From an uncultured Euryhalocaulis sp. (GTDB lineage Bacteria > Pseudomonadota > Alphaproteobacteria > Caulobacterales > Maricaulaceae): DNA of 52,794 nucleotides. The position numbers and the translations under genes are program-made. The notes beneath the pieces were generated by a model. That model did no database searches. It was not told the origin of the DNA and saw nothing but the letters and a program-made list of their open reading frames with translations. Location: NCBI GenBank assembly GCA_913055605.1, contig CAJXKJ010000018.1, positions 1 through 52,794 on the forward strand, written 5' to 3'. Shown in pieces: positions 1 to 52,794 of the stretch; positions within the stretch are counted from its first letter, which is position 1; the number at the start of each line of letters is the position of its first letter.

Positions 1-86
1 CCCGCCGTTCTTTTTTGTGCCGATGGAGGCGGGGAAGCCCCGCGCCTAGGCGCTCGCGGCGGCGCTTGATATACGCGCGGGCGTGC

Positions 87-163
87 GTTCCCGTAGCTCA
101 GATGGATAGAGCACCGGATTCCTAATCCGGGGGCCGTGGGTTCGAATCCCGCCGGGAACGCCA
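87..163 (+). tRNA. tRNA-Arg (anticodon CCT)
   Basis: A complete cloverleaf can be folded. The acceptor arms GTTCCCG and CGGGAAC pair perfectly, followed by discriminator G and an encoded CCA end. The anticodon stem CCGGA/TCCGG encloses the loop TTCCTAA, giving anticodon CCT, which reads AGG arginine codons. The T arm contains the usual GGTTCGAATCC core. AGG is a rare codon in GC-rich genomes, so this is a minor isoacceptor. It lies about 110 bases upstream of sthA. Confidence 0.97.
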
Positions 164-276
164 GCCATTTCCCCGATATCGCCACATCCCGCTTTACAGG
201 CCGGACAATCGACAGGAACCTGAAGACGCCGCCCGGGGATCGCCCCGGCGCTGGCCGCTCTTGGGGGGAGCTGTCC

Positions 277-1683
277 GTGACCCATTACGACATGATCATC
301 ATCGGCAGCGGGCCCGCCGGGCGCCGCGCCGCGGTGCAGGCCGCCAAGCTGAAGAAATCGGTCCTGATGATCGACCGGGGCCGTCGCGTCGGCGGGGTCT
401 GCGTCCACACCGGCACGATCCCGTCCAAGACGCTGCGCGAGACGGTGCTGAACCTGTCCGGCTGGCGCGAGCGCGGCTTTTACGGGCGCGGCTACCGCGT
501 AAAGGAAAAGATCACCGCCGAGGACCTGATGCAGCGCCTGGCCATGACGCTGGATCACGAGGTGGAGAATCTGGAGCACCAGTTCGCACGCAATAATGTG
601 CAGGTCGCGCACGGCGCGGCGCGCTTCGTCGATCCGAACACGGTGGAGATCGCGTGCGAGGACGGGGAGATGGTGCGCGCGACCGCCGACAGATTCATTG
701 TCGCGGTCGGCACAGAACCCTACCGGCCGGACAGCGTGCCGTTCGACGACGCCATCGTGGACGCCGACGAGATTCTGGAGATCAGGCGCCTGCCGCGCAG
801 CCTGACGGTGATCGGCGGCGGCGTGATCGGCATCGAATACGCCACCATCTTCAGCGCGCTGGACGTGAAGGTCACGGTTCTGGACGCCGGCGACTCGCTG
901 CTGCAGTTCGTCGACCGGGAGCTGGTCGATGAATTCATGCACGATCTGCGCGACCGCGGCGTCACGATCCGCCTGGGCGCGAAGGTCGAAAGCGTGGAGC
1001 GCAAGGCCGAGGACGCCTGTCTGGTCCAGCTGGAGGACGGGCGGCAGGTCTGGTCCGAAATGATCCTGTACGCTGCTGGCCGCCAGGGCGCGGTCGAGGG
1101 GCTGGGCCTGGCCAATGCGGGCCTGACCGCCGACAAGCGCGGCCGCCTGAAGGTCGCCCCGAAGACGTTCCGCACAGAGGTCCCGCACATTTTCGCCTGC
1201 GGCGATGTGATCGGCTTTCCCTCGCTCGCCTCCACCTCGATGGAGCAGGGGCGGATCGCGGCGCGCGCGGCCTTCGACCAGCCGACCGAGGCGCCGCCGG
1301 AATTCTTCCCCTATGGCATCTATTCGGTGCCGGAAATCTCCACGGTCGGCGAGACGGAAGAGGAAGTCCGCGCCCGGGGCGAGGCCTATGAGTGCGGCGT
1401 CGCCCGGTTCCGGGAGACCGCGCGCGGCCACATCATGGGCGTCAGCGGCGGCTTCATGAAGCTGATCTTCTCTCTGGAGACGCACCGCCTTCTGGGCGCC
1501 CATATCGTGGGGGAGGGCGCGACGGAGCTGGTCCATATCGGCCAGGCGGTCCTCGGCCTCGGCGGCACGATGGAATATTTCGTGGAGAACACGTTCAACT
1601 ATCCGACGCTGGCGGAGGCCTACAAGATCGCCGCGCTGGACGCCTGGAACCGCATGCCGCCGCCGACCAAGACGGCGGGCTGA
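277..1683 (+). CDS. sthA: Soluble pyridine nucleotide transhydrogenase (Si-specific)
   Basis: This 468-residue flavoprotein of the pyridine nucleotide-disulfide oxidoreductase family is predicted to move hydride between NADPH and NAD+ in the cytoplasm. The N-terminal FAD-binding motif GSGPAG is near residues 10-15, and a second dinucleotide motif, GGGVIG, lies mid-protein. The region that carries the redox disulfide in relatives reads GGVCVHTGTIPSK: only one cysteine of the CxxxxC pair is present. This is typical of SthA (E. coli has GGGCTHWGTIPSK) and argues against lipoamide dehydrogenase or glutathione reductase. The length matches E. coli SthA (466). The GTG start is chosen because GGGGGGAG lies 6 bases upstream; an in-frame ATG further upstream falls inside the tRNA. 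It converges with the transporter gene, with a 15-base gap. Confidence 0.9.
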   Translation: MTHYDMIIIGSGPAGRRAAVQAAKLKKSVLMIDRGRRVGGVCVHTGTIPSKTLRETVLNLSGWRERGFYGRGYRVKEKITAEDLMQRLAMTLDHEVENLEHQFARNNVQVAHGAARFVDPNTVEIACEDGEMVRATADRFIVAVGTEPYRPDSVPFDDAIVDADEILEIRRLPRSLTVIGGGVIGIEYATIFSALDVKVTVLDAGDSLLQFVDRELVDEFMHDLRDRGVTIRLGAKVESVERKAEDACLVQLEDGRQVWSEMILYAAGRQGAVEGLGLANAGLTADKRGRLKVAPKTFRTEVPHIFACGDVIGFPSLASTSMEQGRIAARAAFDQPTEAPPEFFPYGIYSVPEISTVGETEEEVRARGEAYECGVARFRETARGHIMGVSGGFMKLIFSLETHRLLGAHIVGEGATELVHIGQAVLGLGGTMEYFVENTFNYPTLAEAYKIAALDAWNRMPPPTKTAG

Positions 1684-1698
1684 GACTCAGCCGGACAT

Positions 1699-3513
1699 TC
1701 AGACCAGCGGCCAGAACATCGGCACCAGCGCCACGGTGGCGATCCCCACGATAATGTTCATCGGCAGGCCGACGCGCAGGAAGTCGCTGAATTTATAGCC
1801 GCCGGCCATATAGACGATCGTGTTGGTCTGATAGCCGATCGGCGTGGCGAAGCTGGCGCTGGCCGCGAACATTACGATCACCACGAACGGGCGCGGGTCG
1901 AAGCCGAGATCGGCGGCCAGCGAGGCGGCGACCGGCGTCACCACCACGGCCACCGCGTTATTGGTCACTGTCTCGGTGAGGATGGAGGTCAGCGCATAGA
2001 CGCAGGCCAGGATCAGCCATGGCGGCGCGCTGCGCAGAAGCGGTGCGGCGCCGTCCACGATCAGCCGAACCGCGCCGGCCTGCTCCATCCCCGCGCCGAT
2101 GATCAGCATGGCGAAGATTAGCACCAGGATGCGGCCGTCGATGGAGGCCATCGCCTCGTCCACGTCGATACAGCGGGTCAGCATCACCGCCGCCGCCCCG
2201 ATCAGGGCCAGCGCCGCGATGGGCAGGACGTCCAGCGCCGCCAGCACGACGATCCCGGCCAGCGTCGCCAGCGCCACCGGCGCCCGGCGGCGGCGGAACG
2301 GCCGCTCGGAGGATTCCGCGAGGCTGAGCAGGTCGAAGCGCGTGGCCAGCCGGCCGACCGCCTCCGGCGAGCCCTCGAACAGGATCGTATCGCCGACCTG
2401 CAGCGGCTCGGCCTCGAATTCCGCGCCGATATTCCGGCCGCGCCGGTGCAGGGCCAGGGGGAAGACGCCGAACCGGCTGGGCAGGTCCAGATCCCGCAGC
2501 GCCCGGCCCAGCAGGCCGCGGCCAGGCCCGATCAGCGCCTCCACCACCACCAGCTCGCGCGAGGACACGGGCTGGAATTCCTCCCGCCCGCCGACGGCCA
2601 GCTTCCCGCTCTCGCGGATGCCCATCAGCTCCGCCGCCGGGGTCTCGATCAGCACGCGGTCGCCCGCCTCCAGCGTCAGCGATTTCATCGAATAGCGGCG
2701 CGAGGCGCCGTGGCGCAGCAGGTCCACCACCGTGACATCGGGATTGCGGAAGACCGGAACGTCCTCCAGCGCCTTGCCGATCACCGGCGAATCCAGCGGC
2801 ACCACGACTTCGGCGATGAAGCGCGGCTTCTTTTCCTGCTCCAGAACGTCGCTGAGCGAGGACCGCGCCGGCACCAGCCGCGACCCGACGATGTACAGAT
2901 AGGCCCCGGCCACCAGCGCCACGAGCACGCCCATGCCGGTGATCTCGAACATGGAAAAAGGCGCAAGTCCCAGATCCTGCGCCACGCCGTCGACCAGCAG
3001 GTTCGTGGACGTGCCGATCAGCGTGCAGGTGCCCCCGATGATCGCCGCATAGGACATCGGCAGCAGCAGGCGGGAGGGCGCGGCCCCCAGCTTGCGCGCC
3101 AGACGCCGGGCCACCGGGACCAGCACCATCACCACCGGCGTATTGTTCATGAAGCCGGACGCGACCGTCGCCCCGCCCAGGACCGCGCCGACCGCCGCGC
3201 GGGGCGAATTCCCCGCCAGCGCCACAATGCGCCGGCTGGCGGCCTCCAGAATCCCGGTTCGCAGCAGGGCGCCGGACACGATGAACATCGCCCCGATCGT
3301 GATCGGCGCGCTGTTGGAGAACACGCCCACCGCCTGGTCCGGCGTCAGAATTCCGAGGATCAGGAACGCTGCCGCCCCCGCGGAGGCCACAACCTCCGGC
3401 GGCCGCCATTCGGCGAAGAAGGCGACGAAAACGGCAAGGATCACGCCCAAAGCGATGACGGCCGAGTGCGCATCGAGAAACGCGGAAACTGTGCTGACCA
3501 TCGGGTCGATCAT
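1699..3513 (-). CDS. SLC13/DASS-type anion transporter with paired TrkA-C domains
   Basis: This is a 604-residue inner-membrane transporter. Hydrophobic helices fill roughly the first 180 and last 220 residues. Between them is a soluble insert with two RCK_C (TrkA-C)-like domains of about 80 residues each. This layout is known for the DASS/SLC13 branch often annotated as sodium:sulfate symporters or SAC1-like sulfur-limitation proteins. Helical motifs such as NNTPVVMVLVPVA and LIGTSTNLLVDG match the SNT-type motifs of the family. The substrate (sulfate, a dicarboxylate or another anion) cannot be read from sequence. The start at 3513 is chosen from the beginning of the hydrophobic N-terminus; an in-frame ATG four codons later is also possible. 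It is divergent from the Kef-type gene, with 130 bases between them for both promoters. Confidence 0.82.
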   Translation of the reverse strand: MIDPMVSTVSAFLDAHSAVIALGVILAVFVAFFAEWRPPEVVASAGAAAFLILGILTPDQAVGVFSNSAPITIGAMFIVSGALLRTGILEAASRRIVALAGNSPRAAVGAVLGGATVASGFMNNTPVVMVLVPVARRLARKLGAAPSRLLLPMSYAAIIGGTCTLIGTSTNLLVDGVAQDLGLAPFSMFEITGMGVLVALVAGAYLYIVGSRLVPARSSLSDVLEQEKKPRFIAEVVVPLDSPVIGKALEDVPVFRNPDVTVVDLLRHGASRRYSMKSLTLEAGDRVLIETPAAELMGIRESGKLAVGGREEFQPVSSRELVVVEALIGPGRGLLGRALRDLDLPSRFGVFPLALHRRGRNIGAEFEAEPLQVGDTILFEGSPEAVGRLATRFDLLSLAESSERPFRRRRAPVALATLAGIVVLAALDVLPIAALALIGAAAVMLTRCIDVDEAMASIDGRILVLIFAMLIIGAGMEQAGAVRLIVDGAAPLLRSAPPWLILACVYALTSILTETVTNNAVAVVVTPVAASLAADLGFDPRPFVVIVMFAASASFATPIGYQTNTIVYMAGGYKFSDFLRVGLPMNIIVGIATVALVPMFWPLV

Positions 3514-3643
3514 GCCCGTTTCACGGCGCCGTGCAATCGTCCTGCGCGGGCCCGCGCGTCCGCGCATAACCGCCCGGTTCGATTTGCGTATCGCCGCGGC
3601 CGCGGTCTTGGTCATAGTATGGGCGCAGAAGGGATTTTTCGCC

Positions 3644-5590
3644 GTGGACGACGTTCTTTTCCAGCCGCTCATCTATCTCTGCGCCGCGGGGGTGATGGCG
3701 CCGCTGGCCGAGCGGCTGGGGCTGGGATCGGTGCTCGGCTATCTGCTGGCCGGGATCATTATCGGTCCGCTTCTGGGCCTGGTCGGCGGCGAGACCGAAA
3801 CCCTTCAGAGCTTCGCCGAGATCGGCGTCATCCTGATGCTGTTCCTGGTGGGGCTGGAGCTGCAGCCCCGCCTGTTGTGGGAGCTCCGCTCCCGCCTCCT
3901 CGGTCTCGGCGGGCTGCAGGTGGCGGGCTCGGCCCTGGCGCTCGGCGCGCTGGCCATGGTGCTGGGCCATGAATGGCGCGCGGCGCTGGCGGTCGGCCTG
4001 ATCCTGGCGCTGTCCTCCACGGCCATGGTGCTGCAGACCCTGTCCGAGCGCGGCCTGCTGAAAAGCGAGGGCGGGCGGGCCAGCGTCGCCATCCTGCTGT
4101 TCCAGGACGTCTTCGTCATCGTCATCCTGGCCATCATGCCGCTTCTTGCCGGCTCGGGGGTGGAGGCCGCCGCCCATGGCGCGGCGGACGCCGCCGGCGG
4201 CCACGGCGCGGGCGAAAGCGCGATCAGCGGCCTGCCCGCCTGGGCCCAGGCCGTGGCAACGGTCTCGGTCGTCGCCATCGTCATCCTGTTCGGCCGGTTC
4301 GCCGTGCGCCCGGTCCTGCGCACCGTCGCCCAGACCCGCGCACAGGAGACGTTCACCGTCGTCGCCCTGCTGATGGTGGTGGCGATTTCCTGGCTGACCG
4401 CGATGGTCGGCCTGTCGCCGGCGCTGGGCGCGTTCCTCGCCGGCGTGGTCCTGGCCGACAGCGAGTTCCGCCACGAGCTTCAGTCCGACGTGGAGCCGTT
4501 CAAGGGCATCCTGCTCGGCCTGTTCTTCATCACCGTGGGCGCGGGGATGGACCTGTCGGTCATGGCCGACACGCCGGGGCGGATCGCGGTCTGGGTGGTC
4601 GGACTGATCCTGCTGAAGATCGCGGTCCTGTATCCGGTCGCCCGGGCCTTCGGCCTGCAGCCGACGGACCGGTGGCTGGTGGCGCTGGGCCTGGCCCAGG
4701 CCGGTGAATTCGGCTTCGTGCTGCTCACGTTCGCGGTCGGCGCGGCGGTCCTGCCGCAGGAGACCGCCAATATCCTGTCGGCGGCGATCGTGCTGTCGAT
4801 GCTGGCCACGCCCGGCCTGTTCATCCTGTACGCGCGCGTGGTGCGGCCGCATCTGATGCGCGGGGTGGATGACGAGGAGCCGGACCAGGTCACCGAACGC
4901 GGCACGGCGATCATCGTCGGCATCGGCCGCTTCGGCCAGATCGTGCACCGGATGCTGCGCGCCAGCGGCTTCGACACCGTCGTGCTGGACCATTCGATGG
5001 GCCAGGTGAAGCTGCTGCGCAATTTCGGCGTGCCCAGCTTCTATGGCGACGCCACGCGGCCCGACATGCTGGTCGCCGCGGGGATCGAGGACGCCAAGGT
5101 GCTGGTCATCGCGCTCGGCAATCCCGGCCGGGCGCTGGAGCTGGTGGAGTTCGTGAAGACCCACCATCCGCACGTGACCATCGTCGCGCGCGCCTATGAC
5201 CGCCTGCAATATTACCGCCTGCGCGCGGCCGGCGCGGACTATGCGGTGCGGGAAATGTTCGGCTCCTCGCTGGAGGCGGCGCGCTGCTCGCTGGAGGCGC
5301 TGGGCGTCCTGCCGTCACAGGCCGCGCGGATGGAATCCTCCTTCCGCAAGCACGACTACGACACGGTCGAGGCGCTGTTCGAGGAATTCCGCGACGATCC
5401 GGACGTTCTGAACAATCAGCGCTATATCGACCGCGCCCGGGCGGCCTGGACGACGCTGGGCGAGGTTATGGCGCGCGACGGCCTGTTGGACGACGACGGC
5501 CATGTCGTGGACGGCATACCCGAACGCAATGACGACCGGCCCGATCCGCGCCCGCCCTTCGAGCCCGAAACGCCTAAAAGCCCAGATTGA
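3644..5590 (+). CDS. Kef-type monovalent cation:proton antiporter (CPA2 family)
   Basis: This is a 648-residue inner-membrane antiporter. About a dozen hydrophobic helices span roughly residues 5-390, with family motifs such as GYLLAGIIIGP and FLVGLELQP. A C-terminal TrkA-N (RCK) nucleotide-binding domain starts near residue 415 with the Rossmann motif GIGRFGQ. The arrangement matches KefB/KefC/YbaL, glutathione- or NAD(H)-gated K+/H+ antiporters that protect against electrophiles. Which subtype this is remains unsure. The GTG start at 3644 is chosen because GAAGGGA lies 9 bases upstream and the protein then begins right at the first helix; the frame stays open far upstream only as a shadow of the divergent transporter. 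The 3' end overlaps the convergent lppC gene by 17 bases. Confidence 0.85.
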   Translation: MDDVLFQPLIYLCAAGVMAPLAERLGLGSVLGYLLAGIIIGPLLGLVGGETETLQSFAEIGVILMLFLVGLELQPRLLWELRSRLLGLGGLQVAGSALALGALAMVLGHEWRAALAVGLILALSSTAMVLQTLSERGLLKSEGGRASVAILLFQDVFVIVILAIMPLLAGSGVEAAAHGAADAAGGHGAGESAISGLPAWAQAVATVSVVAIVILFGRFAVRPVLRTVAQTRAQETFTVVALLMVVAISWLTAMVGLSPALGAFLAGVVLADSEFRHELQSDVEPFKGILLGLFFITVGAGMDLSVMADTPGRIAVWVVGLILLKIAVLYPVARAFGLQPTDRWLVALGLAQAGEFGFVLLTFAVGAAVLPQETANILSAAIVLSMLATPGLFILYARVVRPHLMRGVDDEEPDQVTERGTAIIVGIGRFGQIVHRMLRASGFDTVVLDHSMGQVKLLRNFGVPSFYGDATRPDMLVAAGIEDAKVLVIALGNPGRALELVEFVKTHHPHVTIVARAYDRLQYYRLRAAGADYAVREMFGSSLEAARCSLEALGVLPSQAARMESSFRKHDYDTVEALFEEFRDDPDVLNNQRYIDRARAAWTTLGEVMARDGLLDDDGHVVDGIPERNDDRPDPRPPFEPETPKSPD

Positions 5591-6887
5591 AGCGGGAGGG
5601 CGCCGGCTCCACCACGAAGGACCCGGCCGGGCCCAGCTCGTAGACCGCCAGACCCCGTTCGACCACGCCGTCCGGCGGCAGGCGGAACAGGCCGTCCGCG
5701 CCCAGATAGCCGCTGCGGTTTTCCAGCGTGCCCCAGTCCGCATCGTCGCCGCGCAGCTGCGCCGCCACGGCGACCGCGTCATAGGCCAGGCTCGCCAAAT
5801 CCGACGGGCTGTCGGAATAGGCCGCACGGTACGCCGCGGCGAAAGCCGAATGCTGGCTCTGGTCCGGTCCGGCCATGAAGGCGCCGTCCAGCACGCCGAC
5901 CGTGCCGGCCTGCGGATCGGTGCGCCAGGAATCGGGCCCAAGAACCATAAGATCGCCCGCCGACAGCGAATTGGAGCGGATCACCGAGCTTAGCTCCCGC
6001 AGCGCGCCCGGCGAGTCGCTGATATAGATGGCGTCGAACGCCCCGGCGGCGCGGGCGCTGGCCAGCCGTTCGATGGCGGCCGTCGCCTGGTCGAAATTGT
6101 TCGCCTGATAGAAAGCCGCTTCGAAGAATTGCGGCCCACCCGCCTGCGAAATCTCGCGCAGCACGTCCGCCACGCGCCGGCCGAAGGCGTTGTCGGCGGC
6201 CAGCAGGGCGATGGACGTCGCCCCGCGCGAGGCGGCGAAACTGGCCGCGCGGCGCACTTCCGGCTCCGGCGCAAAACTCAGCAGATAGACGCCCGTGCCC
6301 GCCACCGACCGGTCGGTGGAAAAGGCGATGACCGGAATGCCGCGCGGCCGCGCGACGGAACCCGCGCCGCTGACCGCCTGGGCGAACAGCGGGCCCAGGA
6401 TCACATCGGCGCCTTCCTGCAGCGCGTTGCGCGTCGCGGCTTCGGCGCCGGCGCGCGTGCCGCCGGTGTCCTTGGGAATCAGCAGCATGGATTCGTTGCC
6501 GCGCTCGAACAGCGCCAGCTCGGCGGCGTTCAGCATCGAGCCGGCCTCGGTCCGCACCGCGCTGCTGGAATGGGTGAACGGCAGCAGCAGCGCCACGCGC
6601 ACCAGCTCCCGCCCTTCCATATGCGGCGGAGTCACGCCGAAATCGGGGACTTCGGTGCGGTCCGGGCGGATCGGGGTTTCGGGCTCCGGCGCCGTGGGCT
6701 CGGGCGGCGGCGGGACAACGACCGGCGGCGGGGGCGGCGGCGCGCTGGCGCACGCGGCGGCCAGACCCGCCAGCGCCACGGCCAGCACGGCGTTGCGCAG
6801 CCTGGCGGTCAGCTTGCCGGCGGGAGGCCGGTGCGCGTCCGGGGCGTTTCCGGGGCGGCGAAAGAATGAGAAGGTGTCAAACATCAT
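5574..6887 (-). CDS. lppC: Penicillin-binding protein activator, LpoA/LppC family lipoprotein
   Basis: This 437-residue lipoprotein has a hydrophobic segment ending in LAAAC near residue 52, a relaxed lipobox. A proline-rich linker follows, then a periplasmic-binding-protein type I fold with VALLLPF, GPLFAQAV and IALLAADNAFGRR segments. This resembles the C-terminal half of E. coli LpoA (YraM), which activates PBP1A from the outer membrane. The N-terminal TPR half of gammaproteobacterial LpoA is absent, as in other alphaproteobacterial homologues. Its place beside rsmI, yraN and a BON lipoprotein repeats the E. coli yraL-yraP order. The proposed ATG (6887, or 6884) overlaps the divergent rsmI start codon, so the exact start is uncertain and the roughly 40-residue stretch before the hydrophobic segment is unusually long. 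Confidence 0.85.
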   Translation of the reverse strand: MMFDTFSFFRRPGNAPDAHRPPAGKLTARLRNAVLAVALAGLAAACASAPPPPPPVVVPPPPEPTAPEPETPIRPDRTEVPDFGVTPPHMEGRELVRVALLLPFTHSSSAVRTEAGSMLNAAELALFERGNESMLLIPKDTGGTRAGAEAATRNALQEGADVILGPLFAQAVSGAGSVARPRGIPVIAFSTDRSVAGTGVYLLSFAPEPEVRRAASFAASRGATSIALLAADNAFGRRVADVLREISQAGGPQFFEAAFYQANNFDQATAAIERLASARAAGAFDAIYISDSPGALRELSSVIRSNSLSAGDLMVLGPDSWRTDPQAGTVGVLDGAFMAGPDQSQHSAFAAAYRAAYSDSPSDLASLAYDAVAVAAQLRGDDADWGTLENRSGYLGADGLFRLPPDGVVERGLAVYELGPAGSFVVEPAPSRFNLGF

Positions 6888-7782
6888 GGCGCCGCCCGAA
6901 CAAAGCAAAGACGAGACGATTGGTTCCTGGCCGCAGCCTTTACAGCAATTCGGCCCCGGCCTGTATATCGTGGCGACGCCGATCGGCAATCTGCGCGATG
7001 TGACCTTCCGGGCGCTGGACGCGCTTACCGCCGCCGACGTCATTCTGGCGGAAGATACGCGCGTCACGCGGCGGCTTCTTGACGCTTATGGGGTGAAAAC
7101 GCGGCTTTCGCCCTATCACGAACACAATGCGCAGGAGGTCCGGCCCGGAATCCTGCGCCAGCTGGCGGATGGCGCACGCGTGGCGCTGGTCTCCGACGCT
7201 GGCACGCCGCTGGTCTCCGATCCCGGCTACCGGCTGGTGAAGGAGGCGGCGGAGCAGGGGATCGCGGTCTACGCCGCGCCCGGCGCCTCCGCCCCGCTGG
7301 CGGGGCTGGCCGTCTCCGGCCTGCCGACCGACCGCTTCCTGTTCGCGGGCTTCGCCCCGCACAAGGCCGGCCCCCGCCGCCAGACATTTGCGGAGCTGGC
7401 CGCCGTCCCCGCCACGCTGATCTTTTTCGAGGCCCCGTCGCGTCTGGCCGCGAGCCTGACCGACATGGCGGAGGCGTTCGGCCCGCGCGAGGCCTGCGTG
7501 ACGCGCGAGCTGACCAAGGCGTTCGAGGAGACGCGCCGGGCGCCGCTGGCCGATCTCGCCGCCCACTATGCGGAGGCCGGCGCCCCGAAAGGGGAGATCG
7601 TGGTGCTGGTCGGCCCGCCGCAGGCGGGCCAAGCCTGGGACGCCGCGGCGGTGGACGCCGCGCTGGACCGCGCGCTCGCCCGCGGCACGGTGAAGGACGC
7701 GGCGGCCGAGGTCGCCGCCGCCAGCGGCCTGCCGAAGCGTCAGGTCTATGCCCGCGCGCTGGCGCTGAAGGACGGCGCGTGA
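6886..7782 (+). CDS. rsmI: 16S rRNA (cytidine(1402)-2'-O)-methyltransferase
   Basis: This 298-residue SAM-dependent methyltransferase of the tetrapyrrole-methylase fold modifies the 2'-oxygen of C1402 in the ribosomal decoding centre. Diagnostic segments are LYIVATPIGNLRD at the N-terminus, AEDTRVTRRLL, the glycine-rich VSDAGTPLVSDPG loop, and GLPTDRFLFAGF. Length is close to E. coli RsmI (286). A GAGAAGG ribosome-binding site lies about 10 bases before the ATG. The start codon overlaps that of the divergent lppC gene. The 3' end overlaps yraN by four bases (GTGA), indicating translational coupling. Confidence 0.95.
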   Translation: MAPPEQSKDETIGSWPQPLQQFGPGLYIVATPIGNLRDVTFRALDALTAADVILAEDTRVTRRLLDAYGVKTRLSPYHEHNAQEVRPGILRQLADGARVALVSDAGTPLVSDPGYRLVKEAAEQGIAVYAAPGASAPLAGLAVSGLPTDRFLFAGFAPHKAGPRRQTFAELAAVPATLIFFEAPSRLAASLTDMAEAFGPREACVTRELTKAFEETRRAPLADLAAHYAEAGAPKGEIVVLVGPPQAGQAWDAAAVDAALDRALARGTVKDAAAEVAAASGLPKRQVYARALALKDGA

Positions 7783-8174
7783 AACGTGGGAAGCCGGGGC
7801 GGCGCGGGGCGGAGGCGCGCGGCCGCCGCGCCGAAGCGATCGCCGCCTGGCTGCTGCGCCTCAAGGGCTATTCCATTCTGGCCCGGCGCTTCCGCTGTGG
7901 CGCAGGGGAGGTCGATCTGGTCGCCCGGCGCGGCCGCATGCTCGCTTTTGTGGAGGTAAAGGTGCTGGCCGGCGAAACCGCGCGGCGGGAGCCGGTGACG
8001 CTGCGCCAGCAGGACCGCATCGTGCGCGCCGCCAGCGCCTTCCGCAGCCAGCGGCCGGCTCTGGCGGTGCTGGACATCCGCTACGACTTGATCCTGTCAC
8101 GCCCCGGCGGCTGGCCGCGCCATCTGCGCGACGCTTGGCGGCCGGAGGCGGCGCACCTGACGGCGCTGATATAG
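7779..8174 (+). CDS. yraN: YraN/UPF0102 family nuclease-fold protein
   Basis: This 131-residue basic protein starts with GTG overlapping the rsmI stop codon (GTGA). It carries the UPF0102 endonuclease-like core: an early helix with RAEAIAAWLL, then GAGEVDLVARR and FVEVK. The last two give the E-x-D and E-x-K pattern of restriction-endonuclease-like folds. Its cellular role is not established in the family, although the gene is almost always found next to rsmI. The conserved placement and full set of motifs make the family call firm and the function unknown. Confidence 0.92.
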   Translation: MKRGKPGRRGAEARGRRAEAIAAWLLRLKGYSILARRFRCGAGEVDLVARRGRMLAFVEVKVLAGETARREPVTLRQQDRIVRAASAFRSQRPALAVLDIRYDLILSRPGGWPRHLRDAWRPEAAHLTALI

Positions 8175-8200
8175 GCGCGCGCTTGGCCTAATATGGCGGA

Positions 8201-8755
8201 ATGATTCGCACAGCCTGCCTCGCCGCCTGTCTTGCCGCGCTTTTGGGCGGCTGCGGCGCGGTCGGCGTCATCAGCCGCGGCGGCACAGCCGAAGCCATCG
8301 CGGACTACAACGCGGCCAGCGGCATAAAATCCCGCATGAAACGCTCCGCCTTCGCCCTGGACGGCGTCGATGTGGAGGTGACGCAGGGCATCGTCCTGCT
8401 GTCCGGCGAGGTCCCGCGGCAGGAAGACCGGATCGAGGCCGAGCGCATCGCCTGGACCGGCGATACGGTCAGCCAGGTCGCCAACGAGATCACGGTGGGC
8501 GAGCGCGCCACAACCGGCGCCAACGCCCAGGACGAGCTGACCAGCCAGGCCGTTCGCGCCGCCCTGCTGGGCGACAGCCAGGTGCGCAGCATCAATTATA
8601 ATGTCGAGGTCAATAACGGCGTCGTCTATCTGCTGGGCGTGGCGCGCAGCGGCGAAGAGCTGGAGCGCGCGGCCCAGACCGCGGCCCGCGTGAACGGCGT
8701 CGACCGCGTCGTCACTTACGTGCGGATCGAAGGCCAGGAGACGGCTGCGCAGTGA
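8201..8755 (+). CDS. BON-domain outer-membrane lipoprotein (DolP/YraP-like)
   Basis: This is a 184-residue lipoprotein. The signal peptide ends in the lipobox LLGGC (Cys18). Two BON domains follow, roughly residues 40-105 and 110-180. Each contains the signature pattern of a strand with V-x-L-x-G-x-V and a downstream V(D/N)-x-V, seen here as IVLLSGEV and VVYLLGVA. BON proteins bind phospholipids or the outer membrane; E. coli DolP (YraP) supports outer-membrane integrity. Its location after lppC/rsmI/yraN matches dolP in E. coli, though diaA is missing here. A short GGCGGA just ahead of the ATG could serve as ribosome-binding site. Confidence 0.85.
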   Translation: MIRTACLAACLAALLGGCGAVGVISRGGTAEAIADYNAASGIKSRMKRSAFALDGVDVEVTQGIVLLSGEVPRQEDRIEAERIAWTGDTVSQVANEITVGERATTGANAQDELTSQAVRAALLGDSQVRSINYNVEVNNGVVYLLGVARSGEELERAAQTAARVNGVDRVVTYVRIEGQETAAQ

Positions 8756-8874
8756 CGCATCGCATCGCGATGCGCGTGGCTAGGTCCGACCGGAATCCCA
8801 CATCGACGCTGGGAAAACGCCGCCCGCGCGGCTAGAACGCCCTCCGGCAGTCCGCCCCGAGGAAACATCCCCGC

Positions 8875-9840
8875 ATGAGCCTGCGCGTCGCCATTCAGAT
8901 GGACCCCATCGAAGGGGTCGATATCGACGCCGACACCACGTTCGCGCTGGCGCTGGAGGCGCAGGCGCGCGGCCATTCGGTCTGCGTCTTCCACCCGAAC
9001 GAGCTGGTCTGGGACCGCGGCGCGATCCGCGCCCGCACGCGCGCGGTGACCCTGCGGCGGGAGCGGGGAAACCATGTCGATTTCGCGCCGGCCGAAAGCC
9101 TGGATTTGCGTGCGGACGCCGACATCGTGCTGATGCGTCAGGACCCGCCCTTCGACATGGCGTATCTGACCGCCGCGCATGTTCTGGAGCAACTGGCCCC
9201 CGACACGATGGTGCTGAACGATCCGTTCTGGGTCCGCTCCAGCCCCGAAAAAGTGATGGTGCTGGACTTCCCGGAACTGGGCCCGGCCACGCTGGTCAGC
9301 CGCGACGTGGCGGAGATCCGCGCCTTCCGCAAGGAAATGGGCGACGTGATCGTGAAGCCGCTCTACGGCAATGGCGGGGCGGGCGTGTTCGCGCTGAAGG
9401 GCGCGGACCCGAACCTGGCGGCGCTGCTGGAGCTGTTCTTCGAACGCTCGCGCGAGCCGGTGATCGCCCAGCAATACCTCCCCGACGTGTCGAAGGGCGA
9501 CAAGCGCGTGATCCTGATCGACGGCGAGGCCGCCGGGGCGATCAACCGCGTGCCCCAGGCGGGCGAGGCGCGGTCCAACATGCATGTCGGCGGCAAGGCG
9601 GAAAAATCCGGCCTGGACGACCACGACATGAAGATTTGTGAGACGATCGGTCCGGTGCTGAAACAGCGCGGACTGGTTCTGGTCGGGATCGACGTGATCG
9701 GCGGCAAGCTGACGGAGATCAACGTCACCAGCCCGACCGGCGTACAGGAATTGAAGCGGTTTTCCGGCGTCGACTGCGCGGCCCTGTTCTGGGACGCCGC
9801 GGAGCGCCGCTGGGCGGACAAGGATTTTCCGGCGCGCTAG
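8875..9840 (+). CDS. gshB: Glutathione synthetase
   Basis: This 321-residue ATP-grasp ligase is predicted to join gamma-glutamylcysteine and glycine to make glutathione in the cytoplasm. It shows the family pattern throughout: the N-terminal VAIQMDPIEGVDIDADTTF, the MRQDPPFDMAY substrate-binding stretch, DVIVKPLYGNGGAGVF in the ATP-grasp domain, the DKRVILIDGE strand, and a C-terminal EINVTSPTGVQE metal and ATP site. Length equals that of typical bacterial GshB (about 315). GAGGAAAC lies roughly 11 bases upstream of the ATG. Its place after the rsmI-yraN block is common in alphaproteobacteria. Confidence 0.96.
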   Translation: MSLRVAIQMDPIEGVDIDADTTFALALEAQARGHSVCVFHPNELVWDRGAIRARTRAVTLRRERGNHVDFAPAESLDLRADADIVLMRQDPPFDMAYLTAAHVLEQLAPDTMVLNDPFWVRSSPEKVMVLDFPELGPATLVSRDVAEIRAFRKEMGDVIVKPLYGNGGAGVFALKGADPNLAALLELFFERSREPVIAQQYLPDVSKGDKRVILIDGEAAGAINRVPQAGEARSNMHVGGKAEKSGLDDHDMKICETIGPVLKQRGLVLVGIDVIGGKLTEINVTSPTGVQELKRFSGVDCAALFWDAAERRWADKDFPAR

Positions 9841-9872
9841 AGAGCGCCGGCCGAAGAACGGAGAAAAAACAG

Positions 9873-10835
9873 ATGGCAGCGAGCAAAGAGCCCTGGGGCA
9901 AGACCGTCCTGGTGGAGTTCGAGGACGGGATCGCCTGGGTCTATTTCAACCGGCCCGAAAAGCGCAACGCGATGAGCATCGAGCTGAACCGCGAGATGCG
10001 CGCGACCATCGAATATCTGGCCACCGACGACCGCTGCCGCGTGCTGGTCCTGAGCGGCAAGGGCGAGGCCTTCGCCGCCGGCATGGACCTGCAGGACTAT
10101 TTCCGCGCCACGGACAACGAGCCGGACACCACCCTGCTGCAGGTCCGCCGCGAGACCGAGGAATGGCAGTGGCGCTGGCTGCGCATGTATCCGAAGGCCA
10201 CGATCGCCATGATCAACGGCTACGCCTTCGGCGGCGCCTTCGCCCCGCTGGCAGCCTGCGACCTCGCCATCGCGGCCGAGGAAGCCAAGATCGGCCTGTC
10301 GGAGATCAACTGGGGCATCATCCCGGGCGGCAATGCGTCCAAGGCCATGGTCGACATGTGCGGCATGCGCAACACGCTCTATTACGCCATGACCGGCGAG
10401 CCGTTCTCGGGCGCCAAGGCCGCCGAGATGGGCCTGGTGAACGAGGCCGTGCCGCTGTCCCGCCTGAAGGCCCGCACGCGCGAACTGGCCAAGACGCTGA
10501 TGGAAAAGAACGACACCACGCTGCGCGGGGTGAAGGTCACCGTGAAGCGGATCGCGGAAATGGATTGGGACACCTCCGCCGACTATCTCTACGCCAAGAT
10601 TTCCGAGGCCATCCATTTCGGCGGCGCCAACAACCGCAAGGGCGCCATGAAGGCCTTCCTGGACGACAAGAAATTCCGTCCGGGCCTGCAGAACTACAGC
10701 GACAAGGGCGTCTCCACGCTGAAGGAGCAGGGCGCCAAGGCGGCGAAGAAGAGCGCCAAGAAGGGCGCGAAGAAAGCCGCCAAGAAGACCGCCAAAAAGC
10801 CGGCGAAGAAGGCCGCGAAGGCGGCCCGCAAATAG
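9873..10835 (+). CDS. p-Hydroxycinnamoyl-CoA hydratase/lyase-like crotonase with lysine-rich tail
   Basis: This 320-residue crotonase-fold enzyme resembles feruloyl-CoA hydratase/lyase (HCHL), which turns feruloyl-CoA or p-coumaroyl-CoA into vanillin or 4-hydroxybenzaldehyde plus acetyl-CoA. Family stretches include VYFNRPEKRNAMS, FAAGMDLQDYF, WQWRWLRMYPKATIAMINGY, GLSEINWG and DYLYAKI. From memory of the Pseudomonas HCHL, catalytic Glu143 and Tyr239 correspond to Glu144 and Tyr240, both present; the Ser123 position is Ala124. The known enzyme ends near residue 275. Here about 33 extra residues (288-320) form AAKK/AKKP/AAKAARK repeats like histone H1, AlgP or PhaF tails. No CoA ligase is nearby, but an aldehyde dehydrogenase follows one gene later. 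GGAG precedes the ATG. The exact substrate is unproven. Confidence 0.8.
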   Translation: MAASKEPWGKTVLVEFEDGIAWVYFNRPEKRNAMSIELNREMRATIEYLATDDRCRVLVLSGKGEAFAAGMDLQDYFRATDNEPDTTLLQVRRETEEWQWRWLRMYPKATIAMINGYAFGGAFAPLAACDLAIAAEEAKIGLSEINWGIIPGGNASKAMVDMCGMRNTLYYAMTGEPFSGAKAAEMGLVNEAVPLSRLKARTRELAKTLMEKNDTTLRGVKVTVKRIAEMDWDTSADYLYAKISEAIHFGGANNRKGAMKAFLDDKKFRPGLQNYSDKGVSTLKEQGAKAAKKSAKKGAKKAAKKTAKKPAKKAAKAARK

Positions 10836-10836
10836 G

Positions 10837-11415
10837 ATGGGCGCGCGCGCCGTTCCGGCTCTTGCCCTGGCCGCGCTCCTGTGCGCGGCCTGCGGGCAGG
10901 GCGACCAGACCGCGTCGGCCCCCGGCGCCGGCGCGGAGGAATTCAACGCCGACGCCCTGATCGCGGAGATCGAGGCCGCCCCGCCTGCCGAGCCGGAGAC
11001 CGCGCCGCCCGCAACCGACTGGATCGAGGTCCCGCTCGCGGACGGCGTCTATAGCGAGGGCGCCGAGGTCGAGGGCGGGGAGCGCATCTCCATCCCCGTC
11101 CCGGCCTACAGCGCGCTGGAATACAAGCTGGACATGAAACAGGGCGGAACGATCGCCTATTCCTGGACGGCGGAAGGGCTTTCGGACCCCGACGCCCTGC
11201 TGTCCGAGTTTCATGGCCATACCGAACGGGTCGGAGACGCGCCGGGCACGGTGATGTTCTATCGCCGGGGCCGCGGCGCGGCGGAATCGGGCGTCATGAC
11301 CGCCCCGTTCGACGGCATTCACGGCTGGTATCTGATGAATGACAGCCTGGACCCGGTCACGGTTCAGCTGGATGTCGTCGGAGATTACGAAATCGTGCCC
11401 GGTCAGCTGCCCTGA
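10837..11415 (+). CDS. Lipoprotein of unknown function
   Basis: This is a 192-residue predicted lipoprotein. A hydrophobic signal ends in LLCAAC (Cys19), followed by a disordered Ala/Glu/Pro-rich linker to about residue 65. The globular part then has alternating strand-like segments such as ALEYKLDMKQGG, TIAYSWTAEG and the C-terminal GIHGWYLMND, suggesting a small beta-sandwich. I do not recognise a named family with confidence, though similar GWY-motif exported proteins are, as I recall, annotated only as hypothetical or transmembrane anchor proteins. The ATG begins one base after the stop of the crotonase gene, so the two are probably co-translated, which ties an envelope protein to that enzyme's operon. 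Confidence 0.75.
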   Translation: MGARAVPALALAALLCAACGQGDQTASAPGAGAEEFNADALIAEIEAAPPAEPETAPPATDWIEVPLADGVYSEGAEVEGGERISIPVPAYSALEYKLDMKQGGTIAYSWTAEGLSDPDALLSEFHGHTERVGDAPGTVMFYRRGRGAAESGVMTAPFDGIHGWYLMNDSLDPVTVQLDVVGDYEIVPGQLP

Positions 11416-11500
11416 AACGGGCGGAGGGCGCAGAGAAACGGTCCCAATTGCGCCGAAGGCGCGCTAAAATGGGGCCAGAGAATGGGGAAGGAATACCGCA

Positions 11501-12967
11501 ATGGAACTTCTGAAGACCGAAATCGAGACCATCAAGAGCCGGGGAACCTCCCTTTTTCTTGACGGCAAATGGACCCAGCCCGAGGGCGGCGCCGATCTGC
11601 AGGTCGTCAATCCGCACAATGAAGAAGTGCTGCTGACCTACAAGGAAGCGACCCCGGCCGACATAGAAAAGGCCGTGACCGCGGCCCGCAAGGCGTTCGA
11701 AACCGGCCCCTGGCCGAAAATGACGCCGGCCGAGCGCGGCGACCTGCTGATCAAGATGGGCGACGAGCTGGAACGGCGCCTGCCGCTGCTGGGCGAGGCC
11801 TGGACCGGCCAGATGGGCTGCCCGATCTTCCTGTCCTCCAAGGCCTCGGCCGAGGTGCCGGAACTGTTCCACTATTACGGCAAGATGGCCAAGGAGTTCG
11901 ACTTCGTCGAAACCCGCATCCTGTCCAACGGCATGGAAGCCCGCATCGCGCGCGAACCGGCCGGCGTGGTCGCCGCCGTGACGCCGTGGAACGCCCCGGC
12001 CGTTCTGCTGGCCTACAAGATCGCCGCGGGCCTGGCCGCCGGCTGCACCATCGTGGCCAAGCCGTCGCCGGAAACCCCGGTCGACGCCTGGATCATGGCG
12101 GAAGTGGCCGAAATGGTCGGCCTGCCGGCCGGCGTGCTGAACATCCTGCCGGCGGGGCGGGAGACCGGCGATTACCTGATCCGCCATCCGCAGATCGACA
12201 AGGTCGCCTTCACCGGCTCCACCGCCGCCGGCAAGCACATCGCCAAGACCTGCATGGACCGTCTGGCGCGCGTGTCGCTGGAACTGGGCGGCAAGTCCGC
12301 CGCCATCGTTCTGGAGGACGCCGATATCGGCCAGGCCCTGCAGTCGCTGGTGCCGTACTCCATGCCGATCACCGGCCAGGTCTGTTTCAGCCTGACCCGG
12401 GTTCTGGTTCCGGAAAGCCGCAAGGACGAGGTGCTGGACGCCTATACCGGCGTGATCGGCAAGCTGAATGTCGGCGACCCGTTCGAGGAGACGACCCATA
12501 TGGGCCCGCTCTCCATGCAGCGTCAGCGCGACCGCGTCGAAGGCTATATCAAGAAGGGCCGGGACGAAGGCGCCCGCCTGGTCATGGGCGGCGGCCGTCC
12601 GAAGAACCTGAACAGCGGCTTCTATGTGGAGCCGACCGTGTTCGCGGACGTCGACAACTCCATGACCATCGCCCAGGAAGAGATCTTCGGCCCCGTGGTC
12701 AGCTTCATCCCCTACAAGGACGAGGATGAGGCCGTCCGCATCGCCAACGACACGACCTATGGCCTGAACGGCGCGGTCTATGCCGGCGACAAGGAGCACG
12801 GCTACGACGTCGCCCGCCGCATCCGCACGGGCAACATCACGGTCAACGGCCTGCTGAAATCGATCGAGGCGCCCTTCGGCGGCTTCAAGCAGTCCGGCAT
12901 GGGCCGCGAAGGCGGACCGGAAGGCCTGATGTCCTATCTGGAAACCAAGACCATCTATATGGGGTAA
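11501..12967 (+). CDS. NAD(P)-dependent aldehyde dehydrogenase
   Basis: This 488-residue cytosolic aldehyde dehydrogenase is predicted to oxidise an aldehyde to the acid with NAD(P)+. It has TPWNAP near the cofactor site, FTGS in the Rossmann loop, the general-base motif LELGGKS (Glu261), the catalytic GQVC cysteine (Cys295), and EEIFGPV plus PFGGFKQSGMGREGG at the C-terminus. Length is normal for the family. Downstream of a hydroxycinnamoyl-CoA hydratase/lyase it could act on vanillin or 4-hydroxybenzaldehyde. It could equally act on aldehydes released by the two PQQ dehydrogenases encoded convergently just after it. GGGGAAGGA precedes the ATG by about 7 bases. Substrate specificity cannot be read from sequence. 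Confidence 0.9.
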   Translation: MELLKTEIETIKSRGTSLFLDGKWTQPEGGADLQVVNPHNEEVLLTYKEATPADIEKAVTAARKAFETGPWPKMTPAERGDLLIKMGDELERRLPLLGEAWTGQMGCPIFLSSKASAEVPELFHYYGKMAKEFDFVETRILSNGMEARIAREPAGVVAAVTPWNAPAVLLAYKIAAGLAAGCTIVAKPSPETPVDAWIMAEVAEMVGLPAGVLNILPAGRETGDYLIRHPQIDKVAFTGSTAAGKHIAKTCMDRLARVSLELGGKSAAIVLEDADIGQALQSLVPYSMPITGQVCFSLTRVLVPESRKDEVLDAYTGVIGKLNVGDPFEETTHMGPLSMQRQRDRVEGYIKKGRDEGARLVMGGGRPKNLNSGFYVEPTVFADVDNSMTIAQEEIFGPVVSFIPYKDEDEAVRIANDTTYGLNGAVYAGDKEHGYDVARRIRTGNITVNGLLKSIEAPFGGFKQSGMGREGGPEGLMSYLETKTIYMG

Positions 12968-12973
12968 GGCGCG

Positions 12974-13007
12974 GTCCGCGTTGGCGGACGGAACGCGTCG
13001 CGTTCCG
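12974..13007. repeat. Two adjacent inverted repeats
   Basis: GTCCGC and GCGGAC (12974-12989) form a 6-bp hairpin around GTTG. The next sequence, CGGAACGCG-T-CGCGTTCCG (12989-13007), is a perfect 9-bp dyad. They sit directly after the aldehyde dehydrogenase stop codon and before the strong terminator, so they are most likely 3'-end mRNA structure. A protein-binding role is possible but unsupported. Confidence 0.4.
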
Positions 13008-13084
13008 AGCGCCGAACGCCCGAGCGGATTTCGCGAGGGCAGGGTGAGCCACCGGCTCAGTCCTCAGGTCTCGGACCTAAAAGA

Positions 13085-13116
13085 AAAGGCCCGGCGGAGC
13101 GATCCGCCGGGCCTTT
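13085..13116. terminator. Bidirectional intrinsic terminator
   Basis: A perfect 14-bp stem (AAAGGCCCGGCGGA pairing with TCCGCCGGGCCTTT) closes a GCGA tetraloop. T-rich sequence follows on the plus side, and an A-rich stretch precedes it, which becomes a U tract on the minus transcript. It lies between the convergent aldehyde dehydrogenase and PQQ dehydrogenase genes and can stop both. Confidence 0.9.
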
Positions 13117-13140
13117 GTCTTTGACGCGTATCCCGCCGCT

Positions 13141-15447
13141 CTAGTCGTCGGGATTGTCGTGCAGGCCGTCGCCGGCCGCCGCGTCGTCCGGGTTGTCGTG
13201 CAGCCCGTCGCCTTCGGCCTCGTCATCGCCGCCCGGGCCGCCGGGGCCGCCCGGCCCGCCAGGTCCGCCGCGCTGGGCCATCAGCTCGACTTGCGTGTGC
13301 GCCGCGTCGATCACGAAGGCGTGGATCTGGGCGATCTGGTCAGAGTCCAGCTGACCGTCGAACGCCGGCATGCCCAGCTGCTCCCGCCCGAACTGCACCG
13401 TCGCCTCGAAGCCCTCGGCGGAGGCCAGCAGCGGCGTGCGGGTCAGGTTGGGCAGGTTGGCGCGGCCGCCGGTGGCGTCCGGCCCGTGACAGGCGCCGCA
13501 ATTCTCGCCGTACAGCTCGCGGCCCGCATCGATGGTCTCGGCGGACGCGGTCTGGACCGGCGGGTCCAGCAGACGCTGGGCGAACGGCGCCGGCTCGGGC
13601 AGCTGCTCCGTCCCGCCCAGGGCGAACACCAGCAGGCGGGCGTTGGCCGGGGCGAAATAGCCGCCCTGGGCCGTGCCGCCGACGCTGAACGCCACATATT
13701 GCCGGCCGTCCAGCTCATAGCTGATCGGGCCGGGCAGGGCGGCGGTGTGGACGTCAAACTCCCACAGCTTCTCGCCGGTCTCCGCGTTGAAGGCGCGCAC
13801 CGTCTCGTTGCCGCCGCCGCCCTGGAAGACCAGACCGCCGGCGGTGGCCAGCGCCCCGCCCGTGGCCGGGCCGGCGTCGTCGGTCCGCCAGGCGACCTCG
13901 CCCGTGGTCGGATTGAACGCCTGCAGGAAGCCGGTGAAGCCGCGCGGGGCGTCCGGGTTCTGCTCGTAATATTCGGGGGAGGCCGGGAACTGGATGCCCA
14001 GATTGAAGCCGGTCTCGCTCTTCTCGAACGTCTCGGTCTGTTCGAAGACCATGTACATGTCCTGGGTCGGGATATAGGCGAACCCCGTTTCCGGGCTGAA
14101 CGCCATGGAGTGCCAGGCATGCGCGCCGGCCGGTCCGGGCAGCATGTTCCACGCCTCGTCCGTCACGTCATAGCGTGCGCCGGGAACCTCGATCGGCCGG
14201 CCGTCCTCGCCGACGCCGTTCGCCCAGTTCATGTTGGCGAAGGGCTTGGCCGACAGCAGCTCGCCCGTCCAGGCGTCCAGCACATAGAAGAAGCCGTTCT
14301 TCGGCGCCTGCATCACGACATGGCGGGTTTCGCCGCCGATCTCCAGGTCCGCGACCGTGATCCCCTGATTGGCGTCATAGTCCCAGGTCTCCCACGGATT
14401 TTCCTGGTAGTGCCAGGCGTAGGAGCCGTCCTCGATATGGACCGCCACGATGGACGCCAGGAACAGATTGTCGCCGCCGCCGGAATCGCGGTGCTCGGCG
14501 TTCCAGGGCGTGCCGTTGCCGACGCCGAAATAGACCAGCCCCGTCTCGGGATCATAGGTCATGGAGTCCCACACCGGGCCGCCGCCGCCGACTTCCCACC
14601 AGCCGGGCGTGACCCAGGTCTCGGCGGCCATTTCCATGGCCTCGTTCTCGAACCCGTCGGCCGGGTTGCCGGGCACGGTCCAGAACCGCCACAGCTCCTC
14701 GCCCGTGTCCGGGTCGAACGCGCCCATCCAGCCGCGAACCTTGTATTCGCCGCCCGCCACGCCCAGCAGGATTTTGCCGTCCGCCACGCGCAGCGCGATG
14801 GTGATGGATTCCGAGGCGCTCTGGTCGGCGACCATGCGGTCGAACACGACCTCGCCGGTTTCGGCGTCCAGCGCCACCAGCCGGCCGTCCAGCGTGCCCA
14901 GATAGATCTTGCCTTCGAAGGCCGCGACGCCCCGGTTCACCAGGCCGCAGCAGACATGCTGGGCCACCGCCGGGTCGAACATGGAGTCGTAGAACCAGAG
15001 CTGCTCCCCGGTGCGCGCGTCGAAAGCGTAGACCTTGGACCGCGCGGTCGAGACATAGATCGTCCCGTCGACGAACAGCGGGGTGCCCTGCTGGTTGATA
15101 TTGGTGTCGTAGTCGCCGTACCAGACCAGGCCCAGATCGCCGACATTTTCGGTGTTGATCTCGTCCAGCTGGCTGAACCGCTGCTCTTTATAGGTGCCGC
15201 CATAGGTCAGCCACTGGCCGGGTTCGGACTCCGCGTTCTCCAGCCGCTCGGCCGTGACATTGGCGAAATCCCAGCTTTCCGCCGGCTCTGTCTCGGGCTC
15301 GGCCTCCGCCATGCCAGCGGCGGGCGCCTCGGCTTCGGCCGCCGGCGCGTCCGGCGCCTCCAGCTCCGCGGCGTCGTTCCCCTCGCCGCACGCCGTCAGG
15401 GCTAGCGCCGCGCATGACGCGGCCGCAATCCATGAAATCTTCCGCAT
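13141..15447 (-). CDS. PQQ-dependent dehydrogenase with C-terminal cytochrome c (lipoprotein, lanthanide-type signature)
   Basis: This 768-residue quinohaemoprotein is predicted to oxidise alcohols in the periplasm and pass electrons to a fused cytochrome c. The signal peptide ends in the lipobox LALTAC, so it should be membrane-anchored. An eight-bladed propeller follows, with the adjacent-cysteine pair Cys166-Cys167 (HVCCG) typical of PQQ alcohol dehydrogenases. The active-site stretch WDYDANQ places the catalytic Asp at 356 and a second Asp at 358. In XoxF and PedH that extra acidic residue coordinates lanthanides. The haem motif CGACH is at 650-654. The C-terminus has a Gly/Pro-rich run and a duplicated acidic decapeptide. 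The start is set by GGGAGGGAA 8 bases upstream of the ATG at 15447. Substrate unknown. Confidence 0.9.
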   Translation of the reverse strand: MRKISWIAAASCAALALTACGEGNDAAELEAPDAPAAEAEAPAAGMAEAEPETEPAESWDFANVTAERLENAESEPGQWLTYGGTYKEQRFSQLDEINTENVGDLGLVWYGDYDTNINQQGTPLFVDGTIYVSTARSKVYAFDARTGEQLWFYDSMFDPAVAQHVCCGLVNRGVAAFEGKIYLGTLDGRLVALDAETGEVVFDRMVADQSASESITIALRVADGKILLGVAGGEYKVRGWMGAFDPDTGEELWRFWTVPGNPADGFENEAMEMAAETWVTPGWWEVGGGGPVWDSMTYDPETGLVYFGVGNGTPWNAEHRDSGGGDNLFLASIVAVHIEDGSYAWHYQENPWETWDYDANQGITVADLEIGGETRHVVMQAPKNGFFYVLDAWTGELLSAKPFANMNWANGVGEDGRPIEVPGARYDVTDEAWNMLPGPAGAHAWHSMAFSPETGFAYIPTQDMYMVFEQTETFEKSETGFNLGIQFPASPEYYEQNPDAPRGFTGFLQAFNPTTGEVAWRTDDAGPATGGALATAGGLVFQGGGGNETVRAFNAETGEKLWEFDVHTAALPGPISYELDGRQYVAFSVGGTAQGGYFAPANARLLVFALGGTEQLPEPAPFAQRLLDPPVQTASAETIDAGRELYGENCGACHGPDATGGRANLPNLTRTPLLASAEGFEATVQFGREQLGMPAFDGQLDSDQIAQIHAFVIDAAHTQVELMAQRGGPGGPGGPGGPGGDDEAEGDGLHDNPDDAAAGDGLHDNPDD
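13144..13212 (-). repeat. Tandem duplication encoding GDGLHDNPDD twice
   Basis: Two 30-base units, 13144-13173 and 13183-13212, differ at three positions and repeat with a 39-base period. On the minus strand each encodes GDGLHDNPDD at the extreme C-terminus of the PQQ dehydrogenase. The repeat preserves the reading frame, so it is an internal protein repeat and not a sequence error. Confidence 0.85.
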
Positions 15448-15510
15448 AAGGCTTCCCTCCCGAAGCGATCTCTTCAAATGGCCTCGCTTCTTTCAGGCGG
15501 GGTCCGGAAA

Positions 15511-15530
15511 TTATGAGAATGTTCTCATAA
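15511..15530. promoter_or_regulatory. Dyad operator upstream of the first PQQ dehydrogenase gene
   Basis: TTATGAGAA-TG-TTCTCATAA is a perfect inverted repeat with 9-bp arms and a 2-base spacer, about 65 bases upstream of the start codon at 15447. Its core TGAGA-N4-TCTCATAA recurs at nearly the same distance upstream of the second PQQ dehydrogenase gene (17953-17969). This supports a shared transcription-factor site. The factor is unknown. Confidence 0.65.
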
Positions 15531-15580
15531 ATCTCGGCAAGCCGATTTGTCGAGTGCGCATCGGGCGCGCCGGACGCCAG

Positions 15581-15611
15581 AAAAAAAGCCCGGCGGATCG
15601 CTCCGCCGGGC
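15581..15611 (-). terminator. Intrinsic terminator of the second PQQ dehydrogenase gene
   Basis: On the minus strand a 10-bp stem (GCCCGGCGGA pairing with TCCGCCGGGC) closes a GCGA tetraloop and is followed by seven U residues. It lies 28 bases past the stop codon at 15639, so the two tandem PQQ genes are probably separate transcription units. Its stem is nearly the same as the terminator at 13085-13116. Confidence 0.9.
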
Positions 15612-15638
15612 CTCAGCTTTCCGTTTTGACGAAAGCGC

Positions 15639-17894
15639 CTAGTCGTCCGCCGTTGGATCGACATGCGCGCCGGCGCCGCCGTCGCTGTCCGCGACGGCCG
15701 GCTCATCCGCGCCGGGACAGCCGAACCCGCCGGGATCGGCGGCGCAGCGTTCGTTTTGGGCCTCCAGATCGTCGTTCGCCTTGGCGATCAGATAGGCCCG
15801 CAACGCCTGCGTATCTTCCGGCGTCAGCTGGGCGGAGAAGCCGACCATGCCGGCGTCGGCGCGGGCGCCGTCCAGCACCACGGCGTCGAACCCGTCCTGG
15901 GTGTAGAGCAGCGGCGTGCGCCGCAGGTCGGGGAAGGTGGCGCCGCGCGTGCGGCCGTCCGTCTCCGCCCCGTGGCAGCTGGCGCACAGATCGCCATAAT
16001 GCTCCAGCCCCGCCTGGACGATCTCCTCCGGCGCCTCGGCCGGCGGCGGCGCGAGCGGCCGCGGCGTATAGGGTTCGGCCTCCGGCAGGGTCGCCGTCCC
16101 GCCCAGCTTGAACACCAGCAGCCGGCCATAGGTCGGGGCGAAATAATCGCCCTGGTCGGTCGCCCCGGCGTTGATCGCCACATATTGCTCGCCGTCCAGC
16201 TCATAGCTGATCGGGCCGGCGAAAACCCCGGTCTGGGCTTCGGTGCTCCACACTACCGCGCCCGTGGATGCGTCCATGGCGCGGAACTGGGCGCCCGCGC
16301 CATTGCCCTGGAACACCAGGCCGCCGGCTGTGGCCAGCGCACCGCCCGTCGGGCCCTGATTGAAGTCGCTGGACCAGACGATTTCGCCGGTGTCCGGGTT
16401 CATGGCGCGCAAATGCCCCTGGAAACCGGTCGGTTCGCCTTCGGGCAGCGGCGGCGGCGGGAACTGGACGCCCAGATTGAAGCCGACTTCCTGCGGTTCC
16501 CAGTCCGGGTCGTGCGCCCAGTAGAAATAGGCGTCCTGGGTCGGGATATAGACCAGGCCGGTGTCCGGGCTGAACGCCATCGGGTGCCAGGCATGGGCGC
16601 CCTGCGGCCCGGGCAGGCTGTTGAACGGCACGCCGGTGACGTCGTAGCGCGCCTCCGGCCGGATGATCGGCCGTCCGGTCTCCATGTCGACACCGTCGGC
16701 CCAGTTGATCTCCGTATACGGACTGGCCCGCAGCAGCTCGCCGGTCGCGGCGTCCAGCACATAGAGGAAACCGTTCTTCGGCGCCTGCATCACGACGTGG
16801 CGGGCCTCGCCGCCGATTTCGATGTCGGCGACCATGATGTGCTGGGTGGCGGTATAGTCCCACGTCTCCCAGGGCGTGGTCTGGTAGTGCCAGACATATT
16901 CCCCAGTGTCGGCGTCGATCGCGACGATGGACGACAGGAACAGATTGTCGCCGCCGTCCGGACTGCGCTCCACCGCGCTCCACGGACTGCCGTTGCCGAC
17001 GCCGATATAGATCAGGCCGGTTTCGGGATCGTAGGTCGTGGCGTCCCACACCGTGCCGCCGCCGCCGACGCGCCACCACTGGCCGGTCCAGGTGTCGGCG
17101 GCCATTTCCAGCGCGGCGTTCTCGAACCCCTCCGCGGGATTTCCGGGGATGGTGTAGAACCGCCAGATCTGCTCCCCGCTCTCGGCGTCATAGGCGGCCA
17201 GATAGCCGCGCACGCCGAATTCCGCGCCGGAACTTCCCACCAGCACCTTGCCGTCGACCACGCGCACCGGGCCGGTGATGGAATAGGGCCATTGCTGGTC
17301 GATGGTCATTTCCGACCAGACCGCTTCGCCGGTCTCCGCGTCGATAGCGATCAGGCGCCCGTCCAGCGTGCCGACATAGATTTTGCCGTTCCACGCCGCG
17401 ATGCCCCGATTGACCAGGCCGCAACAGACATTGACCGCCCATTCGTTCGGAACTTCCGGGTCGAAGCGCCACAGCCGCTCGCCCGTCCGCGCGTCGAAGG
17501 CGTAGACGTTGGACCAGGCGGTGGAGACGTACAGCACGCCGTCGATGAACAGCGGGGTGCCTTCCTGCATCACCTTGGCGGTCTTGCCGTCATAATCGGC
17601 GTACCAGGCCAGCCCCAGCTCTCCGGCGTTGCCGGCGGTGATCTGGTCCAGCGCGCTGTAGCGCTGCTCCTTGTATGTGCCGCCATAGGTGGGCCACTGG
17701 GCAGGGTCGGCCGCCTCGATCCGGGCCGCATCCACCTGGGCGAATCCGGCTGGACCCGCGTCGGCCGTTTCGCCGGCGGTTTCAGCCGGTTCGGCCGCCG
17801 GCGCCGTCTCCTCGGCGACGGTCCCGGATTCCCCGGACGGCCCGCACGCGGCCAGCGCCAGCAGCGCCGCAGCGCCCGCAAGATATCGTTTCAT
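15639..17894 (-). CDS. PQQ-dependent dehydrogenase with C-terminal cytochrome c (lipoprotein, calcium-type signature)
   Basis: This 751-residue paralogue of the downstream PQQ enzyme also has a lipobox signal (LALAAC), the vicinal cysteines Cys157-Cys158 (NVCCG), a quinoprotein propeller and a haem motif CASCH at 637-641. Its active-site stretch reads WDYTATQ: catalytic Asp346 and Thr348 where the paralogue has Asp. Thr at this position matches calcium-dependent type II quinohaemoprotein alcohol dehydrogenases such as the Comamonas enzyme (WDYTSTQ, from memory). It is predicted to oxidise alcohols in the periplasm and donate electrons through its own haem. The C-terminal tail contains Cys pairs and an acidic end but lacks the duplicated decapeptide. 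GGGAGGGAGAC precedes the ATG at 17894. It probably arose by duplication with the downstream gene. Confidence 0.9.
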   Translation of the reverse strand: MKRYLAGAAALLALAACGPSGESGTVAEETAPAAEPAETAGETADAGPAGFAQVDAARIEAADPAQWPTYGGTYKEQRYSALDQITAGNAGELGLAWYADYDGKTAKVMQEGTPLFIDGVLYVSTAWSNVYAFDARTGERLWRFDPEVPNEWAVNVCCGLVNRGIAAWNGKIYVGTLDGRLIAIDAETGEAVWSEMTIDQQWPYSITGPVRVVDGKVLVGSSGAEFGVRGYLAAYDAESGEQIWRFYTIPGNPAEGFENAALEMAADTWTGQWWRVGGGGTVWDATTYDPETGLIYIGVGNGSPWSAVERSPDGGDNLFLSSIVAIDADTGEYVWHYQTTPWETWDYTATQHIMVADIEIGGEARHVVMQAPKNGFLYVLDAATGELLRASPYTEINWADGVDMETGRPIIRPEARYDVTGVPFNSLPGPQGAHAWHPMAFSPDTGLVYIPTQDAYFYWAHDPDWEPQEVGFNLGVQFPPPPLPEGEPTGFQGHLRAMNPDTGEIVWSSDFNQGPTGGALATAGGLVFQGNGAGAQFRAMDASTGAVVWSTEAQTGVFAGPISYELDGEQYVAINAGATDQGDYFAPTYGRLLVFKLGGTATLPEAEPYTPRPLAPPPAEAPEEIVQAGLEHYGDLCASCHGAETDGRTRGATFPDLRRTPLLYTQDGFDAVVLDGARADAGMVGFSAQLTPEDTQALRAYLIAKANDDLEAQNERCAADPGGFGCPGADEPAVADSDGGAGAHVDPTADD

Positions 17895-17952
17895 GTCTCC
17901 CTCCCGGATCGCCTTTTGGATCAAGCTCTAGACCAGGTCCGGCGGGCCGTCC

Positions 17953-17969
17953 TGAGAGCGGTCTCATAA
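17953..17969. promoter_or_regulatory. Dyad operator upstream of the second PQQ dehydrogenase gene
   Basis: TGAGA-GCGG-TCTCATAA lies about 60 bases upstream of the ATG at 17894. It matches the core TGAGA-N4-TCTCATAA found before the neighbouring paralogue. A further half-site, TTCTCA, is at 17987-17992. It sits between the PQQ gene and the divergent comM gene, so it could affect both. Confidence 0.6.
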
Positions 17970-18055
17970 TCGGGGCGGCCCGAAAGTTCTCATTTTGTTC
18001 TTGATCTCCCGGCGCCGGGATGCTTGGCTTTACCGGGCGAAACGGAGGCGAGGGC

Positions 18056-19615
18056 ATGGGCGCACGGGTTGTGACGGCCGCGTTCGAAGGGGCCGAGGCG
18101 CGCCGGGTGGACGTTCAGGTCCAGTGCGCCGCCGCGGCCCAGCCGGTCTTCGCCGTCGTCGGCCTGGGCGACAAGGCGGTCAGCGAGGCGCGCGAGCGCG
18201 TGCGCGCCGCCTTCGCCGCCATCGGCCTGGCCCTGCCGCAATCGCGCGTCATCGTGAACCTGGCCCCCGCCGACCTGCCCAAGGAGGGCAGCCATTACGA
18301 TGTGCCCATCGCGCTGGCGGTGATGTCCGCTCTGGGCGTCATCCCGCAGGACGCGCTCGACGGGTTCGCGGCCTTCGGCGAGCTGTCGCTGGACGGAACG
18401 CTGGCGCCGGTCTCCGGCGCCCTGCCGGCCGCGATGCTGGCCAATGAAGAGGGGCTCGGCTTCATCTGCCCGACGGCTTGCGGGCCCGAGGCGGCCTGGG
18501 CCGGGGACATGGAAATCCTCGCGCCGGCTTCGCTCATCCAGATCGTCAATCACTTCAAGGGCACGCAGGTCCTGTCCCCGCCCGCGCCCGGTCCCTTGCG
18601 GGAGGACGGGCCCGTTCCCGACCTGCGCGAGGTGCGCGGGCAGGAGGCCGCCAAGCGGGCGCTGGAGATCGCCGCCGCCGGCGGCCACAACCTTTTGATG
18701 GTCGGCCCGCCGGGCGCCGGCAAATCCATGCTGGCCGCGCGCCTGCCCGGCCTGCTGCCGCCGCTCAGCGCGCGGGAGCTGCTGGACGTCTCCATGATCC
18801 ATTCGGTGGCGGGGCTTCTGGACAAGGGCGCGCTGTCCCGCTCCCGCCCGTTCCGGGAGCCGCATCACGGCGCCTCCATGGCCGCCATGGTCGGCGGCGG
18901 CGTGCGCGCCAAGCCGGGCGAAATCTCACTGGCCCATCGCGGCGTGTTGTTCCTGGACGAATTGCCGGAGTTCAGCCCCCAGGTTCTGGATTCCCTGCGC
19001 CAGCCGCTGGAGACCGGGGAGGTCAGCGTGGCGCGCGCCAACGCCCATGTCCGCTATCCCGCGCGGTTCCAGCTGGTCGCCGCCATGAATCCCTGCCGCT
19101 GCGGCGATGGCGGGGCGTCGGGCGTGTCCTGCCGGCGCGGCCCGCGCTGCGCCATCGATTATCAGGCCCGCATTTCCGGCCCCCTGATGGACCGCATCGA
19201 CCTTCAGATCGACGTGCCGGCGGTGACCCCCGCAGATCTGGCGCTGCCTCCGCCGGCGGAAGGCACCGCGGAGGTCGCCGCCCGCGTCGCCGCCGCCCGC
19301 GCGATGCAGGAAGGCCGGGGCGCAGACGCCGGCGGCGCGCGGACCAATGTGGAGCTGTCGGGCGAGGCGCTGGACCGTTGCGCCGCGCCGGACGAGGCGG
19401 GCCGCACCCTGCTGATCAAGGCCGCCGAGACGCTGGGCCTGACCGCGCGCGCCTATCACCGCACGCTTCGCGTCGCCCGCACCATCGCCGATCTGGACGG
19501 CGCGCCCTCGGTGCGCCGCGTCCACATCGCCGAAGCCCTATCCCACCGCCGCGTCCCGCCGCACGCCCCCGCCGCGCCGGCTCCCGCTTCAAATCTACGG
19601 ACGCGGGCGCGTTAG
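18056..19615 (+). CDS. comM: ComM/YifB-family AAA+ Mg-chelatase-like ATPase
   Basis: This 519-residue cytoplasmic AAA+ protein belongs to the family whose Vibrio and Haemophilus member ComM is a helicase promoting branch migration during natural transformation. Order: N-terminal ChlI/Lon-protease-like domain starting with ARVVTAAFEG and containing GLGDKAVSEAR; central AAA+ domain with Walker A GPPGAGKSM and Walker B LFLDELPEF; a cysteine-containing NPCRCGDGG...CRRGPRC insert; and a C-terminal helical domain (SARAYHR-like, here LTARAYHRTLRVART). The start at 18056 is chosen for its GGAGGCGAGGGC ribosome-binding site and agreement with family N-termini; the frame opens at an earlier ATG without support. 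Presence does not prove competence, since many non-transformable species carry it. Confidence 0.93.
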   Translation: MGARVVTAAFEGAEARRVDVQVQCAAAAQPVFAVVGLGDKAVSEARERVRAAFAAIGLALPQSRVIVNLAPADLPKEGSHYDVPIALAVMSALGVIPQDALDGFAAFGELSLDGTLAPVSGALPAAMLANEEGLGFICPTACGPEAAWAGDMEILAPASLIQIVNHFKGTQVLSPPAPGPLREDGPVPDLREVRGQEAAKRALEIAAAGGHNLLMVGPPGAGKSMLAARLPGLLPPLSARELLDVSMIHSVAGLLDKGALSRSRPFREPHHGASMAAMVGGGVRAKPGEISLAHRGVLFLDELPEFSPQVLDSLRQPLETGEVSVARANAHVRYPARFQLVAAMNPCRCGDGGASGVSCRRGPRCAIDYQARISGPLMDRIDLQIDVPAVTPADLALPPPAEGTAEVAARVAAARAMQEGRGADAGGARTNVELSGEALDRCAAPDEAGRTLLIKAAETLGLTARAYHRTLRVARTIADLDGAPSVRRVHIAEALSHRRVPPHAPAAPAPASNLRTRAR

Positions 19616-19650
19616 ATCGCGGCGGCACAGTCCGCCGGCCCGTGACTCTG

Positions 19651-19667
19651 TTGCGAATTATTCTCAA
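19651..19667. promoter_or_regulatory. Fur-box-like dyad before the iron-uptake operon
   Basis: TTGCGAAT-T-ATTCTCAA is an 8-1-8 inverted repeat with one mismatch between arms. Its centre reads GAATNATTC, and the reverse strand gives TTGAGAATAATTCGCAA, close to known Fur 7-1-7 boxes such as TGAGAATNATTCTCA. It lies 85 bases upstream of the fecI-like start, which suits iron-dependent repression of the whole operon. Assignment to Fur over another iron regulator (Irr, RirA) is inference. Confidence 0.6.
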
Positions 19668-19751
19668 CTAGGCCATGAAGCTCCGCAGTAACTGGGCGTC
19701 CCGGTATGACCGGAGGCGCCGCGTCGCCTGAAAATGTAAACGAGAACCGCG

Positions 19752-20306
19752 TTGGGCTTTGAGCGCACAAATCCTGCAGCTGTCTCCCGCGCAGAGGCGG
19801 CCAGTGCGCATCATTCGGTAAAGGCTCTTTACGAAACCCATTTCCACCGCCTTGTCGGCCACCTTCGCTCCACGTTCGGGGCCGGTCCTCCAGAGCCTGA
19901 AGACATCGCGCAACGCGCCTTCGAAAATATCTTCGCGCGTGGCGATCTGCGCGACATTGAGAACCCGGCGGGGTTCGTCTGGCGCATCGCCCGCAACATC
20001 GCGATTTCCGAAAAACGCGCCCTGAAAGTCCGGGAGCGGCACGCCGCCGAAACCGCGATGCATTTTCCGGGGCCGGACGGTTACCTTCTGACGCCCGAGC
20101 GCGTCCTTGACGGGAAAGAACACGTCGCAATCGCGAATGAGGCGCTACGCAATATGCCGGAACAGCGCAGGCGCGCTTTTATCCTGACGCGGATCGAAGG
20201 TCTGAGCCACGCCGAAGCGGCCCGGCGGCTGGGCGTCTCGCGCCCGGCGGTCACCAAGCATGTGGCCCGCGCCGCCGCCGATCTCTATTCCGCGCTTACG
20301 AGCTGA
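19752..20306 (+). CDS. FecI-like ECF RNA polymerase sigma factor
   Basis: This 184-residue sigma-70-family factor has region 2 at residues 26-92 (LYETHFHRLVGHLRS, DIAQRAFENIF, GFVWRIARNIA) and region 4 at residues 125-180, with a helix-turn-helix in LSHAEAARRLGVSRPAVTKHV. It is encoded directly before a FecR-like anti-sigma and an STN-type TonB receptor. That order is the classical ferric-siderophore surface-signalling arrangement, so it should switch on receptor transcription when substrate is sensed. No ATG or GTG is in frame before region 2; a TTG at 19752 is the only credible start, with a poor ribosome-binding site, so expression may be weak or the start may differ. Confidence 0.88.
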   Translation: MGFERTNPAAVSRAEAASAHHSVKALYETHFHRLVGHLRSTFGAGPPEPEDIAQRAFENIFARGDLRDIENPAGFVWRIARNIAISEKRALKVRERHAAETAMHFPGPDGYLLTPERVLDGKEHVAIANEALRNMPEQRRRAFILTRIEGLSHAEAARRLGVSRPAVTKHVARAAADLYSALTS

Positions 20307-20324
20307 CGCCGCGCCCGCCCCCCG

Positions 20325-21329
20325 ATGAGCAAGGATGAACAAAGCCGCATGGAGGCCGCGCTGCACTGGCGGGCGGTCATGACGGACGGGGCGGCGACGC
20401 CCGCCGAACGGCAGGCGTTTGGCGACTGGCTGAACGCCGCGCCGGAAAACCGGGAGGCCTTTGCGCGCGCCGAACAATTCTGGAGCGAACTCGGGACGCT
20501 GCCGGCCGGCGCGCTGGACGCGGCGTTCTTCCGGCCGTCGCTGCGCGAACGCGCGCGGTCCGCGGGTTTCGCCGTGCTTGGCGCCCTGCAGGATATGGCA
20601 TGGCGTCCGGCTGCGGGGTTCGCTCTGGCGGCGTGCGCCGCCCTGGTCGTGTTTCTCGCCATCGCGCCTGACCAGGCGGGAGAGGAGCAACCGGTCGTGG
20701 CCGCCCACGCGACGAAAGCCGGCGAGATCCGTGAAATTGCCCTGGCCGATGGCAGCCTGGTCACGCTGGGCGGCGGCTCGGCGATCGAGACGGCGTTTAC
20801 CGCCTCGGCGCGCACGATCATCCTGCGCACGGGCGAGGCGTATTTCGACGTCGCGCCGGACGCCGAGCGGCCGTTCGATGTCGTCGCTGGCGAGTTGCGC
20901 GCGAGCGCGCTGGGAACCGAGTTCGACGTCCAGCTCAAGGGGCCGGTCACGCGGGTGTCGGTGGCCGAAGGCGTGGTCGGCGTGGCCTGGCCGTCGTCGC
21001 CGGCCGCGCGGCTCCTTGCAGGACGGCAGATCGCCGCGACGCGGGCAGGGGGCCTGGACGCCCCGTCCGCCATCGATCCGGAACAGGTCGGCGCCTGGCG
21101 CGATCACCGTCTGGTCTATCTGGACGCCGCCCTGTCCGAAGTCATTGCCGACGCCAACCGGTATGCGGAACGCCCTGTGCGGCTGACCGATCCGGCCATC
21201 GGGGATCTGCGGGTGTCGGCCACTTTCGACAGCCGCGATATCGATTCCATGCTGGCGGCGCTGACCGAAATCTTCGCCCTGCGGGTGGACGACAGCGCGG
21301 GCGGCGTCGAGCTGCGCGCCGCGCCCTGA
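20325..21329 (+). CDS. FecR-like anti-sigma factor / iron signalling protein
   Basis: This 334-residue inner-membrane signal transducer has a cytoplasmic DUF4880-like N-terminus (ALHWRAVMTDGAATPAERQAFGDWL) that should bind the sigma factor. One transmembrane helix lies near residues 95-115 (GFALAACAALVVFLAIA). The periplasmic FecR domain follows (HATKAGEIREIALADGSLVTLGGGS, ALGTEFDV). A C-terminal STN-like segment (LSEVIADANRYAERPVRL) should contact the receptor. The ATG begins 18 bases after the sigma gene, so they form one operon. The domain order is complete, with no sign of truncation. Confidence 0.9.
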   Translation: MSKDEQSRMEAALHWRAVMTDGAATPAERQAFGDWLNAAPENREAFARAEQFWSELGTLPAGALDAAFFRPSLRERARSAGFAVLGALQDMAWRPAAGFALAACAALVVFLAIAPDQAGEEQPVVAAHATKAGEIREIALADGSLVTLGGGSAIETAFTASARTIILRTGEAYFDVAPDAERPFDVVAGELRASALGTEFDVQLKGPVTRVSVAEGVVGVAWPSSPAARLLAGRQIAATRAGGLDAPSAIDPEQVGAWRDHRLVYLDAALSEVIADANRYAERPVRLTDPAIGDLRVSATFDSRDIDSMLAALTEIFALRVDDSAGGVELRAAP

Positions 21330-21385
21330 TTTTTTTGCGCGGCAGGGTTACCGAACGGATGAGCCAAGCGTCCTTGGACCGAAAT

Positions 21386-21404
21386 GCGACTAATACGCAG
21401 TCGC
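21386..21404. promoter_or_regulatory. Inverted repeat upstream of the siderophore receptor gene
   Basis: GCGACT and AGTCGC arms separated by 7 bases lie about 30 bases upstream of the receptor start codon, in the only sizeable gap (about 100 bases) within the operon. This is where a sigma-dependent receptor promoter would be expected, but I cannot identify an ECF promoter consensus. It may be an mRNA hairpin. Confidence 0.4.
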
Positions 21405-21432
21405 GAGTTCTGGACGTTTTGGGGGTAAATCC

Positions 21433-23823
21433 ATGACTGTGATGAGAAATATTGCGCGCGGCCGCCATGTGATGCTGGCTGCGGTGTCGGCTGTGGCTCT
21501 GCTGGCGGGGGGCGCTGCGTCGGCGCAGCAATCGGCGGCGCCGATCGACCTGCCGGCGCAACCGCTGCAGCAGGCGCTGACCGCCATTGGCCAGCACTAT
21601 GATCTGTCCGTCGTCGCGTCGGCCGATTTGGTGCGCGGGCTCGCCGCGCCGGCGGTCTCCGGCGCCCTGACGCCAGATCAGGCGCTGGAGCAATTGCTGG
21701 ATGGAACGGGGCTGGAAGCCCGCCGGTCGAGCAGCGGCGCGATCATGATCGTGCGGCGTTCCGATCCGGCGCCGGCGGCGGCGCCCGCAGCGCCGGCGCC
21801 CGCCCAGGCCGACGAAGCGCGAGGCGCGCCGGATATCGTGCTGGTCACCGGGGAGGCGGTCACGGCGACCAAGACGGCGACGCCGATCATGCAGACGCCG
21901 CAATCCATCAGCATCATCCCGGCCACGCAGTTCGTCGAGCAGGGTGCCGGGTTCCTGCAGGAGACGCTGCGCTATTCCGGCGGCGTGCGGCCGGAGCCGA
22001 ACGGCACCGACTATCGCTTCGACTATACGACCGCGCGCGGCGGGTTCAGTCTCGGCGAGTATCAAGACGGAATACAGCGGCCCAGTGGCTTCTACGCGCC
22101 CCGCGTGGAGCTGTTCACGCTGGAGCGGGTCGAGCTGCTGCGCGGGCCGTCCTCGGTGCTCTATGGCCAGGGCTCGCCCGGCGGCTTGCTGAATGCGGTG
22201 ACCAAGCTGCCCGGCTTCGAGGCTGGCGGCGAGGTCGGGCTGGAATATGGCAGCTACGACCGGAAACAGGCGCAATTCGACTATACCGGCCCTCTGGGCG
22301 GAGCGCTGGCGGGACGGTTCGTGGCGGTGGTGCGCGACGCCGGCAACCAGATCGACTACGGGCGCGACGACCGCCTGCTCCTGATGCCGTCCCTGCGATG
22401 GAGCCCGGACGAACGGACGGACGTATCGCTGATCGCCCTGTACCAGAACGACAAGGCGCGCTCGATTTCCCAGTTCCTTCCCAGCCAGGCGACACTGGAC
22501 GCCCCGCCGGGCCGCCGCATGCGCGACGACACGTTCCTGGGCGAGCCGGACAATAATCGCTTCGACAAGGAACAGGCGTCGGTGACGCTGTTGGCGTCGC
22601 ACAAGGCGAACGACTGGCTCGAGCTGCGCAGCAACACCCGCTATCTGGAGGCCGAGCAGCAGGACGAGCAGATTTATCCCAACGTCTATAGCGGCGAGGA
22701 AAACCCGTTCCTCGACGCGGACCGCCGGCTGCTGTCGCGTTCGCTGTTCAACACCTTCTACGATTTCGCGAAGATCGCGACCGACAACAGCGTCGTCGCC
22801 GCGTTCGGGACGGGCGCGCTGGAACATCGGCTGCTGGCGGGTGTGGACTATCAGCGTGACGAAGTGACCGGCGGCTACGCCGACACGACGGTCGCGCCGA
22901 TCGACATCTACGATCCCGTCTATAGCGGCGTTCCGCAGAATTTGACCTATCTGCCGATTCCCGAGCAGGTGACGTCGCAATTGGGCGTCTACGCACAGGA
23001 CCAGATTCGCTATCGTGATCGCGCCACCCTCATGCTCGGTGTGCGGCGCGACCACGCGAAAACAGAGACCGTCGGATCGCCGGCCCAGGAAGACAATGTC
23101 ACCTCGTTCCGCGCGGGGCTGATCGTCGACGCCACGGAAAATCTGGCTCCGTACGTGAACTATTCGGAGTCCTTTCAACCGGTCGTCGGCGTGAATGTGG
23201 CGGGCCAGCCATTCCTGCCGGAGCGCGGCGTGCAGTACGAGGCTGGCGTCAAATGGAGCCCGGCTGCGGGGTCCCTGGTCACGCTGGCCGCGTTCGATAT
23301 TCGCGGCCAGAACCGTTTGGTGAACGACCCGGCCGATCCGAATAATCTGCTGCAGATCGGCGAAGTGCACGCGCAAGGACTGGAGCTGGAGGCGACCCTC
23401 GCGCTGCCGGGCGCGATCGAACTGTCCGGCGCCTACAGCTATGTCGACGCGGAGGTCAGCGGCAGCTCGGAGCCGCTCGAAATCGGGCTCCCGATCATCG
23501 GCGTGCCGGAACATATCGCCTCGCTCTGGATCTCCCGCACATGGGCGCTGGGCGACGGGCTCGACCTGCGCGTCGGCGGCGGCGCGCGCTATACCGGATC
23601 GACGGAACAAGCGATCGCCGCGCCGCCGGACGTGCTGCGCCAGGAAACGCCGGACTATACGGTGGTCGATGCGTTCGCATCGCTGGAAAAGGCGCGCTGG
23701 TCGCTGTCCGTCAGCGCCACGAATGTGTTCGACAAACGCTACTATGCGCTTTGCGGCTATCGCGCCGACTGCGCGGTCGGCCTGCGCCGCAACGTCGTGG
23801 CGTCGCTCCGCTATGCGTTCTGA
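21433..23823 (+). CDS. TonB-dependent siderophore receptor with STN signalling domain
   Basis: This 796-residue outer-membrane receptor has a signal peptide ending at ASAQ near residue 33 and an STN (secretin/TonB N-terminal) domain at about 37-100 with PAQPLQQALTAIGQHYDL. An Ala/Pro linker leads to the plug domain (TPQSISIIPATQFVEQ, ERVELLRGPSSVLYGQGSPGGLLNAVTK). A 22-strand barrel ends in the aromatic C-terminus RYAF. The STN domain and the adjacent fecI/fecR-like genes show a signalling receptor of the FpvA/FoxA/FhuE type. Its ligand should be a ferric siderophore, probably made by another organism, because no siderophore biosynthesis genes are nearby. A TTGGGGGTAAATCC stretch precedes the ATG. 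Exact ligand unknown. Confidence 0.93.
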   Translation: MTVMRNIARGRHVMLAAVSAVALLAGGAASAQQSAAPIDLPAQPLQQALTAIGQHYDLSVVASADLVRGLAAPAVSGALTPDQALEQLLDGTGLEARRSSSGAIMIVRRSDPAPAAAPAAPAPAQADEARGAPDIVLVTGEAVTATKTATPIMQTPQSISIIPATQFVEQGAGFLQETLRYSGGVRPEPNGTDYRFDYTTARGGFSLGEYQDGIQRPSGFYAPRVELFTLERVELLRGPSSVLYGQGSPGGLLNAVTKLPGFEAGGEVGLEYGSYDRKQAQFDYTGPLGGALAGRFVAVVRDAGNQIDYGRDDRLLLMPSLRWSPDERTDVSLIALYQNDKARSISQFLPSQATLDAPPGRRMRDDTFLGEPDNNRFDKEQASVTLLASHKANDWLELRSNTRYLEAEQQDEQIYPNVYSGEENPFLDADRRLLSRSLFNTFYDFAKIATDNSVVAAFGTGALEHRLLAGVDYQRDEVTGGYADTTVAPIDIYDPVYSGVPQNLTYLPIPEQVTSQLGVYAQDQIRYRDRATLMLGVRRDHAKTETVGSPAQEDNVTSFRAGLIVDATENLAPYVNYSESFQPVVGVNVAGQPFLPERGVQYEAGVKWSPAAGSLVTLAAFDIRGQNRLVNDPADPNNLLQIGEVHAQGLELEATLALPGAIELSGAYSYVDAEVSGSSEPLEIGLPIIGVPEHIASLWISRTWALGDGLDLRVGGGARYTGSTEQAIAAPPDVLRQETPDYTVVDAFASLEKARWSLSVSATNVFDKRYYALCGYRADCAVGLRRNVVASLRYAF

Positions 23824-23829
23824 TCGTAA

Positions 23830-24984
23830 ATGCGGCCGGGGATGGTAAAGGCCTGGTCGGTCGTCCATACATGGACGAGCCTGATCTGCACGGCGTTCGT
23901 CCTGATGCTGTGCGTCACCGGCCTGCCCCTGGTCTTCCAGGACGAAATCCTCCGCTGGACCGCTCCGGCGCCGGCGTTTGAAGACGTTCCGCCGGACCGC
24001 CCGCCGGTCGGCCTGGACACATTGATCGAAACGGCGCGTGGCGAATGGCCGGGCCATCTCGTCACCGCCGTTTCGTTCGCCACGGACCATCCGGAAACCT
24101 TTGTGGGCCTGGCGCCGTCATGGGCGGCCTATGTCGCCGATCCGGACGGGCAGCCCTATATCGGATTTGACGCCCGCACCGGCGCGGAGCGCGAACGGTC
24201 GGGACAGGCGCCGCCGCCCTCATCCGGCTTCATCGACCTGATGTATCGGCTCCATCTGGACATGTTCCTGGGCATGCCCGGCCAGTATTTCATGCTGGCC
24301 ATGGGCGTTTGCCTCGTCGCCGCGCTCGTGTCCGGCGTCGCGTTGTACGGGCCGTTCACCCGGCGGATGGCGTTTGGCGAAATCCGCGCCGGCGCCGCGC
24401 GTACCCGGTGGCTGGACATTCACAATGTGCTGGGAATCGTGACGCTGGTCTGGGTGGGCGTGGTGGGCCTGACCGGCGCGTTGAACAATCTCGAAGCGCC
24501 GCTGTTCGAGCGCTTTCTGGCCGTCGATGTGCCCGCGGCGCTGGCCGATCACGCGGATAAACCGACGCCGGCCCGGCTTTCGTCCGCGGCGGATGCGCTG
24601 GGGCGGGCGCGGGCGGCCCTGCCGGACCACGACCCGATCCAGATTGTCTATCCCGGCAATCCGTACGGCGCCTCTGGCCACTATATGGTCTGGTTCGTCG
24701 GCCGCAGCCCGCTGACGCGGCACATGGAAGCCGTTGCCCTGGTGGACGCCGATAGCGGCCAGATGGCGGGCGTGATGCACATGCCCTGGTATCTGAAAAT
24801 GATCGAGGTCTCGCGTCCGCTCCATTTTGGCGACTATGGCGGACTGCCGCTGAAGGTGATCTGGGCGGTGCTGGACGTGATGACGATCACGATCCTGGCG
24901 AGCGGGCTGTATCTCTGGCTGGCGCGTCCTCGCAGCCGGGCGTCCCGGCGTGCGTCCCGCGGCGTCTCCAGGCCCCCCGCATGA
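23830..24984 (+). CDS. PepSY-associated transmembrane protein (putative ferric-siderophore reductase)
   Basis: This 384-residue inner-membrane protein of the PepSY-TM family has helices near residues 10-35, 150-175, 195-220 and 340-365. Paired histidines (VHTW near residue 12, RLHLDMF near 140, DIHNVLG near 198) suit haem coordination. PepSY-TM proteins next to siderophore receptors (PiuB/FoxB/FhuF-type context) are thought to release iron by reduction in the periplasm. It follows the receptor by 6 bases and overlaps the next small gene by four (ATGA). The ATG at 23830 lacks a clear ribosome-binding site; a second in-frame ATG at 23842 is an alternative start. The reductase role is inference from family and context. 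Confidence 0.82.
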   Translation: MRPGMVKAWSVVHTWTSLICTAFVLMLCVTGLPLVFQDEILRWTAPAPAFEDVPPDRPPVGLDTLIETARGEWPGHLVTAVSFATDHPETFVGLAPSWAAYVADPDGQPYIGFDARTGAERERSGQAPPPSSGFIDLMYRLHLDMFLGMPGQYFMLAMGVCLVAALVSGVALYGPFTRRMAFGEIRAGAARTRWLDIHNVLGIVTLVWVGVVGLTGALNNLEAPLFERFLAVDVPAALADHADKPTPARLSSAADALGRARAALPDHDPIQIVYPGNPYGASGHYMVWFVGRSPLTRHMEAVALVDADSGQMAGVMHMPWYLKMIEVSRPLHFGDYGGLPLKVIWAVLDVMTITILASGLYLWLARPRSRASRRASRGVSRPPA

Positions 24985-25178
24985 CCGGCCGACCGTTCCG
25001 GCGCCAATGGACCTGGCCGATCGTGCTGGCGACGCTCACCGCAGTCGGTCTGGTCATGGCGCTGGCGGGCGAGCACGTACTTTGGCGGTTTGTATCGTGG
25101 GCGCTGCTGGGGATTCCCGTGGCCGTCGCCATACATGCGCTCGTGCGGGCGCTCCGAGAGTCCTGGCTATCACGATAA
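24981..25178 (+). CDS. Small two-helix membrane protein of the iron operon
   Basis: This 65-residue protein overlaps the PepSY gene stop codon by four bases (ATGA), so it is likely translated by coupling. It has two hydrophobic segments (about residues 13-29 and 33-52), a basic N-terminus and a basic C-terminus, giving a hairpin membrane topology. I do not recognise a named family. The position suggests a subunit or partner of the PepSY-type reductase. Short length and lack of motifs limit confidence, but the overlap and hydrophobic pattern argue that it is real. Confidence 0.65.
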   Translation: MTGRPFRRQWTWPIVLATLTAVGLVMALAGEHVLWRFVSWALLGIPVAVAIHALVRALRESWLSR

Positions 25179-25239
25179 CGCTCGGGCCGATGGCGGTCGC
25201 CGCCGCGCCCATGGTCGTTTCATCCAAGGTTGCCAGGAA

Positions 25240-25308
25240 TTCCGGTATCCGGAAGAAGTCCGGATAACGCCAAGAATTTTCCGGTATACGGAAAGTATTT
25301 CAGAATAC
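25240..25308. promoter_or_regulatory. Cluster of dyad operators upstream of the large TonB receptor
   Basis: Two nearly identical 15-bp dyads occur, TTCCGGTATCCGGAA (25240-25254) and TTCCGGTATACGGAA (25279-25293), starting 39 bases apart. Overlapping the first is TATCCGG-N7-CCGGATA (25246-25266). Directly after the second is GTATT-TCAG-AATAC (25295-25308). They lie in a gene-free stretch of about 300 bases that is clearly more AT-rich than its surroundings. This pattern is typical of cooperative regulator binding. The regulator is unknown. Confidence 0.65.
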
Positions 25309-25327
25309 AGCTTAAGGTTGCTTAACG

Positions 25328-25379
25328 TAATGAATTAATGGCGTTTCATTAAACGTCCGTAATGTAGCAGTGTTACTGC
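25328..25379. promoter_or_regulatory. Further inverted repeats in the receptor upstream region
   Basis: TAATGAA (25328-25334) and TTCATTA (25345-25351) form a 7-bp dyad with a 10-base spacer in an AT-rich block. GCAGT-GTT-ACTGC (25367-25379) is a separate 5-3-5 dyad. Both lie between the tandem 15-bp operators and the predicted promoter at 25390. They may be extra operator sites or leader structure; nothing else is evident here. Confidence 0.4.
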
Positions 25380-25389
25380 CCCTTTCGGT

Positions 25390-25417
25390 TTGACCTCTCA
25401 AACTTCCTGCGTAGGTT
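25390..25417 (+). promoter_or_regulatory. Predicted sigma-70-type promoter of the large TonB receptor
   Basis: TTGACC (25390-25395) and TAGGTT (25412-25417) are spaced 16 bases apart. A start site near 25425 would give a leader of about 55 bases with GAGAGGGGAGGG before the ATG at 25482. The -35 element is strong and the -10 is weak, which fits a promoter needing an activator from the upstream dyads. Confidence 0.45.
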
Positions 25418-25481
25418 CCCCGCGCTGTCGGTCCCGGCTAATGGGATCGCATAACAAAGAGAGAGGGGAGGGTCCGACGCC

Positions 25482-28415
25482 ATGTTCGTTGGGAATACGC
25501 GTGCTCAATTCAAAGCCAGCCTGAAATGCGGTGTGTGCGCCGTCGCTGTCGGCCTTGGCATGGCCGGTACCGCCGCCGCACAGGCCGATGACGTCGTTCA
25601 GGTGACCGGCACGCGGATCCGCGCCACCGGCATGTCGACGCCGACGCCGGTGACGGTGATCCAGGCCGACGAACTGGAAAACATCGCTCCGGGCAACCTG
25701 ATCAACGCGCTGGACCAGATCCCGCAGTTCCTGAACAACCAGAGCCCGAACACCGCCGCGTCCAAGGCCGACTCGGCCGGCGCCTCCAACGTCAATCTGC
25801 GCGGCATCGGCTCCAAGCGGACGCTGGTCCTGCTGAACGGCCGCCGCGTCGTTCCGTCCAACCGCCTCGGCAATGTGGACGTGAACCTGTTCCCGGAAGA
25901 CCTGGTCGAGCGGGTCGAGACGGTCACCGGCGGCGCCTCGGCCGCCTACGGCACGGACGCCGTGGCCGGCGTGGTGAACTTCATCCTCGATACCGATTTC
26001 GAAGGCCTGAAGGGCCACGCCCAGGCCGGGATCACCGACCGCGGCGACAACGAGAATTTCGAGATCGGCCTGACCGCGGGCACCCAGCTCAACGACCGCC
26101 TGCACCTGGTCGTGTCCGGCGACTATTACGAAGCCGACCGGATCGACAATCTGGACGGCCGCGAGTGGTACACCGGCGAAGGCCTTGTCACGAACCCGGC
26201 CTGGACCGCCAGCCGCACCGCCCCGCAATACCTGGTCCTGCCGAACGTCAACTCCACCATCTACACCGATGGCGGCGTGATCGACGCGCCGGGCACCTCC
26301 ATCAACCGCCTGATGTTCAACCCGGACGGCAGCACCTCGCCCTTCGTGTTCGGCAACCCGGCCGCGGTCGGCACCGGCACCCAGTCGCAAAGCGGCGGCA
26401 GCGGCTATAACGCCACCGATTTCGACCCGACCGTCAGCACCGAGGCGTTCCCGGACGGCACGCGCTCGGGCTCCTTCGTGCCGGACTCCAAGCGCGCCAG
26501 CCTGTTCGCCAATCTGGAATGGGAAGCGACCGACAATCTGCGGCTCTACGTCCAGGGCCTGTACGGCTACAACTACGCCAACAGCGTCGGCACGCTGCCG
26601 CTCGGCCACTCGATCTGGGCGGCGACCATCTATAGCGGCAACCCGTATCTGCCGGCCGACATCCAGGCCGCGATGGACGCCGAAGGCATCAATTCCTTCC
26701 GGCTCCAGCGGTACAACACCGCCGCCGACATCGCGCAGGACCGCCTGATCCTGGAAAACCAGACCTATTCCTTCACGACCGGCCTGAACTGGCAGATCGA
26801 CGGCGGAATGTTCGCTGGCTGGGAAGTCGACGCCCACTACCAGGGCGGCCGCAACGAAAACCATCTGGATTTCGAAAACTTCGTGCGTCGGGACAAGCTG
26901 CCGCTGGCGGTGGACGCTGTGCGCGACGGCAACGGCAACATCGTCTGTAACATCACGGTGGTGAACCCGGGCACGATGTTCGACGGCTGCGTGCCGGTGA
27001 ACCTCCTCGGCAAGGGCCGCGCCTCCCAGGCCGCGGTCGATTGGGTCTCGGATTCCATGTATGTGGACGCCACGACCGAACAGCACATGGTCGAGGCCTC
27101 CGCCAATGGCGAGATCTATGACGGCTGGGGCGCGGGCGCGGTTTCGCTCGCCGTCGGCGGCTCCTACCGCGAACAGTCGATCGAACACCTGCTGGGGCCG
27201 GACGACCTGCTGGCTCTGGACTCCCTGACCAATAATGCGGCGGCGGGCATCCGCGGCGTGCCGATCGCGTTCGCTGGCCAGGACGAGGTGTTCCAGTTCG
27301 TGAACCTCGACGAGTACGAAGGCAGCTTCAACGTGAAGGAGGCCTTCGCCGAAACCCTGATCCCGCTGGTCGCCGGCACGCCGGGCTTCGAGCAGCTGAA
27401 CCTGACCGCCGCGGCCCGTTACGCCGACTATTCCGGCTCGGGCGGCATCTGGGCGTGGAAGGCCGGCCTCGACTGGCAGATCTACAGCGACCTGCGCCTG
27501 CGCGGCACGCTGTCCCGCGACGTGCGGGCCGGCTCGCTGGAAGAGCGGTTCGACCGTCAGGGCCAGGGCACCTCGGTCACCGACCCCGAACAGGGCGACC
27601 TGACCTACACCACCTTCCGCATCCGCGGCGGCAACCCGAACATCGAACCGGAAAAGGCCGAAACCATCACGGTCGGTGGCGTGTACCAGCCGTCCTACCT
27701 CCCAGGCCTGTCGGTCTCGCTCGACTATTATAAGATCGAGATCGAGGACGCGATGGACTTCCTGAGCGTTCAGGAAATCGTCGACCAGTGTTCGGACGTG
27801 GGCGGCGATATCTGCAGCCGCATCACCCGCGATCCGGGCACCGGCCTGATCACCGAGGTTCTGGACACTTATTTCAACCTCGGCGCGGCCAACAATGAAG
27901 GCATCGACCTGGAGACGGTCTACCGCTCTGACGTCAACTGGCTGGGCGGCGACGAAAGCATCAGCGCCCGTCTGCTGGTCTCCTGGCTGCTGGAAACCTC
28001 GACCACCAACGTCAACGGCGTGGTGACCGAGACCACCGGCCAGATCGGCCTGGGCTCGGCGCCGGACTCGCGCGCCACGTTCAACGTCACCTACCGGAAG
28101 GGGCCGTTCAGCCTGTTCCTGCAGGAGCGTTACATCAGCGGCGGCGTGTATGACGTCGACTGGGTCGAGGGCGTGGACATCGCCAACAACACCCAGGGCT
28201 CGGTCATGTATACCGACGCCCGCGTGGCCTACGACTTCGGCGGCCCGCGCGGCGGCGACTGGACGGCGTTCTTCAACGTCACCAACGTCTTCGATCGCGA
28301 TCCGGCCTTCGTTCCGGGCTGGTCGAGCTTCAGCGGCACCGGCTACGGCACCAATGAGGGTCTGTACGACACCCTCGGCCGCCGCTTCGTCGCGGGGATC
28401 CGCTTCCGCTACTAG
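25482..28415 (+). CDS. Large TonB-dependent outer-membrane receptor, substrate unknown
   Basis: This 977-residue receptor has a signal peptide ending in AAAQ near residue 35 and a TonB-box-like segment (DDVVQVTGTRI). The plug contains PTPVTVIQADELE, the LRGIGSKRTLVLLNGRRVVPSNR signature region and GGASAAYGTDAVAGVVNFIL. The long barrel ends in GIRFRY. It belongs to the large proteobacterial receptor group whose members often import sugars, peptides or other organic molecules and not iron chelates. There is no STN domain. It is a single-gene unit: a dyad-rich control region lies upstream and a strong terminator follows. It stands next to the uncharacterised exported-enzyme operon at 29.7-36.0 kb, so a shared substrate is plausible but unproven. 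Confidence 0.92.
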   Translation: MFVGNTRAQFKASLKCGVCAVAVGLGMAGTAAAQADDVVQVTGTRIRATGMSTPTPVTVIQADELENIAPGNLINALDQIPQFLNNQSPNTAASKADSAGASNVNLRGIGSKRTLVLLNGRRVVPSNRLGNVDVNLFPEDLVERVETVTGGASAAYGTDAVAGVVNFILDTDFEGLKGHAQAGITDRGDNENFEIGLTAGTQLNDRLHLVVSGDYYEADRIDNLDGREWYTGEGLVTNPAWTASRTAPQYLVLPNVNSTIYTDGGVIDAPGTSINRLMFNPDGSTSPFVFGNPAAVGTGTQSQSGGSGYNATDFDPTVSTEAFPDGTRSGSFVPDSKRASLFANLEWEATDNLRLYVQGLYGYNYANSVGTLPLGHSIWAATIYSGNPYLPADIQAAMDAEGINSFRLQRYNTAADIAQDRLILENQTYSFTTGLNWQIDGGMFAGWEVDAHYQGGRNENHLDFENFVRRDKLPLAVDAVRDGNGNIVCNITVVNPGTMFDGCVPVNLLGKGRASQAAVDWVSDSMYVDATTEQHMVEASANGEIYDGWGAGAVSLAVGGSYREQSIEHLLGPDDLLALDSLTNNAAAGIRGVPIAFAGQDEVFQFVNLDEYEGSFNVKEAFAETLIPLVAGTPGFEQLNLTAAARYADYSGSGGIWAWKAGLDWQIYSDLRLRGTLSRDVRAGSLEERFDRQGQGTSVTDPEQGDLTYTTFRIRGGNPNIEPEKAETITVGGVYQPSYLPGLSVSLDYYKIEIEDAMDFLSVQEIVDQCSDVGGDICSRITRDPGTGLITEVLDTYFNLGAANNEGIDLETVYRSDVNWLGGDESISARLLVSWLLETSTTNVNGVVTETTGQIGLGSAPDSRATFNVTYRKGPFSLFLQERYISGGVYDVDWVEGVDIANNTQGSVMYTDARVAYDFGGPRGGDWTAFFNVTNVFDRDPAFVPGWSSFSGTGYGTNEGLYDTLGRRFVAGIRFRY

Positions 28416-28445
28416 ACCAACAACAAGAACAGCGTTCCAAACTGG

Positions 28446-28479
28446 AAGCGCCGCGGCGATCGCTCGCCGCGGCGCTTTT
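28446..28479 (+). terminator. Intrinsic terminator after the large TonB receptor gene
   Basis: A perfect 14-bp stem (AAGCGCCGCGGCGA pairing with TCGCCGCGGCGCTT) closes a TCGC tetraloop and runs into TTTTGTTT. It lies 30 bases after the receptor stop codon and also just past the end of the convergent gene at 28502, so it may serve both directions. Confidence 0.9.
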
Positions 28480-28501
28480 GTTTGCGCGGATGGCGCGGTC
28501 C

Positions 28502-29563
28502 TTACTGGCCGGTCTGGAAGGGCAGGCCGCCGGCGTCCTCGTCCTCGGTCTCGGGAAGGGGCTCGACGCCGAACTCGTCATTAATGCCCAGTTCCTCGGC
28601 CTCGTCGAAGCCCAGCCATGTTTCCGGGTCGCTCAGATTCTCGGCCTGCTCGGTGCCCGGGATCGCGCCGAAATTGGACCCGCCCTCGGCGGTGCGCACC
28701 ACCGGCTGGTTCTCCGCGCAGGACCAGTGAACGATGCGGATCGCGCCGTCCGGATTGGCCACCTGGCGGTAATAGCGGACGAAATGGAACGGCTCGGTCA
28801 GCGCCTCGGGGTCGTACAGGCTGCCTTTCACCTGCATCACGCCGTCGCTGATCTCGGTCCATTCCTCCACCGTTTCGGCCTGGTTGCTGACCGCCGGCTG
28901 TTCCCGCTGCAGCAGGTTCGCCTTGATGTTGTTGGTATGGATGACCAGCGTCTCGCCGTCCCAGAAGCCGATCGAATCGCCGAACCACATCGGATAGGCG
29001 AACTCCTCCGGGATATGGCCGCGTCCGTCGGTATAGACGCGGCGCACCTCCGCCCCGGCCTCGTTCATCAGGTACGTAATGTGATCGGTCGGCGCGAACT
29101 CCTTCATAAAGGGCTCGACCAGCCAGCGCGGAAAGCCGGACGGCAGGCAATAGGTCAGCGGGTCGAAATCGTCGCCTTCCTCGGCCTTGCGGATGCGGTA
29201 TTCCAGCTCCGCCTGATAGCGGGGGGTCAGTTTCATCCCCGTCTCGGTCGCAAAGCCCCGCCCGATCAGCGGCTCGCCCGGCTGCAGGGTGAAGGAAAAG
29301 GGCGGATCGTTTTCCCACAGCCCCGACCAGTCCACCGAATCCGGCGGGGTCTGGGCGCCGCCGCCGGCGGCCGCTTCGCGCGCCTGATACTGCGCCCAGG
29401 CCGAATCGAAATCGCCCGGATTCCAGCTCGTCGCGCGGTCGGCCTGCCCGGCGTCCGGCGCGGCGTCCTGGGCCAGCGCGTCCGGCGCGATCACCGCGGC
29501 CAGTCCCGCCGCCGCCAGGGCCAGCGCGCTGACCGCGCCGGCGGTCGCCTTCAACTTCGCCAT
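28502..29563 (-). CDS. Exported protein of unknown function (SIGxWDGxTLV motif)
   Basis: This 353-residue protein has a signal peptide ending in ALAQ near residue 32. The mature part carries YCLPSGFPRWLVEPFMKEF near residues 140-160, RRVYTDGRGH, and GDSIGFWDGETLVIHTNNI. These recur, as I recall, in a widespread group of exported proteins of acidobacteria and proteobacteria that is annotated only as hypothetical. No catalytic triad or metal site is obvious. The start is chosen because GGAGGATCC lies 7 bases upstream of the ATG at 29563; longer in-frame starts lack this. It is divergent from the metallo-beta-lactamase-fold gene and convergent with the TonB receptor, so it may belong to the same functional cluster. 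Confidence 0.8.
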   Translation of the reverse strand: MAKLKATAGAVSALALAAAGLAAVIAPDALAQDAAPDAGQADRATSWNPGDFDSAWAQYQAREAAAGGGAQTPPDSVDWSGLWENDPPFSFTLQPGEPLIGRGFATETGMKLTPRYQAELEYRIRKAEEGDDFDPLTYCLPSGFPRWLVEPFMKEFAPTDHITYLMNEAGAEVRRVYTDGRGHIPEEFAYPMWFGDSIGFWDGETLVIHTNNIKANLLQREQPAVSNQAETVEEWTEISDGVMQVKGSLYDPEALTEPFHFVRYYRQVANPDGAIRIVHWSCAENQPVVRTAEGGSNFGAIPGTEQAENLSDPETWLGFDEAEELGINDEFGVEPLPETEDEDAGGLPFQTGQ

Positions 29564-29667
29564 TTTCAGGATCCTCCGGGTCATCTCGCTCCGCCCCGTG
29601 GCGGGCGCGGGCGACCCTAGCGCATGTCCCGGCGCATCCAAGACCGGCGGGCTGCGGCGTGCGCTGT

Positions 29668-29696
29668 TTGAATTGGCCCTGCCTCTGTAGGATAAT
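29668..29696 (+). promoter_or_regulatory. Predicted sigma-70 promoter of the MBL-DUF1592-DUF1552-ankyrin operon
   Basis: TTGAAT (29668-29673) and GATAAT (29691-29696) are spaced exactly 17 bases apart. Transcription would begin near 29703, giving a leader of about 45 bases with GGGAGG before the ATG at 29749. This supports the chosen start of the first gene, since earlier in-frame ATGs would lie at or before the promoter. Confidence 0.65.
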
Positions 29697-29748
29697 GGAG
29701 AACAAAGAGCGCGTTATACTTGGTCGCGCCCGGGAGGATGTGTTGAAC

Positions 29749-30666
29749 ATGATGGACCGCAGACATTTCCTGCTGTCGGCGGCGTGCGGCGCCGGCGCCC
29801 TTGGCGCGCCGTGGACCGCGCGGGCCGCGAATGCGGAAATCGTCCTGACTCCGGTCGATCCCGGCTCGGCGCTGATCACCGGCGCGGGCGGAAACATCTT
29901 CGCCACGCGCGCGGGCGAGGGCGTTGTTCTTGTGGATACCGGCTCGGCCGACGCCATCGAGGAGGTTCTGGCGCGGATCGACGCCCATTTCGGCGGCGCG
30001 CCGGTCCTGGCGGCCTTCAACACGCACTGGCATTACGATCATACCGGTGGCAACGCGGCGGTGCGTGCGCGCGGCGCAAAGATCTATGCCCATGAAAACA
30101 CGCGGCTTTGGCTCTCCGGCGATTTCGAATCGCCGTGGCAGGACCGGCATTACCGGCCGCAGCCGGAGGCCGCGCTGCCGACCGACACCTTCTATACGGA
30201 CGGCTCGGTGCGCATCGGGGACCGGGAGATTCATTACGGTCATCTGAAGCAGGCCCACACGGACGGCGATGTCTATGTCCATTTCCGCGATGCGGAAATA
30301 CTTGCTGCGGGCGGCCTTGTAACTTCGGGATACTATCCGATATTGGATTATGCGACCGGCGGCTGGATCGGGGCGATGGAAAACGCCTCCGAAGCCCTGC
30401 TGCAGGTCGCCGGGGAAAATACGCGCATCGTGCCGGAGAAGGGGCCGCTGGTCGGCCGCGATCATCTGGAGGCCCAGCATCAGATGCTCGACACCGTGAA
30501 GGAGCGGCTGTTCGAACTGGTGCGTCTGGGCCGGGGGGCGGAGGAAATGCTCGCCGCCGGCGTCACGGCGGAATTTGACGCCGAATGGGGCGACCCGACC
30601 CTGTTCGTCACGAACGCCTATCCCGGCATGTGGGCGCATTCTTATGAGGTTGGCGGTGTCGTCTGA
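29749..30666 (+). CDS. Tat-exported metallo-beta-lactamase-fold hydrolase
   Basis: This 305-residue protein has a twin-arginine-type leader (DRRHFLL, then a hydrophobic stretch to ARAA), so it should be exported folded. The metal-site motif THWHYDHTGGN (H-x-H-x-D-H) is near residue 90, KQAHTDGDVYVHF near 165 gives the next histidine, and a later Asp or His completes a binuclear zinc site of the MBL superfamily. Similar periplasmic MBL proteins occur near quinoprotein systems, but the substrate here is unknown. It is the first gene of a likely operon: its 3' end overlaps the DUF1592-type gene. The start is set by the promoter at 29668 and GGGAGG 12 bases upstream; TTG at 29743 is an alternative. 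Confidence 0.85.
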   Translation: MMDRRHFLLSAACGAGALGAPWTARAANAEIVLTPVDPGSALITGAGGNIFATRAGEGVVLVDTGSADAIEEVLARIDAHFGGAPVLAAFNTHWHYDHTGGNAAVRARGAKIYAHENTRLWLSGDFESPWQDRHYRPQPEAALPTDTFYTDGSVRIGDREIHYGHLKQAHTDGDVYVHFRDAEILAAGGLVTSGYYPILDYATGGWIGAMENASEALLQVAGENTRIVPEKGPLVGRDHLEAQHQMLDTVKERLFELVRLGRGAEEMLAAGVTAEFDAEWGDPTLFVTNAYPGMWAHSYEVGGVV

Positions 30667-33130
30667 TCGAAAACTATCCGCATCGGCCCTGAAAGCAGGC
30701 GCGCTGGCCTCTGGCGCCGCGCTGGTCGCGCTGGCGGGCCCGGCGCACGCCGCGGACAGCGGCGCGGCCGCCATCTCCGAGGAGCACTGGAGCCTGCTCG
30801 AATCCCATTGCGTGGAGTGTCACAACTTCACCGACTGGGCCGGCGGCGTGGCGTTCGACACGATGGCCCCGGACATGATCGGCGAGGACGCCGAGATCTG
30901 GGAAAGCGTGCTGCGCAAGCTGCATGGCGGCCTGATGCCCCCGCCGGGCGAGGACACGCCCGACCCGGCCGAGGTCGAGGCCTTTGCGCTGGCCATGGAG
31001 TCGGCGCTGGACCATGCCGCGGAACAGGCCGGGCCGCGCCCGGGCTATGTCACGCTGCACCGCCTGAACCGGATCGAGTATCAGAACGAGATCAAGGCGC
31101 TGTTCGACCTCGACGTCGATGTCGAGGACCTGCTGCCGCCGGACGCCGAAAGCGACGGCTTCACCAATGTCGCCAACGTGCTTCAGGTCTCCCCGACCTT
31201 CCTGGATCAATATATCGGCGCGGCGCGCCAGATCAGCATCGCGGCGGTCGGCAACGGCGCGACCTTCGCCGACGAAGTCACCTATCTGAACCCGGCCGAG
31301 CAGAACCAGAACGTCCATGTCGCCGGCCTGCCGCTCGGCAGCCGCGGCGGCCTGAAGGTGGAGCATTATTTCCCGGTGGACGGGGAGTATCAGTTCACCA
31401 TCGGCCTCGGCTCGCGCGGCGGCGACCTGCTGCGCGCCTATCCGACCGGCTGGTTGGAGCTTCCGCACACTTTGGTCTTCGCCATCGACGGCAAGCCGGT
31501 CTTCCACGCCGATGTCGGCGGCGAAGAGGACATGCGCGCCGTCGACCAGCTGCAGCAATCGGCGGTGATGAGCATCCTCAGCCGGTTCGAGAACATTCCG
31601 TTCGAGATGGAGAGCGGCGAGCACACGCTGACCGCCGCCTTCATCGGCCACACTTTGGCTGAGGGCGACGACATCCTGCAGAACCCGGTGCACGGCATCG
31701 GCATGGACGACGTGCCGATCATCACCCTGCTGAACGTCATCGGCCCGTTCGACGTGAAGGGCGTGGGCGACACGCCCAGCCGCAACAAAATTTTCTCCTG
31801 CTATCCGGACAGCGAGGCGGAGCAGCGCCCCTGCGCCGAACAGATCCTGACCCGCCTGGCGGAACAGGCCTATCGCCGCCCCGCCACCCATGGCGAGGTG
31901 CAGAACCTGATGGGCTTCTATGACGCGGGCGCGGCGGAGGAAGGCTTCGAGACCGGCGTGCAGAAGGCGCTGATGGCGATGCTGTCCAGCACCAATTTCC
32001 TGTACCGCGTCGAACAGGCGCCGGACCAGCTCGCCCCCGGCGAGGCGTTCGCGCTGGACGGCATGGCGCTGGCCTCCCGCCTGTCCTTCTTCCTGTGGAG
32101 CCAGGGACCGGACGCGGAGCTGCGCGAACTGGCAGAGGCCGGCGAGCTGTCCAAGGCGCGCGTGCTGCGCGGCCAGATCGACCGCATGCTGGCCGATCCG
32201 CGCGCCGAGGCGCTAGTCGATAATTTCGGCTTCCAGTGGCTGGGCGCGGAGAAGATTCACCAGATCAATCCCGACCCGCGCGTCTTCCCGAATTTCGACG
32301 AGGATCTGCGCGAGGCCTTCGGCGTGGAGCTGGAGATGTTCCTGGAGGACGTCCTGCTCGACGACCGCAGCGTGCTGGAGCTGATCGACGCCCACTACAC
32401 CTTCCTGGACGAGCGTCTGGCCCGCCATTACGGCGTGACGGACGTCCAGGGCGCCAATTTCCGCCGCGTGGAACTGGACGACCCCACGCGCTGGGGCTTG
32501 CTCGGCAAGGGCGCGGTCCTGATGTCCACCTCCTATCCCAACCGCACCTCGCCGGTGCTGCGCGGGGCCTGGATTCTGGACACGCTGATCGGCGCGCCGC
32601 CCGCCGCGCCGCCGCCGGGCGTGGAGACCAATCTGGATAACGAGCCCGGCCAGGCCGCGCTGACCCTGCGCACACGGCTGGCCCAGCACCGCGCCGATCC
32701 GTCCTGCAATCAGTGCCACGGCGTGATCGACCCGCTGGGCCTGGCGCTGGAGAATTTCGACGCCATCGGCGAATGGCGCGATATCGACCGCTTCGCCGGA
32801 GAGCAGATCGACGCGACCGGCGTCCTGGCCGGCACGGGTCACGAGATCACCGGCCCGATCGACCTGCGCAACGCGCTGGCCGATCATCCGGAGCGGTTCG
32901 TGCAGACCTTCACCGAAAGCCTGATGACCTACGCGCTCGGCCGCCGGGTGGAGTATTACGACATGCCGGTCGTGCGCCAGATCGTCCGCGACGCGGAACA
33001 GGACGGCTATCGCTTCTCGTCCATCGTGACGGGGATTATCGAGGCCGACGCGTTCCGCATGCAGACCATTCCCGCGTCGGCGGAGGCGGACGACCCCCGC
33101 CCCGTCGACGAAGCTTCGTTGCAGCCGTAA
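30656..33130 (+). CDS. Exported DUF1592/DUF1588/DUF1585-type protein with two haem-binding motifs
   Basis: This 824-residue protein has a signal peptide ending in AHAAD near residue 34. A cytochrome-like motif CVECH (52-56) starts a Planctomycete-cytochrome-type region with GGLMPPPGE. DUF1587-like (RLNRIEYQNEIKALFDLDV), DUF1595/1592-like (LAEQAYRRPATHGEV, LASRLSFFLWS), DUF1588-like (SYPNRTSPVLRGAWILDTLIG) and DUF1585-like (YALGRRVEYYD) segments follow in order. A second motif CNQCH is at 684-688. These multidomain proteins are abundant in planctomycetes and have no assigned reaction. The haem motifs suggest electron transfer in the periplasm. The GTG at 30656 is preferred since GAGG lies 6 bases upstream; ATG at 30644 is the alternative. 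Either way it overlaps the MBL gene. Confidence 0.85.
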   Translation: MSSDRKLSASALKAGALASGAALVALAGPAHAADSGAAAISEEHWSLLESHCVECHNFTDWAGGVAFDTMAPDMIGEDAEIWESVLRKLHGGLMPPPGEDTPDPAEVEAFALAMESALDHAAEQAGPRPGYVTLHRLNRIEYQNEIKALFDLDVDVEDLLPPDAESDGFTNVANVLQVSPTFLDQYIGAARQISIAAVGNGATFADEVTYLNPAEQNQNVHVAGLPLGSRGGLKVEHYFPVDGEYQFTIGLGSRGGDLLRAYPTGWLELPHTLVFAIDGKPVFHADVGGEEDMRAVDQLQQSAVMSILSRFENIPFEMESGEHTLTAAFIGHTLAEGDDILQNPVHGIGMDDVPIITLLNVIGPFDVKGVGDTPSRNKIFSCYPDSEAEQRPCAEQILTRLAEQAYRRPATHGEVQNLMGFYDAGAAEEGFETGVQKALMAMLSSTNFLYRVEQAPDQLAPGEAFALDGMALASRLSFFLWSQGPDAELRELAEAGELSKARVLRGQIDRMLADPRAEALVDNFGFQWLGAEKIHQINPDPRVFPNFDEDLREAFGVELEMFLEDVLLDDRSVLELIDAHYTFLDERLARHYGVTDVQGANFRRVELDDPTRWGLLGKGAVLMSTSYPNRTSPVLRGAWILDTLIGAPPAAPPPGVETNLDNEPGQAALTLRTRLAQHRADPSCNQCHGVIDPLGLALENFDAIGEWRDIDRFAGEQIDATGVLAGTGHEITGPIDLRNALADHPERFVQTFTESLMTYALGRRVEYYDMPVVRQIVRDAEQDGYRFSSIVTGIIEADAFRMQTIPASAEADDPRPVDEASLQP

Positions 33131-33150
33131 GGCGGCAGGAGGACACGCAG

Positions 33151-34467
33151 ATGTATATCCGCAAGAAACACCTTTCCCGCAGAACGATGCTGCAGGGCGT
33201 TGGCGCCGCCGTCTCCCTGCCGTTTCTGGAGGCGATGGTGCCCGCCGGAACCGCGCTGGCCCAGACCGCCGCGGCCCCCAAACCCCGCATGGGCTATTTC
33301 TATCTGCCGCACGGCGCGATCATGGATCGCTGGACGCCGGAAACCGCCGGCCGCGACTACGTCATGCCGGAAATCCTGTCGCCGATGGAACGGCACCGGG
33401 CCTATCTGACGGTCGTCTCCAATCTGGACAACAAATCGGCGGTCAGCTCCGCGGTGCACGCGATCACGCCGGGCACTTGGCTGTCCTGCGCGCCGCCGCG
33501 GCGCAGCCACGCGCCCTATGTCGGCACAACGGCCGACCAGGTCGCCGCCGCCCATATCGGGCAGGACACCAAGCAACCGTCCGTGGAGGCGGCGATCGAG
33601 GCGCGCGGCGGGGATTCGGCCTGCGACGGCACCTATGGGTGCAGCGTCGGCAACACCATCTCCTTCCGCAACCCGACCACCCCGCTGCCGATGGAGTACA
33701 GCCCGCGCAAATTCTTCGCGACGCTGTTCGGCCGCGGCGCCACGAAAGACGAGCGCGACGAGATCGCGGAGGATTTTCGCTCCGTCCTCGACATGATCGG
33801 CGGCGAGGCGAAAACGCTGAAGCGCGACCTGGGCGCGCAGGACCGTGTCGTGCTGGACAATTATCTGGACAGCGTGCGGGAGATCGAACGCCGCGTCGCG
33901 ATGGTCGAACAGGAAGACCTGACCCAGTACGACCTGCCGGACCTGCCCACCGGCGTGCCGGATTTCGACCAGCGCCTGAACCTGATGTTCGACATGATCG
34001 CCATCGGCTATCAGGCCAATGTCACGCGCGTGGCCACGATGATGATGGCGGCGGAGGTGTCCAACACCGCCTACACCCATATCGACATCGCGGACGCCTT
34101 CCACCCGCTGTCGCACCACCAGAACAAGCGTCCGAACATGGACAAGCTGGTGATCCTCCAGCGCTATCACATGCAGCGCTTCGCGGAGTTCCTGGACAAG
34201 CTGGCCGAGATGCCGGACGGCGAGGGCAGTGTGCTCGACAACGCCATCTTCCTGTACGGCGGCAATATGAGCAATTCGAACGCCCACGATCACTACCCGC
34301 TGCCGATCACCGTGGTCGGCAAGGGCGCCGGCACGATCAAGGGCGGCCAGCATCTGGTCTATCCGGAGCGCACGCCGCTCGCGAACCTGCACCTGACGCT
34401 GCTGCAAAAGGCGGGCGTGCCGATCGAGTCTTTCGGAGACTCGGACGGCGTGCTGTCGGAGGTCTGA
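33151..34467 (+). CDS. Tat-exported DUF1552 family protein
   Basis: This 438-residue protein carries a twin-arginine signal (SRRTMLQGVGAAVSLPFLEAM) characteristic of the DUF1552/DUF1501 group. Mature-domain features include the YFYLPHGAIMDRWTP strand-loop near residues 50-64, the segment TWLSCAPPRRSHAPYVGTTADQ, CDGTYGCSVG, and NAHDHYPLPITVVG near residue 380. The fold is thought to be distantly related to alkaline phosphatase or sulfatase-like enzymes, but no reaction is known. DUF1552 genes regularly follow DUF1592-type genes, as here (20-base gap), so the two products probably form a complex or act in one pathway. AGGAGG lies 10 bases before the ATG. Confidence 0.88.
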   Translation: MYIRKKHLSRRTMLQGVGAAVSLPFLEAMVPAGTALAQTAAAPKPRMGYFYLPHGAIMDRWTPETAGRDYVMPEILSPMERHRAYLTVVSNLDNKSAVSSAVHAITPGTWLSCAPPRRSHAPYVGTTADQVAAAHIGQDTKQPSVEAAIEARGGDSACDGTYGCSVGNTISFRNPTTPLPMEYSPRKFFATLFGRGATKDERDEIAEDFRSVLDMIGGEAKTLKRDLGAQDRVVLDNYLDSVREIERRVAMVEQEDLTQYDLPDLPTGVPDFDQRLNLMFDMIAIGYQANVTRVATMMMAAEVSNTAYTHIDIADAFHPLSHHQNKRPNMDKLVILQRYHMQRFAEFLDKLAEMPDGEGSVLDNAIFLYGGNMSNSNAHDHYPLPITVVGKGAGTIKGGQHLVYPERTPLANLHLTLLQKAGVPIESFGDSDGVLSEV

Positions 34468-34469
34468 TC

Positions 34470-35999
34470 ATGACGCGTCTTCTCGCCGCCGCGTGCGCGG
34501 CCCTTCTCGCCGGCGGTCCGGCCCTGGCCGGCCCGCTGGCCGACGCCGCCCAGGCGGGCGACAGCGAGACGGCGCAACAGCTGATCCGGGACGGCGCCGA
34601 CGTGAACGCGCCGTCGGCGGATGGCACCACGGCCCTGCACTGGGCGGTCTATAACGGCGACGCTGACCTCGTACGCCGCCTGCTGCGCAAGGACGCGGAC
34701 GTATCCGCCGCCAATCTCTACGGCGCCACGCCGATGCAGGAGGCCGCGGTCCGCGGCGATGCGGACATTCTGGAAATGCTGCTGGACGCCGGCGCCGATG
34801 TCGACGCGCCGAACGCGGACGGCCAGACCGCTTTGATGGTCGTCGCCCGCACCCGCAATGTGGAGGCCGCGCGCCTGCTGCTCGATCACGGCGCGGATGT
34901 GAACGCCGCCGAATGGCGCGGCCAGACCCCGCTGATGTGGGCCGCCGCCCAGCAACAGCCCGAAATGATCCGCGTCCTGCTGGATGCGGGCGCGGACCCG
35001 AACGTCCGCTCCCCCGCCAACAACTACAAGCGCCAGATCACCGCGGAGTCCCGCTATATCTGGCGGCCCTCCGGCGGCTGGACCGCGCTGCTGCTGGCCG
35101 CGCGCGAGGGCTGTCTGGACTGCGTCGATGCGCTGCTGGACGGCGGGGCGGAGATCGACCGGGGCAATCCGGAAAATGTCAGCCCTCTGCTGATCGCCAC
35201 GATGAATTTCCATTTCGACACCGCGAAGCTGTTGATCGGGCGCGGCGCCAATGTCGACAAATGGGACTGGCGCGGCCGCAACCCGCTCTATGCGGCGATC
35301 GACCTGAACACGCTGCCCCATGGCGGCCGGGCCGACCTGCCGACCACGGACGACACCTCGGCGCTGGAGCTGGCGCGCATCCTGCTGGAGGCCGGCGCCA
35401 ACCCGAACCTGCAGCTGAAGCTCAATCCCGGCTATCGCAACACCAAGGACGACCGCGGCGCGGACGGCCAGCTGACGATCGGCGCCACGCCGCTGGCCCG
35501 CGCGGCCAAGGCGTTCGACGTCGACGCCATCAAACTGCTGGCCGAATATGACGTGCTGACCGAACTGCCGAACGAAAACGGCGTCACGCCGCTGATGCTG
35601 GCCGCCGGTTTCGGCACGCTCGCCCGCGACACGCGCGGCGTCTACGACACGCCCGACACGCAGGACCGCGCCATCGCCGCCATCCAGGCGCTGCTGGATA
35701 TCGGCGCGGACATCGCCGCGACCGAGAATAACGGCCAGACCGCGGCCTTCGGCGCCGCCGGCTGGGGCTGGACCGATGTCGTGGTGTTCCTGGGCGAAAG
35801 CGGCCTGCGCATGGATATCCGGGACGACCGCGGCAACACCGCGCTGGACGTGGCGCTGGGCCGTGTCTCGCGCGGCGTGCGCACGCTCACCGTCTCCTAT
35901 CCCGAAACCGGCGCGGCGATCGAGGATCTGATCGCCCGGCAGCAGGCCGGGGAGATCGTGACCCAGGCCGGCGCCGCGACGGACGAAGAGCCCGCCTGA
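34470..35999 (+). CDS. Exported ankyrin-repeat protein
   Basis: This 509-residue protein has an N-terminal signal peptide ending in ALAGP near residue 21, so the repeats should face the periplasm. At least ten ankyrin repeats run to about residue 470, with the usual G-x-TALHWAV, A-x-x-LLLDHGADVNA and GQTPLMWAA patterns. Non-repeat insertions lie between repeats near residues 175-195 and 290-330. A CLDC pair occurs near residue 213. Ankyrin proteins bind partners and have no catalysis of their own, so it is probably a scaffold for the DUF1592 and DUF1552 proteins. The ATG starts 2 bases after the DUF1552 stop codon, so translation is likely coupled. Confidence 0.9.
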   Translation: MTRLLAAACAALLAGGPALAGPLADAAQAGDSETAQQLIRDGADVNAPSADGTTALHWAVYNGDADLVRRLLRKDADVSAANLYGATPMQEAAVRGDADILEMLLDAGADVDAPNADGQTALMVVARTRNVEAARLLLDHGADVNAAEWRGQTPLMWAAAQQQPEMIRVLLDAGADPNVRSPANNYKRQITAESRYIWRPSGGWTALLLAAREGCLDCVDALLDGGAEIDRGNPENVSPLLIATMNFHFDTAKLLIGRGANVDKWDWRGRNPLYAAIDLNTLPHGGRADLPTTDDTSALELARILLEAGANPNLQLKLNPGYRNTKDDRGADGQLTIGATPLARAAKAFDVDAIKLLAEYDVLTELPNENGVTPLMLAAGFGTLARDTRGVYDTPDTQDRAIAAIQALLDIGADIAATENNGQTAAFGAAGWGWTDVVVFLGESGLRMDIRDDRGNTALDVALGRVSRGVRTLTVSYPETGAAIEDLIARQQAGEIVTQAGAATDEEPA

Positions 36000-36107
36000 T
36001 TCCGGTCACGATTTTAGGCCCTGATGCGGGTCCTGATTGCGGGCCATGACGCAGCGGCGGCGGCGCCCTATGGTCCGCCCGCCCCACAGCGCCGAAAGGT
36101 TATTTGC

Positions 36108-36623
36108 ATGTTTCGACTGAGCTTCCGCGCGGCCCTGCTCGCGCCCGTTCTGGCCATCGCCGCGCCGGCCATGGCCTTCGCCCAGGATGACGCAGCGGAT
36201 GTTCCGCAGTGGGACGTGGTGTGCCCGCAGGCGCAGGAGGGCGCAGTGGACCCCGGCTGCTCGCTGGTCCGGAACATTCTGGTCGGCGACGGCGTGAACA
36301 ATCAGCGCCTGCTGACCGTGCTGCTCCAGCCGGACGGCGCAGACGGCCGCACGCTGGTGCTGGCGCTGCCGCACGGCCTGTATTTCCCGTCCGGCGTCCA
36401 GATTTCGGTGGACGGCGGCGCCCCCACGCTCGTGCCGGTTCAGACCAGCGACGCCAGCGGCGCCTATGGCGGCATTCCCATGACGCCGGAGCTTCTGTCC
36501 TCCTTCCGCGCCGGGTCGGAAATGACCGTCAGCTTCGTGTCGGTGGACCAGGAAGGCCTGGCCGTGCCGGTGCCGCTGGACGGCTTCAGCGCCGGCTATG
36601 ACCGGATGGTCGCCGGCCAATAG
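36108..36623 (+). CDS. Invasion-associated locus B (IalB) family protein
   Basis: This 171-residue exported protein has a signal peptide ending in AFAQ near residue 23. It shows the IalB family pattern: WDVVCPQ, a second cysteine in PGCSLVRN, LTVLLQPD, LALPHGLYFPSGVQISVDGG and a C-terminal VSFVSVDQEGLAVPVPLDGFSAGY. The family is widespread in alphaproteobacteria. Only the Bartonella member has been tied to erythrocyte invasion, so here the role is more likely general envelope biology. GAAAGG lies 8 bases before the ATG at 36108; the frame opens earlier but without signal-peptide logic. It is separate from the ankyrin gene and the btu operon. Confidence 0.82.
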   Translation: MFRLSFRAALLAPVLAIAAPAMAFAQDDAADVPQWDVVCPQAQEGAVDPGCSLVRNILVGDGVNNQRLLTVLLQPDGADGRTLVLALPHGLYFPSGVQISVDGGAPTLVPVQTSDASGAYGGIPMTPELLSSFRAGSEMTVSFVSVDQEGLAVPVPLDGFSAGYDRMVAGQ

Positions 36624-36665
36624 GGCGCGTCCGGCCCGCGGGTCGGCGTCACGACATCGCCGGAA

Positions 36666-36709
36666 CGGTCCGGTTGCAACGGCCACGCTCGCCGGCTCCA
36701 ATCGGACCG
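36666..36709 (+). promoter_or_regulatory. Hairpin in the btuB leader
   Basis: CGGTCCGGTTG (36666-36676) pairs with CAATCGGACCG (36699-36709) at 10 of 11 positions and closes a 22-base loop. The ribosome-binding site GGGGGAAGGGG follows directly. The location fits control of btuB translation. I cannot fit the conserved core of a cobalamin riboswitch, such as GCCACTG, to it. Confidence 0.4.
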
Positions 36710-36725
36710 AGTTGGGGGAAGGGGC

Positions 36726-38678
36726 ATGCCGCAAACCGGGAAGGCGCAATGGCGTCTCACGCTGGCGCTGGCCGGTCTTCTGGCGTCCGCCGCTTCGCCG
36801 GCGTTCGCCCAGACCGCCCAACCGCCCGCCGCCCCACAAATCGGCGACCGCGCCTCTGACGTCATCGTGGTGACCGGCGCGGCGACCCCGGTGGAGCGGC
36901 AAAAGATCGGCGCCTCCCTCACCGTGCTGGACGGCGCGCTGATCCGGGACGGGGGCTATGACTATGTCAGCGACGCGCTGCGCCAGACGCCGGGCCTCGC
37001 GGTCAGCCGGCCCGGCGGCTTCGGCGGCCTGACCCAGGTCCGCATCCGCGGGGCGGAGGGCAATCACACTTTGGTCTTGCTGGACGGCGTCGACGTTTCC
37101 CCCGCCACGGACGGGGAGACGGATCTCTCCACGCTGCTGTCCGCCAATGTCCAGCGGATCGAGATCCTGCGCGGTCCGCAGAGCGGCCTTTACGGCTCCA
37201 ACGCCATTGGCGGGGTCATCAATGTCATCACCCGCCGCGATGTCGACGGCCGCTATTACGAGCTGAGCGGAGAGGGCGGTTCGTTCGAAACCTATGCCCT
37301 GACCGCCGCGGGCGGGATCGGCGCGGACGCGCGCTTCATCGCCGCCGGCGCGGCCTATCGCGACACGCAGGGCTTCGACATCTCGCGCGGCGGTCCCACG
37401 GACGATCGCGAGGGCGACAGCAATCTGACCCTGTATCTGCGCGGCGGCGCGGCGCTGTCTCCCGCCTTGCGCCTGGATGGCTTCCTGCGCCATGTCGACA
37501 AGGAAAGCGGCGGCGACGGGTTCGACTTTTCCGGAATCCCCGGCCTTCAGGGCTACGCCGTAGACGACGCCACCGTGACGGAGTCGGAGGATTTCAACGC
37601 CGCCGGCTCCGCGACGCTCAGCCCGATTGAAGACCGCTGGGTCACCACCGTCTCGGGCGCCTATACCGACACCCGCTCCGACTCCGCAACGTTCGGCTCG
37701 GCGGCCACGCGCACGAAATTCGCCCTGCAATCCTCCCTGCGCTTTGGCGGGCCGGAATTCCTCTCCACGCTGACCGGCTTCGCCGAGGCGAAGCGGGAAA
37801 CGTTCCGCAATCTCTACCCCTTCACGCCGGATCAAATCCCGCAACAGTCGCGCGACCTGACCGGCGTCGGGGCCGAATACCGCGCCGAAATCGCGCGCCA
37901 GCTCTATCTGTCCGCCACGGTCCGCCATGACGGCAACGAGGATTTCGAGGACGCGGAGACGTTCGGCCTCGCCGCGTCCTGGGTGATCCCGGACAGCGGC
38001 TCGCGCCCGCACGCCAGTCTCGGGACCGGCGTGACCAATCCAAGTTTCTTCGAACAGTTCGGCTTCACGCCCGGAACCTTCACCGGCAATCCGGCCCTGG
38101 TCCCGGAAGAGGCGTTCGGCTGGGACGCGGGGCTGGAGCAGACCTTTGCGGACGGGCGCGCGGTCGTGGACCTCACCTATTTCCGCGCCGATCTGGATCG
38201 GGAGATCGTCGCCTGCTTCCCCTCCGTCTGTAACGATACGGGGCGCAGCGAGCGGGAGGGCGTGGAGCTCTCCCTCCGCCTCTATCCGGCGGACGGCCTG
38301 GACATTCTCGGCTCCTGGACCTGGCTGGACGCGCGGGACGCTGGCGGCGATCCCGAGGTGCGCCGGCCGGAAAACATGGCCAGCTTCGACATCGTGAAAC
38401 GCTTCGGCGGCGACCGCGCGCATCTGGCCCTCGGCGTGACCTATAATGGCGAGATGCTGGACGATGATTTCCGAGGCGGCTTCACCCCGGTCCGCACGGC
38501 GATCGGCGACTACACGCTGGTGCGGCTGGCCGGTTCGCTGCGCCTGACCGACCGGGTGGAGGCGTTCGGCCGGATCGAGAACGTGTTCAACACGCCATAC
38601 GAAGAGGCGCTGACCTATCGCACGCCGGGCCGCGCCATCTATGCCGGCCTGCGCCTGTCCGGCGGGTCCTCCCATTAG
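36726..38678 (+). CDS. btuB: TonB-dependent vitamin B12 receptor (BtuB-like)
   Basis: This 650-residue outer-membrane receptor has a signal peptide ending at AFAQ near residue 29 and a TonB-box-like DVIVVTGAA. The plug segments LTQVRIRGAEGNHTLVLLDGV and VQRIEILRGPQSGLYGSNAIGGVINVITRR closely follow E. coli BtuB (FIRGTNASHVLVLIDGV, YGSDAIGGVVNIITTR). A 22-strand barrel ends at the C-terminus. Size is in the BtuB range (about 600). The genes that follow encode a periplasmic binding protein, a FecCD-type permease and an ATPase, so the set imports a TonB-dependent substrate, best read as cobalamin. A cobalt or iron chelate is possible. The last 38 bases overlap the start of btuF. Confidence 0.8.
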   Translation: MPQTGKAQWRLTLALAGLLASAASPAFAQTAQPPAAPQIGDRASDVIVVTGAATPVERQKIGASLTVLDGALIRDGGYDYVSDALRQTPGLAVSRPGGFGGLTQVRIRGAEGNHTLVLLDGVDVSPATDGETDLSTLLSANVQRIEILRGPQSGLYGSNAIGGVINVITRRDVDGRYYELSGEGGSFETYALTAAGGIGADARFIAAGAAYRDTQGFDISRGGPTDDREGDSNLTLYLRGGAALSPALRLDGFLRHVDKESGGDGFDFSGIPGLQGYAVDDATVTESEDFNAAGSATLSPIEDRWVTTVSGAYTDTRSDSATFGSAATRTKFALQSSLRFGGPEFLSTLTGFAEAKRETFRNLYPFTPDQIPQQSRDLTGVGAEYRAEIARQLYLSATVRHDGNEDFEDAETFGLAASWVIPDSGSRPHASLGTGVTNPSFFEQFGFTPGTFTGNPALVPEEAFGWDAGLEQTFADGRAVVDLTYFRADLDREIVACFPSVCNDTGRSEREGVELSLRLYPADGLDILGSWTWLDARDAGGDPEVRRPENMASFDIVKRFGGDRAHLALGVTYNGEMLDDDFRGGFTPVRTAIGDYTLVRLAGSLRLTDRVEAFGRIENVFNTPYEEALTYRTPGRAIYAGLRLSGGSSH

Positions 38679-39528
38679 GGCCCGCGCCGCGCTCCTGGCG
38701 CTGGCGCTGCTCGCCGCGCCGGCCGCCCATGCCCAGATTCAGGCCCAGGCGCCGGACCGGCCCATGCGCATCGTCTCCCTGAACATGTGCACCGATGAGC
38801 TGCTGATGCGCCTGGTGGAGCCGGAACGCATCGCCTCCATCACCTTCCTGTCGAAAGCGCCGGACGGCGCCCCGCCGGGGCTGGAGCAAATCGCCGCCGC
38901 CCTGCCGGCCAATCACGGTCTGGCGGAGGAGGTGATCGCCCAGCGCCCCGACCTGATCGTCGCCGGCGCCTTCACTACGCGCCCCGCCGTCCAGCTTCTG
39001 CGGCGCCTCGGCTATGCGGTGATCGACTTCGCGCCGGAGGCCGACTTCGACGACATGCGCGCCCACATCCTGCTTATGGGCGATGCGGTCGGGGAGACGG
39101 CGCGCGCCGCGGCGTTGGTGGCGGACATGGACGCCCGGCTGGACGCCCTCTGGGACTCGCTGCCCGGCGACGCGCCGGTCTACGCCGATATCGGCGCGAA
39201 CTTCTATCTGCCGGGCGCCGGTACGCTGGCCGCCGCGATCACAAACGCCGGCGGCTACCGCACGCTGGGGCAGACGCTGGGCGTGCAGGGCGCCGCGAAC
39301 CTGCCGCTGGAGCAGATCGTGCTGGCCGATCCGGACCTCATTTCCAACAGCGCCGCCCCGGCCGGACCACCCGCCATGGCGACCCAGTCCCTGCGCCACC
39401 CGGCCCTTCGCCGCCTGACGGCGCGCGCCGAAACGGTCGAAATCCCGTCCCGGCTCTGGGCGTGCGGCGCGCCGTCCGCGCTGCGCGCGGCCGAAATCCT
39501 CGCCGCGGCGCACGGGGCGGACCGGTGA
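38641..39528 (+). CDS. btuF: ABC transporter periplasmic binding protein (BtuF-like)
   Basis: This 295-residue periplasmic protein of the cluster-A/COG0614 binding family has a signal peptide ending in AAHAQ near residue 32. The two-lobed domain contains RIVSLNMCTDELLMRLV near the start, RPDLIVAGAFTTRPAVQLLRRLGY, and TLGQTLGVQGAANLPLEQIVLADPDLI, all as in BtuF-like proteins. It should take the substrate from BtuB to the BtuCD transporter. The only in-frame start is ATG at 38641, which overlaps btuB by 38 bases and has no good ribosome-binding site, implying coupling to btuB translation. It overlaps btuC by four bases. Confidence 0.82.
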   Translation: MPACACPAGPPIRARAALLALALLAAPAAHAQIQAQAPDRPMRIVSLNMCTDELLMRLVEPERIASITFLSKAPDGAPPGLEQIAAALPANHGLAEEVIAQRPDLIVAGAFTTRPAVQLLRRLGYAVIDFAPEADFDDMRAHILLMGDAVGETARAAALVADMDARLDALWDSLPGDAPVYADIGANFYLPGAGTLAAAITNAGGYRTLGQTLGVQGAANLPLEQIVLADPDLISNSAAPAGPPAMATQSLRHPALRRLTARAETVEIPSRLWACGAPSALRAAEILAAAHGADR

Positions 39529-40523
39529 AAACCCCGTCCTTTCCCCTGCTCCTCGGCCTGCTTTCCGGCCTCCTGATCCTGTTCCTTGCGGCCTCGCTCC
39601 TGATCGGGCCGAGCGCGGCGGGCGTGTTCTCCCTGCCGCGCGCCTTCGCCCGCGGCGACACCGAACTGGCCTGGATCGTCGCGCTGGAGATTCGCCTGCC
39701 GCGCACATTGCTGGCTGCGATGGTCGGCGCCACGCTCGGCCTCGCCGGCGCCGCGCTGCAGGGCTATCTGCGCAATCCGCTGGCCGATCCGGGCGTGATC
39801 GGCGTCTCGTCCAGCGCCGCTTTGGGCGCGGTTCTGGCGCTCTACACCGGTCTTTCGGCGGTGATTCCGCTGGCCTTGCCGCTCGCCGCCATCGCCGGGG
39901 CGCTCGCCTGCGCGCTGCTGCTGCAGGGGCTGGCCGGGCGGGGCGGGGTGCTGACCCTGATCCTGGCGGGCGTCGCCATCGCCAGCCTGGCCGGCGCGCT
40001 GTCCGCGCTGGCGCTCAATCTGTCGCCCAATCCCTATGCGGCGCTGGAGATCGTGTTCTGGCTGCTCGGCTCGGTCACCGACCGCAGCCTGAATCATGTC
40101 TGGCTGTCCGCGCCCTTCATCCTGGCCGGCTGGGCGCTGCTCGCCGCCAGCGCCCCGTCGCTGGAGGCGCTGACTCTGGGCGAGGACGCCGCGGCCAGCA
40201 TGGGCGTGGACCTTGCCCGCACGCGCTGGCTGGTCGTGGGCGGCGCGGCGCTGTGTGTCGGCGCGGCCACCGCCGTGTCCGGCGTCATCGGCTTTATCGG
40301 CCTGATCGTTCCGCATCTGGTCCGCCCGCTGGTTGGCCACAGTCCGGGCCGCGTCCTGCCCGCCAGCGCGCTGGCCGGCGCGGCCCTGCTGACCGCCGCC
40401 GACGTGCTGGTCCGCCTGCTTCCCACGGGCGGGGAGCTGCGCCTTGGCGTCGTCACCGCGCTGATCGGCGCGCCGTTCTTCCTCTGGCTCGTCATCCGGG
40501 CGCGGGTGGAGCTGGAGCCATGA
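39525..40523 (+). CDS. btuC: FecCD/BtuC-type ABC transporter permease
   Basis: This 332-residue inner-membrane permease has about ten hydrophobic helices and family signatures: LEIRLPRTLLAAMVGATLGLAGAALQGYLRNPLADPGVIGVSSSAALGAV (seen in fragments such as RLPRTL and NPLADP), then TAVSGVIGFIGLIVPHLVRPLVGHSPG, the loop that contacts the ATPase. It starts with GTG overlapping the btuF stop (GTGA), with GGGGCGG 7 bases upstream. It should form the BtuC dimer with the ATPase encoded next. Confidence 0.9.
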   Translation: MKTPSFPLLLGLLSGLLILFLAASLLIGPSAAGVFSLPRAFARGDTELAWIVALEIRLPRTLLAAMVGATLGLAGAALQGYLRNPLADPGVIGVSSSAALGAVLALYTGLSAVIPLALPLAAIAGALACALLLQGLAGRGGVLTLILAGVAIASLAGALSALALNLSPNPYAALEIVFWLLGSVTDRSLNHVWLSAPFILAGWALLAASAPSLEALTLGEDAAASMGVDLARTRWLVVGGAALCVGAATAVSGVIGFIGLIVPHLVRPLVGHSPGRVLPASALAGAALLTAADVLVRLLPTGGELRLGVVTALIGAPFFLWLVIRARVELEP

Positions 40524-41305
40524 TGCTGGAGGCGCGCGGAATCACCGTCCCCATCGCGGGCTGCGACATCGTGAAGGACGCCGGTTTCACCCTGCGCAGC
40601 GGGGAGTTCGCGGGCCTGATCGGCCCCAACGGCGCCGGCAAATCCACTTTGCTGCGCGCCGCGCTCGGCCTGCGCTCGCGAAGCGCGGGCACGGTGACGC
40701 TGGACGGACAGCCCTTCGCCGCCATGAATCCGCGCGCCAGGGCCCGCGCCGTCGCCTGGTTTCCGCAGGACCGGCGCGTGGAATGGCGCCTGACCGCGCG
40801 GGACATCGTGATGCTGGGCCGGTTTCCCCACCGCGCCGCCTTTGGCGGGCCGACGCCCGCCTGCCGCGCCGCGGCGGATGCCGCGCTCGCCGACGCGGAC
40901 GCATCGCATCTGGCCGACCGTCCCGTCTCCGTCCTGTCGGCGGGGGAGCGCACCCGCGTTCTGCTGGCCCGCGCGCTGGCGGTGGAGGCGCCGCTGCTGC
41001 TCGCCGACGAGCCGACCGCCGCCCTCGACCCCTATCACCAGATCCATGTGATGGAGATCCTGCAGAAGCGCGCCCGCGCCGGGGCGGGGGTCCTGGCCGT
41101 CACGCACGATCTCTCGCTAGCCGCCCGCTTCATGGACCGGGTCATCGTGCTGCATCGCGGGGAGGTTCTGGGCGACGGCCCGCCGGCGGAGATGCTGACG
41201 CCCGAGCGGACCGGCGCCGTCTATGGCGTCGACGTGGTGTCGGGCCAGCGGGACGGCCAGCCCTTCATCCTGCCCTGGGCCCGAACGAACCCCACAAGCA
41301 GCTGA
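40520..41305 (+). CDS. btuD: ABC transporter ATP-binding protein (BtuD-like)
   Basis: This 261-residue ATPase has Walker A GPNGAGKST (about 36-44), a Q-loop in AWFPQDRR, the signature SVLSAGERTRVLLARAL, Walker B LLLADEPTAALD and the switch histidine in AVTHD. The signature LSAGE in place of LSGGE is a mild change also seen in related iron/B12 ATPases. The ATG overlaps the btuC stop (ATGA), completing a btuB-F-C-D chain in which every junction overlaps. It should power uptake through BtuC. Confidence 0.9.
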   Translation: MMLEARGITVPIAGCDIVKDAGFTLRSGEFAGLIGPNGAGKSTLLRAALGLRSRSAGTVTLDGQPFAAMNPRARARAVAWFPQDRRVEWRLTARDIVMLGRFPHRAAFGGPTPACRAAADAALADADASHLADRPVSVLSAGERTRVLLARALAVEAPLLLADEPTAALDPYHQIHVMEILQKRARAGAGVLAVTHDLSLAARFMDRVIVLHRGEVLGDGPPAEMLTPERTGAVYGVDVVSGQRDGQPFILPWARTNPTSS

Positions 41306-41400
41306 AATGGCGAAGACTTTTTCGCGACCGTTTGTCGCGCCCGGTTGAGCCTGCCTTAACCACCCGGGCCTAGGGTCTGCCGGTGCACGGGGACCGGTCG

Positions 41401-43257
41401 ATGTCAGAGCCGCAAAACGAAATCCTTTCCGCCATGGGCGAAGTGGCGCTGCTGCGCGCGCAATCCGGCGCGGTGCTGTGGGTCAATGACGCGTTCTGCG
41501 CCCTGTTCGGCGGCGCGCCGGACGACTGGCAGGGCCGCGATTTCGGCAGCGCCCGCACCCCGGGGCCCGGCGAGCGCCGGCGCTATGAGGGCGAGACCGC
41601 CACGCGCAAGGGCCGCCGCTGGATCGAGTGGGAAGAGACCGCGCTGGAAAGCGGCCGCATCCTGTCCATCGGCCGCGACATCACCGAACGGCGTGAGGGC
41701 GAGGAAGCCCTGCGCGGCGCCCGCGACGAGGCGCTGGCCGCCCGCCGGATGGGCAAGGCCTTCTTCTCCGCCGTTACGCACGAATTGCGCACGCCGCTGA
41801 ACGGCGTGCTGGGCATGGCCGGGCTGCTGGAAGCCTCCAAACTGACCGCCAACCAGGCCGAGCATGTCGGCGCGATCCGCGAATCCGGCGAGCATCTGAT
41901 GGCCATGATCAACGACATTCTGGACGCCGCGCGTCTGGAGGCCGGGGCCGTGGAGCTGGAGCGCAGCGAGTTCGACTGCGGCCGTCTGGTCCGTTCGGTG
42001 GTCGAGCTGCTGGCGCCCAAGGCCTTCGAAAAGGGGCTGGAGATCGCCGCCGTGGTCGATCCCGCTTTGCCGGGCCGCGTGGCGGGGGACGAAAGCCGCC
42101 TGCGCCAGATCCTGTTCAACCTCGCCGGGGCCGCGGTGCGCCGCACCGAAAAGGGCGGGGTCGTGGTTTCGGTCCGCCGCCTGCCGGGCAATCAGGACGA
42201 TTTGGCGCGCATCGAGTTCGCGGTCACCGACGACGGGCCGGGCTTCTCCGAAGAGGCGCGCATCTCGATGATCGACCCGTCGATGATGAGCGATGAGGAC
42301 GCCGCCGCCGCCGATAACGCCGGCCTCGGCCTGGTTGTGGCGCGGCGTCTGGTCGGCGCGATGGACGGCGATCTGGAGATCGAGACCCCGCCGGGCCGCG
42401 GCGCGCGCATGACCGCGCGCATCGACCTGAAAGTGGCGCACGCCAACGCCGGCCGCGCCGCGCGGCTGGACGGCCGCACCGTGATCGTCGCCGCCGGCTC
42501 CGCCGCGCTGCGCGAGGCGCTGTGCGAACAGGCCGAGCTGATGGGGGCCGTGGCGACCCCGGCCGCGACGCCCGCCGCCGCCATGCGCGAGGCGATGAAT
42601 GATCCCAAGGCGGCGCTGCTGGTCGACGCGGCCTGGCGCGCGCGCCTGAAAGACGCGGTTCAGTCCGTGGCGCTCGCCGGCCTGCTGCTGCGCCCCGATC
42701 AGCGCGGCCTGATCAGCGGGCTGAAGAAGAACGGATACGATTTCTACCTGCTGAAGCCGGTGCGCTTCGCCACGCTGGCCGCGCGGCTGGAAGGGGCGGA
42801 GCTGGACGACGACTGGGACAGCCCGCCCGAGGCCAAGGCCGATTCCGGCGGCCGCGAGGGCGTGCGCGGCACCCGCATCCTGCTGGCCGAGGACAACCGG
42901 GTGAACGCGCTTCTGGCCTCCACCATGCTGCGGGGCGAGGGCTGTATCGTGGACATCGTCGCCAACGGGGCGGAGGCGGTCGCCGCGGTGCGCCGCGCGC
43001 CCTACGACATGGTGCTGATGGATATCCGCATGCCGATCAAGGACGGGCTGGCCGCCACGCGGGCCATCCGGGCGCTGGGCGGCAAATATGTCGACCTGCC
43101 GATCGTGGCCCTGACCGCCAACGCGTTCGAGGAAGACCGCCAGGCCTGTTTCACCGCCGGGATGGACGATTTCGCGACCAAGCCGATCGACATGGATGGC
43201 GTCGCCTCGCTGCTGCAAAAGTGGACGCAGACCGAAAAGCAGGCGAAGCTGGCCTGA
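41401..43257 (+). CDS. PAS hybrid histidine kinase with degenerate N-box
   Basis: This 618-residue cytoplasmic hybrid kinase lacks transmembrane helices. Order: PAS-like domain (about 10-95), HisKA domain with FFSAVTHELRTPLNGV (His127), HATPase_c domain (about 225-355), a receiver-like domain lacking a clean acceptor site (about 365-470), and a true receiver (about 495-610) with LMDIRMP (Asp541), LAEDN and ALTANA. In the ATPase domain the N-box reads NLAGAAVRRT: Asn240 is present but the second conserved Asn is Ala244. The G1 (DDGPGF) and G2 (NAGLGL) boxes remain. Kinase activity may therefore be reduced, or the enzyme may act mainly as phosphatase. The signal is unknown. GGGGA precedes the ATG at 41401; GTG at 41383 is an alternative. 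Confidence 0.88.
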   Translation: MSEPQNEILSAMGEVALLRAQSGAVLWVNDAFCALFGGAPDDWQGRDFGSARTPGPGERRRYEGETATRKGRRWIEWEETALESGRILSIGRDITERREGEEALRGARDEALAARRMGKAFFSAVTHELRTPLNGVLGMAGLLEASKLTANQAEHVGAIRESGEHLMAMINDILDAARLEAGAVELERSEFDCGRLVRSVVELLAPKAFEKGLEIAAVVDPALPGRVAGDESRLRQILFNLAGAAVRRTEKGGVVVSVRRLPGNQDDLARIEFAVTDDGPGFSEEARISMIDPSMMSDEDAAAADNAGLGLVVARRLVGAMDGDLEIETPPGRGARMTARIDLKVAHANAGRAARLDGRTVIVAAGSAALREALCEQAELMGAVATPAATPAAAMREAMNDPKAALLVDAAWRARLKDAVQSVALAGLLLRPDQRGLISGLKKNGYDFYLLKPVRFATLAARLEGAELDDDWDSPPEAKADSGGREGVRGTRILLAEDNRVNALLASTMLRGEGCIVDIVANGAEAVAAVRRAPYDMVLMDIRMPIKDGLAATRAIRALGGKYVDLPIVALTANAFEEDRQACFTAGMDDFATKPIDMDGVASLLQKWTQTEKQAKLA

Positions 43258-43282
43258 CGCTCCCCGTCAGGAATCGCACCGT

Positions 43283-44626
43283 ATGGCCGACATCGCAGCA
43301 GCGCCCCGCCATAGCTGGCTGGACACCGCAAAGGTCTACGCAAAGCCCCTGATGCTAGCCATGCTGGTGCTCGGATTCGCCTCCGGCCTGCCGCTCTACA
43401 TGGTCTATACGAAGATGTCGTACTGGCTGCGCGACGCGGGGATCGAGCGCAGCACGATCGGCTTCTTCTACTGGGTCACGCTAGCCTACACGCTGAAATT
43501 CCTGTGGGCGCCGGTCGTGGACCGGCTGCGCATCCCGGGCCTCACCGCCGCGCTCGGCCAGCGCCGGTCCTGGATGGTCACCGCCATCGCCGGCACGGTG
43601 ATCGGCCTTCTGTTCATCTCGCGCGCCGACCCTGCGGTCAGCCTGATCCCGGTCCTGATCGGGGCGGTGTTCCTGGCCTATTCCGGCGCGACGCTGGATA
43701 TCTCCATCGACGCCTGGCGCATCGAATCCGCGTCGAACGAGATGCAGGCCAACATGGCCGCCGCCTATTCGCTCGGCTATCGCGGCGCCTATCTGTTCGC
43801 CGCCTTCGGCCTCGCCATCGCCGAATGGACGAATTGGCACGTCTCCTTCACCGTCATGGCGCTGGCCATGGTGATCTGCGCGGGCCTCGTCCTGGTGATG
43901 CCGGAGCCGCATCACGCCGCGCGCCGGGTGCAGGAGGCCAGGAGCTTCGCCGCGCGCGTGGCGACCTCGGTCATCGATCCGTTCCGTCAGGTTCTGGGCC
44001 GTCTCGGCGTCTGGATCGTCCCGGTTCTGGTCCTGGTCGCGATCTACCGGATCAGCGACTTCACCATGGGCGTGATGACCAGTCCGCTCTATTCCGACAT
44101 GGGGTTCTCCAAGACCTTTATCGGCTTCGTGCAGGGCGGGCCGGGTCTGGCGGGCACGATCTTCGGCCTGTTTCTGGGCGGGGTGGCCACCTACCGCTTC
44201 GGCTTGATGCGCGCGATGATCATCGGCGCGGTCATCACCCTGTTCACCACCGCCACCTATGCCTGGCTTGCGGGCGCGGGGGATGCGGACGATCTGTGGT
44301 TCCTGGGCTTTGCGCTGGTGGGGGACAATGTCGCCGGCGGCTTCGTCACCACCGTGTTCATCGCCTATCTGTCCAGCCTGACCGACCCGGCAAACGCCGC
44401 CACCCAGTATGCGCTGTTCAGCTCGTTCTACGCCCTGTTCAACAAGCTGTCGGCGGGCTTCTCCGGCCTGCTCGCGGACCTGCTGGGCTATGTGGATTTC
44501 TTCCTGCTGACCGCGGCCTTCACGATCCCGGCCACGGCGCTGCTGCTGTTCATCTACTGGAAGGGGCCGCCCGCGGCGCGGGGCCTTTCCAAATACGATG
44601 ACCCGGAGGAAGCCGCGCCCGCCTGA
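43283..44626 (+). CDS. AmpG-like MFS permease
   Basis: This 447-residue inner-membrane transporter of the major facilitator superfamily has about 12-14 hydrophobic helices. The start GFASGLPLYMV, the loop TIGFFYWVTLAYTLKFLWAPVVDR and GQRRSW match the AmpG/PAT family. AmpG imports anhydro-muropeptides for cell-wall recycling and beta-lactamase induction. Family members also carry acetyl-CoA or other substrates, so the exact role is tentative. It follows the hybrid kinase by 25 bases on the same strand, and may share its transcript. The start at 43283 fits the first hydrophobic helix, with a CAGGA about 10 bases upstream. Confidence 0.82.
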   Translation: MADIAAAPRHSWLDTAKVYAKPLMLAMLVLGFASGLPLYMVYTKMSYWLRDAGIERSTIGFFYWVTLAYTLKFLWAPVVDRLRIPGLTAALGQRRSWMVTAIAGTVIGLLFISRADPAVSLIPVLIGAVFLAYSGATLDISIDAWRIESASNEMQANMAAAYSLGYRGAYLFAAFGLAIAEWTNWHVSFTVMALAMVICAGLVLVMPEPHHAARRVQEARSFAARVATSVIDPFRQVLGRLGVWIVPVLVLVAIYRISDFTMGVMTSPLYSDMGFSKTFIGFVQGGPGLAGTIFGLFLGGVATYRFGLMRAMIIGAVITLFTTATYAWLAGAGDADDLWFLGFALVGDNVAGGFVTTVFIAYLSSLTDPANAATQYALFSSFYALFNKLSAGFSGLLADLLGYVDFFLLTAAFTIPATALLLFIYWKGPPAARGLSKYDDPEEAAPA

Positions 44627-44643
44627 TCTTGCCGGCGGGCGCG
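44614..44643. terminator. Possible bidirectional stem-loop between convergent genes
   Basis: CGCGCCCGCC (44614-44623) pairs with GGCGGGCGCG (44634-44643) around a 10-base loop. It spans the stop codon of the permease gene and ends just before the maeB stop codon. No T tract follows, so intrinsic termination is doubtful; it may slow or block read-through between the convergent genes. Confidence 0.4.
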
Positions 44644-44645
44644 CC

Positions 44646-46943
44646 CTATTCGGCGGCGATCGCGGCCTGCGGGCCTTCGCGGCCGCCGACATCATAGGCG
44701 GCCATGGTCGCCATCATCACGATATCGCTGACCGGCGCGCCCAGGCGGCAGATCTGCACCGGCCGCTCCAGCCCCAGCAGAAGCGGGCCCAGAACCTGCG
44801 CCCCGCCGGCCGCGCCCAGCAGCTTGGTCGAGATGCTGGCCGAATGGATCGCCGGCATGACCAGCACGTTCGCCGGCTCCGAAAGACGGGAGAACGGGTA
44901 CATGCCGCGATGGTCGGGATCGAGCGCCACGTCGGCGGCGACATCGCCCTCGTATTCGAAGTCGACATGCCGCTGGTCCAGAATCTGCGTCGCGCTACGG
45001 ATCTTGTCGGACCGTTCGCCGGCCGGATTGCCGAAGGTGGAATAGGACAGGAAGGCCACGCGGGGCTCCAGCCCCAGATGCCGGGCGGCGCGCGCCGCCT
45101 CGATGGCGATGTCGGCCAGCTCCTCCGGGCTCGGGAACTCCACGATATTGGTGTCGGCGATCAGCAGCGTCCGTCCGCGCGCCAGCACGACCGACAGGCC
45201 GATGGGCCGCTCGCCCGGGCTGTCGTCCAGCACCAGCCGCACGTCGCGCAGCGCGACGTCGTAATTGCGCGTCACCCCGGTGACCATGCCGTGCGCCACG
45301 CCCGCCGCCAGCATGCAGGCGGAAAACACGTTGCGGTCGTTGTTGACCAGGCGCTGCACGTCCCGCTTCAGATAACCGTCGCGCTTCAGCCGCTCATAGA
45401 GGAAGTCGGTGAACTGCGCGTTCCGGTCCGACAGGCGCGCGTTCAGGATTTCCAGCGAGGTCTCGTTCTCCACGCCGACGCCGCGCATGTTCTGGCGCAC
45501 CACGTCGTCGCGGCCGATCAGGATCGCCTTGCCCAGACCCTGGTTCTGGAAGGCGTAGGCGGCGCGGATCACCGACGGCTCCTCGCCCTCGGCGAACACG
45601 ATGGTCTTGGGCGCGGCGCGCACGCTGCTCTGCACGCGCTGGACCAGACCCGCGGAGGGGTCCAGCCGGCGCGCCAGCGCGTGGCGATAGGCCTGCATGT
45701 TCTCCACCGGCTTGCGGGCCACGCCGGTGTCGGCGGCGGCCTGCGCGACGAAGGGGGGGACATAGGAGATCAGGCGCGGGTCGAACGGCGTCGGGATCAG
45801 GTATTCCCGGCCGAATTTCAGCTGGCTGCCGTGATAGGCGACAGCGACCTCGTCCGGCACGTCCTCGCGCGCCAGCGCGGCCAGCGCGCGCACCGCGGCC
45901 AGCTTCATTTCCTCGTTGATCGTGCGCGCGCGCACGTCCAGCGCGCCGCGGAAGATATAGGGGAAGCCGAGGACATTATTGACCTGGTTCGGATAGTCGG
46001 ACCGGCCGGTGGCGACGATGGCGTCGGAGCGGGCGGCGTGCGCCTCTTCCGGCGTGATCTCCGGGTCCGGATTGGCCATTGCGAAGATGATCGGGTTCTT
46101 GGCCATGGTTTTCACCATGTCCTGCGTCACCGCGCCCTTCACCGACAGGCCGATGAAACAGTCCGCGCCCTTCAGCGCGTCTTCCAGCGTGCGGGCCTTG
46201 GTGTCCGCGGCGTGCGGGGCCTTCCACTGGTTCATGCCCTCCTCGCGGCCGCGATAGATCACGCCCTTGGAGTCGCACAGAATGGTGTTGGACGATTTCA
46301 CGCCCAGCGACTGCAGCAGCCCGATCACCGACAGGGCCGCCGCGCCCGCGCCGTTGATGACGACGGACAGGTCCTGCATCCGCCGTCCGGTGATCTCGCA
46401 GGCGTTCAAGATGCCGGCGGCGGAAATGATCGCCGTGCCGTGCTGGTCGTCATGGAAGACCGGCACGTCCAGCATGTCGCGCAGGCGCTGCTCGATGACG
46501 AAGCATTCGGGCGCCTTGATGTCTTCCAGATTGATGCCGCCGAAGGTGTGGCCGATGCGCGCGACGCATTCGACGAATTCGTCGACATCGCTCGTCTCCA
46601 CCTCGATGTCGAAGGAGTCCACGTCCGCGAAGCGCTTGAACAGGACGGCCTTGCCTTCCATCACCGGCTTGGACGCCATGGCCCCCAGATCGCCCAGGCC
46701 CAGGATCGCGGTGCCGTTGGAAATCACCCCGACCATGTTGCCCTTGGACGTATAGTCATAGGCGCGGTCGGGGTCGGCGGCGATCGCCTTCACCGGCACG
46801 GCCACGCCCGGCGAATAGGCGAGCGCCAGATCCCGCTGGGTGGCCATCGGCTTGGTGGGGCTCAGCGCCAGCTTCCCGGGCTGGGGCGCGCGGTGGAAGG
46901 CCAAAGCCTCCTCGTCCGTAAACCCGCGCCTTTTTTGCGCCAT
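44646..46943 (-). CDS. maeB: NADP-dependent malic enzyme with phosphotransacetylase-like domain
   Basis: This 765-residue cytoplasmic enzyme should decarboxylate malate to pyruvate while making NADPH. The N-terminal malic enzyme domain (about 1-425) has LAYSPGVAVP, the lysine-bearing SNGTAILGLGDLGAMASKPVMEGK, FHDDQHGTA, and the NADP-binding INGAGAAALS. The C-terminal domain (about 430-765) resembles phosphate acetyltransferase (AYAFQNQGLGKAILIG, VAFLSYSTFGNPAGERSDKI) and in this family mostly serves allosteric control by acetyl-CoA. Length matches MaeB (759 in E. coli). GGGAGAG precedes the ATG. It is divergent from mutS, an order common in alphaproteobacteria. Confidence 0.95.
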   Translation of the reverse strand: MAQKRRGFTDEEALAFHRAPQPGKLALSPTKPMATQRDLALAYSPGVAVPVKAIAADPDRAYDYTSKGNMVGVISNGTAILGLGDLGAMASKPVMEGKAVLFKRFADVDSFDIEVETSDVDEFVECVARIGHTFGGINLEDIKAPECFVIEQRLRDMLDVPVFHDDQHGTAIISAAGILNACEITGRRMQDLSVVINGAGAAALSVIGLLQSLGVKSSNTILCDSKGVIYRGREEGMNQWKAPHAADTKARTLEDALKGADCFIGLSVKGAVTQDMVKTMAKNPIIFAMANPDPEITPEEAHAARSDAIVATGRSDYPNQVNNVLGFPYIFRGALDVRARTINEEMKLAAVRALAALAREDVPDEVAVAYHGSQLKFGREYLIPTPFDPRLISYVPPFVAQAAADTGVARKPVENMQAYRHALARRLDPSAGLVQRVQSSVRAAPKTIVFAEGEEPSVIRAAYAFQNQGLGKAILIGRDDVVRQNMRGVGVENETSLEILNARLSDRNAQFTDFLYERLKRDGYLKRDVQRLVNNDRNVFSACMLAAGVAHGMVTGVTRNYDVALRDVRLVLDDSPGERPIGLSVVLARGRTLLIADTNIVEFPSPEELADIAIEAARAARHLGLEPRVAFLSYSTFGNPAGERSDKIRSATQILDQRHVDFEYEGDVAADVALDPDHRGMYPFSRLSEPANVLVMPAIHSASISTKLLGAAGGAQVLGPLLLGLERPVQICRLGAPVSDIVMMATMAAYDVGGREGPQAAIAAE

Positions 46944-47144
46944 CCGTTTCTCTCCCTGGACCGCCCGGTCTTTCGCCCGGCGTTGTCCGCAAACCTAAAG
47001 CAATTTCCGCCGAAGTTGGAATGGGGCGCGTGCGCCGCAGGCCGCAGGTGATGCATCCGTGCACCGGTCCGGGCGACAGCAAGGCGAGGGCCGGGCGGGG
47101 CCCGCCAGAATCGCTCCGCCCGCCTTCGCCGCCCGGACAGGCGC

Positions 47145-47168
47145 TTCAGGGCCTGTAAACGCCCTGAA
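47145..47168. repeat. Inverted repeat between maeB and mutS
   Basis: TTCAGGGC (47145-47152) and GCCCTGAA (47161-47168) form a perfect 8-bp dyad with an 8-base spacer, about 55 bases upstream of mutS. The 278-base gap between the divergent maeB and mutS genes shows no other feature I can support. The dyad could be an operator or a leader hairpin. Confidence 0.4.
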
Positions 47169-47221
47169 TCGCTCGCGGTCCGCGCCCTTGCGCGCACCCG
47201 CCCTTGGCCTACCCTCCGGGC

Positions 47222-49915
47222 ATGGCGGAGACCGCTCAAGACCTGCCGCGCCCGACCGAGGGCGCGACGCCCATGATGGCGCAATACCTGGAGGTCAAGG
47301 CGCAGGCGGGCGACGCCCTGCTGTTCTACCGTATGGGCGATTTCTACGAATTGTTCTTCGAGGACGCGGAGAAGGCCGCCGCCGCCCTGGACATCGCGCT
47401 GACCAAGCGCGGCAAGCATCTGGGCGAGGACATCGCCATGTGCGGCGTGCCCGTCCACGCCGCTGAGGCCTATCTGGCCCGCCTGATCCGCAAGAATTTC
47501 CGCGTCGCGGTCTGCGAACAGACCGAAGACCCCAAAGAAGCGAAGAAGCGCGGCTCCAAATCCGTGGTGAAGCGCGAAATCGTGCGCATCGTCACGCCCG
47601 GCACGATCACCGAGGACGCGCTGCTGGACGCGCGCGCGGCCAATTATGTGGCCGCCTTCGCCAAGCTGGCGAGCGGGGAGGCGGCGCTCGCCTGGGCGGA
47701 CGTCTCCACCGGCGAGTTCTGCGCCGCCCCGGTGGAGACCGGCGCGCTGGCCGCCGATCTTGCCGCCCTGGCGCCGGCCGAACTGATCGTGGACGAGGCC
47801 GCCGCCGTCTCGCCCTGGCTGAAGGCGGCGCTGCGCGGCGGCGAGGTCGCCGTGACGCCTTTGCCCGCGGTGAAGTTCGACGCCGGCGGCGGGACCGACC
47901 GGCTGAAAAGTCATTTCGGCCTGGCCTCGCTGGACGGGCTCGGCGATTTCTCGCGCGCCGAGCGCGCGGCGGCGGGCGCCCTGCTGGATTATCTGCAGCT
48001 GACCCAGGCCGGGCAGGCGCCGGCGCTGGCCCCGCCGGTGCGCCGCGCGGCGGGCAGCTTCATGGCCATCGACCCGGCCACCCGCGCCAGCCTGGAGATC
48101 GACCGCACCCAGCGCGGGGAGCGCAAGGGATCGCTGCTGTCGGCCATCGACCGCACCGTGACCGGGCCTGGCGCACGCATGCTGGCCGCGCGTCTGGCCG
48201 CGCCGCTTCTGGACGTTCCGGCGATCGAGGCGCGGCTGGACGGGGTCGGCTTCTTCGCCGACCAGCGGGAGCTGCGCCAGAGCGTGCGCGCCCGGCTGCG
48301 GGAGGCTGGCGACATCGCCCGCGCTCTGTCCCGCCTGCAGTTGCGCCGGGGCGGCCCGCGCGACCTCGCGGCGCTCGCCCACGCGCTGCGCGCGGGGGAG
48401 GCGATCTGCGCCCTGTTCACAGAGACGCCGCTGGCCCGGCCGCCGGCCGAGGTCGAGGCCGCGCTTTCCGCCCTGTCGCTGGCCGACAAGCCGCAACTGG
48501 CCCAGCTCGCCCGCGATCTGGACAAGGCGCTGAAGCCCGAGCCGCCCGCGCGCGCCAGCGACGGGGATTTCATCGCCCCGCGCTGGCTGGAGGCGCTGGA
48601 CGAGGCGCGCTCCCTGCGCGACGAGGCGCGCCGCATCGTCGCCGGGCTTCAGGCGAAATACGCAAAGGAAACGGGCGTCGCCGCCCTGAAGGTGCGGCAC
48701 AACAACGTGCTCGGCTATTTCGTGGAGACGACGGCGAAAAACGCCGACGCCCTGATGAAGCCGCCGCTCAGCGACACGTTCCGCCACCGCCAGACCATGG
48801 CCAATGCGGTGCGCTTCTCCACCGTGGAGCTGTCGGAGCTGGAATCGAAAATCCTGGGCGCGGCCGACCGCGCCCTGGCGCTGGAGGTGGAGGCCTTCGA
48901 CGGATTCTGCGCCCGCGCCGACGGCTGTGAGCGGGACGTGCGCGCCGCCGGCGACGCGCTGGCCAGGCTGGACGTCGCCTGCGGCCTGGCGGAATTGGCC
49001 GAGACCGCCGGTCTGGTCCGCCCCGTGGTGGACGACAGCCTGTGTTTCGAGATCGAGGGCGGCCGACACCCGGTCGTGGAGCGCGCGCTCAGCGCCGAGG
49101 GCGATCCCTTCACGCCCAACGATTGCCGCCTGGACGGTGCCGGGGAGGCCGCGCCGCGCCTGTGGCTCGTCACCGGCCCCAACATGGCCGGTAAATCCAC
49201 CTTCCTGCGCCAGAACGCGGTCATCGCCATCCTGGCGCAATCGGGCTGTTTCGCCCCGGCGCGCAGCGCCCGCATCGGCGTCGTCGACCGGCTGTTCAGC
49301 CGGGTCGGCGCGGCGGACGATCTGGCCCGCGGCCGCTCCACTTTCATGACGGAGATGATCGAGACCGCCGCGATCCTGAATCAGGCCGGCCCGCGCGCCT
49401 TCGTCATCCTGGACGAAATCGGGCGCGGCACCGCCACGTTCGACGGGCTCGCCATCGCCTGGGCGACGGCGGAGCATTTGCTGGAAGTTAATCGCTGCCG
49501 TGCATTGTTCGCGACGCATTATCACGAACTTACGGAGCTGGCCGAGCGGATGGACGCCGCGGGCAACGTGTCGCTGAAGGCGCGCGAATGGAAAGGCGAT
49601 CTCGTGTTCCTGCACGAGGTCGGCCCCGGCGCGGCCGACAAATCCTATGGCGTTCAGGTCGGCCGTCTGGCCGGCCTGCCGGCCGCGGTTACGCGACGGG
49701 CGGAGGACGTGCTGTCCCGCCTCGAAGGCGACTCGAAACAGGAGGCGCTCGGCGACCTGCCGCTGTTCGCCCCGTCCGCCCCGGCGCCGGAGCCCGCGCC
49801 CAAAAGCGCGCTGGAAACCGCGCTGGAGGATGTGGACGCCGACGGCCTGTCCCCGCGCGACGCGCTGGACCTGGTCTACCGGCTGAAGCGCATGGCGACG
49901 GAGCGCGCGCGATGA
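47222..49915 (+). CDS. mutS: DNA mismatch repair protein MutS
   Basis: This 897-residue mismatch-recognition ATPase has its mismatch-binding loop GDFYELF (Phe-x-Glu) near residue 43. Connector, lever and clamp domains follow, then the ATPase domain with Walker A TGPNMAGKST near residue 656, GRSTFMTEM, Walker B VILDEIGRGT, and TFDGLAIAWA with ATHYHEL. The C-terminal tail retains a tetramerisation-like segment (LSPRDALDLVYRLKRM). Length is typical (853 in E. coli). The ATG at 47222 lacks a clear ribosome-binding site; a TTG six codons earlier is in frame. It overlaps glnD by four bases (ATGA). Confidence 0.97.
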   Translation: MAETAQDLPRPTEGATPMMAQYLEVKAQAGDALLFYRMGDFYELFFEDAEKAAAALDIALTKRGKHLGEDIAMCGVPVHAAEAYLARLIRKNFRVAVCEQTEDPKEAKKRGSKSVVKREIVRIVTPGTITEDALLDARAANYVAAFAKLASGEAALAWADVSTGEFCAAPVETGALAADLAALAPAELIVDEAAAVSPWLKAALRGGEVAVTPLPAVKFDAGGGTDRLKSHFGLASLDGLGDFSRAERAAAGALLDYLQLTQAGQAPALAPPVRRAAGSFMAIDPATRASLEIDRTQRGERKGSLLSAIDRTVTGPGARMLAARLAAPLLDVPAIEARLDGVGFFADQRELRQSVRARLREAGDIARALSRLQLRRGGPRDLAALAHALRAGEAICALFTETPLARPPAEVEAALSALSLADKPQLAQLARDLDKALKPEPPARASDGDFIAPRWLEALDEARSLRDEARRIVAGLQAKYAKETGVAALKVRHNNVLGYFVETTAKNADALMKPPLSDTFRHRQTMANAVRFSTVELSELESKILGAADRALALEVEAFDGFCARADGCERDVRAAGDALARLDVACGLAELAETAGLVRPVVDDSLCFEIEGGRHPVVERALSAEGDPFTPNDCRLDGAGEAAPRLWLVTGPNMAGKSTFLRQNAVIAILAQSGCFAPARSARIGVVDRLFSRVGAADDLARGRSTFMTEMIETAAILNQAGPRAFVILDEIGRGTATFDGLAIAWATAEHLLEVNRCRALFATHYHELTELAERMDAAGNVSLKAREWKGDLVFLHEVGPGAADKSYGVQVGRLAGLPAAVTRRAEDVLSRLEGDSKQEALGDLPLFAPSAPAPEPAPKSALETALEDVDADGLSPRDALDLVYRLKRMATERAR

Positions 49916-52677
49916 GCTTCGTCCAGGCCGACGGGACCATCGACGGCGTAAATCTGCGCGAACACCTGACCGCCATCGCGCGGGAAAAGCCGGACGGCGA
50001 AATCCGGGGCCATGTCCGCACCTGTCTGGACGCCGCACTGAAGGCCAGCCGCGCCGCCCTGATGGAGCGTTTCCGGTCGCACGAACTGACCGGGCTGGAG
50101 ACCGCGCGCATGATGGCGCGCGAGACCGAGGAGCTGGTGGAGGCGCTCTACGACTTCACCACGGTCCACGTCTTCCGCTCCCGCAACCCGACCGAGGGCG
50201 AGCGGTTCTGCGTGGCGGCGGTCGGCGGCTTTGGCCGGGGGGAGCTCGCGCCCTATTCCGATCTCGACCTGCTGTTCCTGCGCGGCTGGAAACAGTCCGC
50301 CTGGGAAGAGAGCGTGATCGAATACATGCTCTATATGCTGTGGGACCTCGGCCTGAAGGTCGGGCACGCCGCGCGCGCGGTGGATGACTGCATCAAGCGC
50401 GCCAAGGCCGACCAGCAGATCCTGACCAATCTTCTGGATGCGCGCCGGATCGCCGGCGACAAGCCGCTGTTCGACAACCTGATGGAGCGGCTGTACCGCG
50501 AGGCGATCCAGGGGCGGGAGCGGGACTACGTCACCGCCAAGCTGGCCGAGCGCGACGCCCGCCATTCAAAGTCGGGTGAATCCCGCTATCTGGTCGAGCC
50601 CAACGTCAAGGACGGCAAGGGCGGCCTGCGCGACCTGCACACGCTGTTCTGGATCGGCAAGTACTTCTATCACGCCGACTCGGGTGAAGCGCTGGTGTCG
50701 GCCGGCGTGTTCGATCGCTCCGAAGCCCGCCTGTTCCGCAAGTGCGAGGACTTCCTGTGGGCGGTGCGCTGCCACCTGCACTTCATGACCGGACGGGCCG
50801 AGGAGCGCCTGTCATTCGATCTTCAGCGCGAGATGGCGATCCGCCTGAACTACACGCCGCATCCCGGCGTGCGCGACGTCGAGCGCTTCATGAAGCACTA
50901 TTTCCTGGTCGCCAAGGACGTCGGCGACCTGACCCGTATCTTCTGCAACGCGCTCGAGGTGCAGCACGTCAAGCGCACCCAGGTGCTGTCCCGCTTTATG
51001 CAGCGCTTCCGCCGGCGTCGCCCCGGCCTGGTCGGCGACAACGGCGACTTCGTCATCGAATCCGACCGCCTCAACGTCGCCGACGACCTCGCCTTCGAGC
51101 GCGATCCGGTCAACCTGATCCGGCTGTTCCACCTCGCCGACAAGTACAATCTGCCGTTCCATCCCGACGCGCTGAAGCTCGCCCGCCGCTCGCTCAAGCT
51201 GATCGACCACGACCTGAAGGAAAACCGGGAAGCCAACGACCTGTTCATGAAGATCCTCACCTCCAAGAACGATCCGGAGGTGGTGCTCAGGCGCATGAAC
51301 GAGGCCGGCGTGCTCGGCCGGTTCATCCCGGATTTCGGCAAGATCGTCGCGCTCGTCCAGTTCAACATGTACCACCACTACACGGTGGACGAGCACCTGC
51401 TGCGCGCCGTCGGCCTGCTCGCCAACATAGAGCAGGGTCGGCTGGCCGGCGAACACCCGCTCGCCGACGAGATCATCCATACGATCCAGAACCGCGACGT
51501 GCTCTATCTGGCGCTGTTCCTGCACGATATCGCCAAGGGACGCCCGGAGGACCACTCGATCGCCGGCGCCCGCGTCGCCCGCCGGCTGGCGCCGCGCTTC
51601 GGGTTCTCACCCGCCGATACCGACACGGTCGCCTGGCTGATCGAGCACCATCTCGACATGAGCATGATCGCCCAGTCGCGCGATCTCGCCGACCGCAAGA
51701 CCATCGAGGATTTCGCCGCCACCGTGCAGAGCCTCGAGCGGCTCAAGCTCCTGCTGATCCTGACCGTCGCCGACATCCGCGCGGTCGGGCCCGGCGTCTG
51801 GAACGGCTGGAAGGGCCAGCTCCTGCGCACGCTCTACTACGAGACCGAGCCGATCCTCGCCGGCGGCCACAGCCAGGCCCAGCGCAAGCTCCGCATCGAG
51901 CAGGCCCGCACCGACCTGCGCGAGGCCCTGTCGGACTGGCCGCAGGCCGAGTTCGACGACTACTGCGAGCGTCACTACCCTGCCTACTGGGTGCGCACCG
52001 ACCTGTCCCGCCAGATTGAGCACGCCAGGTTCCTGCGCGAGCTGAGCGGCGAAAAGCGCAAGCTCGCCACGCGGGCCAGCACAGACGAGTTTCAGGACAT
52101 CACCGAGATCACCGTCTTCGCCCCCGACCATCCGCGCCTCTTGTCGGTCATCGCCGGCGCCTGCGCTGCCTCGGGCGCCAACATCGTCGACGCGCAGATC
52201 TTCACCACCAGCGACGGCTTCGCGCTCGACACCATCTTCGTGTCGCGGGAACTGCCCGAGGACGAGGACGAGCGCCGCCGCGCCGAACGCATCGGCAGGC
52301 TGATCGAGAAGATCCTGTCCGGCGAAGCGAAGATCGGGGAACTGATCAGCCAGCGGACCGTGACCAAGGGCCGTATCCGCGCCTTTTCGGTTGAGCCCGA
52401 CGTTCTGGTAAACAACACCTGGTCGAACCGCTACACGGTGATCGAGGTCTCCGGCCTCGACCGCACCGGCCTGCTGCACGAACTGACCGAGGTGCTGGCC
52501 CGGCTTAATCTCAATATCGCCTCGGCCCACATTGCCACCTTCGGCGAACGCGCCGTCGACGTGTTCTACGTGACCGACCTGACCGGCCAGAAGATCACCA
52601 ACGCCAACCGGCAGGCCGCCATCCGCCGTCATCTGCTGCAGGTCTTCCGACCGCAACAGAAGGAAGCCGCAGCGTGA
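49912..52677 (+). CDS. glnD: Bifunctional [protein-PII] uridylyltransferase/uridylyl-removing enzyme
   Basis: This 921-residue nitrogen-status sensor adds UMP to, and removes it from, PII proteins. Order: nucleotidyltransferase domain with VGGFGRGELAPYSDLDLLFL near residue 105; a PII-uridylyltransferase helical domain; HD domain with LFLHDIAKGRPEDHS near 535, which removes UMP; then two ACT domains (about 725-800 and 840-915; ITVFAPDHPRLLSVIAG and VSGLDRTGLLHELTEVL) that bind glutamine. All catalytic motifs are present. It starts with ATG overlapping the mutS stop. Leucine codon use changes within the gene: CTC becomes much more frequent after about 50560. Confidence 0.97.
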   Translation: MSFVQADGTIDGVNLREHLTAIAREKPDGEIRGHVRTCLDAALKASRAALMERFRSHELTGLETARMMARETEELVEALYDFTTVHVFRSRNPTEGERFCVAAVGGFGRGELAPYSDLDLLFLRGWKQSAWEESVIEYMLYMLWDLGLKVGHAARAVDDCIKRAKADQQILTNLLDARRIAGDKPLFDNLMERLYREAIQGRERDYVTAKLAERDARHSKSGESRYLVEPNVKDGKGGLRDLHTLFWIGKYFYHADSGEALVSAGVFDRSEARLFRKCEDFLWAVRCHLHFMTGRAEERLSFDLQREMAIRLNYTPHPGVRDVERFMKHYFLVAKDVGDLTRIFCNALEVQHVKRTQVLSRFMQRFRRRRPGLVGDNGDFVIESDRLNVADDLAFERDPVNLIRLFHLADKYNLPFHPDALKLARRSLKLIDHDLKENREANDLFMKILTSKNDPEVVLRRMNEAGVLGRFIPDFGKIVALVQFNMYHHYTVDEHLLRAVGLLANIEQGRLAGEHPLADEIIHTIQNRDVLYLALFLHDIAKGRPEDHSIAGARVARRLAPRFGFSPADTDTVAWLIEHHLDMSMIAQSRDLADRKTIEDFAATVQSLERLKLLLILTVADIRAVGPGVWNGWKGQLLRTLYYETEPILAGGHSQAQRKLRIEQARTDLREALSDWPQAEFDDYCERHYPAYWVRTDLSRQIEHARFLRELSGEKRKLATRASTDEFQDITEITVFAPDHPRLLSVIAGACAASGANIVDAQIFTTSDGFALDTIFVSRELPEDEDERRRAERIGRLIEKILSGEAKIGELISQRTVTKGRIRAFSVEPDVLVNNTWSNRYTVIEVSGLDRTGLLHELTEVLARLNLNIASAHIATFGERAVDVFYVTDLTGQKITNANRQAAIRRHLLQVFRPQQKEAAA

Positions 52678-52717
52678 GGTCGCGTCTGATCGCGCGCCCG
52701 CGGCGGGACCACCGCTC

Positions 52718-52794
52718 ATGGCGCTGATCAAGCATTTCGCCACCGTCGGCGGCGGTACCATCGTCAGCCGCGTCCTTGGCTTCACCCGCGATGT
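52718..52794 (+). CDS. murJ: Lipid II flippase MurJ (5' end only)
   Basis: Only the first 25 codons are inside the window, and the gene runs off the right edge. The N-terminus MALIKHFATVGGGTIVSRVLGFTRD matches the MurJ/MviN start, where S-R-(V/I)-LGF-x-RD is the conserved first-helix motif (E. coli has FSRVLGFARD). MurJ flips lipid II across the inner membrane for peptidoglycan synthesis. It follows glnD by 40 bases, and glnD-murJ order is common in alphaproteobacteria. The call rests on this short but distinctive stretch and the context. Confidence 0.82.
   Translation, partial: MALIKHFATVGGGTIVSRVLGFTRD

Follow-up and report, generated by a model that had tools for sequence, protein, structure and literature searches.

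Organization of the locus

Do four exported proteins encoded side by side form a functional unit, and if so, what does that unit do? The question is raised by a tandem run of MBL-fold, DUF1592-type, DUF1552, and ankyrin genes at positions 29749 to 35999 (+ strand) of the window, the 52,794-nucleotide stretch of DNA from an uncultured Euryhalocaulis sp. that was analyzed here. A search of the literature, which covered few subscription papers and no preprints, turned up no reaction for either DUF1592 or DUF1552. A sequence-only reading had proposed that these genes, together with an adjacent receptor and an exported neighbor, make up an import, hydrolysis, and electron-transfer module.

Open reading frames and Pfam matches confirmed the tandem arrangement. 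The first gene (29749..30666, +) encodes the MBL-fold protein, with a Tat-type signal and a Lactamase_B match. It overlaps the gene for the DUF1592-type protein (30644..33130, +; Pfam matches and two c-type heme motifs) by 23 bases with the ATG start, or by 11 bases with the GTG at 30656. The DUF1552 gene (PF07586, HXXSHH; 33151..34467, +), located by a six-frame genome search, follows after a gap of 20 bases, and only 2 bases separate it from the ankyrin-repeat gene (34470..35999, +). Twin-arginine motifs read from the N termini of the MBL and DUF1552 proteins bear out the two Tat-type signals reported earlier. The ankyrin protein (Ank_2, 216.9 bits in 6 stretches) has an ordinary signal-like N terminus, in agreement with its predicted export, and is probably a scaffold. 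The single clear promoter described upstream did not hold up as such: the sigma-70-like site TTGAAT-17-GATAAT (29668..29696, +) matches the consensus at 9 of 12 positions and is a candidate only, because the scanned region contained 2 such sites compared with 0.9 ± 1.0 in shuffled sequences, a number not above chance.

The cassette is conserved and its proteins diverge in step

The source genome contains 11 DUF1592-DUF1552 pairs, one of them split over two contig ends, and every pair is accompanied by an ankyrin gene and an MBL-fold gene (11/11). Among 79 loci of near DUF1552 relatives (the best 79 of 330 confirmed places), the exact order MBL-DUF1592-DUF1552-ankyrin was found at 51 and an ankyrin gene at 75. 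In a second sample of 40 DUF1552 genes, 5 of which repeat loci of the first set, DUF1592 was nearby in 38, ankyrin in 39, and MBL in 16; the corresponding counts for 40 control windows were 0, 0, and 3. Co-occurrence of the four families was thus strongly positive, and the 11 cassettes of the source genome and the comparison with control windows place the gene neighborhood beyond chance. Because MBL genes were near only 16 of the 40 sampled loci, the core unit is DUF1592-DUF1552-ankyrin. The MBL gene is mainly found in one subclade of the module.

The cassette is also a unit whose proteins diverge in step. For nine cassettes of the source genome, the six protein pairs gave rho values of 0.51 to 0.73, which were reached in 0 to 37 of 2,000 permutations. 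The divergence test used these 9 of the 11 cassettes and the first 40 complete loci of the 51 in standard order. Sequence sets A1 and A5 and the tree omit one DUF1552 gene, which is divided between contigs C86 and C9; A2 and A7 lack one of the 11 MBL genes, split over two stretches, and A4 lacks one ankyrin gene truncated at a contig end. Sequences that contained stops, scored low, or were short are excluded from sets A5 to A7. Together, co-occurrence and in-step divergence support the earlier proposal of a multigene periplasmic system with a redox part.

DUF1552 matches numbered 3 to 25 per genome (median, 12.5) in all 38 genomes counted, which were hand-picked from 55 that the 79 loci suggest by their record names. 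Carriers of the cassette include Pseudomonadota and Acidobacteriota, i.e., at least two phyla. Among near relatives of the source genome, occurrence is patchy: DUF1552 was present in 2 of 60 and absent from the one genome of the same genus. Lateral transfer of the cassettes is therefore likely. Such patchiness is also what favors the view that the four genes are neighbors without a joint function, assembled by chance or by shared transfer of unrelated genes. Recurrence at loci where controls gave 0/40 and in-step divergence within one genome both argue against that view for the core trio, and we regard it as extremely improbable.

The MBL protein and the adjacent receptor

The hydrolytic step of the proposed module had been assigned to the MBL-fold protein as a zinc hydrolase. 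Its match to PF00753 (Lactamase_B) is above the cut-off (62.3 versus 22.7 bits). The metal site of the window copy is degenerate: HWHYDH and the third-motif His are kept, neither the bridging Asp nor the final His is present, and 5 of 7 ligands remain. When the standard numbering of di-zinc ligands was mapped onto the family by alignment, only 1 of the 70 members aligned had all seven residues. The di-zinc site has thus mostly been lost in this family. Because the set is complete in a single member, zinc hydrolysis by the MBL protein appears unlikely, and it was rejected as the likely role. The nearest NCBIfam matches included the quinoprotein relay zinc metallohydrolases, with TIGR04559 as the best (70.1 bits; cut-off, 280) and TIGR04558 as the third (62.1 bits; cut-off, 300). 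The cassette protein differs from these enzymes in scoring far below both cut-offs and in the second zinc site, which is incomplete in 69 of the 70 members.

A TonB-dependent receptor gene (25482..28415, +) lies beside the cassette, and a gene for an exported protein that matches no Pfam or NCBIfam model (28502..29584, −) is divergent to it. With a profile built from three sequences, which detects close relatives only, receptor relatives were found at 2 of 40 cassette loci and 3 of 40 controls; Pfam TonB receptors made up 4 of 140 flanking and 2 of 140 control proteins. The exported-protein family, which has 17 matches in the source genome, was present at 24 of the 79 first loci and then at 7 of 40 cassette loci and 7 of 40 controls. 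DUF6152 occurred at 14 of the 79 first loci and at 7 of 40 cassette loci compared with 5 of 40 controls; in the Pfam scan it accounted for 5 of 140 flanking proteins and was not among the 25 commonest control families, a result that differs from the 40-locus test. Receptor, exported protein, and DUF6152 were rejected as conserved parts, none showing an excess over the 40 control windows. A pathway of TonB import followed by MBL zinc hydrolysis and then electron transfer would fit a receptor that adjoins this cassette and whose nearest paralogue in the genome, at 69 percent identity, sits on contig C9 between two further cassettes. It is hard to reconcile with the receptor counts, with an MBL gene at 16 of 40 loci, and with a full di-zinc set in 1 of 70 sequences, and we consider it very unlikely. 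What survives of the module as first proposed is the conserved multigene unit with its redox part; zinc hydrolysis, the receptor, and the exported neighbor are not supported as parts of it.

The DUF1592 protein has two predicted heme sites

In the DUF1592 protein, PSD4, PSCyt3, PSD2, PSD5, PSD3, and PSCyt1 each scored above the Pfam cut-off (family models PF07631 with PF07627, PF07624, PF07637, PF07626, and PF07635), and the domain order is PSCyt1-PSD3-beta-sandwich-PSD5-PSD4-PSCyt3-PSD2. The two CxxCH motifs described earlier are present as CVECH (amino acids 56 to 60) and CNQCH (688 to 692). In an alignment of 119 sequences, the first motif is conserved in 117, the other two being gapped, and the second in all 119. 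Met98 is likewise found in 119/119 rows, within an invariant Met-Pro-Pro that follows the first motif, an arrangement shared with class I cytochromes c. His682, six residues before the second motif, is also invariant (119/119), and Met774 is present in 109 rows. Conservation of this kind marks the protein as one with two predicted c-type heme sites.

The beta-sandwich of the DUF1592 model is carbohydrate-binding module (CBM)-like (best match, Z 8.0, rmsd 3.6, 113 residues). For the helical part, no PDB fold match was listed, a result of little weight for a model of 778 residues. A sequence comparison with solved chains at E values up to 1 returned two chance-level matches, neither credible.

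The DUF1552 protein combines a sulfatase-like predicted fold with invariant histidines

The DUF1552 gene matched PF07586 with an E value of 3.2e-77 (260.2 bits; cut-off, 30) in the six-frame search, and its HxxSHH motif reads HPLSHH. The structural model (pLDDT 90.0) aligned at Z ≥ 8 with 446 of 715 chains. The best fold match was a sulfatase (VIA; Z 16.9, rmsd 3.8, 265 residues aligned), and the list of matches is dominated by sulfatases and nucleotide phosphodiesterases. Foldseek gave a match with an E value of 2.8e-07 and a query TM of 0.43, the ten best matches reaching a query TM of only 0.38 to 0.46. As modeled, the DUF1552 fold is therefore of the alkaline phosphatase/sulfatase type. 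The protein departs from that superfamily in having four invariant histidines, His103, His318, His322, and His379 (132/132 alignment rows); His323 and His401 were found in 129 rows and His54 in 121. Judging from their places along the chain, the invariant histidines may form one site. At the places where members of the alkaline phosphatase superfamily carry Asp and Ser/Thr/Cys, DUF1552 reads Pro-His-Gly, following strand 7-12 of the model, and Gly-x-Asn-Met, within strand 326-331. RRxxL was present in all 95 N termini; Tat signals occur also on proteins without redox function.

Profile comparison gave no sequence-level link between DUF1552 and sulfatases (probability 0.26 percent; 9 of 12 sulfatase loci yielded a reading frame). 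A P of 0.0007 with DUF1501 (11 of 22 loci usable) was left aside because at least one DUF1501 row looked out of frame. Against solved chains, sequence searches at E values up to 1 returned one chance-level row and no credible match.

These data bear on where catalysis might reside. The dominance of sulfatases and nucleotide phosphodiesterases among the fold matches would suit a DUF1552 protein that is a sulfatase- or phosphodiesterase-like hydrolase trimming a glycan or ester, with the DUF1592 heme protein assisting attack on a polymer, and so would the CBM-like domain of DUF1592. A role of this kind has been suggested for cytochromes of the planctomycete type near sulfatases. The different residues where the superfamily has Asp and Ser/Thr/Cys, the missing sequence-level link to sulfatases, and the lack of any glycoside hydrolase family among the 25 commonest families of 140 flanking proteins argue otherwise. 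Two published sources lean toward hydrolysis: a lignocellulose multi-omics table lists a protein annotated CBM2 plus DUF1592 with its best match in Cellvibrio (PMC6004670), and PSCyt genes of Verrucomicrobia are described as often near sulfatase genes (PMC5615132). On balance, we consider a DUF1552 hydrolase rather unlikely.

Alternatively, DUF1592 itself could be the enzyme, a di-heme peroxidase or oxygenase comparable to MauG or RoxA, with DUF1552, ankyrin, and MBL proteins assisting assembly or binding substrate. It is the largest of the four proteins and carries the CBM-like domain. Its second heme motif and His682 are invariant, and the sixth ligand of that heme may be open or variable because Met774 is less constant. 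The first heme, however, looks from its sequence to be of the electron-transfer type, and this reading accounts for neither the Tat-type signal nor the invariant histidines of DUF1552. The lack of a listed fold match to the helical part and of a solved chain matching DUF1592 by sequence also counts against this alternative, a point that proves little with a 778-residue model. Catalysis by DUF1592 seems unlikely to us, without being far-fetched.

A proposed periplasmic oxidoreductase

Our tentative proposal, to which we give slightly less than an even chance, is that the four genes make up a single copy of a modular, cytochrome-linked oxidoreductase of the periplasm that is varied for different substrates. 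Catalysis would take place in DUF1552, a metal-containing subunit that is loaded before it leaves the cytoplasm, already folded, through Tat, and DUF1592 would be exported unfolded and receive its hemes in the periplasm. The CBM-like beta-sandwich of DUF1592 might help hold the substrate. Electrons would pass from DUF1552 to DUF1592 and on to a soluble cytochrome c and the respiratory chain, with the ankyrin protein keeping the two proteins together. The MBL-fold protein could be an accessory subunit of one subfamily, binding one metal or substrate. A different substrate for each cassette may be the reason that genomes carry several diverged ones.

Gluconate dehydrogenase-type enzymes of the periplasm combine a catalytic subunit exported by Tat with a subunit that is a c-type cytochrome, and the cassette's export routes and roles, as proposed, would be divided in the same way. 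Unlike those enzymes, none of the four cassette proteins has a flavin or PQQ family match. Polysaccharide utilization loci of the SusC/D type resemble the cassettes in that a genome carries many diverged copies and every copy includes a binding-like domain; the cassettes differ in that they lack a conserved receptor and that glycoside hydrolases are missing from their commonest neighbors. The PSCyt/PSD (DUF1592 group) and DUF1552 proteins of Planctomycetes and Verrucomicrobia belong to the same domain families, whereas the cassette has, in addition, an exported ankyrin protein as a constant third component and an MBL-fold protein as a fourth component in one subclade.

No description of the DUF1592-DUF1552-ankyrin unit was found in the same literature search. 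Related domains are touched on in several papers. In Verrucomicrobia, PSCyt3 genes usually adjoin a family of unknown genes, which the passage leaves unnamed, and DUF1552 appears three times in that record (PMC5615132). The sister domains PSD1/PSC2 of R. baltica are given a redox function and a stated 41 copies per genome (PMC2754498), and DUF1592, DUF1588, DUF1587, and DUF1595 are among the domains to be added for anaerobic P. putida (PMC7789669).

Recurrence of the cassette in distant bacteria points to a widespread, unstudied machine that oxidizes something outside the cytoplasm. With 3 to 25 DUF1552 copies in each of 38 genomes from at least two phyla, it is a large gap in the reading of environmental genomes. 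A broader proposal, possible but doubtful in our estimate, is that these proteins represent a class of periplasmic oxidoreductases, widespread and so far unnamed, whose alkaline phosphatase fold has been rebuilt around a histidine-bound metal center, with redox chemistry running through a di-heme partner on an ankyrin scaffold. Such cassettes would be exchanged as units among at least two phyla (Pseudomonadota and Acidobacteriota), in several to 25 diverged copies each, and much environmental periplasmic oxidation would be unaccounted for. If DUF1552 is indeed a redox enzyme, this would be new chemistry for a fold known for phosphate and sulfate ester hydrolysis. The core trio, its invariant residues, and the eleven diverged copies in one genome are defined targets that make function testable.

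Genes near the cassettes

PQQ-dehydrogenase genes, one of ten neighbor families tried, were found at 9 of 40 cassette loci and 0 of 40 controls (one-sided P = 0.0012). Among the 140 flanking proteins, the Pfam scan counted 7 PQQ and 7 cytochrome c (CBB3) proteins, and neither family was among the 25 commonest of the 140 control proteins, a ranking whose last rows have one member. Quinoprotein dehydrogenases are thus more frequent around the sampled cassettes than around control windows. This excess, outside the source genome, covers 9 of the 40 loci; within the source genome, two of about 20 PQQ genes are within 10 kb of cassettes, with no concentration visible by eye. Cytochrome c-prime (4/40 versus 0/40; P = 0.058) and cytochrome b561 (3/40 versus 0/40; P = 0.12) are candidate neighbors. 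Some of the neighbors would be in keeping with plant-derived carbohydrates or aromatic alcohols as the class of substrate, which is a guess.

Two further families were rejected as general neighbors. SAM-methyltransferase genes were near 13 of the 79 first loci but 0 of 40 in the second sample, and RPE65-type genes were near 5 of 79 but 1 of 40. The source genome has seven RPE65-type genes, two of which are next to two cassettes on contig C2.

A four-gene cassette repeated in one genome

The four exported proteins described in the sequence-only reading are encoded in tandem at 29749-35999 of the window: in order, an MBL-fold, a DUF1592-type, a DUF1552, and an ankyrin-repeat protein. The first and third carry Tat-type signals, and the second has two CxxCH motifs. 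The tight spacing of the four genes was confirmed (an overlap of 23 or 11 bases, then gaps of 20 and 2 bases), while the promoter, called clear in that reading, is no more than a candidate. The genome (3.16 Mb, 98 contigs, of which the window is C18) contains 11 DUF1592 genes and 12 DUF1552 matches, two of which lie at contig ends (C86 and C9) and look like halves of one gene. For all of these genes, the surrounding DNA was read by a simple gene caller whose training sequence was the window. An MBL-fold gene and an ankyrin gene adjoin every DUF1592-DUF1552 pair, giving 11 cassettes. The order MBL-DUF1592-DUF1552-ankyrin is found in nine, including the one split over C86 and C9; the MBL gene comes last in the cassette on contig C5 (near 94-101 kb) and lies between DUF1552 and ankyrin on contig C4. 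The nine other full-length DUF1552 copies share 48 to 61 percent identity with that of the window.

DUF1592, DUF1552, and ankyrin genes form the constant core

The DUF1552 alignment was scanned against species-representative genomes, and the best 79 of 330 confirmed places were kept; these were titled Gammaproteobacteria, Bryobacterales/Terriglobia and other Acidobacteria, one Caulobacterales, and a few others. In these 79 loci, DUF1552 is adjoined by DUF1592 in 74 (three of five misses are contig ends), by an ankyrin gene in 75 (one of four), and by an MBL gene in 61 (12 of 18), and the exact gene order of the window occurs in 51. Because the 79 loci are the closest relatives, this sample favors co-occurrence, and DUF1552 was therefore also counted across the full genomes from which 38 of them come (3 to 25 matches per genome; median, 12.5). 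Among 40 DUF1552 places sampled from those genomes, 5 of which repeat the first set, DUF1592 was nearby in 38, ankyrin in 39, and MBL in 16 (33, 34, and 12 of 35 without the repeats), versus 0, 0, and 3 of 40 control windows from the same genomes. This comparison identifies DUF1592-DUF1552-ankyrin as the constant core. The MBL protein marks one part of the DUF1552 cassette family: in a 132-row DUF1552 tree built by a quick method, MBL-less rows cluster (6 changes versus 19.3 in shuffles), and a branch of 104 rows with support of 99 has among them 83 of 85 MBL-bearing and 6 of 30 MBL-less rows. A second layout, ankyrin-DUF1592-DUF1552 without MBL, was seen at seven loci (L104, L105, L128, L136, L150, L153, and L155), whose DUF1552 rows all fall outside this branch, the one with most of the MBL-bearing loci. 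The parts seen of the literature searched on these families contain no description of the ankyrin-containing trio or the MBL-bearing quartet.

Cassettes diverge in step and were probably acquired as units

The ten complete DUF1552 copies of the genome do not group in the tree (8 changes; shuffled mean, 9.4), its starred branches force at least three changes, and several copies are sisters of foreign sequences. The C4 copy pairs with that of the gammaproteobacterial locus L092 (support, 100), and both cassettes have the unusual order DUF1592-DUF1552-MBL-ankyrin. Since the copies are scattered and several have foreign sisters, the set was probably gathered by transfer of ready-made cassettes rather than by recent duplication. 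DUF1552 was absent from the one same-genus genome compared, had no match in 58 of 60 relatives, and in a class-wide draw was found in 5 of 190 genomes, including this one and one under the family cut-off; loss in the relatives, instead of gain by transfer, is the alternative.

Distances among the four proteins co-vary across the nine complete cassettes of the genome (rho, 0.51 to 0.73 for the six pairs; 0, 0, 0, 11, 16, and 37 of 2,000 permutations as high), a test within one genome, free of the species-tree confound. For 40 foreign cassettes, rho was 0.57 to 0.77, with 0 of 2,000 permutations as high for every pair. Of all the results, this in-step divergence points most strongly to products that work together.

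Four loci (L038, L046, L056, and L081) are titled Klebsiella pneumoniae, Bordetella parapertussis, and Acidimicrobiia, and their DUF1552 sequences fall among environmental Gammaproteobacteria or Bryobacterales. Judging from these placements, the metagenome-bin titles are probably wrong.

Conserved residues and predicted folds

By sequence, the best solved-structure matches of the MBL protein are beta-lactamases, and an early RR is present in 58 of 70 rows. With the di-zinc ligands mapped by alignment, 51 of 70 rows keep the first zinc site intact and 1 keeps the second; the full set of seven ligands occurs in 1 of 70, and the window copy has five. The proposed zinc hydrolase is thus not borne out.

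RRxxL is present in all 95 DUF1552 rows having an N terminus. Over its whole range, the predicted model (pLDDT, 90.0) resembles sulfatases, nucleotide phosphodiesterases, and alkaline phosphatases (Z up to 16.9; rmsd, 3.8; 265 aligned); Foldseek gave an E value of 2.8e-07, yet query TM-scores of only 0.38 to 0.46 for the ten best rows. His103, His318, His322, and His379 are invariant (132 of 132 rows); His323 and His401 are present in 129 rows, and His54 in 121. In the model, His54 comes after the first core strand, His103 starts the helix after the second, and the others lie in later loops, all positions at which the alkaline phosphatase/sulfatase superfamily has its active site; their places along the chain suggest that they may meet in space. 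An ester hydrolase seems quite unlikely to us.

In DUF1592, the first haem motif is kept in 117 of 119 rows (the other two are gapped) and the second in all 119, as are Met98, within an MPP motif after the first, and His682, just ahead of the second. The predicted model (pLDDT, 91.1) contains a beta-sandwich at construct residues 166 to 333, with middling similarity (Z, 7 to 8) to CBM35/CBM36 modules and TNF/C1q-type domains. That DUF1592 is itself the enzyme is unlikely.

Quinoprotein dehydrogenases are enriched near the sampled cassettes

Ten neighbor families were tried. One of them, the PQQ-dependent dehydrogenases, turned up near 9 of the 40 sampled cassettes and near none of the 40 control windows (one-sided P = 0.0012). 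Pfam matches of 140 flanking proteins (from a total of 214) and 140 control proteins (from 396) gave the same picture for PQQ: the flanks had seven PQQ and seven cytochrome c (CBB3) members per 140 proteins, and neither is in the 25 commonest control families, whose last rows have one member. In the window's genome, PQQ dehydrogenase genes number about 20, of which only two are within 10 kb of a cassette.

The best reading, put tentatively at somewhat below even chance, is that the cassettes encode related cytochrome-linked oxidoreductases of the periplasm, specialized for different substrates. This reading draws on a Tat-exported conserved-histidine protein, a two-haem-motif cytochrome with a binding-like domain, and a scaffold, in diverged, repeated copies that have quinoprotein dehydrogenases as neighbors more often than control windows do. 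What the analysis establishes is the gene unit and its conservation, the haem motifs, the predicted fold, the lost MBL zinc site, and, within the sample, the neighbor enrichment. Beyond that, DUF1552 would catalyze, electrons would pass from it through DUF1592, the ankyrin protein would serve as scaffold, and diverged cassettes would differ in substrate. The TonB receptor and exported neighbor had also been proposed as parts of the system, but the exported-protein family, DUF6152, and TonB receptors showed no excess at the 40 sampled cassettes over the 40 control windows; a module of import and hydrolysis is very improbable.

Other neighbors were noted. Two genes of the RPE65 (carotenoid-cleavage-like) type, one of which matches a Tat signal, lie beside two cassettes on contig C2 (positions 2126-5354, minus strand, of locus L010); the family occurs in 5 of the best 79 of 330 loci. 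An FAD-linked oxidase gene also neighbors the C2 cassettes. In the window, two PQQ-dependent dehydrogenases, each with a cytochrome c domain at its C terminus, are encoded at 13141-15447 and 15639-17894 (minus strand). The exported protein at 28502-29584 (minus strand) has no Pfam or NCBIfam match. Its own genome gives 17 matches, of which the closest (64 percent) lies near a different cassette, on C2. An IalB-family gene (36024-36623) directly follows the cassette on the same strand; it was sought beside other cassettes by single-sequence search of the first loci alone. At 19752-24984, genes that by eye resemble those for a sigma factor and FecR are followed by genes for a TonB receptor of siderophore type and a PepSY membrane protein, an ordinary iron-uptake group. 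Also by eye, 36726-41305 (BtuB-like receptor, periplasmic binding protein, ABC permease, and ATPase) looks like an operon for uptake of vitamin B12 or haem.
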